Of a stretch of 43,637 nucleotides of DNA, positions 1 to 43,637 are shown piece by piece (the stretch's first letter is position 1; the number at the start of each line of letters is the position of its first letter). The notes under the pieces were generated by a model. It was not told the origin of the DNA. It saw only the letters and a list, made by a program, of their open reading frames with translations, and did not search any database. The stretch lies in the NCBI GenBank assembly GCA_946411525.1, contig CAMKEI010000015.1, forward strand, positions 1-43,637, given 5' to 3'. The DNA comes from an uncultured Clostridia bacterium. Its GTDB lineage: Bacteria > Bacillota > Clostridia > Christensenellales > Aristaeellaceae. The translations under genes were made by a program, and so were the position numbers.

Positions 1-514
1 GCATGCCGAAGATGTCCAGCAGTTCCATGGCCCGCTCATGCTGGCGCTTTTCCTGCTTCCAGTAGCGTGGCAGCCGCAGGATACCTGTGAACATATCGTA
101 CCTGATCTGATTATGCAGGCCGATGCGCACGTTCTCTTCAACCGTCATCTTGTCAAAGAGGCGGATGTTCTGGAAAGTACGGGCAATCCCCAGCCGGGAA
201 GCCTGTACGATACTCATGCCGTGAAGGTCCTGACCGTTGATCAGGACCGCGCCGCTGGTGGGTTCATACACCTTGGTCAGCAGGTTGAAAACAGTGGTTT
301 TGCCGGCACCGTTGGGGCCGATCAGACCGGCGATCTCGGTTCTGCCAATGGTCAGGTTGAAATCGTCCACGGCCTTGAGGCCGCCGAATTCAATACCCAG
401 GTGACGGGTTTCCAGTACAGGAATCTCGTTTACGTCCCGTTCCGGAACGATGGAATGGGAGGGAACGGGTACCATTTTTGTATCGGAACGGTGTCTTCTG
501 ACTTCCTCGGTCAT
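1..514 (-). CDS. livG: Branched-chain amino acid ABC transporter ATPase LivG (3' end cut by window edge)
   Basis: Cytoplasmic ATPase of the LivFGHMJ-type importer, which powers uptake of leucine, isoleucine and valine. The visible N-terminal 171 residues have a 30-residue leader, then an ABC domain with Walker A GPNGAGKTT near residue 63 and the Q-loop region ending in ARTFQNIRLF. The signature and Walker B would lie beyond the left edge, so the gene is partial only because of the window. The ATG at 514 overlaps the livM stop by 4 bases (ATGA), which points to translational coupling and the same operon. Substrate specificity within branched-chain or related amino acids cannot be read from the ATPase. 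Confidence 0.93.
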   Translation of the reverse strand, partial: MTEEVRRHRSDTKMVPVPSHSIVPERDVNEIPVLETRHLGIEFGGLKAVDDFNLTIGRTEIAGLIGPNGAGKTTVFNLLTKVYEPTSGAVLINGQDLHGMSIVQASRLGIARTFQNIRLFDKMTVEENVRIGLHNQIRYDMFTGILRLPRYWKQEKRQHERAMELLDIFGM

Positions 515-1593
515 TCTGCGTCACCTCCCGGCGCTTTTTTCTGTTTTCCGCGCAGCAGTGTCCTGACAGGTCCGAAGAGACGGTTCATCATGGAGCGGAT
601 CAGCGGGTTGTTGGTAAAGATCATTACCAGGATCAGCACCACCGCATAAACCAGCATCCGGTAGTCCGCGAACTCACGCAGAATTTCCGGCAGTACGGTC
701 AGGAAGGTTGCTGAGATTACCGAACCGAGTACGTTGCCCAGGCCGCCCAGCACGACGAAGACCAGCACGTTGATGCTCTGGTTAAAGGTGAACTGGGTCG
801 GAACCACCGTGGAAGAGTTCAGCCCGTACAGCGCGCCGGCCATCCCGGCCAGGGTGGCGGCGGTGACAAAGGCCATCATTTTGTACTTTGTTACAGACAC
901 GCCCATGGACTCAGCCGCGATCCGGTTGTCCCTGGTGGCCTGAATCGCGCGGCCGGCGCGGGAATTAACCAGATTCAGCACAATGATCAAGGTCAGGATG
1001 ATCAGGGCAAACCCGATGGTGAAAGTGGAGATCGGTTTGATTTTCACCGCACCTTTGGCGCCGTCGACCAGCATGGTGACGCCTTCCGGCAGATTTTTGT
1101 TCAGGAAGGAGAAATACAGTTTACCGTCCGTTGTGCCCACATAGAGCACGTTGACCAGATTCCGGATAATTTCTCCGAAGGCTAAGGTCACGATGGCCAG
1201 ATAGTCGCCGCGGAGCCGCAGTACGGGAATGCCGATGAGTGCGCCAAAGATTCCGGCGACAACGCCGCTGATCAGAATGGCCAGGATTAGGCGCAGCGTC
1301 GGATCCTGCATATCAAATGCGGACAGGAACCAGCCGCTGACGATCGCGCCTGTATAGGCGCCGATACTCATGAATCCGGCATGACCTAGGCTCAGTTCTC
1401 CGGAAAAACCGATTACCAGGTTCAGCGAGACGGCCATGACGATCCATGCGCAGATCGGGACCAGCAGGCCCTTGAGGGAGCGGCTGATGGCCTTGGCGTC
1501 GATCATGTTCTGCAGGATCAGATAGGCGGCGATGACCAGACCGAAAGTGATCAGATTGTAGATGAGGCGTTTGCGTTTTGCTTTTGTCATCAT
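511..1593 (-). CDS. livM: Branched-chain amino acid ABC transporter permease LivM
   Basis: Second membrane subunit of the Liv importer. It is about 360 residues of mostly hydrophobic helices and carries the family segment LSLGHAGFMSIGAYTGA followed by the cytoplasmic-loop region GDYLAIVTLAFGEIIRN, both typical of LivM. The GTG at 1599 is also open, but a GAGGTGAGG ribosome binding site directly precedes two tandem ATGs (1593 and 1590), so one of these is preferred. The gene begins a few bases after the livH stop and overlaps livG, so the three are one transcript. The length is normal for the family and nothing is missing. Confidence 0.95.
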   Translation of the reverse strand: MMTKAKRKRLIYNLITFGLVIAAYLILQNMIDAKAISRSLKGLLVPICAWIVMAVSLNLVIGFSGELSLGHAGFMSIGAYTGAIVSGWFLSAFDMQDPTLRLILAILISGVVAGIFGALIGIPVLRLRGDYLAIVTLAFGEIIRNLVNVLYVGTTDGKLYFSFLNKNLPEGVTMLVDGAKGAVKIKPISTFTIGFALIILTLIIVLNLVNSRAGRAIQATRDNRIAAESMGVSVTKYKMMAFVTAATLAGMAGALYGLNSSTVVPTQFTFNQSINVLVFVVLGGLGNVLGSVISATFLTVLPEILREFADYRMLVYAVVLILVMIFTNNPLIRSMMNRLFGPVRTLLRGKQKKAPGGDAE

Positions 1594-1600
1594 CCTCACC

Positions 1601-2479
1601 TCACACTTTCTCGCGCATGGGCTTACCCAGCAGTCCGGCCGGTTTTACAAGAAGCACGACGATCAGCACGGCAAAGACGATGGCGTCTCCCAGTTCAGTG
1701 GAAATGTAGGCTTTGCCGAAGATCTCAATGACACCCAGCAGCACGCCGCCCAGCATGGCTCCGGGAATTGAGCCGATCCCGCCGAAGACCGCGGCCGTAA
1801 AAGCCTTGATGCCGGGCATGGAACCGGTGGTCGGCTGCAGAATCGGGTAGGATGAGCACAGCAGAACCCCGGCGATGGCCGCCAGCGCGGACCCGATGGC
1901 AAAGGTCAGGGAAATGGTCCGGTTGACGTTGATGCCCATCAGTTCCGCTGCCCCGCGGTCTTCCGATACACAGCGCATGGCTTTGCCCAGCTTGGTCCGG
2001 GAGGTGAACAGCGTCAGTGTCACCATGATGACTACGTTTGCCATGATTGTGATCAGGGTGGCGGAGGAAATATTCAGCTGTCCCAGATGGAGGGAGGTGT
2101 CGTTGATGAAGGTGGTGGGGAAAGCCTTGGGATTGGCGCCCCAGATCATCAGGGCGATATTCTGCAGCAGGTAGCTCATTCCGATGGCTGTGATCAGCAC
2201 CGCCAATGATGTAGCCTGGCGCAGGGGACGGTAAGCCAGGCCTTCAATGGTGACCCCCAGCAGCGTGCAGAATACCATGGCAACCAGGAAGGCAACCACC
2301 GGAGGAAGACCCCAATACTGCAGTCCGCAGAAGGCGATATATGCGCCGACCATGATGACGTCGCCGTGAGCGAAGTTCAGCATTTTGGCGATGCCGTAAA
2401 CCATGGTGTAACCCAGGGCGATGATTGCGTAGATGGAGCCCAGGCTCAAGCCGTTGATCAGGTGATCAAGAAAAATCAT
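1601..2479 (-). CDS. livH: Branched-chain amino acid ABC transporter permease LivH
   Basis: First membrane subunit of the Liv importer, 292 residues. The N-terminal motif LINGLSLGSIYAIIALGYTMVYGIAKMLNFAHGD contains the family hallmark GYTMVYG...NFAHGD; later AAVFGGIGSIPGAMLGG marks the loop that contacts the ATPase. A good AAAGGAA ribosome binding site lies 7 bases before the ATG. It follows the binding-protein gene by 117 bases that hold a hairpin, which may lower expression of the membrane subunits relative to the binding protein. Confidence 0.95.
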   Translation of the reverse strand: MIFLDHLINGLSLGSIYAIIALGYTMVYGIAKMLNFAHGDVIMVGAYIAFCGLQYWGLPPVVAFLVAMVFCTLLGVTIEGLAYRPLRQATSLAVLITAIGMSYLLQNIALMIWGANPKAFPTTFINDTSLHLGQLNISSATLITIMANVVIMVTLTLFTSRTKLGKAMRCVSEDRGAAELMGINVNRTISLTFAIGSALAAIAGVLLCSSYPILQPTTGSMPGIKAFTAAVFGGIGSIPGAMLGGVLLGVIEIFGKAYISTELGDAIVFAVLIVVLLVKPAGLLGKPMREKV

Positions 2480-2551
2480 ATATTAATTCCTTTCGTGCCT
2501 GCGGGTAAGGAATCGCGCCCGAACTGCGGGCGGAAGATAAAAACAAGCGAA

Positions 2552-2574
2552 ACCGGTCCCGAAAGAGGACCGGT
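2552..2574 (-). terminator. Intercistronic hairpin between livJ and livH (partial terminator or mRNA stabiliser)
   Basis: A perfect 8-base-pair stem, ACCGGTCC (2552-2559) with GGACCGGT (2567-2574) and a 7-base loop, lies just after the livJ stop. On the minus strand it is followed within a few bases by a T-rich stretch (TTCGCTTGTTTTTATC). The position fits the common arrangement where binding-protein mRNA outnumbers permease mRNA. Whether it terminates or only stabilises the upstream message is inference. Confidence 0.55.
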
Positions 2575-2596
2575 CCGCGAAAGTGCGCAGGAGTAA

Positions 2597-3727
2597 TCAG
2601 TCTTCGAAAACGTAGACACCGTTGACGATGGTGGCGGCCATAGGCGTTTTGGTAACGGCGCCGGACTCGTCCCAGGTCATGGAACCGGTGATGCCTTCAT
2701 AGCTGAGATCAAGGATGGCGGCGATCAGCAGATCGCAGGCTTCCTCGGCGGTCATTTCGGCGGTGATGCCGGCCTTTTCGGCAGCGGCAGCCAGAATGTA
2801 GATGCCGTCATAGGCATCCGCAGCGAACTGGATGGGTGTTTCATTGAACTTTGCCTGATAAGCGGCAACAAAGCTCTTGACCTTCTCGTCTTCGGAAGTG
2901 GCGACGAAGGGGGTCAGCAGCATGACGCCTTCCGCCAGGGACTTGTCGAAGCCTTCCACGTCCAGGATGCCGTCCATGCCGTCCACGCCGAAGAAGATCG
3001 GCTTGTAGTTCTTGGCGGCGGCGGTCTTCAGGATCAGGGAAGCGGGGGTATAGTACATGGGCAGGAAGACGATTTCAGCGCCGGCTTCCTGAGCCTTGCC
3101 CACCTGCACGGTGAAGTCCGTGGTCTCGTCGGTAAAGGTTTCTTCGCTGACGATTTCCAGACCCAGCTCGGGGCACTTCTGGACGAAGGTGTCACGGATG
3201 CCGGTGGAATATACGTCCGCATTGTTGAAAATCACGGCGATCTTGGTGCCCAGCTTGTGTTCCGCAATGTATTCGGCGGAAGCGGAGCCCTGGTTGGGGT
3301 CGGTGAAGCAGACCTGGAAGACGTTGTCCTTATCTTCGATGACGTTGACTGAGGAAGCGGAGGGGGTCAGGAAGAATACGCGATCTTCATATCCTTTGGC
3401 ACCGGCGGCTTCGCAGGGCTTGGAAGTGGTGGAGCCGAGGATCATCTGGGCACCGGCGTCCAGCGCGGCGTTGTAGGCGTTAATGACCTTTTCAACGTTG
3501 TGCTCATCGTCTTCATTGATCAGTTCAATCCTGTATTTTCCGCCGGCGGCGTTGATCTCGTCCACGGCGATCTCGGCACCGTGCTGGGTGGCCAGACCGT
3601 ACAGGGCGGCCGCGCCGGTGGTCGGACCGATATGAGCGATCTTCAGGGTGATGGGCTCATCAGCGAAAGCGGTACATACGGTCAGCGCGAGCACCAGGGC
3701 GAGCGCCAGAGCGATAAGTTTCTTCAT
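2597..3727 (-). CDS. livJ: Branched-chain amino acid ABC transporter substrate-binding protein
   Basis: Extracytoplasmic amino-acid-binding protein (Peripla_BP_6 / LivJ family, 376 residues). The signal peptide is MKKLIALALALVLALTVCTAFA with a probable signal peptidase I cut before DEP. There is a Cys in the h-region but it does not sit in a good lipobox, so lipid anchoring is doubtful. The mature start LKIAHIGPTTGAAALYG and the later segment GAQMILGSTTSKPCEAAG are typical of the first ligand-binding lobe. It heads the liv operon, with a GAGGAGG ribosome binding site and a promoter upstream. How a Gram-positive-type cell would retain it without a lipid anchor is not visible. Confidence 0.93.
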   Translation of the reverse strand: MKKLIALALALVLALTVCTAFADEPITLKIAHIGPTTGAAALYGLATQHGAEIAVDEINAAGGKYRIELINEDDEHNVEKVINAYNAALDAGAQMILGSTTSKPCEAAGAKGYEDRVFFLTPSASSVNVIEDKDNVFQVCFTDPNQGSASAEYIAEHKLGTKIAVIFNNADVYSTGIRDTFVQKCPELGLEIVSEETFTDETTDFTVQVGKAQEAGAEIVFLPMYYTPASLILKTAAAKNYKPIFFGVDGMDGILDVEGFDKSLAEGVMLLTPFVATSEDEKVKSFVAAYQAKFNETPIQFAADAYDGIYILAAAAEKAGITAEMTAEEACDLLIAAILDLSYEGITGSMTWDESGAVTKTPMAATIVNGVYVFED

Positions 3728-3780
3728 TTTGTTTTCCTCCTCATAATAAGGTAGTAAAGCGTCTGCGCTTTGTATCGCCC

Positions 3781-3808
3781 ATTATACACCGGATTTCAGG
3801 CGAGTAAA
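3781..3808 (-). promoter_or_regulatory. Promoter of the liv operon
   Basis: On the minus strand a perfect TATAAT (3781-3786) is preceded after 16 bases by TTTACT (3803-3808, four of six consensus bases). It lies about 55 bases before the livJ start and no other gene lies between. No attenuator-like hairpin was found between it and livJ. Confidence 0.65.
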
Positions 3809-3866
3809 GCGCTGCGGCCGCGTTTTTTGTTCATTCTTTGTATTCCCCGTTAATTGTTACAAATTC

Positions 3867-3895
3867 TTGACAGAATTGTGTTTTCCTTATACAAT
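3867..3895 (+). promoter_or_regulatory. Sigma-A-like promoter of the CARDB-repeat protein
   Basis: Perfect TTGACA (3867-3872), exactly 17 bases, then TACAAT (3890-3895). It faces away from the liv promoter, so the 262-base gap holds two divergent promoters about 60 bases apart and leaves a leader of roughly 90 bases before the ATG at 3990. Confidence 0.8.
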
Positions 3896-3966
3896 ACTAT
3901 AGATGTCCTGTATCCACCCATATTGACGCGTCCGACGGAAGATCTTCCGGCGGGGGGAAGGAGGAA

Positions 3967-3981
3967 GGAGCTCCGGGCTCC
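3967..3981 (+). promoter_or_regulatory. Leader hairpin overlapping a distant Shine-Dalgarno
   Basis: The only purine-rich ribosome binding site (GGAAGGAG, ending at 3970) is about 20 bases from the ATG at 3990, too far for normal initiation. A small stem, GGAGC (3967-3971) with GCTCC (3977-3981), sits between them and could either shorten the distance or mask the site. No closer in-frame start codon exists upstream of 3990. Confidence 0.35.
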
Positions 3982-3989
3982 GATACTAT

Positions 3990-5966
3990 ATGAACAGGAA
4001 ACGCTTGTTCCTTGCGCTGGCACTGGGGATTGCCCTTGTTTTGCTGTGCGTCTCCGCTGCGCTCGCGGAGGATCCGATCAAGGTCTCCATGGAGCTGAGT
4101 AAATATAAATTCTCCAAACCGGAGACGATTACCGTGTCCATCACCGTGACCAACATCGGGGACGGGGATCTGCCGGGTCCGGTCACGCTGTATTATCCCA
4201 ACGGCGAGCAGATCAAGGAATTCGGCTCTCCTACGCTTTCCGTCGGCGCCAACAAACGCTGGACAGGCGACTGGAAGGTCACGCAGGCCCAGCTGGAAGC
4301 CGGGAAGATCGCTTTCAGCATCCGCTATTCCTACTACGAATCTTCAGCCGATGATGATGCGGAAGCGAAGCTGGTCAAGAAAGGCAAGAACTTCTCCAAG
4401 AAGATCACCTATACCGGCGCTGATCCCGAAATCAGCGTCAGCCGGAAAATCACGCCCACCACGGCCCAGAAAGGCCAGGAAGTCAGCGTGATCTATGAGA
4501 TCGAGAACACAGGTTCCGTGGACGTCACTTCCGTGAATATCAAGGAGAACGCCTCCATATCCGCCAAATCCGGCACGATCGATTCCATTGCCGCCGGGAA
4601 GACAGGGACCTATACTTTCACCGCAGTCATGGGAACCAAGGACCTGACCAGCGCCGCCACCGTGTCGTACAAGGCCGGCGGAAAGACTTTCACCACCAAG
4701 GTGGAGAGCGCAACAGTCAAGTACGGTGAAGTCAATCTGACCGCTTCGCTGAAGGCGGACAAAAAAGGCGGAGCACCCGGCGAAACCGTTAAGCTCACAC
4801 TGACGCTGAAGAACTCCGGCAATCTTGATTTCACCAATGTTACTGTGACCGATCCGTCACTGGGCACCGTGTTCAGCGGTGAGAGCGTGAAAGCGGGGGA
4901 GACGGTCACCCTTGAAAAGGAACTGACCATCACCGAAACACAGGAACTCCAGTTTACAGTAAAGGCGGACGAATCCACCGGCACCGGCGTGGAGACGGCC
5001 ACCGGACGGGTGAAGATTATCGGCATGGATCCAACCCAGCAGATTGTGCTGACGCTGGATGCCTCGGCTGATCGGAACGTCGTCTACAAGACCCCCGGAG
5101 CGGTTCGCTTTACCGTTACCGTACACAATGACAGCGCCGTGGAAGTCAAAAACATCACCGTGAAGGCGGTGGATACGACGCTGTACAGTTTTGAAAGCAT
5201 TCCCGCGGGCAGCAGCGCCACGTTCATCCGCGATACGGAAGTCAATATTCCGGAAGAGACCAGGAAAGGAACTTTCCAGTTTACCGCCACCTGCCGGGAT
5301 CAGCTGGATCAGCTGCTGTCCTTCACCAGCAATCAGATTGTGATTGATTACGCGGAGCCGACGCCCGTACCGACGGAAGCGCCGCTGGTGACGCCGCCGG
5401 CCCCGGCCGCCGAGCCGATGCCGACGGACCAGCCGGAACCGGAATGGCTGGATCAGGCGGAAGGCATTGCCGAGGGCGCCAAATGGATTCTGACAGGGAT
5501 TGCCGGCGTGCTGCTGCTGCTCCTGCTCATCGGCGCGGTTCGCCGCGGAAAGAGCCGTAGCGAGTCCAGAAAGGCCATGGATCATCTGGAAGGCGCCACA
5601 TATCGTGATTACAGCGCAGAACCGAAGCGCCGCCGCCGGAGCGAGATCTCCAACGGCGGAACCGCAAGGGAGATGCCTGCCGTCGCGAAGCCTGAAGCGG
5701 AGGATACCGCCCAGAGCAGCGAGTTGATGGCCGAGACGCTCCGGAAACTGTATTCCGAAAAGCCTGAGGACAGGGCGCCGGAAGCGGTCGCGGAAACCGC
5801 GGAGGCCGCTGCGGAAACGACGGAAGCTGTGACGGAAACCGCTGAGACCGCTGAAGCCGCGGCAGAAGAAGCAGGCGAAGCTGTAACAGAGGTGTCTGAA
5901 GAAGTGAAGGCAGCCGCAGAAGAGGCGATCGCAACCCGCCGCCGCAGAGGACGCAAAACTGAATAA
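3990..5966 (+). CDS. Secreted, membrane-anchored CARDB/S-layer-like repeat protein
   Basis: 658 residues of unknown exact role. Order: signal peptide 1-26 (ends SAALAED), then about four beta-sandwich repeats (roughly 30-130, 145-240, 245-345, 350-455) with the NxGxxDxxxVTV rhythm of CARDB / COG1361-like adhesion or surface domains, a Pro/Thr-rich linker (about 460-490), one membrane helix (about 498-516, ILTGIAGVLLLLLLIGAV), a basic stop-transfer patch, and a 140-residue cytoplasmic tail that becomes an Ala/Glu/Thr low-complexity stretch ending RRRRGRKTE. The topology suggests a surface-exposed stalk held in the membrane. The tail is likely disordered or coiled. It has its own promoter and terminator, so it is probably monocistronic. 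Function is not recognised. Confidence 0.8.
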   Translation: MNRKRLFLALALGIALVLLCVSAALAEDPIKVSMELSKYKFSKPETITVSITVTNIGDGDLPGPVTLYYPNGEQIKEFGSPTLSVGANKRWTGDWKVTQAQLEAGKIAFSIRYSYYESSADDDAEAKLVKKGKNFSKKITYTGADPEISVSRKITPTTAQKGQEVSVIYEIENTGSVDVTSVNIKENASISAKSGTIDSIAAGKTGTYTFTAVMGTKDLTSAATVSYKAGGKTFTTKVESATVKYGEVNLTASLKADKKGGAPGETVKLTLTLKNSGNLDFTNVTVTDPSLGTVFSGESVKAGETVTLEKELTITETQELQFTVKADESTGTGVETATGRVKIIGMDPTQQIVLTLDASADRNVVYKTPGAVRFTVTVHNDSAVEVKNITVKAVDTTLYSFESIPAGSSATFIRDTEVNIPEETRKGTFQFTATCRDQLDQLLSFTSNQIVIDYAEPTPVPTEAPLVTPPAPAAEPMPTDQPEPEWLDQAEGIAEGAKWILTGIAGVLLLLLLIGAVRRGKSRSESRKAMDHLEGATYRDYSAEPKRRRRSEISNGGTAREMPAVAKPEAEDTAQSSELMAETLRKLYSEKPEDRAPEAVAETAEAAAETTEAVTETAETAEAAAEEAGEAVTEVSEEVKAAAEEAIATRRRRGRKTE

Positions 5967-5985
5967 TACAGGTAAACAGATAACG

Positions 5986-6013
5986 CCGGGGTCATGACGA
6001 CCCCGGTGTTTTT
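5986..6013 (+). terminator. Rho-independent terminator after the CARDB-repeat gene
   Basis: Perfect 8-bp stem CCGGGGTC (5986-5993) / GACCCCGG (5999-6006) with a 5-base loop, then GTTTTT. It lies between two convergent genes (stops at 5966 and 6035). The opposite strand has only a weak T-rich tail, so action on the minus gene is less certain. Confidence 0.85.
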
Positions 6014-6034
6014 GATCGCTGCGTGCCGGCGGGC

Positions 6035-7576
6035 TTATTCCCGGCTGTCCGGAACGAACGCCAGGTTTTTTTCCGGAATCCAGCCCCGGCGGCCCGTGCC
6101 TTCCGCGAAACACCAGCCATCCGTCCGGCTGAAGACAATCACTTCTGTGCCGACGGGCCATTCCGCGGCGACGGCGCTTTTCTCATCTGCTTGACGTCGG
6201 CTTTTGATGACAGTACCTGCGGGCTTTCCTTCCGCGGTAACCACGGCGGCGGGGAAGACCTGCTCCGGAACGCCGGTCAGTTCCACTTCGGACCGTTTCA
6301 GATAACCGAAAACACCGCGCCAGTACACATAAACCCGTTCTTCGTCCGTACGGAGCGCACACAGGACCTGTCCCCAGGGGATGGGCAGGTAATTCCCGAC
6401 AGCCTGTCCGTTACGGCGGGTGAGGGTGGCCCCCCGCTCCCGGGTAACGACAGCGAGCTGCGGCTTTTCAGCGCCGTCGCAGAACCAGTACAGGCTGTCC
6501 GTGCTGACGGTTCTGGCTTCTCCGCCGACGATGATGGAGCTTTGCGCTGTACCGAACCAGTCAGCGGACACCGCGGTTTCACCGTTTTCCGCAGTCAGAG
6601 TCAGCCAGGGCCGGCGGATCAGCCTCATGCCGCGCGCGGCGCAGTCCTTCAGGTCCAGCCAGTATCCGGCGCCGCCGAACTGGGCGGTTTCAAAATACCA
6701 GCGAATGCCCGGGATTTCATCCGCCGAACGGACGGTCTGCCATGTTCCGTCTTCGCTGCGGATATAAGCCTGGGTTGATTTCAGCTTGCTGAAGGTGATA
6801 CCCGGCGCGGAATCCGCGATATGGACTTTCATGCTTTCTTCATCGAAACCGTCGGCAAGTACGACGTGGCCTGTCACGATCCCGAGGCAGAAAAGGTCTC
6901 CGCGCTTCAGGAAGGAAACGAGTTCATCCTCCGCCCGGACCGGCAGATGCTGGGTGTCAAAACCGAAATCAAGGCCTGTCTGGGTGACCAGGGCCTCTGT
7001 TCCGGTGCCGACGCCTTCGATATAGCATTTATGGTATACCCGGGCGAGAGCGTCCGGCAGCGCTGCGTCGCTTTCAATGCCGAGGCGCTGAAGGGCTTCG
7101 CTGACGGCAAAAACCGCGCAGCCGGAGCTTTCCAGCGTGCGCCTGTATTCTTTTGCGTAATAGAATTTGCGCCACCAGCCGTCCATCTGGCTGTAGATGA
7201 CGTCCTCCCCGCGTTGTTCCGGTGCGGCGTCTGAAACGGGAATGGCAACGGATACGGTTTCTTTTCGTTTTCCGGAGCGCAGGACGGTGATTTCCACCGT
7301 GTAGACCGTCTCTTTCCGGGGACGGAACGAAACGGAGAATCGGCTTACAGCGTTTCTTGAAGCGAAGACTTTTTCAGTACCGGCGAAGAGGCGGTACTGC
7401 ACCCCCGCCGCGTCTTCCCCCGGGTCGACGATGATATCCACACAGTCTCCGGCCCGGGGAGCTGAGGGACTGAACGAAACGGAGATCTCGCCCATCACAG
7501 GGGACGCTTGCAGCAGCAGGAACAACAATGCGCCGATGAATACGGCACGTCCGAGACTGCTCAGGAAGCGGCGCAT
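6035..7576 (-). CDS. Secreted C39-like cysteine peptidase with SH3-like domains
   Basis: 513 residues. Signal peptide 1-29 (ends SPVMGE), a beta-sandwich region about 30-115, then a peptidase_C39_2-like domain: Q130 in YSQMDGWW, C153 in SSGCAVFAVSEAL, H237 in TGHVVLADGFD and D255 in HIADSAPG make a plausible oxyanion Gln and Cys-His-Asp triad. The C-terminal part (about 310-513) looks like two or three SH3-like modules (for example WYVYWRG-type and DGWCFAEGTGRRGWIP), which bind cell wall in related proteins. Role inferred: a cell-envelope peptidase or amidase; the substrate is unknown. It has an AAGGAG ribosome binding site, but this is buried in a palindrome. Confidence 0.75.
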   Translation of the reverse strand: MRRFLSSLGRAVFIGALLFLLLQASPVMGEISVSFSPSAPRAGDCVDIIVDPGEDAAGVQYRLFAGTEKVFASRNAVSRFSVSFRPRKETVYTVEITVLRSGKRKETVSVAIPVSDAAPEQRGEDVIYSQMDGWWRKFYYAKEYRRTLESSGCAVFAVSEALQRLGIESDAALPDALARVYHKCYIEGVGTGTEALVTQTGLDFGFDTQHLPVRAEDELVSFLKRGDLFCLGIVTGHVVLADGFDEESMKVHIADSAPGITFSKLKSTQAYIRSEDGTWQTVRSADEIPGIRWYFETAQFGGAGYWLDLKDCAARGMRLIRRPWLTLTAENGETAVSADWFGTAQSSIIVGGEARTVSTDSLYWFCDGAEKPQLAVVTRERGATLTRRNGQAVGNYLPIPWGQVLCALRTDEERVYVYWRGVFGYLKRSEVELTGVPEQVFPAAVVTAEGKPAGTVIKSRRQADEKSAVAAEWPVGTEVIVFSRTDGWCFAEGTGRRGWIPEKNLAFVPDSRE

Positions 7577-7583
7577 CGTTAAT

Positions 7584-7605
7584 CTCCTTCCGCCCGGGCG
7601 GAAGG
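7584..7605 (-). promoter_or_regulatory. Palindrome masking the ribosome binding site of the C39-like peptidase gene
   Basis: Positions 7586-7605 form a perfect 20-base inverted repeat centred on CCCGGG. In the minus-strand mRNA its 3' arm is GCGGAAGG, which runs directly into the AAGGAG ribosome binding site (7584-7589). Folding would pair most of that site, so translation may be low unless the hairpin opens. Confidence 0.5.
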
Positions 7606-7635
7606 CCCGGTGCTGTCTGTTTCTTCGTGATATTG

Positions 7636-7644
7636 ATTATACCA
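7636..7644 (-). promoter_or_regulatory. Extended -10 promoter of the C39-like peptidase gene
   Basis: TGGTATAAT read on the minus strand is a perfect extended -10 element. No good -35 is visible 16-18 bases upstream, which is tolerated with an extended -10. It diverges from the secA promoter about 60 bases away. Confidence 0.6.
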
Positions 7645-7685
7645 TGAAGGGATCGTAACCGGAAGGCGGTTTTTTGGCTGAAAAC

Positions 7686-7715
7686 TTGCACCTGCAGATG
7701 CTTCGGTGGTATACT
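7686..7715 (+). promoter_or_regulatory. Promoter of secA
   Basis: TTGCAC (7686-7691), 18 bases, TATACT (7710-7715) preceded by TGG, an extended -10. A second TATAAT at 7720-7725 lacks a partner -35. The secA ATG at 7775 is then about 50 bases from the start point. Confidence 0.65.
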
Positions 7716-7774
7716 AACCTATAATGCTTTGCCCGTTTTCGGAGGGATCCGGAGGGGCAGTGAAGGAGATACGG

Positions 7775-10480
7775 ATGCTTGATTTTCTGAAGAAAGTGCT
7801 GGGCTCCGGAAATGATGCCCAGCTGAAGAAACTGAATAAACCTCTGGAAGCCGTCATGGCGCTGGAAGAAGAATACCGTGCCATGACGGATGAGCAGCTG
7901 CAGGCCAAGACAGCTGAATTCAGACAGCGGCTGCAGGACGGTGAAACGGAAGACGGTATCCTGCCGGAAGCTTTTGCGACGGTCCGGGAGGCAGCGGATC
8001 GCGTCCTGGGCATGCGCCCCTACCGGGTGCAGGTGCTGGGCGGCATTGTACTGCATCAGGGCCGGATCGCGGAGATGAAAACCGGTGAAGGCAAAACCCT
8101 GGTATCCACCATGCCCGCCTATCTGAACGCCCTGCGGGGCGAAGGCGTCCATATCGTTACAGTGAACGACTACCTGGCTCGCCGCGACAGCGAGTGGATG
8201 GGCAAAGTTCACCGCTTTCTGGGTCTGAGCGTCGGCCTGATCGTACACGACCTCGAGTCCGATGAGCGCCGGCGGGCCTATGCCTGCGATATTACCTACG
8301 GAACAAACAACGAGCTGGGGTTCGACTATCTGCGGGACAACATGGTCATCCGCCGGGAAAACCTGGTGCAGCGCGGCCATGCCTTTGCCATCGTGGACGA
8401 GGTGGACTCGATCCTGATCGACGAGGCCCGCACGCCGCTGATTATTTCCGGTCAGGGAGAAAAGAGCACTGAGCTCTACGACCGCGTGGATGCGGTGGTC
8501 CGGACCATGAAGCGGGACGTCCATTTCGAGGTGGAGGAAAAGAAAAAGGCAGTCACCCTGACGGACGAAGGCGCCCAGAAGGTGGAAAACGCTTTCGGCA
8601 TCACCAACATCAATGATCCCGACAACAGCGAACTGAACCATCACGTACACTGCGCCCTGCGTGCCCACAACCTGATGAAACGGGACGTGGACTATGTCGT
8701 GCAGAACGGCCAGGTCATCATCGTGGATGAGTTTACCGGACGCCTGATGATCGGCCGGCGCTATTCGGAGGGACTGCACCAGGCCATCGAAGCCAAGGAA
8801 CACGTTAAGGTGGAGCGGGAGAGCAAGACCCTGGCCACCATTACCTTCCAGAATTATTTCCGCATGTATCACAAGCTGTCCGGTATGACCGGCACCGCGA
8901 AGACGGAAGAGGCGGAATTCCAGGGCATCTACGCGCTGGACGTCGTGGAAATTCCCACCAACAAACCGAATATCCGGACAGACCGGGAAGACATGGTCTA
9001 CAAAAACAAAGCTGCGAAGTTCAATGCCGTGGTGGCGAGCATCGAGCAGTATCACGCCAAGGGACAGCCCCTGCTGGTCGGTACGATCAGTGTGGAAGTC
9101 AGTGAGATGCTCAGTGACATGCTGCGCCGCAAGGGAATTCCCCATGAGGTGCTGAACGCCAAGAACCATGCCAAGGAAGCGGAGATTGTGGCTCAGGCCG
9201 GTCACTGGGGCGCCGTGACGATCGCAACAAACATGGCCGGCCGCGGTACCGACATCCTGCTGGGCGGCAATCCGGAGTTTCTGGCCCGCCGCGCTCTGCG
9301 GCAGGAGGGCTTGGAAGAGGAAGTGATCGAAGAGGCTGTCGGCCATAACGAGCATGTCAGCGAGGAAGTGCTTGAGGCGCGGAAACGCTATCAGGAGCAC
9401 TATCTGAAGTTCAAGGAAGAAACGGACCGGGAGCACGCCAGGGTATTGCAGACCGGCGGCCTGCATATCATCGGTACTGAACGCCATGAAAGCCGCCGGA
9501 TCGACAACCAGCTGCGCGGTCGCAGCGCCCGACAGGGCGATCCCGGATCCACTCAGTTCTTCATCAGCCTGGAAGACGACCTGATGCGCCTGTTCGGCAG
9601 CGACCGGATCGGCCCGATGGTGGAACGGCTGGGGCTGAGGGATGACGAGCCGCTGACTGCGGGCCTGCTGACCAAGCAGATCGAGAACGCCCAGAAGCGG
9701 ATTGAAAGCCGTAACTATGAGACCCGTAAGCACGTGCTGGAGTACGACGACGTCATGAACCGCCAGCGTGAAGTGATCTACGGACAGCGCCGCCGCGTAC
9801 TTATGGGCGAGAATGTCCGTGACAGCATCATGCGTATGACGGAGCATGTGATCGACTTTGCCGCAGGCCGCTGGATGAACGGCGAAGATGCTTCTGAGTG
9901 GGAATGGAAAGAGGCGACCAATTACCTGGAAAACCTTTGCAACCGCCACGGCGCCCTTGAACAGAACCGTGCCATTGCCGCGGAGCAGGAGGACAGGGCA
10001 GGCTTCATCGCGGCGCTGAAGGAAGACGCCAGGGCCTTCTACGAAGAGCGCGAGAAGCTCATGGATGAGCTCCATGTCGACATGCGTGAAGTGGAACGGG
10101 TTATGCTGTTGCGCAGCGTGGATTCCCGCTGGATGGATCATATCGACGCCATGGATCAGCTGCGGGACGGCATCGGATACCGTGCCTACAGCGGCAAGAA
10201 TCCGGTTACGGAATACCAGATTGAAGCCGGCCATATGTTCGAGGAACTGAATCATCTGATCCGGGAAGACACGGTGCGTCGGGTCTATCAGACCAAGGTG
10301 CAGGTTACACCGGAGCGGGTGCAGACCGCGAAACCGACCGAAGCCCGGATGGCTGGAGACGGACCCCGGCAGCCAAGACGCGTAAAGGCGTCGGAGAAGA
10401 TCGGACGGAACGATCCGTGCCCGTGCGGCAGCGGCAAGAAATACAAGAACTGCTGTATGCTGAAGGACAGCGCTCAATAG
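7775..10480 (+). CDS. secA: Preprotein translocase ATPase SecA
   Basis: Motor of the Sec pathway, driving unfolded preproteins through SecYEG at the membrane. 901 residues. The ATG at 7775 ([10 protein letters not shown]) has GAAGGAGAT six bases upstream; an ATG at 7724 is in frame but has no ribosome binding site. Motifs: Walker [10 protein letters not shown] near residue 105, [15 protein letters not shown] near 210, YSGLHQ-type second-domain entry, [30 protein letters not shown], and a C-terminal zinc/SecB-type tail [13 protein letters not shown]. Length is normal. prfB follows after 87 bases with no terminator, the classic secA-prfB order of Firmicutes. Confidence 0.98.
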
Positions 10481-10567
10481 TCGGCGCGCAACGCGCAACG
10501 GGACGGATAAACGGGACTGAATACGGTGTTCTGAATGTGAACAGTGAATAATGAACTGGAGGATAAT

Positions 10568-11674
10568 ATGCTGGAACTTGAACAATACGCACAGGATATC
10601 GCGGGCATCCGGAAGAGCATCCTGGCCGCGGGCGAGGCGCTGCATATCGATCATATGAAGGAGCAGATCGATGAACTGACGGAGGAGATGAACCAGCCCG
10701 AGTTCTGGAACGATACGGAGCGCTCCACCAGGGTAAACCAGAAACTGGGCCACCTGAAGAATAAGCTGGCGCATTATGAAAACCTGCTGAGCACTGCGGA
10801 CGATATCGATACGATGATGGAGCTCGCCCGGGAAGAAAACGACGAAGAAATGGTCCAGGAGGTCGGCACGGAACTGGCCAGCCTGAAGGAAAAGGCGGAC
10901 GCGCTGGAACTGGAGACCCTCATGCGGGGTGACTATGACGACAACGACGCCGTGCTGAGCCTGCATGCCGGCGCCGGCGGAACCGAGGCCCAGGACTGGA
11001 CGCAGATGCTGTACCGGATGTACACTCGTTACTGCGAGCGGATGGGCTTTGAGGTGAAGCTGCTGGATCTGCTGGACGGAGACGAGGCGGGCATTAAGAG
11101 CGTGACTTTTGAGGTCAGCGGCGACCACGCCTATGGCTATCTCCGCGGCGAGAAGGGTGTGCATCGCCTTGTGCGGATCAGCCCCTTTGACGCCAATGCC
11201 CGGCGGCATACCAGCTTTTCTAGTCTGGATGTTGCGCCGATGATTGAGGACGAAGGCGACGAGATCAAGGTCGACATGAAATACGTCCGGGTGGACACCT
11301 ATCATTCCTCCGGCGCCGGCGGCCAGAACGTCAACAAAACGAGCTCCGCCGTCCGCATGACCTACGTCAAGGACGACGTGACGATTGTGGTCGCCTGCCA
11401 GACGGAGCGGGATCAGGTGCAGAACCGTGCCACCTGCCTGAAGATGCTGAAAGCCAAGCTGCTGGAGCTGCGCGAGCGGGAGAAGGAACAGCAGATGGCG
11501 GATATCAAGGGTGAAATGAAGAAGATCGAATGGGGCAGCCAGATCCGCTCCTACGTCTTCCAGCCCTATACGATGGTCAAGGATCACCGGACCAACTACG
11601 AAAGCGGCAATATCGACGACGTGATGAACGGAAACCTGGAAGGTTTCGTCACGGCTTACCTGAAGATGCAGTAA
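10568..11674 (+). CDS. prfB: Peptide chain release factor 2
   Basis: Reads UAA and UGA stop codons and triggers peptide release on the ribosome. 368 residues from the ATG at 10568, chosen because GGAGG lies five bases before it; a GTG at 10544 is in frame but has no site. The anticodon-like SPF motif (ISPFDANARRH) identifies RF2 rather than RF1, and the catalytic GGQ is at about 251-253 (SGAGGQNVNKTSSAVR). The reading frame is continuous through the region where most RF2 genes carry the CUU-UGA programmed +1 frameshift, so the usual autoregulation is absent here. It is immediately followed by the next gene. Confidence 0.97.
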   Translation: MLELEQYAQDIAGIRKSILAAGEALHIDHMKEQIDELTEEMNQPEFWNDTERSTRVNQKLGHLKNKLAHYENLLSTADDIDTMMELAREENDEEMVQEVGTELASLKEKADALELETLMRGDYDDNDAVLSLHAGAGGTEAQDWTQMLYRMYTRYCERMGFEVKLLDLLDGDEAGIKSVTFEVSGDHAYGYLRGEKGVHRLVRISPFDANARRHTSFSSLDVAPMIEDEGDEIKVDMKYVRVDTYHSSGAGGQNVNKTSSAVRMTYVKDDVTIVVACQTERDQVQNRATCLKMLKAKLLELREREKEQQMADIKGEMKKIEWGSQIRSYVFQPYTMVKDHRTNYESGNIDDVMNGNLEGFVTAYLKMQ

Positions 11675-12364
11675 ATGAAAAAAGCGACGGGTTTTCTGCT
11701 GACATGGGCGTTGATTGTCTTTGCGCTGGCAGCAGCAATATGCGGCGTGGCCGGAAACGGGAACCTGCTTACACGGGAGATGTTCCGTCATGCGCCGCCG
11801 GAAACGACGGGACTGCCGGAGCGGGAGTATGCCGGAGTGGGGCGCATGACCGCAGGTTATCTTGCCGGGCAGGAAGAGACGTTCCAGTATTCCTTCTCCG
11901 ACGGGGAGGGAAACACGTATCTTTGCTTCCGTTCCTATGAAGCGGATCACATGGCGGACTGCCGGCAGCTGATCCGTCTCGCCGGAACGGTCCGGTGGAT
12001 CGCGGGCGGCCTGGCCATGATTCTTGCGGGTATGGCTGTGGCGTTCCGGAAGCGCCTGAAGGAGTTCACAAAAGGCATGAGCCGCGGCCTGACCGCGGCC
12101 GGTGCCGTTTTCAGCCTGCTGCTGATCTGGGGATTGCTTGATTTTGACGGGCTGTTCACAACGTTCCACCGGATTGCCTTTACAAACGACGGCTGGCTGC
12201 TGGATCCCCGGACGGATCTGCTGATCCGGCTGATGCCTGCCTCGTTTTTTGTAAGCCTGGGGATCCGGGTGCTGCTGGCTGTTGCGGTCATGATGCTGCT
12301 GATTTTCGTCACGGTGGCGGCGATCCGGACAGCGGAAAAAAGAACGGAGCAAAGAGGGGCGTAA
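11675..12364 (+). CDS. TIGR01906/DUF1461-type membrane protein, probable Lit-like lipoprotein transacylase
   Basis: 229-residue membrane protein with about four helices (roughly 5-27, 104-125, 138-158, 190-215) and a large outside loop after the first helix. Family traits: HM.D-type motif with H92 (EADHMADC) and a second conserved His, H165, in TTFHRIAFTNDGWLLDPRTD. In published Lit enzymes two outward-facing histidines about 72 residues apart are essential for moving an acyl chain within lipoproteins to give the lyso form; here they are 73 apart. Family membership is well supported; the activity itself is inference. The ATG directly follows the prfB TAA, so it is probably translationally coupled. 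Confidence 0.7.
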   Translation: MKKATGFLLTWALIVFALAAAICGVAGNGNLLTREMFRHAPPETTGLPEREYAGVGRMTAGYLAGQEETFQYSFSDGEGNTYLCFRSYEADHMADCRQLIRLAGTVRWIAGGLAMILAGMAVAFRKRLKEFTKGMSRGLTAAGAVFSLLLIWGLLDFDGLFTTFHRIAFTNDGWLLDPRTDLLIRLMPASFFVSLGIRVLLAVAVMMLLIFVTVAAIRTAEKRTEQRGA

Positions 12365-12395
12365 CGCGGAAGAAACAGGCCGTTATGCCGGATGA

Positions 12396-13466
12396 ATGAT
12401 GAATTATGATGAAATGTCCCGCAGGAAGGCGGAGGAGCTGAAATCGCAGGAGACAGTGCGGATTCTTGCCCTGGAAACCAGTTGTGACGAGACTGCCGCG
12501 GCGGTGGTGGAAAACGGGCGGAAGATCCTGAGCAATGTGGTGTTCAGCCAGATTGACCTGCATGAGCTGTACGGCGGGGTGGTTCCTGAGATTGCCAGCC
12601 GCGCGCACATGGAAGCCTGCGACCGGGTCATTGATCAGGCGCTCCGGGAAGCGGGCATGAGCCTGCAGGAAGCTGATGCGCTGGCTGTGACCAAAGGACC
12701 AGGACTGGTCGGCGCGCTGCTGACCGGCGTCAATTGTATGAAGGGACTGGCCTATGCGGCGGGGAAACCGCTTGTGGGGGTCAACCACATTGAAGGTCAT
12801 GTCAGCGCGAACTACCTCAGCCATCCGGAGCTGAACCCGCCTTTCCTGTGCCTGGTCGTTTCCGGAGGCCACAGCCATCTGGTGGAGGTTGCCGACTACG
12901 GTGTCTACCACCTGCTGGGGCAGACGGTGGACGATGCGGCGGGCGAGGCCTTTGACAAGGCGGCGCGTGCCCTGGGTCTGCCCTACCCGGGCGGTCCCCG
13001 GATCGACGTCCTTGCCGAAGAGGGCAATCCGGATGCGTTTACCCTGCCCAGCCCGAAAACCGACGGGCGGTATGACTACAGTTTCAGCGGGCTGAAGACT
13101 GCGTTCATGAATACGGTGCATACCCTGGAGCAGCGGGGGGAAACGCTTCCGAAAGCGGATCTTGCGGCGAGTTTCCGCCGGGCGGTCTGCCGGGAACTGA
13201 CGGGAAAAGCAAGGCTTCTGCTGCAGGAACGCGGCCTGGACGGATATCAGGGGTTTGCGCTGGCGGGAGGGGTATCCGCCAACCGGGAACTTCGGCGGAT
13301 GGCGGCGGAGATGTGCGGCGAGCTGGGGATTCAGCTGTTTATGCCGGAACTGCATCTTTGCACGGACAACGGCGCGATGATCGGCAGCGCAGCCTATTAC
13401 AGGCTGATGAACGGGGAAACAGCAGCGCTGAGTCTGAACGCCATGCCGGCACTGAGGCTGGTATAG
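12396..13466 (+). CDS. tsaD: tRNA N6-threonylcarbamoyladenosine transferase TsaD
   Basis: Transfers threonylcarbamoyl from threonylcarbamoyl-AMP to A37 of ANN-reading tRNAs, acting with TsaB and TsaE in the cytoplasm. The core begins [16 protein letters not shown]; the metal site is H in SRAHME plus HIEGHVSAN; nucleotide-binding SGGHSHLV and the late [12 protein letters not shown] are present. Length (356) is slightly long at the N-terminus: possible starts are ATG 12396, ATG 12414 or GTG 12456 (an AGGAG lies three bases before it). None has an ideal ribosome binding site, so the start is uncertain. It lies between the Lit-like gene and uvrA in one direction. Confidence 0.95.
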
Positions 13467-13541
13467 CGGTCTGGCAGGCGCCCGGACCGGGAAACCCGGC
13501 AGCGGAGAAAGAACAATCTGAAGATCAATGATGAGTGCATT

Positions 13542-16364
13542 ATGAATGAATATCTGGAAATCAGGGGCGCGCGCGAGCACAATCTGAAGAACATCTCTCT
13601 GAAAATACCGCGGGACAAACTGACGGTCATCACGGGACTGAGCGGCAGCGGAAAAAGTTCGCTGGCCTTCGACACGATTTATGCGGAAGGCCAGCGGCGC
13701 TATGTGGAAAGCCTGACCAGTTATGCCCGTCAGTTTCTGGGCCAGATGGACAAGCCGGATGTGGACGCCATTGAGGGGCTGAGCCCGGCCATCTCCATTG
13801 ATCAGAAGACGACGGGGCGGAATCCCCGGTCTACCGTCGGTACGGTGACGGAGATCCACGACTATCTGCGCCTGCTCTGGGCGCGCGCCGGCGTACCTCA
13901 TTGTCCGGTCTGCGGCCGGGAAATCCGGAAGCAGTCCGTGGACGAGATTGTGGACGCGGTCTGCGCCGCGCCGGAAGGAACCAGGATGCAGGTTCTCAGT
14001 CCGCTTGTCCGGGGCCGCAAGGGAGAACACAGGGATCTGTTTGCCGCCGCCCGCAGAAACGGCTATGTCCGGGTCCGTGTGGACGGGCAGATGTATGACC
14101 TGGAGGACGCGCCGGAGCTGGATAAAAAGAAAAAGCATACGATTGAGATCGTCGTGGACCGGCTGATCCTGCGGAATACGGACGAATTCCGCCACCGGCT
14201 GGCGGAGGATGTGGAAACGGCGGCGGCCCGCGGGGCGGGGCTGGTAATCGTGGACTGCATGGAAAAGGGGGAGACGCTGTACAGCATGAACTATGCCTGT
14301 CCGGACTGCGGCGTCTCCATTGAGGAGCTGACGCCCCGGATGTTCTCCTTCAACAGCCCTTACGGCGCCTGTCCAGCCTGCAGCGGACTGGGTATCCGGA
14401 TGAAGATCAGCCGGGAGGCGATTTTCCCGGATGAACGGATGTCCCTGAGGGAAGGCGCCATGAACCTGATGGGATTCAACGCGGCGGAACAGAACGGGAT
14501 TGCAGCCCAATACTTCGGCGCGATGGGAAAGAAATACGGATTTACATTGGATACCCCGCTGGAGGAGATCCGGGAGGAAGGGATGAACGCCCTGCTCTAC
14601 GGAACCGGCGATGAGAAGATCAGCATCACCTATGAAGGTGCCCGGGGAGAGCGGGAATATACCACCAGCTTTGAAGGCATCATCCCGACGCTGGAGCGGC
14701 GGTACAGGGAGACGACTTCGGACGCCATGAAACAGGCCTATGAAGAGTACATGGCAGAGGAAATCTGCCCGGAATGCAGCGGGAAACGTCTGAAGGCGGA
14801 AGCGCAGGCCGTGACCGTGGGCGGGATGAGCCTGCCGGAGGTCAGCGACATGAGCATCCGCCAGGCGCGGGAGTTCTTTGCGGCGCTGGAACTGGAAGGA
14901 AACAGCCGGATTATCGCTGCGCAGATTCTGAAGGAAATCGACGCCCGTCTGGGCTTCCTGTGCGACGTGGGCCTGGATTATCTGACGCTCAGCCGCGGGG
15001 CGGGCACGCTGTCCGGCGGAGAAGCGCAGCGTATCCGCCTGGCGACCCAGATCGGCAGCGCACTGATGGGTGTGATGTATATCCTGGATGAACCCAGCAT
15101 CGGCCTGCACCAGCGGGACAACGCAAAGCTGATCGCAACGCTGCGCCGTATGCGGGACCTGGGCAATACGGTCATCGTCGTTGAGCATGACGAGGAGACC
15201 ATGCTGGCCGCGGACTGGATTGTGGACGTAGGCCCCGGCGCGGGGCTCCACGGCGGGTATATTGTGGCGGAGGGGACGGCTGACGATATCCGCGCCTGTC
15301 CGGAAAGCCTGACAGGCCAGTACCTGAGCCGGCAGAAAATGATCCCTGTGCCGCAGACCCGGCGGAAAGCCGCCGGATGGCTGACCGTGAAAGGTGCGGC
15401 GGAACACAACCTGAAGCATATCGACGTGCGGATCCCCCTGGGAGTTCTCACCTGCGTCACCGGTGTCAGCGGAAGCGGGAAAAGCAGCCTTGTAAACGAG
15501 ATCCTTTACAAGCATCTTGCCCGGGTTCTGAACCGGGCCAAGACCCGGCCCGGCCGGTTTGACGGCATGGAGGGAACGGAGCAGCTGGACAAGATCATCA
15601 TGATTGACCAGAGCCCGATCGGCCGCACGCCGCGGAGCAATCCCGCGACCTATACGGGTCTCTTTGACCTGATCCGCAGGCTGTTTGCGCTGAGCCCGGA
15701 GGCAAAGGCAAGAGGATACAGGGAGAACCGCTTTTCCTTCAATGTCAAGGGCGGCCGCTGTGAAGCCTGCCAGGGAGACGGCATGAAGCGGATCGAGATG
15801 CATTTTCTGCCGGACATCTATGTTCCTTGCGACGTCTGCCACGGACGTCGGTACAACCGGGAAACGCTGGAAGTGACCTGGCAGGGGAAGAATATCAGCG
15901 AAGTGCTGGAAATGACCGTGGAGGAGGCGCTCGGTTTCTTCGGGAATCATCCGCAGATCCTGCGCAAGCTGGAAACGCTGTACGACGTCGGACTGGGTTA
16001 CATGAAACTGGGTCAGGCGTCCACCACCCTTTCCGGCGGTGAAGCACAGCGGGTCAAGCTGGCTACGGAACTGAGCCGCCGGGCGACCGGAAAGACGATT
16101 TACCTGCTGGACGAGCCGACTACGGGTCTGCATATGGCGGATGTGGACCGTCTCATCCTGGTGCTGCAGCGCCTGACGGATGCCGGAAATACGGTGCTGG
16201 TCATCGAGCACAACCTGGATGTGATCAAGGTCGCGGATCATCTCATCGATCTGGGACCGGAGGGCGGCGACGGCGGCGGCACGGTCGTGGCCGAAGGCAC
16301 GCCGGAAGAGGTGGCAGCCGTTGCGGAATCCTACACCGGGCAGTATCTGAAAAAAGCCCTGTGA
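13542..16364 (+). CDS. uvrA: Excinuclease ABC subunit A
   Basis: DNA-damage sensor of nucleotide excision repair; a dimer that loads UvrB. 940 residues, full length. Two ABC ATPase halves: Walker [10 protein letters not shown] near residue 32 and GVSGSGKSS near 645, signature [12 protein letters not shown] and [12 protein letters not shown], Walker [12 protein letters not shown] and [11 protein letters not shown]. Zinc modules [12 protein letters not shown]...CPAC and CEAC...CDVC are intact. The start [17 protein letters not shown] matches the family start although the ribosome binding site is weak. No LexA-type (SOS) box was recognised upstream; transcription may come from upstream genes. 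Confidence 0.98.
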
Positions 16365-16391
16365 GCGCGAAGCCTGAAACGCCCTGACGCA

Positions 16392-16420
16392 TTGACAAAT
16401 ATGGTTCAGACAGGTAAAAT
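16392..16420 (+). promoter_or_regulatory. Promoter of purA
   Basis: Perfect TTGACA (16392-16397), 17 bases, TAAAAT (16415-16420). It leaves a leader of about 75 bases before the ATG at 16502. I looked for a purine riboswitch or PurR-box-like element in 16365-16501 and recognised none. Confidence 0.8.
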
Positions 16421-16501
16421 TATGATACTCGCAAAGGCGTTTTTTTGAGAATATCTGCACGAACTGACAGATCGGGAACATACCCGGGAGGAGATGGAAC
16501 G

Positions 16502-17773
16502 ATGGCCTGCACCGCGATCGTGGGAGTCAACTGGGGCGATGAAGGGAAAGGCAGAATGGTGGACTTGCTGACGGAAGCGTTTGACGTTGTCGTGCGTTTC
16601 CAGGGCGGAGCCAACGCCGGACACGTCGTCATCAACCAATTCGGCAAATTCGACCTGCACCTGCTGCCTTCCGGCGTGTGCCGGCCTGGCGTGGTCAATA
16701 TCCTGGGCAACGGCGTTGCACTGGATCCGGAAGCGCTGGTCAGGGAAATAGCGAACCAGAACGGCATCGCGATTACACCCGACAATTTAAAGATCAGTGA
16801 GAGAGCCTCCCTGCTGCTGCCCTGGCACCACCAGCTGGACATGCTGGAGGAGGGCCGCCTGAAAGAGAGAAAATTCGGCTCCACCAAACAGGGCATTGCG
16901 CCTTTCTATTCCGACAAAAACCAGAAGCGGACCATTCTGGCCGGCGAACTGTTTTACCCGGACCGGCTGAAACGGCATCTGAAGAACCTGTGCGAATGGA
17001 AGAACCTGACCCTGGAGAAGATCTACGGCGCCGAGCCTGTCAGTGAGAAGAAACTGAACACCTGGCTCAGCGAATACTGCGAAAAGATCAAGCCCTATAT
17101 CCAGGATACCCGGGCTTACCTCCTCAAGGCTGAAAGCGACCATAAACGCATTCTGTTCGAGGCGCAGCTCGGTGCCCTGAGAGACCTGGATTTTGGTGTT
17201 TATCCCTATACGACTTCCGTCAGCACGCTGTCTTCCTACGCCCCGATCGGTGCGGGCGTACCCGGCATGGAGATCGACCGGGTGATCGGAGTGACCAAGG
17301 CTTATTCCACCTGTCTGGGTGAAGGGCCTTTTGTCTGCGAGTATACCGGGAAGAAGGCGGAGGAATTCTGCGAAATCTGCCATGAATGCAGCGAAGACGG
17401 CGGGCGGCCTGTCCGCATCGGGCCGATCGACCTGGTGGCGACCAAATACGGAGTTGAGGTCCAGGCGGCAACCGAGCTGGCGATGACCAAGCTGGATGTG
17501 CTCAGCGACCTGGATGAGATTCCGCTGTGTGTCGGCTATAAGCTGGACGGTAAGGTGATTACGGATATGCCTTTCCCGGCGGCGCTGGAACGGTGCGAGC
17601 CGGTATACGAGACCATGAAGGGATGGAAGTGCAAAATCTCCGGCATCCGCAACTGGTGGGAACTGCCGGAGGAAGCGAAGGCTTTCGTCAACCGCGTGGA
17701 GCAGACCGTAGGCCAGGTCATCCGCTGGATCTCCGTCGGACCGGAGCGCCACAGCATCATCCGCCGCGGATAA
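16502..17773 (+). CDS. purA: Adenylosuccinate synthetase, divergent clostridial type
   Basis: Couples GTP hydrolysis to condensation of IMP and aspartate, the first committed step to AMP. 423 residues from ATG 16502 (GGGAGGAG upstream). The start IVGVNWGDEGKGRMVDLL carries the catalytic Asp of the WGDEGKG loop and NAGHVV carries the second catalytic His. Other regions differ from textbook enzymes: GSTKQGIAPFYSDK replaces the usual TTGRGIGPAYEDK, and FEAQLGALRDLDFGVYPYTTS replaces EGAQG...D. It therefore appears to belong to a divergent PurA subfamily. PurA is still the best call from overall collinearity and length. Confidence 0.88.
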   Translation: MACTAIVGVNWGDEGKGRMVDLLTEAFDVVVRFQGGANAGHVVINQFGKFDLHLLPSGVCRPGVVNILGNGVALDPEALVREIANQNGIAITPDNLKISERASLLLPWHHQLDMLEEGRLKERKFGSTKQGIAPFYSDKNQKRTILAGELFYPDRLKRHLKNLCEWKNLTLEKIYGAEPVSEKKLNTWLSEYCEKIKPYIQDTRAYLLKAESDHKRILFEAQLGALRDLDFGVYPYTTSVSTLSSYAPIGAGVPGMEIDRVIGVTKAYSTCLGEGPFVCEYTGKKAEEFCEICHECSEDGGRPVRIGPIDLVATKYGVEVQAATELAMTKLDVLSDLDEIPLCVGYKLDGKVITDMPFPAALERCEPVYETMKGWKCKISGIRNWWELPEEAKAFVNRVEQTVGQVIRWISVGPERHSIIRRG

Positions 17774-17834
17774 AACAGATGGTTCATCCAGTACATGGAT
17801 CATATAAAACTAATATTATTTATGGAGGCACACG

Positions 17835-19496
17835 ATGGATCTTTCACCACTTCAGAAAGCAAGATATGAGTACAGCCCCAAGCTTCCCGGAATGCTTCGC
17901 GGCGGCATCTCTGAGATCTCCGTTCAGGTCGGAGCGCCGACGGAGAGCGTAGCGGATCAGGAAAAGATCAAGGCGCTTTTCCCTAACACCTACGGTAAGA
18001 ACGAGATAACCTTTGTCAAGGACAGCAATACCTCCGCGGCGAAAAAGCAGGTCGTGGGCGTGATCCTTTCCGGCGGGCAGGCACCCGGCGGGCACAACGT
18101 AATTTGCGGCCTGTACGACGCAATCAAGGCGACGGACAGGAACAATGTGCTGCTGGGCTTCAAGGGCGGCCCTTCCGGACTGATTGAAGACAGCTACATT
18201 GAGTTTACTGACGAGTATATCAATGCCTACCGGAACACCGGCGGATTTGACATCATCGGTTCCGGACGCACCAAGCTGGAGACTGAGGACCAGTTCAAGA
18301 TCGTGACCGAAGTTGCGAAGAAGCACGGCCTGACTGCGATCGTGATCATCGGCGGAGACGATTCCAATACCAACGCGGCTGTGCTGGCCGAATATATGGC
18401 TGCCCACAACACGGGCGTGCAGGTGATCGGCTGCCCCAAGACGATCGACGGCGACCTGAAGAATGAAGACATTGAGGCTTCCTTCGGTTTCGATACGGCG
18501 ACCAAGACTTATTCGGAACTGATCGGCAACATCGAGAGAGACGCAAATTCAGCCAAGAAATACTGGCATTTCATCAAGGTCATGGGCCGCTCGGCTTCCC
18601 ATGTCGCCCTGGAATGCGCACTTGAGACCCAGCCCAACATCTGCCTGATCGGCGAGGAAGTGGCCGCGAAGAAGATGTCCCTGGCGCAGATTGCCAACTA
18701 CATTGCAGATTCCGTGGAAAAACGCGGCAACAACGGCGAGAATTTCGGCGTCGCCATCATCCCTGAAGGTATTGTGGAATTTGTGCCTGAGTTCTCCAAA
18801 CTGATCGCGGAGATCAACGAACTGCTGGCCGGCAAAAAAACGGAAGAATTCAACGCACTGCCCGATTGGGCTGCCAAGTATGAGTACATCAGGAAGGGTC
18901 TGTCCGGCGAATCTTTCGCGGTGTTTGAGATCCTGCCCGGGTTCGTGCAGCAGCAGCTGTTCCTTGAACGGGATCCCCACGGCAACGTGCAGGTTTCCCT
19001 GATTGAGTCCGAGAAGCTCTTCTCCGAGATGGTGAGGAAAGAGCTCGAGAAGAGAAAGGCAGCCGGCACCTACAAGGGCAAGTTCGGATCGCAGCATCAC
19101 TTCTTCGGCTACGAAGGCCGCTGCGCGTTCCCGTCCAACTTCGACGCCGATTACTGCTACAGCCTGGGTTACAATGCCTTCATGCTGATCCAGTATGGAT
19201 GCACCGGATACCTGTCCAAGGTTTCCAATATTTCCAAACCCGCTGAAGAATGGGTGGCCGGCGGTATGCCCATCACCAAGATGATGAACATCGAGAGGCG
19301 GAACGGTGAGGACAAGCCCGTTATCCGCAAGGCGCTGGTTGAGCTGGACGGCGCGCCCTTCAAATACTTTGAGGCGCACCGGGACGAGTGGGCTGAGAAG
19401 ACTGCCTTTACCTATCCCGGCGCGATCCAGTACTTCGGACCCGCGGAGGTTTGCGACCTGACCACCCGGACCCTGGCGCTGGAAAAGGGAGAATAA
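17835..19496 (+). CDS. pfp: Pyrophosphate-dependent 6-phosphofructokinase (long form)
   Basis: Interconverts fructose-6-phosphate and fructose-1,6-bisphosphate using pyrophosphate, giving reversible glycolysis that saves ATP. 553 residues, the long beta-type also found in plants and many anaerobes. [11 protein letters not shown] and [11 protein letters not shown] form the phosphate/active-site loops; GDDS rather than GGDGS at this place marks PPi use; [10 protein letters not shown] carries the catalytic Asp and [11 protein letters not shown] binds substrate. ATG 17835 follows TGGAGGC by about eight bases. It lies 61 bases after purA without a terminator or clear promoter, so co-transcription is likely, and it ends in a strong terminator. 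Confidence 0.95.
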
Positions 19497-19518
19497 ATCC
19501 TCTTCGATCCTGCGTTTC

Positions 19519-19549
19519 ATGGCCCTCTGCACAGCGGAGGGCCATTTTT
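19519..19549 (+). terminator. Terminator after pfp
   Basis: A long stem ATGGCCCTCTGC (19519-19530) with GCGGAGGGCCAT (19534-19545), one U-G wobble and a three-base loop, followed by TTTT CC TT. It is only a few bases before the yebC promoter. Confidence 0.9.
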
Positions 19550-19551
19550 CC

Positions 19552-19581
19552 TTGACGCATATGAATTTACAATGATATAAT
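19552..19581 (+). promoter_or_regulatory. Promoter of yebC
   Basis: TTGACG (19552-19557), 18 bases, perfect TATAAT (19576-19581) with a TGA extended -10 immediately before it. The yebC ATG is about 45 bases on. Confidence 0.8.
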
Positions 19582-19626
19582 GCAATGTATTTTTCATATA
19601 CCTTACACATTTCTGGGAGGGATTCG

Positions 19627-20373
19627 ATGTCCGGGCATTCCAAGTGGCATAATATTCAGGCAAAAAAAGGCAAGGCGGACGCGCAGCGCGGCGCGGTATT
19701 CACCAAGATCGGCCGTGAGATCGCCATCGCCGTCCGGGAAGGCGGCGCCAATCCGGAATCCAACGGCAAGCTGCGGGATATCATTGCCAAGGCCAAGGCC
19801 AACAACATGCCGAATGACAATATTCAGCGCTCTATCAAAAAGGCCAGCGGTGAACTGAGCAACGTTGTATACGAAGAGATCACCTATGAAGGCTACGCCC
19901 CCGGCGGTGTGGCAGTCATCGTGGACTGCATCTCCGACAACCGCAATCGTACGGCCAGCGACGTACGCCACTGTTTCGCCAAGTACGGCGGCAATCTGGG
20001 GACCACCGGATCCGTCGGTTTCATGTTTGATGAGCGCGGCGTGCTCGTGGTGGAACGGGAACCCGGCAGCGACGAGGACGAGATGATGATGATCGCCCTG
20101 GACGCCGGCGCCGAGGACGTCAAAGTGGATGACGACGTATACGAAATCCTCACAGCTCCCAATGACTTCAGTACCGTCCGTGAGAACCTGGAAAAGCAGG
20201 GGATTACCTTCCTTTCCGCGGAAGTGGCGAAGATTCCGCAGAACACCGTGTCCGTAACCGATCCGGATACCATCCTGAAGATTCAGAAAATGCTGGATCT
20301 GCTGGAGGAAAACGACGATGTGCAGAACGTGTTCCACAACGCGGATCTGCCTGAAGAGGAAGAAGAAGATTAA
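19627..20373 (+). CDS. yebC: YebC/PmpR family regulator (TACO1 family)
   Basis: 248 residues, normal for the family. The start [20 protein letters not shown] is the family hallmark and fixes the ATG at 19627, with GGGAGG seven bases before it. Middle segments ([37 protein letters not shown]) and an acidic C-terminus EEEEED are typical. Members are described either as DNA-binding regulators (PmpR) or as translation-associated factors (TACO1); the sequence does not decide between them. It has its own promoter and terminator. Confidence 0.96.
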
Positions 20374-20394
20374 CCAGCCCGGAAGGGCACGAAG

Positions 20395-20434
20395 GGCCGA
20401 TATCCGGACTGCCGGATATCGGCCTGTTGTTTCC
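20395..20434 (+). terminator. Terminator after yebC
   Basis: Perfect 13-bp stem GGCCGATATCCGG (20395-20407) / CCGGATATCGGCC (20412-20424) with a four-base loop, then TGTTGTTTCC. The tail is only moderately T-rich, so some read-through into the next operon is possible; no separate promoter was found before 20455. Confidence 0.7.
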
Positions 20435-20454
20435 GGTCAGAGGAGGATATACGC

Positions 20455-21792
20455 ATGACTATGCTGGAGATCATCGGGAAAAAAAAATACGGGCAGGAGC
20501 TGACAAAAGAAGAAATAGCCTTTTTTGCCGAAGCGGCTGCGGAAAAAACCGTGCCGGATTATCAGCTCGCAGCCCTTCTGATGGCAATCCGGCTGAACGG
20601 TATGACTGACCGGGAAACGACGGATCTGACCCTGGCTATGCGCGATTCCGGAGATATCGCGGACCTTTCCGCGATTCCCGGTATCAAGGTGGACAAGCAT
20701 TCCACCGGAGGTGTGGGCGATACCACCACGCTGGTGCTGGCGCCCCTGGTGGCGGCCTGCGGCGCCCCTGTGGCGAAGATGAGCGGGCGGGGTCTGGGCC
20801 ATACCGGCGGCACGCTGGACAAGCTGGAATCAATTCCCGGGCTGTCTGTCACCCTCTCGGTGGAAGATTTTGTCCGTCAGGTAAAGGAGATCGGCGTGGC
20901 TGTGATCGGTCAGACCGGACGGCTTGCGCCGGCGGACAAAACCCTGTACGGCCTGCGGGATGTGACTTCCACGGTAGATTCACTGCCGCTGATCGTTTCC
21001 TCGATTCTCAGCAAAAAGCTCGCTGCCGGCTCCGACGCTATCGTCCTGGACGTGAAAACAGGTTCCGGCGCGATCATGCGTACCCTGGAAGACAGCCTGA
21101 AACTGGCTGAAAGCATGGTCCGGGTCGGCGAGCTGGCCGGCAAACCCATTGTCGCCTTGGTCAGCAGTATGGATCAGCCCCTGGGCACCCATGTCGGCAA
21201 CGCGCTGGAAGTGAAGGAAGCCATTGATATCCTGGCAGGCCGGGCAGGCGGAGATCTGCTGGAGGTGTCCCTGACCCTCGGCGGTTTTATGCTGCACCTG
21301 GCCGGCCGGGCGGAGACGCCGGAGGCCGGTCAGCAGATGATGAAACAGGCTATCGCTTCCGGTGCGGGCCTTGAAAAGATGAAACAGATGATCGCGGCCC
21401 AGGGCGGTGATCCGTCTGTGTGTGATGATGTGACACGCCTGCCCCGGGCGAAGGTCATCCGCCCTGTATCCTGCGGCGTATCCGGATGGGTGACAAAGAT
21501 GGATACCATGGCGCTTGGTATGGCGGCGCAGGCGATGGGCGCCGGCAGGCTGACAATGGAGGACAGGCTGGATTATTCCGTAGGCTATGTGCTGCAGGTC
21601 CGGATCGGGGACCGGGTGGAGCCGGATACGCCGCTGTGTGTGCTGCACGCTCGCAGCGAAGCTGACGCGGACCGGGCGGAGGCGGCCATACGCTCGGCGA
21701 TAATCTTCGGCCGGGAACACTGCGGCCGCGCACAGAATTTCCATGCGGTTGTCACCAAAGACGGCGTACGCAGGCTGGGGGCGGGTTCATGA
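20455..21792 (+). CDS. pdp: Pyrimidine-nucleoside phosphorylase
   Basis: Phosphorolysis of uridine, deoxyuridine and thymidine to base and (deoxy)ribose-1-phosphate, for pyrimidine salvage. 445 residues. Motifs: KVDKHSTGGVGDTTTL (phosphate site), KMSGRGLGHTGGTLDKLESI (the thymidine/pyrimidine phosphorylase signature) and SDAIVLDVKTGSGA. AGGAGG sits about eight bases before the ATG. The C-terminal domain is complete. It overlaps azlC by four bases (ATGA), an unusual partner with no obvious pathway link. Confidence 0.95.
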   Translation: MTMLEIIGKKKYGQELTKEEIAFFAEAAAEKTVPDYQLAALLMAIRLNGMTDRETTDLTLAMRDSGDIADLSAIPGIKVDKHSTGGVGDTTTLVLAPLVAACGAPVAKMSGRGLGHTGGTLDKLESIPGLSVTLSVEDFVRQVKEIGVAVIGQTGRLAPADKTLYGLRDVTSTVDSLPLIVSSILSKKLAAGSDAIVLDVKTGSGAIMRTLEDSLKLAESMVRVGELAGKPIVALVSSMDQPLGTHVGNALEVKEAIDILAGRAGGDLLEVSLTLGGFMLHLAGRAETPEAGQQMMKQAIASGAGLEKMKQMIAAQGGDPSVCDDVTRLPRAKVIRPVSCGVSGWVTKMDTMALGMAAQAMGAGRLTMEDRLDYSVGYVLQVRIGDRVEPDTPLCVLHARSEADADRAEAAIRSAIIFGREHCGRAQNFHAVVTKDGVRRLGAGS

Positions 21793-22490
21793 GAGCTGCC
21801 TTCCGGCAGGGGATCCGCCACGGAATTCCGATCGGCCTGGGATATCTGAGCGTTTCTTTCGCCTTCGGCATGAAGGCTGTGGGAGACGGACTGACAGTGC
21901 TGCAGGCGGTGCTGATCTCCATGACCAACCTGACCAGCGCCGGCCAGATTGCCGCGCTTCCGCTTATGGCAGGCGGGGCATCCCTGGCGGAAATGGCCCT
22001 GACTCAGCTGACTATCAATTTGCGCTATGCGCTGATGAGCCTGTCGCTCAGCCGGAAGCTGGACGGCAGTATGGGCACGCTCCAGCGCCTGATCTTTTCC
22101 TTTGCGAACACGGATGAGATTTTTGCCGTCGCGTCGTCGCAGCCGGGAAAAGTCGGGAAACACTATCTCTACGGACTGATGCTGACGCCATGGATCGGCT
22201 GGTCGCTCGGCACCTTCCTGGGCGGAGCGGCAGGCACGCTTCTGCCGGTCTTTGTCCGTACGGCACTGGGCATTGCCATTTACGGGATGTTCCTGGCGAT
22301 CATCCTGCCGCCGGCGCGCGAAAACCGGCCGGTACGCTTTGTGGTGCTTGTTGCGGTGGCGCTCAGTCTCTGTTTCCGCTATATCCCCGGGCTGAACAGT
22401 GTTTCTTCAGGGTTTGTCATCATTATCTGCGGCGTGCTGGCGGCCGCTGCCGGGGCCTGGCGGTTTCCAGCGGAGGAGGATGCCGCATGA
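21789..22490 (+). CDS. azlC: AzlC-type branched-chain amino acid exporter subunit
   Basis: Large subunit of the AzlCD exporter, linked in Bacillus to 4-azaleucine resistance and branched-chain amino acid export. 233 residues, about seven membrane helices, with family segments HGIPIGLGYLSVSFAFGM, TNLTSAGQIAALPLMA and INLRYALMSLSLS. The ATG lies inside the end of the phosphorylase gene, and azlD overlaps its stop by four bases, so the three genes are translated in series. The presence of both liv uptake and AzlCD export in one window may reflect control of branched-chain amino acid pools. Confidence 0.93.
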   Translation: MRAAFRQGIRHGIPIGLGYLSVSFAFGMKAVGDGLTVLQAVLISMTNLTSAGQIAALPLMAGGASLAEMALTQLTINLRYALMSLSLSRKLDGSMGTLQRLIFSFANTDEIFAVASSQPGKVGKHYLYGLMLTPWIGWSLGTFLGGAAGTLLPVFVRTALGIAIYGMFLAIILPPARENRPVRFVVLVAVALSLCFRYIPGLNSVSSGFVIIICGVLAAAAGAWRFPAEEDAA

Positions 22491-22807
22491 AATGGACTGT
22501 TTTTCTGCCTTATCTGGCTGTGACTGCCGGCGTGACCTACCTGATCCGTATGCTGCCGCTGACCGTCTTCCGCAGGGAGATCAAAAGCCGTTTCATCCGA
22601 TCCTTCCTGGCGTATATTCCCTATGCGGTGCTTGGCGCGATGACTTTTCCGGACGTGTTTTATTCCACCGGGGATCTGCGTACGGCGGTATGCGGTGTCG
22701 CGGTGGCGGTGCTTCTGGCCTGGCGGGGCCGGAGTCTGCTGACAGTGGCCGTTGCCGCCTGCTGCGCCGTTGCGCTGGCCCAGGGTTTTCTGCTGCTGAT
22801 TCCGTAA
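22487..22807 (+). CDS. azlD: AzlD-type branched-chain amino acid exporter small subunit
   Basis: 106-residue membrane partner of AzlC with about four helices. The ATG at 22487 overlaps the azlC TGA; the purine-rich GGAGGAGG just before it is the ribosome binding site. TYLIRMLPLTVF and YIPYAVLGAMTFPDVFYST are typical AzlD segments. It is the last gene of this operon; a short GAGCGG/CCGCTC stem follows the stop but has no T-run, so the terminator is uncertain. Confidence 0.93.
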   Translation: MKWTVFLPYLAVTAGVTYLIRMLPLTVFRREIKSRFIRSFLAYIPYAVLGAMTFPDVFYSTGDLRTAVCGVAVAVLLAWRGRSLLTVAVAACCAVALAQGFLLLIP

Positions 22808-22841
22808 GAGCGGGTACTGCCGCTCCGGAGACAAAAAGATC

Positions 22842-22871
22842 TGGACATTTGCAGGGTAAAATGTGTACAAT
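22842..22871 (+). promoter_or_regulatory. Promoter of the STAS operon, near-copy of the sigma-factor operon promoter
   Basis: TGGACA (22842-22847), 18 bases, TACAAT (22866-22871). An overlapping TTGCAG/TATAAC pair (22849, 22871) is a second option. The segment 22841-22872 matches the minus-strand promoter at 34915-34946 at 27 of 32 positions, with the same spacing, including the spacer blocks CAGG and AAAA. It contains TGGACA and TGTACA as near-direct repeats 22 bases apart. Confidence 0.75.
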
Positions 22872-22916
22872 ATAACACCACCGGGTAAACGAACCAATTC
22901 AGAGGAGGTACCCATC

Positions 22917-23216
22917 ATGACGATTGAAAAAAAAGTGAACGGAACCGCGCTGGAGATCGCGCTGGAAGGCCGTCTTGACACCATGACCGCGCCGGAGCTG
23001 GAAGCGGAGCTGAATCAGTCCCTGGGCGGCGTGGAAACCCTGACGCTGGATTTCAGCAGACTGGAGTATATTTCTTCCGCCGGTCTGCGGGTACTTCTCA
23101 CTGCGCATAAGATGATGAGCGACAAAGGCGGTATGCAGATCACCAACGTGAATGAAATCGTACAGGAAGTATTCGAAGTAACCGGCTTTGCGGATATTCT
23201 GGAAATCGCGCATTGA
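22917..23216 (+). CDS. STAS-domain protein (anti-sigma factor antagonist-like)
   Basis: 99 residues, one STAS domain as in SpoIIAA/RsbV. Such proteins are phosphorylated on a Ser by an RsbW-type kinase and dephosphorylated by a PP2C enzyme to switch partners. Here ISSAGLRVLL carries S53 and S54; by family position S54 is the probable phosphosite. ATG 22917 is preceded by AGAGGAGG. An upstream in-frame start at 22863 exists but would add a non-family extension before the ribosome binding site. Its immediate partner gene (23232) is a degenerate HATPase. The PP2C protein at 35096 is the best candidate phosphatase in the window. Confidence 0.93.
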   Translation: MTIEKKVNGTALEIALEGRLDTMTAPELEAELNQSLGGVETLTLDFSRLEYISSAGLRVLLTAHKMMSDKGGMQITNVNEIVQEVFEVTGFADILEIAH

Positions 23217-23231
23217 GAAAGGGCTTTCATC

Positions 23232-23834
23232 ATGAAAACAGACGTAATTACGGTTTCCAGCAAAGGAAAACGGATCGAAACGGCACTGGAACAGGTGGAC
23301 AAGGTGGCGGCCTATAAGGAGCTGTCTCCGAAGAATGCGCTGCATCTGCGCCTGCTGACAGAAGAAATGATGGGCATGATGCGCTCCATCACCGGCGAAC
23401 CGGAAGGACAGTTCTGGATCGAGGATCAGAACGGTGAGTATCAGCTGCATCTGAAGGTTGCCACGCGTTTGAGCGCTGAAAAGAGAGAAAAGCTGCTCTC
23501 TGTTTCCGCCACGGGAAAAAATGAGTCCGCGCGGGGCTTGATGGGGCGCCTTCGGGCGTTCTTTGACTGGGGCTGCGATGAAGACTATGACGGCTTTGTC
23601 GGCCCGCTCATGCTTCCGGACGCGTTTGAGCATTCCAGCTCCCCTACCCTTGACTGGGAGTGGTCCATGCGGCGGTATGAGAATGTCCTTTCTTCCCGGA
23701 TCGGCCATGACGCCGACGCCGAGGAAGCCTGGGACGAACTTGAGAAATCCGTGGTCAGACATGTGGCCGACGATGTTCGGGTCGCCATCAGCGGCGGATC
23801 CGTTGAGATGATTATCCTGAAGAAACTCGCGTAA
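23232..23834 (+). CDS. Degenerate HATPase-like partner of the STAS protein
   Basis: 200 residues, no confident named family. The layout resembles an RsbW/SpoIIAB kinase: N-terminal strand (DVITVSSKGKRIETALEQV), then LHLRLLTEEMMGMMRSI at the N-box position, a strand pair EGQFWIEDQNGEYQLHLKV, and a final DDVRVAISGGSVEMIILKKL. The N-box Asn is replaced (EEMMGMM) and no DxGxG or GxGLG nucleotide motif is visible; instead there is a 90-residue insert. I infer it cannot bind ATP normally and may act as a binding partner of the STAS protein. It sits 15 bases after that gene and shares its terminator. Confidence 0.65.
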   Translation: MKTDVITVSSKGKRIETALEQVDKVAAYKELSPKNALHLRLLTEEMMGMMRSITGEPEGQFWIEDQNGEYQLHLKVATRLSAEKREKLLSVSATGKNESARGLMGRLRAFFDWGCDEDYDGFVGPLMLPDAFEHSSSPTLDWEWSMRRYENVLSSRIGHDADAEEAWDELEKSVVRHVADDVRVAISGGSVEMIILKKLA

Positions 23835-23843
23835 AGTGAAAAA

Positions 23844-23883
23844 AAGCATGGCCCGCCCCGGAGCGGCGGGCCATGCTTATTTG
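23844..23883 (+). terminator. Strong terminator after the STAS operon
   Basis: Perfect 14-bp stem 23844-23857 / 23865-23878 (arms AAGCATGGCCCGCC and its complement) with a seven-base loop, followed by ATTTGTC and preceded by an A-run, so it may work in both directions. Confidence 0.88.
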
Positions 23884-23992
23884 TCCGCGTTGTGCCGGTC
23901 TGTCCGCAGCGCGTCATCGTGTCAGGCAGGCGGATCTTACGCGAAGTGTAAAAGTATCCTTACCTCAAACGGGACTGATCGGGAGGAAGAGT

Positions 23993-25393
23993 ATGATTCT
24001 GGAAAAGATTGCAAGCGTAATCACATTATTCTTTTTCCAGGTGAGAGCGAATCAATGGGACTATCTTATCATGGGAATCCTGCATGCGGCAGGCATGTAT
24101 GGAATCTTCAGGAAATGCGGTCTGAAAGGCTGGCAGGCCTTGATTCCATGCCTCCGGGAGGACAAGCTTGGCGAAGCGGTCGGTATGGAGCGGGAAGGCA
24201 GGGTTGCCGCCATGCTGAGAGGCGCCGAAATCATCCTGAGCGAAGTGTCGCTGCTGATTACTCCGGCCGGACGCACTGAAAACGTGCCTGAGTTTATTGC
24301 TGTCGCCGAGCTTTTGGTAGCGCTTGCGCTGCTGATCTATATGATCCGGGTGTACAGCGGCCTGTGCGAGGTGTTTGACCGGAAAAAGCGGTGGATTTTC
24401 CTCTGGGTTATTCTGGGTTTCATTCCGGCCTGTCTGTGGGGATGGATGAAGAAGTATCAGCCGCTGTGGCAGGCGGATGAAATGAAAAATGACGCTGCGT
24501 CCTATTTTTCCGGCACGAAGGCAGCCGTGCTGGAGCAGGGTCTGACCGTGAACCTGGAGGAACGGACCACCATTGAGCTGTTTAAAAAGAAATATCTTCT
24601 CCGGGATATCCATATGTATATCCGGCCTGGCCGTATGGTGCTGCTGCTGGGCGGTTCCGGCGCGGGCAAAACAACCTACCTGAACGCTGTCAACGGCTAT
24701 GAGAAAGCAAAGGCGGAGGTCATGCTGAACGGCCGGAACATGTACAAAGAGTATAAGGATATGCAGTACGACATCGGTTTTGTTCCCCAGCAGGATCTGA
24801 TGCGGGGTTCTGATACTGTTTTCCGGACCCTCATGGACGCCGCGATGCTGCGCCTGCCGTCTTCCTTTACCAGGGCGGAACGGGAAGCCCGGGTGAACGA
24901 AGTGATGGGAATCTTCGGCCTGACGCACGCGAAGAACCATCTGGTGACGAAGCTTTCCGGCGGACAGCGGAAACGCCTGTCCATTGCCATGGAACTGATC
25001 TCCAATCCGGCGCTTTTCATCCTGGACGAGCCGGACAGCGGCCTTGACGGCGTCATGGCGCGGGAACTGTTCCAGCAGCTGCGCCGGATCGCGGATCAGG
25101 GCAAGATTATCATCGTGATCACACATACGCCGGACCGCGTGATCGACCTCTTTGACGATGTGATCGTATTGGCAAAGGACGCGAAACGGATCGGACGGCT
25201 TGCCTGGTACGGGCCTGTTGACGAGGCGCGGGCCTTCTTCGGAAAAGACAGCATGGAGGAAATAGTCAAGGTGATCAATCGCCCGGAGGAAGGCGGCGAA
25301 GGCCGGGCGGACGAGTTCATTATCAAATTTGCCGAAAGAGAAGGAAGAGGTGCCCCGGCGGGGGATGCGGCGGAGGTGAAGCAGCATGTCTGA
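23993..25393 (+). CDS. ABCG-type ABC transporter ATPase with N-terminal membrane region
   Basis: 466 residues. ATG 23993 is chosen because GGGAGGAAGAG lies just upstream; the longer open frame overlaps the preceding terminator. Residues about 20-160 are a membrane region with three or four helices and the segment GLKGWQALIPCLRED, resembling DUF5684-like proteins. The ABC domain (about 190-430) has Walker A GGSGAGKTT near 220, signature SGGQRKRLSIAMEL near 322 and Walker B FILDEPDSGLDG near 340; the KRLSIAMEL form is typical of the ABCG/White subfamily. Its stop overlaps the permease start by eight bases. Substrate and direction are unknown; ABCG members are mostly exporters. Confidence 0.85.
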   Translation: MILEKIASVITLFFFQVRANQWDYLIMGILHAAGMYGIFRKCGLKGWQALIPCLREDKLGEAVGMEREGRVAAMLRGAEIILSEVSLLITPAGRTENVPEFIAVAELLVALALLIYMIRVYSGLCEVFDRKKRWIFLWVILGFIPACLWGWMKKYQPLWQADEMKNDAASYFSGTKAAVLEQGLTVNLEERTTIELFKKKYLLRDIHMYIRPGRMVLLLGGSGAGKTTYLNAVNGYEKAKAEVMLNGRNMYKEYKDMQYDIGFVPQQDLMRGSDTVFRTLMDAAMLRLPSSFTRAEREARVNEVMGIFGLTHAKNHLVTKLSGGQRKRLSIAMELISNPALFILDEPDSGLDGVMARELFQQLRRIADQGKIIIVITHTPDRVIDLFDDVIVLAKDAKRIGRLAWYGPVDEARAFFGKDSMEEIVKVINRPEEGGEGRADEFIIKFAEREGRGAPAGDAAEVKQHV

Positions 25394-26849
25394 AGCGAAT
25401 ATGACCGGAGCGAAACGGACGCGCCGGATCCGGCATACCGGCCGGCAGAGCCAGGTGCGCATCTATCTGGGGAAACAGCTCCGTTTCTTTATCAATGAAA
25501 GTGACTGGAAAGTGCTGCCCATGGCGGCGATCATCGCAGGTCTGGTAGCCATGGTTATCCGCAAGCGCTTTTTCGTGAGCATGGAGGGCAGCCTGATCGG
25601 TGGGTTTGCCCTGACCTGCGTAGCCATCTGGAACGGCTGCTTCAACTCGATACAGTCCGTGTGCCGGGAACGGGCGATTATCAAGCGGGAGCATCGTTCA
25701 GGAATGCATATTTCCTCCTACATCACGGCGCATATGATCTATCAGTTCATACTGTGCGCGGCCCAGACGGTGCTGACCATGTTTGTGCTCCGACAGCTGG
25801 AAGTGCCGATACCGAGGGGGTACGGATCAGGAAAGATTACGCCGTTCATCATCTGTGATATCGGTATTTCGATGTTCCTGATTTCTTATGCGGCGGATAT
25901 GCTGAGCCTGTTCCTTTCCAGTATTTCACGCACTACCACCGGCGCGATGACGCTGATGCCTTTCATTCTGATTTTCCAGCTGGTTTTTTCCGGCGGCATT
26001 ATTCCGCTGCCCGAGTGGAGCAGGCAGATCTCCGAGTTCACTGTTTCCAGTTACGGCATCAGGGCGATTACCGCGCAGGGCGGCTATAATGAGCTGCCGA
26101 TGACGTCGGTATGGACAACGGTGTCCGGGATGCGGGACAGCGAAATCGGGGGTACGGTTACCGTTGGGGAAATTATGGACAAGCTGGACAGTCCGGTTGT
26201 GGAAAAGCAGCGGGACAGGGAAGTACTGAAGGCCTATACCGTCGGTGAAGTGGCGGACATTCTGAACAGCGCGGACAATTACCTGCATTTGCGGGAGAAG
26301 GAGATTACCCATCCGGTTAAACTGCGGGAAATTACAGAGATGATTCTGACGGATGACGCGCTGAAGCCTGTGCGTGATCAGAAACTGATCTCTGATCGGA
26401 CACTGGGTGACCTGCTGACTGCTTTTTCGGCAGATCCGGCATCTGAGGAATTACTGGATCTGGAAATAGGCAGGACACTGACGCTCGGGCAGGTGCTGGA
26501 TGCCTTGCATGCAGAGGAACTGGTCAAAGCGTCTTCTGATAAACAGCTGAATGAACCGGTGACAGTCGGTGCTGTTGCGGATTTCCTGAAGAACAATGAG
26601 GTGCTGAAAGGGCAGCGGGACAGGACGGTTACCCTGAAAACCACGGTGGGGGAAGTGATAGACTTCTTCGGAGAGGAAAACGTGAAGGAGTTCATCCAGC
26701 AGAAGACCGCTGCGGCGGCTCATAATTCTGAATATGAGAATTCTGTGGACAATATTCTCAGCAACTGGTTTGCGCTGTGCGTGTTTATCTTCGCTTTTGC
26801 CATGCTGGCAACTATTGCCCTGGGACTGATCGATAAGGACAAACGGTAA
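25386..26849 (+). CDS. ABCG-type permease with an inserted 27-residue-repeat domain
   Basis: 487 residues, ABC-2/ABCG-like membrane subunit. Helices are predicted at about 46-62, 68-88, 110-140, 153-178, 185-210 and 457-480. GCFNSIQSVCRERAIIKREHRSGM is the ABCG-style coupling region, and FQLVFSGGIIPLP fits helix 5. Between the last two helices, where ABCG proteins have their large outside loop, residues about 255-446 hold seven tandem units starting T-V/L-G at 259, 285, 312, 339, 366, 393 and 420. The insert is hydrophilic and presumably outside the cell. Partner is the ATPase encoded just upstream. Confidence 0.82.
   Translation: MSEANMTGAKRTRRIRHTGRQSQVRIYLGKQLRFFINESDWKVLPMAAIIAGLVAMVIRKRFFVSMEGSLIGGFALTCVAIWNGCFNSIQSVCRERAIIKREHRSGMHISSYITAHMIYQFILCAAQTVLTMFVLRQLEVPIPRGYGSGKITPFIICDIGISMFLISYAADMLSLFLSSISRTTTGAMTLMPFILIFQLVFSGGIIPLPEWSRQISEFTVSSYGIRAITAQGGYNELPMTSVWTTVSGMRDSEIGGTVTVGEIMDKLDSPVVEKQRDREVLKAYTVGEVADILNSADNYLHLREKEITHPVKLREITEMILTDDALKPVRDQKLISDRTLGDLLTAFSADPASEELLDLEIGRTLTLGQVLDALHAEELVKASSDKQLNEPVTVGAVADFLKNNEVLKGQRDRTVTLKTTVGEVIDFFGEENVKEFIQQKTAAAAHNSEYENSVDNILSNWFALCVFIFAFAMLATIALGLIDKDKR
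26160..26723 (+). repeat. Seven tandem 27-residue protein repeats in the permease
   Basis: Codon register places T-V/L-G (K-L-R in unit 3) at residues 259, 285, 312, 339, 366, 393 and 420, giving spacings of 26, 27, 27, 27, 27 and 27. Loose consensus: TVGEVxDxL, about nine residues, then RDxxL. Each unit looks like a short helix followed by a strand. DNA identity between units is low, so this is an old, protein-level repeat rather than a recent duplication. Confidence 0.85.
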
Positions 26850-26882
26850 TGCAGCGATCAATACGCATCCACAGGGAAAGAA

Positions 26883-26916
26883 GGCGGCGCCGCGGAAAGA
26901 GTTCCGCGGCGCCGCC
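26883..26916. terminator. Shared terminator between convergent genes
   Basis: Perfect 15-bp GC-rich stem 26883-26897 / 26902-26916 with a four-base loop between the permease stop (26849) and the HAD gene stop (26944). The T-rich tail (TTCTTTCCC) is on the minus strand, so it fits the HAD gene best; the plus-strand tail TGTTCGGGTT is weak. Confidence 0.8.
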
Positions 26917-26943
26917 TGTTCGGGTTCGCCTGAGGGAATGGAT

Positions 26944-27453
26944 TCAGCGGATCAGCTTCTTGATGTGCTCCGCCCGTTCAATGATTTTTTCCTTCCAGTC
27001 GTCGTCCTGGGCGTCCAGCTGATAGGTACGGAATCCGTACTGGGCGCCTGCGGAACAGATGACGGCCTCGTCGTCAATATGCAGGGAAATCCGGTACCGG
27101 CTCGGCATTTTCTGCGGAAGGATTGTTTTGCTGTTCCGCTGGACTTCCTTCAGATGCCGGGTTCCGTTGACGATTCCGTCGAAGTGAACGCCGTAGAGCC
27201 TAAAGAGCAAGGTGATATACCGCTCGGAGCGGAAAGAAGAAGTGTAAACCCAGACTTCATAACCCATGTCCTGAAGCGTCCTGATGACGTCCGGTGTTCC
27301 CAGGCGGAGCCGTTCCTGAAAGATGCGGTTGAAGGGGAAGGGCGGCGGCGGCTCTGTTTTATGGGTTTTCGGTGAGACAAAAAGCACCTCGTCCAGATCG
27401 AAGGAGACGCGCATTTTTTCTTCCGATAACTGCTGCGCATTGTGTCTGGCCAT
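26944..27453 (-). CDS. HAD-superfamily phosphatase-like protein
   Basis: 169 residues. Motif I FDLDEVLF (DxD), motif II VYTSS, motif III probably the Lys in QKMPSRY, motif IV IDDEAVI are in the right order for a haloacid-dehalogenase-type phosphatase with no large cap. The ATG at 27453 has AGGAGGAG six bases upstream; MRVSFDLDE is an internal alternative but lacks a site. It is a single gene with its own promoter and terminator. Substrate unknown; the insertion PPPPFPF after motif I is unusual. Confidence 0.75.
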   Translation of the reverse strand: MARHNAQQLSEEKMRVSFDLDEVLFVSPKTHKTEPPPPFPFNRIFQERLRLGTPDVIRTLQDMGYEVWVYTSSFRSERYITLLFRLYGVHFDGIVNGTRHLKEVQRNSKTILPQKMPSRYRISLHIDDEAVICSAGAQYGFRTYQLDAQDDDWKEKIIERAEHIKKLIR

Positions 27454-27486
27454 GATTCTCCTCCTGCCCGGTTTCTGATTGATACC

Positions 27487-27515
27487 ACTATATCAAAAAA
27501 CCGCCGGATTGCCAA
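27487..27515 (-). promoter_or_regulatory. Promoter of the HAD gene
   Basis: On the minus strand TTGGCA (27510-27515), exactly 17 bases, then TATAGT (27487-27492) preceded by TGA, an extended -10. It lies about 35 bases before the ATG at 27453. Confidence 0.75.
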
Positions 27516-27659
27516 ACAAAACATACGGCATGAGAGTCTTTCCGGACGCCTGCCGGGCCGGAGGGAAGCATACCGGAAACAGGCGGTAATAAAAGATTTT
27601 GCTGAAAGATACTGCCATCTTCCATCCGTGTATCGTACAAAAAAATGTCACACGTTCAT

Positions 27660-27688
27660 TTGCCGGGCAATTGATTGTGTGATATAAT
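27660..27688 (+). promoter_or_regulatory. Promoter of the secreted-protein cluster
   Basis: TTGCCG (27660-27665), 17 bases, perfect TATAAT (27683-27688) with TGA directly before it. It is the only clear promoter upstream of the run of genes from 27764 to 34126. Confidence 0.72.
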
Positions 27689-27763
27689 GAACCCCAATGG
27701 AAAAGAATATCATAAGGACAGGCTGTCCCGCTCAGCGGGATGGCGGCAGGAGGTAAAAACACC

Positions 27764-28714
27764 ATGAAAAAACTGATTGTATTGCTTCTCGCGCTGGCGA
27801 TCGTACTGCCCTGTGCCGCGGCGCTCGTGCCGACGGAAGCGAAAGCTGATTCCCTGTACATCATCCCGGACAGTGACAAGCGGGAATTGACCAGGGAGGA
27901 ACTGTGGAATTATCAGTATGACACGCTCCTGTATGCGTTCAACGAGATTTACGCGCGGCATGGTTACAAGTTTGAAACCGGCAGCCGTTGCTATAACTGG
28001 TTCATCCAGATGCCCTGGTATACGCCCAACGCCAACGAGAACAGCCATGATCATCATGCGACCTATTCCCAGTGTTCCAAGATAGAAAACAAGAATGTGG
28101 ACCTGATCAAGGACGTTCGCCGGGAAATGCGGGAGAAGAAAACAACCAACCCGAAGGGCAAGGGCATGCCCACGCCGCCGGCCCAGGTGAACAAGCCCCG
28201 CGGATTCAACTATGTGGAGCTGCAGACCGGCCAGAAACTGGACGTTTATACGGCGCCTTCCGTATATGCTTACCGGGCGAACAACGGGAAAGCGTCGGTC
28301 AGCACAAACGGCGCGGTATACGCGCTGGGCTACGACAATGGCTGGATGCTGATGCTCTATGAAGCCAACGCGGCCGGACAGTACCGGATCGGCTATGTGG
28401 ACGGCGCGAAGATTAAAGGTAAGAAGCCCGCGCTGGACATACTGAGCTGGGATGGCAGCCCGGTGAAGGTGGAGGTTTCCACAACGCTGACGGATGATCC
28501 GGCAAGGACAGGCAAAGCGCTGACGCAGCTCCCGGCCGGCACCGAGGTCATTTATCTGACGACGATGTACAATTCTTCCGCGTGGGACTATGTGGAAACA
28601 ACAATCAACGGTCAGACGGCCCGCGGTTTCGTGCCTTCCGGAACGCTGTCCATGACCGTGGACGCTACGGAAAAGGATGATCCGGATCTGCTTCCGGGAC
28701 AGGGAGACGGCTGA
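27764..28714 (+). CDS. Secreted YARHG-domain protein with SH3-like regions
   Basis: 316 residues. Signal peptide 1-28 (ends TEAKADS). A YARHG domain follows: LWNYQYDTLLYAFNEIYARHG with the namesake motif at 63-67 and the expected WYTPNA about 20 residues later. After a Pro/Lys linker (about 130-145), residues about 150-225 and 230-300 look like two SH3-like domains (LDVYTAPS..., GNGW-type). YARHG domains are extracellular and of unknown exact role, often in cell-envelope proteins. ATG 27764 has CAGGAGG nine bases upstream. First gene of the secreted cluster. Confidence 0.8.
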   Translation: MKKLIVLLLALAIVLPCAAALVPTEAKADSLYIIPDSDKRELTREELWNYQYDTLLYAFNEIYARHGYKFETGSRCYNWFIQMPWYTPNANENSHDHHATYSQCSKIENKNVDLIKDVRREMREKKTTNPKGKGMPTPPAQVNKPRGFNYVELQTGQKLDVYTAPSVYAYRANNGKASVSTNGAVYALGYDNGWMLMLYEANAAGQYRIGYVDGAKIKGKKPALDILSWDGSPVKVEVSTTLTDDPARTGKALTQLPAGTEVIYLTTMYNSSAWDYVETTINGQTARGFVPSGTLSMTVDATEKDDPDLLPGQGDG

Positions 28715-28758
28715 ACAGTCCGGAAGGATAATGACTGATCAACGAGGAGGACGGGGAA

Positions 28759-30564
28759 ATGAAGAAAAAAGTTCTGATCCCGTTACTTGTGCTGGCGATA
28801 CTCTGCGTGAGTCTTGTCGCGCCGGCAGCGGGAGAAACGGTCAGGCTCAGCCTGAATACCGGAAGGCTGATGATCTACAAAGCGGACAGTTCTTTTCTGA
28901 GTGGACTGATTTCCGGGGAAGATGACGGATTGCAGGTCATCGTTCTTTCCGTGAGAAAGAGCCAGAAGCTGCAGGTCAGCGTACAGCCGAGCACCGTAAG
29001 GAACAAGAAGGTTACGATGTCCGTGGATAAAAAGGATGTTGTTCAGGTCAGGGGGAACACCCTGACAGGCCAGAAGCCGGGCGAGGCGGTGCTTACGATT
29101 ACCAGTGACGCGGATCCTTCGGCCAAACTGCAGTACCGCATCGTGGTGGTTCAGCCGGTAACGCGGATTACGCTGTCCGCGCCTTCAAAGGATGTACCTG
29201 TCGGCGGAACCATGACCCTGAAGGCGTCCTTCATTCCGGAAAATGCGACCCGGAAAGGGGTGACCTGGGCGTCCTCGAACCCGATGATTGCCAAGGTGGA
29301 TGAAAACGGCGTCGTGACCGGTGTAAAACGGGGCGGAACCCGGATTACGGCCACATCGGCCGACGGCAGCAATATCCGCGCCAACATCAACGTGCAGGTA
29401 ACCCAAAGCGCGGAAAAAATTACGCTGGACAAAAAAGAAGTGACGGTCGACGCGGGCCGGACCGTTGCGCTGAGGGCTACCGTCCTGCCGAACGACACGA
29501 ACGATAAAAAGGTTTTCTGGTCCTCTTCAGATGAGCGGGTTGCCAGAGTCAACGCGCAGGGCAGGGTTACCGGCGTGTCGCTGGGCGACTGTGTGATTAC
29601 CTGTACAAGTCAGAAGGTCGGAACCGTGCAGGCGACAGCTGTCGTGCATGTCCAGCAGCCGGTGAAGAAGGTCACCTTCGGAAACGCGCCGTTTGTTTAC
29701 AAAGGAGAAACGGCTACGCTGAGCTGGGTGATTGAACCGGCAAACGCCAGCAATCCGAAGCTGAAACTGACCTCGTCCAACGAACGGATCCTGACCGTCA
29801 AGGATGACGGAACCGTAACCGGCATTTCCGCCGGGGAAGCGTATGTCAAGGCGGTTACGACCGACGGATCGAACCGGCAGGCAAAGGTCCGTGTCAAGGT
29901 GGGCGAGCATGTGACCGGCGTGCACATGAAACGGAACGTCGCCTATATCGATCTCAAGCAGACGTCCACTGCCGGCGCGATCCTGGAGCCGGACAAGGCG
30001 ACCAACAACAACATGACCTGGGAAAGCGCCGATCCGTCCATTGCAACAGTGGTGCCTGACAGCAAGGCGCCCAACAAGGCCAAAATCACCGGCGTCAGAT
30101 ACGGGGAAACCATCGTCACCGGAACGACAGAGGACGGCGGATTCCAGACGTCCATCCGGGTAAAGGTCGGCGATTGGGAGAATGCGCTGAGATGGGTGGA
30201 CGGTTCGTTTGACGGCAGGGGGAACCTGATCTTTGAGATCAGAAACACCAGCGAGCTGAATATCACAAGCATCACAATTGAAATGGAAGGCTACGACTTC
30301 GACGGAAACCCGGAAGCGATCAACAGCAAGAACGGATCAAACGTCGTCAAGGCGGTATACAGAAAGCCGCTCGGTCCGGGAGCCGTTACGAAACAGAATC
30401 AGTGGAAGATGATCGATTACGCCAGGGAATATGTTAACGGTCACGGGCTTGCTGCGATCGTAGTCCGGATCGTGGAGTTCCAGATTGATAACGACTGGGT
30501 CAAGACGATCCGGAAGAATCATCAGCCGAAGACAGTGTACAATCCGCACAGGGTGCTGCACTGA
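28759..30564 (+). CDS. Secreted protein with tandem BIG2 (Ig-like) domains
   Basis: 601 residues. Signal peptide 1-25 (ends APAAGE). Then one divergent and four clear BIG2-type Ig domains (about 25-130, 132-215, 215-297, 298-380, 381-468); repeating cues are ITLSA/ITLDK starts, VTWASSNPMIAKVDENGVVTGVKRG and its relatives, and strands ending VxVKV. The last about 130 residues (DWENALRWVDGSF...) form a different domain with no sorting signal. BIG2 proteins are commonly surface adhesins or structural spacers. It lies 44 bases after the YARHG gene with GGAGGA before the ATG. Confidence 0.85.
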   Translation: MKKKVLIPLLVLAILCVSLVAPAAGETVRLSLNTGRLMIYKADSSFLSGLISGEDDGLQVIVLSVRKSQKLQVSVQPSTVRNKKVTMSVDKKDVVQVRGNTLTGQKPGEAVLTITSDADPSAKLQYRIVVVQPVTRITLSAPSKDVPVGGTMTLKASFIPENATRKGVTWASSNPMIAKVDENGVVTGVKRGGTRITATSADGSNIRANINVQVTQSAEKITLDKKEVTVDAGRTVALRATVLPNDTNDKKVFWSSSDERVARVNAQGRVTGVSLGDCVITCTSQKVGTVQATAVVHVQQPVKKVTFGNAPFVYKGETATLSWVIEPANASNPKLKLTSSNERILTVKDDGTVTGISAGEAYVKAVTTDGSNRQAKVRVKVGEHVTGVHMKRNVAYIDLKQTSTAGAILEPDKATNNNMTWESADPSIATVVPDSKAPNKAKITGVRYGETIVTGTTEDGGFQTSIRVKVGDWENALRWVDGSFDGRGNLIFEIRNTSELNITSITIEMEGYDFDGNPEAINSKNGSNVVKAVYRKPLGPGAVTKQNQWKMIDYAREYVNGHGLAAIVVRIVEFQIDNDWVKTIRKNHQPKTVYNPHRVLH

Positions 30565-30592
30565 TCCAACAGATAAACAGGAGGGAAAAACC

Positions 30593-31219
30593 ATGATAAA
30601 AAGACTGATTGCTCTGCTGACGGTGCTGGTGCTTGCAGCCGGCCTGATTCCCGCGGCACTGGCGGAGGATGATACGCCTTCCGATTCCGCAGGATACTAC
30701 TATGTCTATACCGAGAACGGCAAAGGACTGAATGTCCGCGACAACCCCGGTGGCAATGTGGTCGGCAGCCTGAAATACGGCACAAGGATCTACTGCTATT
30801 ACCGGGACGGCGGCAACGGCTGGGCGCTGATCGACTTTTACTACAACAAACCGGGTTATGGCTATAATACATATGCCGCTTTTATTTCCAGCCGTTACCT
30901 GCGCAAGAGCAAGCCTCCGGCCAAACCGAGTTCCGGTACTTCCGCTGCTTCTGCCGCGTCTGTCGATCCGGAGGCGGAGATTAACGCGGAATTCAGGAGC
31001 GCAAAAAAGGTGACGCCGTTCACTGTGACGATCCGGCCTTCCCGTGCCAGCGGCTGGGTCAATATGCGCTGGGCGCCCAGCAAGAACGCGGAGATTATGG
31101 CGACATACAAGCAGAATGATAAACTGCTGGTAATCAAGGAACTGACCAACTGGTACCAGGTGGAGGATCAGGACACCGGAGACGTCGGCTTCATCAGCAA
31201 GCAGTTCGTCGTGCAGTAA
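30593..31219 (+). CDS. Secreted two-SH3-domain protein
   Basis: 208 residues. Signal peptide 1-24 (ends PAALAED). Two bacterial SH3-like domains: about 35-105 (GLNVRDNPGGNVVGSLKYGTRI) and about 140-208 (VNMRWAPSKNAEIMATYKQNDKLLVI), joined by an Ala/Ser/Pro linker. No catalytic domain, so it is probably a wall-binding or scaffold protein. CAGGAGGG precedes the ATG; it is 28 bases after the BIG2 gene. Confidence 0.82.
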   Translation: MIKRLIALLTVLVLAAGLIPAALAEDDTPSDSAGYYYVYTENGKGLNVRDNPGGNVVGSLKYGTRIYCYYRDGGNGWALIDFYYNKPGYGYNTYAAFISSRYLRKSKPPAKPSSGTSAASAASVDPEAEINAEFRSAKKVTPFTVTIRPSRASGWVNMRWAPSKNAEIMATYKQNDKLLVIKELTNWYQVEDQDTGDVGFISKQFVVQ

Positions 31220-31246
31220 GAAGCACAGAGCAGAAGGAGGTAAATT

Positions 31247-32335
31247 ATGATGAAAAAGATCATTGCCGTTGCCCTGAGTCTTGCGATGCTGCTTTGTGCC
31301 GCATCCGCGATGGCGGAGGTTCACGGGAAGGTGACGCTCGGAAGCCTGAGCATCAACGGAGACTTTACGCTGCAGTGCGGCCTGCCTGAAGGATACAGAC
31401 TGGTTCCCAAATCTGTTGCTCCGGATCAGATCGTCAGCCAGATTCAATCCGAAGATCCGAATGCGCCGATCATGCAGGTATCCGTTGCATATGATGAACA
31501 GTATTACGACGTGGAAAGACTGAACGATCTGAACGAGGAAGAGCTGGAGCGGCTCGAGCAGACCTATATTGACGATGATCCGGAAGTGGAGATCACCTAT
31601 GGCGAGACCGGTTACGGCACGCTGCTGCTGGTTGCCCGGCATGAAACGGAAACGTTTGATTTCATCAGTTTCTTCTCCATTTACAGGGGATACTGCATTG
31701 AGTTCGTGCTGACGCCTTCCCAGACAGCGGAAGACAAGAACCTGACGGATGAACAGCTGGAAATCTGCGTTCACTTCCTGACGGATCTGGACTTCATTCC
31801 TACGGGAGCCACCGTCACAGGAGAGCAGGCGATCGCGGGACGCACGTTCATTACGAATCTGAGCGACTATGATCCTGAAACCAATACCCTGACAGCGGTG
31901 GTTATGCATCCTATTCCGCTGCCCGAAGCGCAGGTTGAATCGCTGCAGGCCGGCGACACGTTTACTGACGGCCAGCTTGAGGAAGTGATCGAAACGATCG
32001 AGACCACCGAAGAGGGCGATATTATCATCAATGACAGCATCGTGCTGGTAAAGGATGACAAGGAGTACCACGTCTATATGTACGAGCAGGAATATATCGA
32101 GCCCTATGTCGAACTGAAGTTGGAGATTCCGGACGGCCTGCGGATTACGGACAATATCGACAGGGAGAGCGGCGAACTGCTGGAAGAGCCGGTAACATAT
32201 ACCGTCGAGGAGTTCAAGGAGATGCTGGCCGATGAAAACCTGACGCCCGATTTCGCAACGGACAACGTATGGGTTGCTTTCAATGTAAACTGTGAAATGG
32301 TTTCCGTGGAGCGGGTCTATACTCCCGCGCAGTAA
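31247..32335 (+). CDS. Secreted acidic protein of unknown function
   Basis: 362 residues; I do not recognise the family. Signal peptide 1-23 (ends ASAMAEV) is clear. The rest is strongly acidic (many Glu/Asp, for example EELERLEQTYIDDDPEVEITYGE), rich in predicted strands and without Cys in a lipobox or any sorting signal. The first half (about 30-190) resembles the overall shape of secreted lipoprotein-like folds; the second half (about 200-355) may be a separate domain. AAGGAGG is seven bases before the tandem ATGs at 31247 and 31250. It lies between the SH3 and MATE genes in the same direction. Confidence 0.7.
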   Translation: MMKKIIAVALSLAMLLCAASAMAEVHGKVTLGSLSINGDFTLQCGLPEGYRLVPKSVAPDQIVSQIQSEDPNAPIMQVSVAYDEQYYDVERLNDLNEEELERLEQTYIDDDPEVEITYGETGYGTLLLVARHETETFDFISFFSIYRGYCIEFVLTPSQTAEDKNLTDEQLEICVHFLTDLDFIPTGATVTGEQAIAGRTFITNLSDYDPETNTLTAVVMHPIPLPEAQVESLQAGDTFTDGQLEEVIETIETTEEGDIIINDSIVLVKDDKEYHVYMYEQEYIEPYVELKLEIPDGLRITDNIDRESGELLEEPVTYTVEEFKEMLADENLTPDFATDNVWVAFNVNCEMVSVERVYTPAQ

Positions 32336-32368
32336 TCTCCTGAAAACAGGCCGGACGGAGGATCCTTC

Positions 32369-34126
32369 ATGATCCGTAAACTTATCAAACAGATGCTGTC
32401 AGCGCAGGTTTCCTCTGCGCTGGCAGTTTCTCTGTGCCTGTTGGTCGACAACATCATGATCGGCCGCTTTCTGGGAGAGCAGGCGATGGCCGCCTACAGC
32501 CTGGCCAATCCGCTGCTGCTCTCCATCGGGGCGGTCGGGACGCTGCTCTCGGCGGGCGTGCAGGTGGTTTGCGGAAAATCGCTCGGTTTTGGCTCCCGGG
32601 AGGATACTGACGCGGGATATTCTTCCGCGGTATCCGCGGCGGCGGCGGTTTCCCTGCTGTTCACAGCAGCCGTACTGCTGTTCGCGCCTTTTCTGGCCAG
32701 AGCCATGGGTGCGGGTACGGGCGGTGAACTTTTTGATATGACAAGGGGATACCTGAGGGGGTTCTGCGTCGGAGCTCCCGGATGTATCGGCGCGCTGGTG
32801 CTGATCCCTTTCCTGCAGATGGCCGGGCAGAGCGTGCTGCTGATAGCGGCCGTCCTGGCCATGACGTTTGCTGATATCGCGCTTGACTTGCTGAACGTCA
32901 CAGTTTTTCACGCGGGGATGTTCGGCATGGGTCTGGCTTCCGCCCTGAGCTATTACGCGGCGATGGCAGTCGTCGGTTTCTATTTTCTGTCGAAACGGTG
33001 CGTGTTCCGCTTTTCCCTCCGGCTGATCAGCCGAAGAAAGATTGCGGAGCTGCTCTGCGGAGGGATCCCGGCCGGTTTTAACATGGCTTCGGCCGTGATC
33101 GCGGTATTTCTCCTGAACCGGGTTCTCAGATCGACAGGCGGCAGTTATGCGCTGGCTGCTTTTGCCGCCATTACGACGCTGGGCAATACGGCTAACTGCA
33201 TCACAACAGGCATCGGAGGCGTTTCCCTGACACTCTCCGGGATTTTCCTGCATGAGGAGGATTATACCGGCCTTCGGATTCTGCTCCGGCTCTTATGCCG
33301 GTACGGCGTAATTCTGGGGATCGGGATGGGAGCTCTGCTGGGCGTGTTTGCGCCTGTGCTGGTCTCACTTTTCATTCCGGAAGCCGGAGAAGCGCAGCGT
33401 GCGGCGGTTCTCGGGCTGCGTCTGTTTGCAGCGGGAATGATTCCCTGCTGTATCAATAACGCTGTCAAGAACGCCTGGCAGGGAACGGGACGGGTTTCCC
33501 TGACTGTGCTGATCTCCCTGCTGGAAGGAACGGTTTTTCCTGTGGCGGCGGCTTTCGCCTTCAGCCGTTTTATGGGGACGGATGGTGCATGGCTTTATTT
33601 TCCGGCCGGGGAAAGCATGACTTTACTGTTTATCGGAATCCTCACAGCAGCGCTCACCCGGGCGGCTCCATGGCGGAACGATGCGGTCCTCCTGCTGAAG
33701 GAGGATTTCGGCGTTTCATCTGACAGGCTGCTGGAGATGGACATCCGCTCCATGAGCGATGTGACAGACGCGGCAGAACGCGCTGAACAGTTCTGCCGTG
33801 CCCACGGACAGAACGCAAAAATCAGCAATCATATTGCGCTGTGTATCGAGGAAATGGCGGCAAATACCATCAAGCACGGGTTCACCAGGGACCGGAAGCA
33901 TCACGATCTGTCCGTACGCCTGCTGCAGAAGGAAGACGATCTGGTGCTGCGCTTCCGGGACGACTGCGGCGCGTTTGATCCGGTCAGCTATATTCCGAGG
34001 GACGGAAAGGATGCGCTGGGGATCCGCCTGGTGCTGGCGTTCGCGCAGGATGTGCGGTACACTTATGCCCTGAACCTGAACAACCTCTGTATCCGGATCG
34101 GTAAAGAGAAAGATCCGGCGACATAA
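32369..34126 (+). CDS. MATE-family transporter fused to an anti-sigma-type HATPase domain
   Basis: 585 residues. Residues 1-445 are a MATE (MatE) transporter of about 12 helices: VDNIMIGRFLGEQAMAAYSLANP at the start and a second half opening GGIPAGFNMASAVIAVFLLNR. Residues about 455-585 are a RsbW/SpoIIAB-like HATPase: N-box CIEEMAANTIKHGF (Glu and Asn present), G1 RDDCGAFDP, G2 ALGIRLVLAFA. The kinase half thus looks functional. A MATE pump carrying a soluble serine-kinase-type domain is unusual; a link to the STAS protein at 22917 is inference. The reading frame is continuous, so it is a real fusion. It ends in a bidirectional terminator. Confidence 0.88.
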   Translation: MIRKLIKQMLSAQVSSALAVSLCLLVDNIMIGRFLGEQAMAAYSLANPLLLSIGAVGTLLSAGVQVVCGKSLGFGSREDTDAGYSSAVSAAAAVSLLFTAAVLLFAPFLARAMGAGTGGELFDMTRGYLRGFCVGAPGCIGALVLIPFLQMAGQSVLLIAAVLAMTFADIALDLLNVTVFHAGMFGMGLASALSYYAAMAVVGFYFLSKRCVFRFSLRLISRRKIAELLCGGIPAGFNMASAVIAVFLLNRVLRSTGGSYALAAFAAITTLGNTANCITTGIGGVSLTLSGIFLHEEDYTGLRILLRLLCRYGVILGIGMGALLGVFAPVLVSLFIPEAGEAQRAAVLGLRLFAAGMIPCCINNAVKNAWQGTGRVSLTVLISLLEGTVFPVAAAFAFSRFMGTDGAWLYFPAGESMTLLFIGILTAALTRAAPWRNDAVLLLKEDFGVSSDRLLEMDIRSMSDVTDAAERAEQFCRAHGQNAKISNHIALCIEEMAANTIKHGFTRDRKHHDLSVRLLQKEDDLVLRFRDDCGAFDPVSYIPRDGKDALGIRLVLAFAQDVRYTYALNLNNLCIRIGKEKDPAT

Positions 34127-34131
34127 AGAAT

Positions 34132-34163
34132 CCGGCAGTTTCGAAAACTGCCGGGTCATTTTT
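34132..34163. terminator. Bidirectional terminator between MATE-HATPase and sigma-factor genes
   Basis: Perfect 10-bp stem CCGGCAGTTT (34132-34141) / AAACTGCCGG (34145-34154) with a three-base loop, then GTCA TTTTT on the plus strand and ATTCTTTA on the minus strand. It serves both convergent operons. Confidence 0.88.
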
Positions 34164-34644
34164 ATTCGGTAAGCGCCTGACGCAGCATCAGGACAGCGTT
34201 CTGATGCCGAAGCTTGACGGCTCCGTAACTCAGGTTCATCAGTTCCGCAATCTCTGTGAGCGGTTTGCCGTCATAGTAACGCAGCACGATGATATCCATC
34301 AGCTGCTGAGGGAGCTTCCTGAGCGCCGCGGCCAGTTCGCCGAGCGCTTCCGAGTTGAGCAGGTCTTCGTCAAGCTCAATGTTGTCGGAGAGGTTTTCGT
34401 CCAGTTCCTCAGTGGGCTTTGTCCGGCGGAAATGGTCGATTACCGTGTTCCGTGTGATGGTAAAGATCCAGGTGTTCAGGGATGCCTTGGACGGATCGAA
34501 GCCTTCGATCTTTCGCAGGATCTTTTCAAACACTTCCGAGTGAAGATCTTCCGCGTCTGCGCTGCTGTGCACCCTGGCGCGGATATATCCCATTACCTTG
34601 CCGCTGTATTCCGTATAGATCTGATCAAGATCTACGGTCTGCAT
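34162..34644 (-). CDS. ECF-like RNA polymerase sigma factor
   Basis: 160 residues, extracytoplasmic-function-type sigma factor. Region 2: LDQIYTEYSGKVMGYIRARVHSSADAEDLHSEVFEKI...SLNTWIFTITRNTVIDHFRR (about 5-75); region 4: LRKLPQQLMDIIVLRYYDGKPLTEIAELMNLSYGAVKLRHQNAVLMLR (about 108-157), an intact helix-turn-helix. No anti-sigma factor of the classic membrane type is next to it; the leader-like peptide gene overlaps its start by 13 bases and is co-transcribed, so that peptide or the partner-switch proteins may control it. Whether it reads the shared promoter is testable. Confidence 0.92.
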   Translation of the reverse strand: MQTVDLDQIYTEYSGKVMGYIRARVHSSADAEDLHSEVFEKILRKIEGFDPSKASLNTWIFTITRNTVIDHFRRTKPTEELDENLSDNIELDEDLLNSEALGELAAALRKLPQQLMDIIVLRYYDGKPLTEIAELMNLSYGAVKLRHQNAVLMLRQALTE

Positions 34645-34835
34645 TCCTTGTCGCCTTTCCGGTTTTTTTCATCCGGTTTTTGCTCGGGAATGCCCGCAGC
34701 GGCGACCCACTCCATTTCGTCCATGCTCAGCTCCTTTACGGCATAGCGTGAATGGACGGAATCGATCACCGACTGAAGCGCGGGGTTCCCCTCGTACTTC
34801 TGGAAATCGAACAGGGTTTTCAGTTTACCCTCCAT
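34632..34835 (-). CDS. Small leader-like peptide with AAG motif, co-transcribed with the sigma factor
   Basis: 67 residues from the ATG at 34835 (AAAGGAGGG nine bases upstream; a GTG at 34844 overlaps the site). The N-terminal half is a predicted helix (KLKTLFDFQKYEGNPALQSVIDSVHSRY); then ELSMDEMEWVAAAG, very like the LSxxELxxVxGG/AG end of Nif11/NHLP and double-glycine leaders; then a short, highly charged tail of 19 residues with a single Cys. If cut after AAG by a C39 peptidase the tail would be the exported product. It may instead be an anti-sigma peptide. No modification enzyme gene is near. Family not named with confidence. Confidence 0.75.
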   Translation of the reverse strand: MEGKLKTLFDFQKYEGNPALQSVIDSVHSRYAVKELSMDEMEWVAAAGIPEQKPDEKNRKGDKECRP

Positions 34836-34915
34836 GGTCGTCACCCTCCTTTCTAAGTGTCTCGCATCAGTTTATACGGCTGCACCCGGCAAGGCGGCAG
34901 TTCTTTGATGAAATT

Positions 34916-34945
34916 ATTGTACATGTTTTTTCCTGAAAATGTCCA
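34916..34945 (-). promoter_or_regulatory. Promoter of the leader-peptide/sigma-factor operon
   Basis: Minus strand: TGGACA (34940-34945), 18 bases, TACAAT (34916-34921). It matches the STAS-operon promoter at 27 of 32 positions with equal spacing. The transcript leader to the ATG at 34835 is about 75 bases. It diverges from the SpoIIE-type promoter. Confidence 0.75.
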
Positions 34946-34991
34946 GTACCGGGTATGCTTTTTTTCGATGCCGGCGGTCAGATCGGAAAGA

Positions 34992-35020
34992 TTGAAAGAT
35001 AAGGCTTTTTCTGATAAAAT
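34992..35020 (+). promoter_or_regulatory. Promoter of the SpoIIE-type/exporter operon
   Basis: TTGAAA (34992-34997), 17 bases, TAAAAT (35015-35020) preceded by TGA. It has an ordinary sigma-A look and does not contain the shared TGGACA...TGTACAAT block, so the two divergent units are probably controlled differently. Confidence 0.7.
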
Positions 35021-35095
35021 AATATTTCAGACAAGCAAAACACCGGGAACGGGACATAAATCTGCCGATTCGGCGGATACAGACGAGGAAGACCA

Positions 35096-37564
35096 ATGCT
35101 GACGATGATACTGAAGATGACCGGGATCACGGTGCTGTATGTGCTGCTGACCGTTGTGATCTGGAAATGGATGAACGGCAGGCGCATACGCATATGGCAC
35201 CGGCTGCTCATCGGCCTGGTTTACGGCGGCTGCTCCGTTCTGTCCACGCATTTTGCCGTGGACTACAGCCAGATGGTGCTGAATGTCCGCGATCTCGGTC
35301 CGTTGATGGCAGGCTTGTTCTTTGATCCTTTCTCGGGTATTCTTGCCGGATTGATCGGCGGGATTGAGCGCTATATTGCCGGCACATACTGGGGCATCGG
35401 AAGCTTTACCAGGAGCGCCTGCAGTGTGTCCACCTGCCTGGCCGGCTTCCTGGCTGCCGCGCTTCGCGTCTGGCTGTTCAAGGAAAAGAAGCCTTCCGCG
35501 ATCTTTGCTTTTATCCTGGGTGCGGTGATGGAAGTGTCCCACATGTATGCGATTCTCATCACTCACCGGGGCAATATGAACATGGCGATCTCTCTCGTGA
35601 AAATCTGCTGCGAGCCGATGATTCTTTTCACGGGTTTCGGCATGGCGGCCGGTTCCGCGGCGCTGAAGGTCCTGGCCGGCGAGTGGCGGAATCCGTTCCG
35701 TCCGCTCCGCAGGGAAGAGCAGCCGCTTTCCCGGCGCTTTCAGTTCTGGCTGTTTGTTGTGACGGTGGTGGTGCTGCTGTCTGGCCTAGGGGTTTTCTAC
35801 GCGCTTCAGACACAGTCTGCCATTCAGAATGCGAAGAATATGGTAACCAATGCGGTTACCGATATCCGGGAATTCCATGCCGGCGAATCCTGGAGGAATG
35901 GGGACCGCCTGATGCTTCATGTGGGCAGGAACGGCGCCTATGACCTGATTCTGGACCGCCGGACGATCGTGGCGGGAACGCACGCGGATGAATTTATGAC
36001 GGGGGAAGACCGGCGGCAGATTCTGGAAGCGCCGGAGAACGTATTCTTCACCGCGAAGGTTTTCGGGACGGAAGCCCTCTGCCGCATGGAGAATCTGGGC
36101 GATAATGTGACGGTGCTTGTGCAGGTGCCGTCGTCTGAGATTTATGCCGAGCGCGACGCGCAGGTATATGAGATTGCCTTCGCGGACATTCTGCTTTTTG
36201 CGGTGATTTATACGCTGGTTTCCCAGCTGGTGCAGCTGATAGTCGTGAACAATCTGAGCATGGTGAACGCTTCGCTGGCAAAGATTACCGGTGGAGACCT
36301 GGATGAGGTGGTTGATGTTCGCGGCTCCTCTGAATTCGCGTCCCTGTCCGACGATATCAACCAGACGGTGGATACGCTGAAGGGATACATCACAGCGGCG
36401 GAAAAGCGTATTGAGCAGGAGCTGGAATTCGCCAGAACAATCCAGGATTCCGCGCTGCCGAAAAACTTTGATTTTCCCCGCCGTGACTTTGAGGTGTATG
36501 CCGTCATGGATCCTGCAAGGGAGGTCGGCGGCGATTTCTATGATTTCTTCTTCGTCGACCAGAACAGGATTGCCCTGGTGATTGCCGACGTTTCCGGAAA
36601 AGGTATTCCGGCCGCGCTTTTCATGATGCGGGCGAAAACGGCGATCCGCGGCCAGGCTGAATCAGGACGGGAACCGGCGGATATCCTGTTCCGTACGAAC
36701 AGCATCCTTTGCGAGGGCAATGAAGCGGAAATGTTCGTCACGGTCTGGCTGGCCATCGCTGATCTGCAGACCGGACAGGTGAAGTGTGCAAATGCGGGGC
36801 ACGAGTATCCGGCCGTGATGCGCGCCGGAACCGGCTTTGAACTGCTCAGGGATAAGCACGGACTCGCGCTGGCGGCTATGGACGGTATGCGTTATACCGA
36901 ATATGAGCTGCAGCTGAATCCCGGAGACAGGATCTTTGTTTATACTGACGGCGTGCCGGAGGCTATCAACAGCAGTATGGAACAGTACGGCACGGAGAGG
37001 ATGATCCGGACGCTGAACGCCGCCGGGAACGCCACCCTCCGGGAAGCGCTTTCCGCCGTGCAGGAAGATATGGCAGCCTTTGCCGGTGAAGAGGACCAGT
37101 TTGATGACATCACCATGCTGGGTTTTACCTATATCGGATCCGGGAAGGCGATGACCGGTACGGAAACCTTGACGGTGAACGCAAAGAATGAAAACCTGGA
37201 GCAGGTGCTCGCGTTCATTGACCGGAAACTGGAGAAGGCTGACTGTTCTGTCAAAGCGCAGTACCAGATCCGCGTGGCGGCGGAGGAGATCTTCGTCAAT
37301 ATCGCAAGCTATGCCTACGGGCAGAATACAGGCGACGCCCGGATCAGCGTGAAGACGGAAGGCGGCAGTGCGGAAATTGTATTCCGGGACAGGGGCGATC
37401 CCTTCGATCCGCTGGCGAAAGCCGACCCGGATGTGACCCTTTCCGCGGAGGAACGCCAGATCGGAGGCCTGGGCATCTATATGGTCAAAAAAACCATGAA
37501 CGAGGTGCTGTACCGCCGGGAAGGCGGAGAAAACGTCCTGACGATCCGGAAAAAACTGAAGTAA
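35096..37564 (+). CDS. Membrane sensor with 5TM-LYT, HAMP, PP2C (SpoIIE) and HATPase domains
   Basis: 822 residues. About 1-200: six or so helices with NVRDLGPLMAGLFFDPFSGILAGLIGGIERY, the 5TM-5TMR_LYT sensor type. About 220-370: an outside sensor loop between two helices. About 375-430: HAMP. About 455-680: SpoIIE/RsbU PP2C phosphatase with EVGGDFYDFF, IADVSGKGIPAALFM, YTDGVPEA and DQFDDITML, all metal-binding Asp present. About 695-822: HATPase with N-box AAEEIFVNIASYAY, G1 RDRGDPFDP and G2 GGLGIYMV. Kinase-like and phosphatase domains of a partner switch are thus in one chain. ATG 35096 follows GAGGAAG. Head gene of the exporter operon. Confidence 0.9.
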   Translation: MLTMILKMTGITVLYVLLTVVIWKWMNGRRIRIWHRLLIGLVYGGCSVLSTHFAVDYSQMVLNVRDLGPLMAGLFFDPFSGILAGLIGGIERYIAGTYWGIGSFTRSACSVSTCLAGFLAAALRVWLFKEKKPSAIFAFILGAVMEVSHMYAILITHRGNMNMAISLVKICCEPMILFTGFGMAAGSAALKVLAGEWRNPFRPLRREEQPLSRRFQFWLFVVTVVVLLSGLGVFYALQTQSAIQNAKNMVTNAVTDIREFHAGESWRNGDRLMLHVGRNGAYDLILDRRTIVAGTHADEFMTGEDRRQILEAPENVFFTAKVFGTEALCRMENLGDNVTVLVQVPSSEIYAERDAQVYEIAFADILLFAVIYTLVSQLVQLIVVNNLSMVNASLAKITGGDLDEVVDVRGSSEFASLSDDINQTVDTLKGYITAAEKRIEQELEFARTIQDSALPKNFDFPRRDFEVYAVMDPAREVGGDFYDFFFVDQNRIALVIADVSGKGIPAALFMMRAKTAIRGQAESGREPADILFRTNSILCEGNEAEMFVTVWLAIADLQTGQVKCANAGHEYPAVMRAGTGFELLRDKHGLALAAMDGMRYTEYELQLNPGDRIFVYTDGVPEAINSSMEQYGTERMIRTLNAAGNATLREALSAVQEDMAAFAGEEDQFDDITMLGFTYIGSGKAMTGTETLTVNAKNENLEQVLAFIDRKLEKADCSVKAQYQIRVAAEEIFVNIASYAYGQNTGDARISVKTEGGSAEIVFRDRGDPFDPLAKADPDVTLSAEERQIGGLGIYMVKKTMNEVLYRREGGENVLTIRKKLK

Positions 37565-37607
37565 AACCAACCTGATCATACCATCCGCCAGCAGGAGGAT
37601 AACAGAC

Positions 37608-38087
37608 ATGGAAAAGGGACTTTTCCGGCAAAAAAGCATTGACCGTATCTCTTCCCCGGAAGCGCTGCATGACTATATGCGGGTGACCAGCCCGCGGCTG
37701 TGGATGATCCTGGCTGCAGTCATATTGCTGCTGGTCGGGTTTATCGTCTATGCGTCCACGGTCACGCTGGAGAATACCAAGGCGGTCCGGGTACAGGTGG
37801 AGTATTATCACATGTCGGAAGAACAGACCGGAACAGGAGAAACGGCGGACGGCTTTCTGATAACCTGCAGCCTTCCGGCAAATCAGCTGGAGGTGGTCAA
37901 GACCGGTATGAAACTGCGTATCGGAGAGAATGAGGGGCACGTCAGCTGGATTTACTCGTCTGATGATGAGGACGAGATAACGCTCATTTTTACAATGGAT
38001 CATATCAGCCATCCGCTGACCGAGGGTGAATATGACGCGGAGCTGGTCCTTGAGACCACCACGCCGATCAGTTTCCTCTGGAACTGA
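37608..38087 (+). CDS. Miniature HlyD-like adaptor of an NHLP-type exporter
   Basis: 159 residues. The start GLFRQKSIDRISSPEALHDYMRVTSPRLW followed by one helix (about 33-50) is very like the N-terminus of HlyD-type subunits of NHLP bacteriocin exporters. Those proteins then have long coiled coils and a barrel; here only about 108 residues follow, with strands and a possible single lipoyl/barrel-like domain (QLEVVKTGMKLRIGENEGHVSWI). It is complete (good GGAGGATAAC site, clean stop), so it is a short natural form and not a truncation. It lies 16 bases before the C39 exporter gene. Confidence 0.7.
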   Translation: MEKGLFRQKSIDRISSPEALHDYMRVTSPRLWMILAAVILLLVGFIVYASTVTLENTKAVRVQVEYYHMSEEQTGTGETADGFLITCSLPANQLEVVKTGMKLRIGENEGHVSWIYSSDDEDEITLIFTMDHISHPLTEGEYDAELVLETTTPISFLWN

Positions 38088-38102
38088 CGATAGGAGCAGA
38101 AG

Positions 38103-40286
38103 ATGGCGAAAAAGACTGTACTCAGGGCGCCTGTGAAGTCAGGAGTGGCTAAGGTGCCGGTGATTATGCAGATGGAAGCGTTGGAATGCGGCGCGGCCTG
38201 TCTGGCAATGGTGCTGGCTTATTACCGGAAGTGGATTCCGCTGGAACAGGTACGGCTTGACTGCGGCGTCAGCCGGGACGGCTCCAACATGAAAAATGTA
38301 TATCTCGCCGCGCAGCACTACGGGCTGGAACCCCACGGATACCGCATGGAACCGGAAGGCCTGAAGGAGAGCGGATCCTTTCCCTGTATTATCCATTGGG
38401 AATTCAATCATTTTGTGGTGCTGGACGGATTCAGAAACGGAAAGGCCGTGCTGAATGATCCGGCCAGAGGTATCGTTCAGGTATCTATGGAGCAGTTTGA
38501 CGAGTCCTTTACGGGGCTGGTGCTGACGTTTGCCCCCGGGGAGGGATTTGTGCCTTCCGGAAAACGAAGGAGCATGCTGGACTTTGCCTGCGGGCGCCTG
38601 AAAGGCGCTGGCCCTGCGGTGGCCTTTGTGGCGCTGACCTCCGTGATTATGTATCTGTTCGGAATCATCAACCCGGTCATGTCCCGGATTTTCTTTGACC
38701 GCCTGCTGACAGGAACAGCGCCGGACTGGCTCTATCCGTTCCTGGCGGTGATGACCACGCTGGCTGTGTTCCAGCTGATCGTTCAGTGGGCTCAGACGGT
38801 ATACAGCCTGAAGATCAACGGCAAGATGGCCATCGAGGGCAACGCGGGATACATGTGGAAAATACTGCGGCTGCCGATGGATTTCTTTTCCCAGCGCATG
38901 ACCGGCGATATTATGCAGCGCCAGGGAACGAACGCGTCCATCGCGGGTACGCTGGTGCAGACTGTAGCGCCGCTGGCACTCAATACAGTGATGATGGTCT
39001 TTTATCTGGTCATCATGATCCGCTACAGTATCCTGCTGACGCTGGTCGGCGTTGCCTCGTTGGCGATCAACCTGTTTACGGCACGGTATCTGGCTGAGAA
39101 ACGAATCAATCTGACCCGTGTGCAGCTGCGGGACATGGGGAAGCTTTCTTCCGCGACGATGGCCGGAATCAGCCAGACGGAAACAATCCGCGCGTCCGGT
39201 GCGGAGGCGGGGTTTTTCCGCAGGTGGAGCGGTTATCAGGCGTCTGTAAACACACAGCAGGTCAAGTATGATACGCTGAGCGCGCGGATCGGCCTCATCC
39301 CTGAGTTCATCAGTACGGCAAGCAATTATATGGTGCTCCTCCTGGGCGTACGCCTGGCGATGAGCAACCAGTTCACGCTGGGTATGATCGTGACGTTCCA
39401 GGGCCTGCTCTCTGCTTTTATGGAACCGGCCATGACGCTGGTGAATGCCGGCCAGACCATTCAGGAGATGCGCACATCAATGGAACGGGTCGAGGACGTC
39501 ATGAACTATCCGGACGACCCCGCAGTCACGAACGGCGCGGACTGTAAGGAAGCTGGTTTCGCCAAACTGAAGGGCGAGGTGGAGCTGAAACACGTGACTT
39601 TCGGCTATTCCCCGCTCAGTGAACCGATAGTGACTGATTTTTCCATGCACCTGAAAACCGGCGACAGGGTGGCAATTGTCGGCGCAAGCGGCTGCGGCAA
39701 GTCCACTGTCAGCAAGCTTATCGCCGGCCTGTATCGGCCCTGGGAGGGAGAAATCCTTTTTGACGGGAGACCGGTTTCCGGCATTCCGCGCAGCATCTTT
39801 ACCGGATCTGTGGCTATGGTGGATCAGGAGATCGTGCTTTTTGAGGATACCATCGCCAACAATATCCGTATGTGGGATGAGAGCATTGAGGACTTTGAGG
39901 TAATTCTGGCCGCACGGGACGCGCAGATCCACGACGATATTCTGCAGCGGCCCGGGGGATACCGGGGCAGGCTGATTGAAAATGGCCGGGATCTTTCCGG
40001 CGGACAGCGGCAGAGACTGGAAATCGCGCGGGTGCTGGCACAGGATCCTTCCGTTATTATTCTGGATGAAGCGACCAGCGCGCTGGACGCTAAAACCGAA
40101 TATGAGCTGGTGAAGGCTGTGAAGGACCGCGGCATTACCTGTATTGTGGTTGCTCATCGGCTGTCCACTATCCGCGACTGCGATGAAATCATCGTCCTCG
40201 AAAAGGGGAAGATCGTTGAGCGGGGTACTCATGAAGAGCTCTACGCCATGGGCGGCGTATATGCGGATCTTGTTACAAGCGAATAG
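38103..40286 (+). CDS. C39-peptidase ABC exporter (NHLP/bacteriocin type)
   Basis: 727 residues. Residues about 15-140: C39 peptidase with Q23-type QMEALECGAACLAMVL (Cys 29), His 103 in WEFNHFVVLDGF and Asp 119 in LNDPARG, a full catalytic set for cutting leaders after GG/GA/AG. About 160-460: six-helix ABC membrane domain. About 490-720: ATPase with GASGCGKST near 527, LSGGQRQRLEIARVLA and VIILDEATSALD. This is the peptidase/ATP-binding exporter of NHLP-type systems. The nearest possible substrate is the leader-like peptide at 34632. It follows the mini-HlyD gene by 15 bases. Confidence 0.93.
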   Translation: MAKKTVLRAPVKSGVAKVPVIMQMEALECGAACLAMVLAYYRKWIPLEQVRLDCGVSRDGSNMKNVYLAAQHYGLEPHGYRMEPEGLKESGSFPCIIHWEFNHFVVLDGFRNGKAVLNDPARGIVQVSMEQFDESFTGLVLTFAPGEGFVPSGKRRSMLDFACGRLKGAGPAVAFVALTSVIMYLFGIINPVMSRIFFDRLLTGTAPDWLYPFLAVMTTLAVFQLIVQWAQTVYSLKINGKMAIEGNAGYMWKILRLPMDFFSQRMTGDIMQRQGTNASIAGTLVQTVAPLALNTVMMVFYLVIMIRYSILLTLVGVASLAINLFTARYLAEKRINLTRVQLRDMGKLSSATMAGISQTETIRASGAEAGFFRRWSGYQASVNTQQVKYDTLSARIGLIPEFISTASNYMVLLLGVRLAMSNQFTLGMIVTFQGLLSAFMEPAMTLVNAGQTIQEMRTSMERVEDVMNYPDDPAVTNGADCKEAGFAKLKGEVELKHVTFGYSPLSEPIVTDFSMHLKTGDRVAIVGASGCGKSTVSKLIAGLYRPWEGEILFDGRPVSGIPRSIFTGSVAMVDQEIVLFEDTIANNIRMWDESIEDFEVILAARDAQIHDDILQRPGGYRGRLIENGRDLSGGQRQRLEIARVLAQDPSVIILDEATSALDAKTEYELVKAVKDRGITCIVVAHRLSTIRDCDEIIVLEKGKIVERGTHEELYAMGGVYADLVTSE

Positions 40287-40306
40287 GAAGGAGGGGTAAT
40301 TCAGAT

Positions 40307-42511
40307 ATGAACTGGTTTGATGAACAGATCAAACAGCGGATGGACAGCGATCAGAACGTACTGGAAGACTCCTTTTTCCGCATGGCCAGTGTGGTGATGG
40401 ATAAATGGGACGCGGAACGGATGGAGGATGACCGCCTGATTGCGAAGGAAGCCATCGACGACGTGCTGAAATATTACCGCCGGAAACCGGCGGAGATCCC
40501 GGAAAGCATTACGGACGTGGCTGAACAGCTGGAGCACGCGCTGCGTCCCGCGGGCCTGATGGTCCGGGACGTGAAGCTGACGGATAACTGGCAGAACGAC
40601 GCCTATGGGCCGATGCTTGGCTGCATGAAGGAGACCGGCACCACCGTGGCGCTGCTGCCGGGGAGGTTTTTCGGATATTATTACAAGGATCCGGCTACGG
40701 GCAGAAAAATGCGTATAACCCGGAAAAATGCGGAGTTGTTCTCTCAGGATGCGCTGTGCTTCTATCAACCTCTGCCGATGAAAAAACTGGGGATTCCGGA
40801 TCTGCTGCTGTATATGAAGAACAGTATCTCCGGCGGCGACATGACCCTGATTGTCCTGGTCACGCTGGCAGTTACGCTGATCGGCATGATTGAACCGAGG
40901 TTATACAGCCTGATTACGGGCACGGTTCTGAAAACCCGGAACATGAGGCTGATGATCGGCGCCGCGGTATTTCTGCTGTGCTCTGCCTTTGCGGCCAGGC
41001 TGATCAGCCTGGTCCGCACGCTGCTGATGAACCGGATCTACACACGGACTTCCCAGGCTGTGGAGGCGTCGGTGATGATGCGGATCCTGTCTCTTCCCGT
41101 CAGCTTTTTCCGGAAGTTCTCCTCAGGTGAACTGGCCAGCCGGGCGGGAAGCGTTACATCCCTGTGCGAGATGATTCTGAACAATGTTTTCTCCATCGGA
41201 CTGAGCAGCCTGATGTCCCTGCTGTATGTGACACAGATTTTTCATTACGCTCCGGCCCTGGTCTGGCCGTCCATACTCATCACGCTGGCCACTTTGGCTG
41301 TCAGCGTGGCGGCGTCCCTGGTCCAGATTGGCATCTCCCGGAAAAAGATGAAGCTGAGCGCGGAAGAAACCGGTATGACCTACGCCATGCTGAACGGGAT
41401 CCAGAAGATCAGGCTGTCCGGTTCGGAAAAACGGGTGTTCGCGCGCTGGGGAAGGCTGTACGCGAGAAATGCGAGACTGGAGTATAATCCGCCGGCGTTT
41501 GTGAAACTGAACGGACTGATCACCGCGGCTATTTCCCTGACCGGCACGATCGTGCTGTATTACCTGGCAGTCAGAACCGGTGTCTCGGAAAGCCAGTATT
41601 ATGCTTTCAGCGCGGCATACGGACGGCTTTCAGGCGCGTTTTCGGCGCTGGCGGGCATCGCGATTTCGGTGGCTTCCATAAAGCCGGTGCTGGAGATGGC
41701 GGAACCGATTCTGCAGGCGGAGCCGGAAGTTGCCGAGGAGAAGAAGGGAATCTCCCATGTCAGCGGCCATATAGAGATGAGCCATGTGTCCTTCCGTTAT
41801 GACGAGGACACCCCGTATATCCTGAACGATCTGAGTCTGAACATCCGGTCCGGGGAATATGTCGCGATCGTGGGACGTACCGGCTGCGGAAAATCCACGC
41901 TGGTGCGCCTGCTGCTGGGGTTTGAGAAACCGGAAAAAGGCGCCGTATTCTATGACGGCAATGATCTGAGCAGCCTGGATCCCCGTTCGCTGCGCAGGCA
42001 CATCGGCGTGGTCATCCAGAACGGGCAGCTGTTCCAGGGAGATATCTTCTCCAACATTGCCATCTCCGCACCGCAGCTGACGCTGGACGAGGCCTGGGAA
42101 GCGGCTGAGACCGCAGGTGTTGCCCAGGATATCCGGGAAATGCCCATGGGAATGCAGACCGTGATTTCAGAGGGCCAGGGCGGTATTTCCGGAGGCCAGA
42201 AACAGCGTCTGATGATAGCCCGGGCGATTGCGCCCCGGCCGAAGATCCTGATTTTTGACGAGGCGACTTCAGCACTGGACAACAAAACCCAGAAGCAGAT
42301 ATCCGACGCGCTGGACGCGCTGGATTGCACCCGTATCGTGATTGCTCACCGCCTGTCCACCATCCGCAACTGCGACCGGATCCTGGTCATGGACAACGGT
42401 GCGATCATTGAGGAAGGGAGCTATGAGCAGTTGATCGGGAAAGGCGGCAGCTTCGCGGAACTGGTTGCCAGGCAGAGGCTGGATACGGAAGGGGATGGGA
42501 AAACCTCCTGA
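40307..42511 (+). CDS. Second ABC exporter of the NHLP type (no peptidase domain)
   Basis: 734 residues. The first about 165 residues are a soluble domain (MNWFDEQIKQRMDSDQNVLEDSF..., ending QDALCFYQPLPMKKL) typical of NHLP ABC2 proteins rather than a C39 domain; no catalytic Cys/His pair is present. About 170-460: six helices. About 480-730: ATPase with GRTGCGKSTLVR near 523, ISGGQKQRLMIARAIA and ILIFDEATSALDN. It probably pairs with the C39 exporter as a heterodimer. GGAGGGG lies nine bases before the ATG; the gap to the upstream gene is 20 bases. Confidence 0.92.
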   Translation: MNWFDEQIKQRMDSDQNVLEDSFFRMASVVMDKWDAERMEDDRLIAKEAIDDVLKYYRRKPAEIPESITDVAEQLEHALRPAGLMVRDVKLTDNWQNDAYGPMLGCMKETGTTVALLPGRFFGYYYKDPATGRKMRITRKNAELFSQDALCFYQPLPMKKLGIPDLLLYMKNSISGGDMTLIVLVTLAVTLIGMIEPRLYSLITGTVLKTRNMRLMIGAAVFLLCSAFAARLISLVRTLLMNRIYTRTSQAVEASVMMRILSLPVSFFRKFSSGELASRAGSVTSLCEMILNNVFSIGLSSLMSLLYVTQIFHYAPALVWPSILITLATLAVSVAASLVQIGISRKKMKLSAEETGMTYAMLNGIQKIRLSGSEKRVFARWGRLYARNARLEYNPPAFVKLNGLITAAISLTGTIVLYYLAVRTGVSESQYYAFSAAYGRLSGAFSALAGIAISVASIKPVLEMAEPILQAEPEVAEEKKGISHVSGHIEMSHVSFRYDEDTPYILNDLSLNIRSGEYVAIVGRTGCGKSTLVRLLLGFEKPEKGAVFYDGNDLSSLDPRSLRRHIGVVIQNGQLFQGDIFSNIAISAPQLTLDEAWEAAETAGVAQDIREMPMGMQTVISEGQGGISGGQKQRLMIARAIAPRPKILIFDEATSALDNKTQKQISDALDALDCTRIVIAHRLSTIRNCDRILVMDNGAIIEEGSYEQLIGKGGSFAELVARQRLDTEGDGKTS

Positions 42512-42531
42512 GGAATCTGCCGTTGATTTTC

Positions 42532-42559
42532 TTTACATTCCCTGATTTTCAAGTATAAT
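42532..42559 (+). promoter_or_regulatory. Promoter of the ECF S-component/coaX unit
   Basis: TTTACA (42532-42537), 16 bases, perfect TATAAT (42554-42559). The leader to the ATG at 42676 is about 110 bases; I recognised no riboswitch in it. No clear terminator separates it from the exporter gene, so read-through is possible. Confidence 0.7.
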
Positions 42560-42675
42560 AGTCCCATCCGCATCAGTTCAGCGCAGGCAGCCTTCGGCGC
42601 CGGACGCACCATGAACATAAAATGCGGAAATACATTTTCGACGGACATCCGAAAGGAGTCTGAACGGAGGGAAAT

Positions 42676-43296
42676 ATGTCCAGAGGTTTTCAATCGAAGA
42701 AACTGCGTTATCTTTGCCTGGTCTCAATGTTTGTTGCCATTGAGCTTTTGATGAAACTGGCCGGATTGGGCAATATTCCGATCAATCCATTGCTCAATGT
42801 GACATTAATGAATATTCCGGTCGCGATAGGCGCTATTCTGCTCGGTCCGCTGGCAGGCGCAATACTCGGAGCGACATTTGGTCTGACCAGTTTTATTCAA
42901 CCCATGTCTGCGATGATAACCACTCTTTTCAGCATCAGTCCGGTTCATACAATCATTATGTGCGTATGCATGCGGACGATCATGGGATTGTGTGTCGGCT
43001 GGATTTACCGGCTTCTTGAGAAGAAGGACGGCAAAAAAATATTCAGTTATTACGGGGCTTCATTCTGCGCGGCTTTTCTGAATACGCTGTTCTTTATGGG
43101 GTACCTGGTTCTTGCTTTTTACCATACTGAATATATCCAGGATAAAGTCGCGACGATGGGCGCTTTTAATCCGCTCCACTTTATTATCCTTTTTGTTGGG
43201 ACCAACGGACTGCTTGAACTGGTCGCGACAACGCTGATCGGCGGCAGCGTGGCAAAAGGCGTCGGTTATGCGCTGGGGAAAAAGGCAAAGCCTTGA
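42676..43296 (+). CDS. ECF-transporter substrate-binding (S) component, probable pantothenate type
   Basis: 206 residues, six predicted helices, with MFVAIELLMKLAGLGNIPINPLLNVTLMNIPVAIGAILLGPLAGAILGATFGLTSF, the classic S-component pattern of helix 1 followed by a Gly-rich loop. S components bind a vitamin and dock on a shared EcfAAT module. coaX starts 13 bases downstream, which suggests pantothenate as substrate; that is context-based inference. The start follows CGGAGGG by about six bases. Confidence 0.85.
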   Translation: MSRGFQSKKLRYLCLVSMFVAIELLMKLAGLGNIPINPLLNVTLMNIPVAIGAILLGPLAGAILGATFGLTSFIQPMSAMITTLFSISPVHTIIMCVCMRTIMGLCVGWIYRLLEKKDGKKIFSYYGASFCAAFLNTLFFMGYLVLAFYHTEYIQDKVATMGAFNPLHFIILFVGTNGLLELVATTLIGGSVAKGVGYALGKKAKP

Positions 43297-43309
43297 GGAG
43301 AATCCGTAT

Positions 43310-43637
43310 ATGATCTTGACAATGGATATCGGCAACACGAATATTAAGACGGCGTTGTTCGACGGAAAGGAAATGTACAAGTACTGGCGCATGTCCACCA
43401 ATATCACGTCCACTTCGGACGAATACGGCGTGCGCCTGATGTCCATGTTTGCCCATGAAGGCGTGAGCAGGGATGTGGTGGACGGGATCATCGTCTCCAG
43501 CGTCGTGCCGACGATCAATTACACGATCGAGCACATGCTGCTCAACTATATCGGCAAAACGCCGCTGTTTGTGGCGCCCGGTGTGAAGACCGGCATCAAC
43601 ATCCGGTATGAGAATCCCCGGGAACTGGGCAGCGACC
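43310..43637 (+). CDS. coaX: Type III pantothenate kinase (5' part; cut by window edge)
   Basis: First step of coenzyme A synthesis, phosphorylating pantothenate with ATP; type III enzymes are not feedback-inhibited by CoA. The visible 109 residues begin MILTMDIGNTNIKTALFDG, the phosphate-binding motif of this family, followed by VVDGIIVSSVVPTINYTI and LFVAPGVKTGINIRYENPRELGSD, all typical. The rest is beyond the right edge. TGAGGAG lies eight bases before the ATG. Probably co-transcribed with the preceding transporter gene. Confidence 0.95.
   Translation, partial: MILTMDIGNTNIKTALFDGKEMYKYWRMSTNITSTSDEYGVRLMSMFAHEGVSRDVVDGIIVSSVVPTINYTIEHMLLNYIGKTPLFVAPGVKTGINIRYENPRELGSD

Follow-up and report, generated by a model that had tools for sequence, protein, structure and literature searches.

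Two similar promoter blocks in an uncultured Clostridia bacterium are probably degenerate members of a tandem-repeat operator family with a likely response-regulator reader

Two short blocks within a 43,637-nt stretch of DNA from an uncultured Clostridia bacterium (contig CAMKEI010000015.1, analysed as a whole and called the window here), one preceding a STAS operon and the other a small-ORF/ECF sigma factor operon, are, as judged from sequence comparison, probably degenerate members of a tandem-repeat activator operator with a response regulator (RR) as its reader, the copies in this genome being converted or relic forms. The STAS-operon block was confirmed at 22841..22872 on the plus strand and the small-ORF/ECF-operon block at 34915..34946 on the minus strand. 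A preceding sequence-only reading had described the two promoters as alike including their spacers, and this likeness held: the 32-mers are identical at 27/32 positions, the pattern CTGGACATTTnCAGGnnAAAAnnTGTACAATA fits both blocks with 0 mismatches and gave 0 matches in 100 shuffles, and the best 32-mer identity in shuffled controls (40 pairs of both upstream regions) had a mean of 17.8 and a maximum of 21. The flanks are dissimilar (3/20 upstream, 7/40 downstream), the likeness ending at the block edges. No third copy within 3 mismatches of the 30-base core was detected in the window's own genome assembly (2.45 Mb, 113 contigs, 85% complete; reversed control 0).

The candidate promoter/operator ahead of the STAS gene has TGGACA (22842-22847, +) as half-site 1, followed by a degenerate half-site 2 AGGGTA (22853-22858, +) and a -10 TACAAT (22866-22871, +) at 18-bp spacing from half-site 1, and the block ends 44 bp ahead of the STAS ATG at 22917. 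The corresponding elements of the small-ORF/ECF-operon candidate are TGGACA (34945-34940, -), a degenerate half-site 2 AGGAAA (34934-34929, -) and TACAAT (34921-34916, -). The shared control element is real, and these data and those from relatives support its tying both operons and favour a common operator over an element read by the ECF sigma factor.

The first block is followed by a gene for a STAS anti-sigma-antagonist-like protein (22917..23216, +) and by one for a 200-aa partner (23232..23834, +), which often adjoins STAS in relatives and in which no Pfam or NCBIfam family was recognized at E 0.001; an ABC-2-type transporter pair comes next. Behind the second block, an ORF of 67-70 codons (34632..34835, -), previously read as leader-peptide-like and without a hit in a family search, overlaps the ECF sigma factor gene (34162..34644, -). 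The same locus encodes a protein combining 5TMR-LYT, SpoIIE phosphatase and HATPase domains (35096..37564, +) and an NHLM-type peptide exporter composed of a short HlyD-like protein, a peptidase-ABC and a second ABC protein (37608..42511, +). The HlyD-like protein (37608-38087) has 159 aa only, and its match to TIGR03794 covers no more than positions 1 to 36 of that model. A MATE transporter fused to a HATPase_c_2 domain (32369-34126) shares this locus with the STAS/SpoIIE partner-switch genes. Proteins with YARHG, Big_2 and SH3_3 domains (Pfam scan) are also encoded there, and are putatively secreted as read from their N-termini.

Among 45 genomes of the same genus, the window block was present with up to 3 mismatches in two, the own genome and G038, where both copies precede the orthologous genes (STAS and ECF) and the STAS copy, TGGACATTTGTTGGACA, is a tandem repeat. 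The block of relatives generally takes the form of a tandem repeat, TRYTGGACATTTRTTGGACA, with an 11-bp period and located 8 bp before an extended -10. Searching for TGGACATTTNNTGGACA at no more than 1 mismatch yielded 57 sites in 18/45 genus genomes, as compared to 5 sites for the reversed control, with some of the counted 1-mismatch sites (e.g. in G003, G004 and G031) possibly due to chance; the own genome had no tandem-form site within 1 mismatch. The genus sites precede STAS, ECF/small ORF, SH3-type, HlyD-like, ABC and Big_2-like genes, among others. This bears out two proposals of the earlier reading, that direct repeats form an operator common to both sites and that the STAS pair is linked in its regulation to the sigma/exporter locus. 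Relatives show the TGGACA repeat explicitly, and the TGGACA/TGTACA pair that had been pointed out, 22 bp apart, spans two 11-bp periods. The exact motif together with the extended -10 was found in at least 120 public stretches, many of them rumen and gut Clostridia records, the search pattern being restricted to R in half-site 2 and to TGNTA. The core repeat strings were not found in the open-access literature searched.

The wiring of STAS and ECF loci is patchy, because sense-strand TGGAC[AT]TTT was located upstream of only 6/30 STAS-pair loci and 7/30 ECF loci (30 examined of 68 STAS-pair matches and 30 of 31 ECF matches). Orthologous operons devoid of the block, which had been named beforehand as evidence against the tie, thus do occur, and the tie would apply to part of these loci. 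Divergent motif pairs within 400 bp were seen 26 times in 151 loci (several of L065-L238), with one intergenic region driving both directions. A GTATAGG-like string lies 18-21 bp past the second TGGACA in 12/202 sites among the matches listed (L070, L086, L100, L139, L148, L162, L169, L186, L192, L232 and two others).

Among 46 distinct genus sites selected without requiring any -10, TAnnnT was found at gap 8 after the second TGGACA in 27, while each of the other gaps (2 to 14) accounted for at most 7. The half-site purines agree in 27/46 genus sites and in 143/156 public-contig sites among the matches listed; for the 202 sites among the matches listed, 170 purine pairs were equal (GG 122, AA 48), 19 were AG, 3 GA and 10 other. 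In RR-linked variants both half-sites are altered, as in TGATGGAAA/TGATGGATA (G010, G012) and in TAGGGGACA, which occurs twice in G017. Taken alone, a scan for the best period downstream of 18 high-scoring RR genes is weak evidence: 11 came out as the only best period in 3 cases, shared the top place in 7 and fell behind another period in 8. In SARP promoters, as described in PMC10936776, the repeats are spaced by 11 or 22 bp, with the 3' repeat 8 bp from the -10 and the upstream repeat over the -35. The canonical sites show this spacing (11-bp direct repeats, gap 8 in 27/46), whereas the two sites of the window depart from it, their -10 being 18 bp from half-site 1 and their half-site 2 being degenerate.

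A candidate reader emerged from the genes next to the motif. When the 154 genes lying first downstream of sites (crude ORF calls; start no more than 300 bp from the site) were clustered by similarity, the largest cluster was a receiver-winged-helix response regulator with 15 members. The profile of its DNA-binding domain (A1) matched 12/154 first downstream genes, 11 of which had supplied the profile, and the domain was present in 43/120 motif stretches among the matches listed, 10 of which had supplied it. Pfam scans of 13 RR proteins detected Response_reg in 13/13 and Trans_reg_C in 11/13 at E <= 0.001, with 8 above the gathering cut-off; a phosphorylase (L156) was excluded from these counts. 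Since BTAD, the SARP-defining domain, was recognized in 0/13 by the same scan, we did not file the RR as a SARP. Both the Pfam scans and one AlphaFold model (mean pLDDT 81, pTM 0.55; C-terminal tail poorly modelled), which matches OmpR/PhoB regulators, place a receiver before a winged helix as in that family. A His_kinase-family gene, which we take to be LytS-like, adjoins the RR gene in two loci scanned for it. Co-occurrence and gene adjacency point to this OmpR/PhoB-type RR as the likely reader of the tandem repeat. Locus L115 (G015:C27, 15319-16215) encodes Nif11-type leader peptides next to an NHLM-type exporter and the response regulator, and TGGACA tandem sites are interspersed there.

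Within the 45 genus genomes, 14 had both RR and motif, 4 the RR only, 4 the motif only and 23 neither (Fisher p 3.5e-5, uncorrected for phylogeny and with an RR cut of >=190 bits chosen after the scores had been seen). The RR-only genomes are G012, G022, G027 and G034, three of them with altered repeats, and the motif-only genomes are G003, G004, G013 and G030. In an order-wide sample of 248 genomes, 4 of which belong to the window's genus, exact TGGACATTTRTTGGACA was found in a single genome, G244, with 3 sites (control 0). G244 also contains the top-scoring RR match of the 248 genomes, on the same contig as the motif, with the RR DNA-binding domain approximately 0.8 kb from a motif site and on the same strand. 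An RR match at E <= 1e-20 was obtained in 41/248 genomes, 40 of these 41 being without the exact motif; this includes G279, G021, G141 and G188 with matches of 201-214 bits. Such RR-bearing genomes may read variant repeats, and G021 has 1-mismatch sites.

The ECF sigma factor appears to have a promoter element of its own. Elements at -35 and -10 of ECF promoters resemble CTGCC..CTT-N-CGTA. One candidate of this type, CTGCCGCCTT-N-CCGTAT (34874..34900, -), lies just downstream of the TGGACA block, and a second, CTGCCATCTT-N12-CGTA (27612..27637, +), precedes the YARHG, Big_2, SH3_3 and MATE-HATPase genes. The strict pattern CTGCC-N-YCTT-N-YCGTAT had 13 matches in the 45 genus genomes and 19 for its reversed control, indicating that the pattern itself is not rare; 11/13 matches, including the own one at 34900-34874, are situated 224-292 bp upstream of an ECF gene. 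Because of this placement, and of the known features of ECF promoters, the ECF sigma factor likely reads the CTGCC..CGTA element and not the TGGACA block. A looser search of the own genome returned 3 matches (control 1), at 34900-34874, at 27612 and one elsewhere (G000:C2:35449); the last, surrounded by long ORFs that overlap, was discarded as probable chance. Counterparts of both elements are present in G038, the one before the SH3/Big_2 genes being less similar. Through the element at 34874..34900 the ECF sigma factor probably regulates its own gene, and the two elements together suggest an ECF regulon that comprises the operon of the sigma factor itself and that of YARHG/Big_2/SH3_3.

The earlier alternative of one special sigma factor reading the block, in its simplest form the ECF sigma factor of the second operon acting on its own gene and on the STAS operon, would account for spacer bases being shared besides the hexamers and for one block lying upstream of the ECF gene. 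It is nevertheless highly improbable. An ECF-like element distinct from the block was found by regular expression in 15/30 ECF upstream regions, 10 of these 15 without sense-strand TGGAC[AT]TTT, and a similar element precedes the SH3/Big_2 operon; the TGGACA block, which an ECF-dependent promoter would place before the ECF gene wherever that gene occurs, was present in 7/30. Moreover, the canonical block is a tandem repeat before a sigma-A-like extended -10 and tracks the RR gene. A rigid sigma promoter is disfavoured, the best -10 lying 16 to 19 bp from TGGACA depending on the site. That the blocks are an ordinary sigma-A promoter pair, alike by recent duplication or by chance, is scarcely credible, although TGGACA-18-TACAAT is acceptable by the sigma-A promoter consensus: none of the 40 shuffled pairs exceeded 21/32, the flanks are devoid of the similarity that duplication would leave, and the block is found again ahead of these two genes in G038, with variations in further relatives and, as a motif, widely beyond them.

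More weight has to be given to the possibility that the RR is present in the species and the two sites are working weak or half operators, an account we regard as a real but lesser candidate. No RR match (A1 profile) was detected in the own genome, and the RR may be unassembled there because the assembly is 85% complete. Degenerate half-sites 2 also occur in RR-bearing genomes (G008 twice, G043 and the ECF site of G038), so that RR loss alone does not explain them, and in G018 the RR is present elsewhere and likewise missing between azlD and STAS. The own two sites also resemble one another within half-site 2, and CAGG and AAAA are still common to them, which suggests that some constraint remains. 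Against weak operators speak the lack of any tandem-form site within 1 mismatch in the own genome and the 33 bp it has between azlD and the STAS site, where G038 carries the RR. Furthermore, the STAS promoters of the two genomes differ at 4/30 positions, all in half-site 2; for the ECF promoters it is 6/30 positions, 4 of them in half-site 2. Where TGGAC[AT]TTT precedes STAS or ECF and half-site 2 is degenerate (nine sites), the best -10 lies at a distance of 16-18 bp from TGGAC[AT]. Four sites at such genes are intact tandem repeats; two of them have the -10 at 19, that of G038 has it at 18, and one is ambiguous. We favour converted or relic operators: the own two sites are probably sigma-A promoters today with TGGACA as -35.

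The operator, as seen in relatives, consists of the half-site TRYTGGACA repeated at 11 bp and ending 8 bp before an extended -10. In the mechanism we propose, two phosphorylated RR subunits would occupy the repeats head-to-tail, covering the -35 region, and bring in sigma-A RNA polymerase, similar to SARP and PhoB-type activators, such that both the STAS operon and the small-ORF/ECF operon may be switched on by one signal. From CTGCC..CGTA promoters of its own, the ECF sigma factor would then drive expression of its own gene and of the SH3/Big_2 operon. In the own genome, with the RR not found, half-site 2 degenerate and the -10 at 18 bp, the copies would most likely act now as sigma-A promoters.

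OmpR/PhoB-family RRs bind 11-bp direct repeats head-to-tail, and the RR described here resembles members such as PhoP, PmrA, KdpE and VanR in its receiver, winged helix and predicted fold. It differs from them in that Trans_reg_C passes the gathering cut-off in only 8/13 proteins, in an extra C-terminal tail and in the His_kinase-family neighbour gene found in two loci. With SARPs it has in common a winged-helix DNA-binding domain and, presumably, the regulation of peptide/secondary-product loci, but it differs in carrying a CheY receiver at the N-terminus, in lacking BTAD (13 proteins scanned), in a mostly Clostridia distribution and in its half-site. The canonical promoter architecture matches that of AfsR/afsS described in PMC10936776, with 11-bp direct repeats, the 3' repeat 8 bp from the -10 and the upstream repeat over the -35. 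ECF autoregulation is matched by the CTGCC..CTT-N-CGTA element upstream of the ECF gene, which is separate from the TGGACA block.

We read the finding as a new regulon of a known activator kind whose regulator is apparently missing from the own genome. On a wider scale we propose, tentatively and as nearly an even call, a conserved regulator-operator code of rumen and gut Clostridia, in which a BTAD-less receiver-winged-helix activator with SARP-like geometry would read TRYTGGACATTTRTTGGACA and join loci for exported peptides, partner switching and ECF sigma factors in a single regulon; after loss of the regulator, operators would become sigma-A promoters through loss of half-site 2 and a shifted -10. 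A strongly conserved 20-bp operator makes such a regulon readable from sequence alone. The motif names a candidate regulator and predicts targets, namely peptide exporters, SpoIIE/STAS switches and an ECF sigma factor, in many uncultured gut bacteria, and its degenerate copies provide an example of how a promoter that needs an activator could come to work without one.
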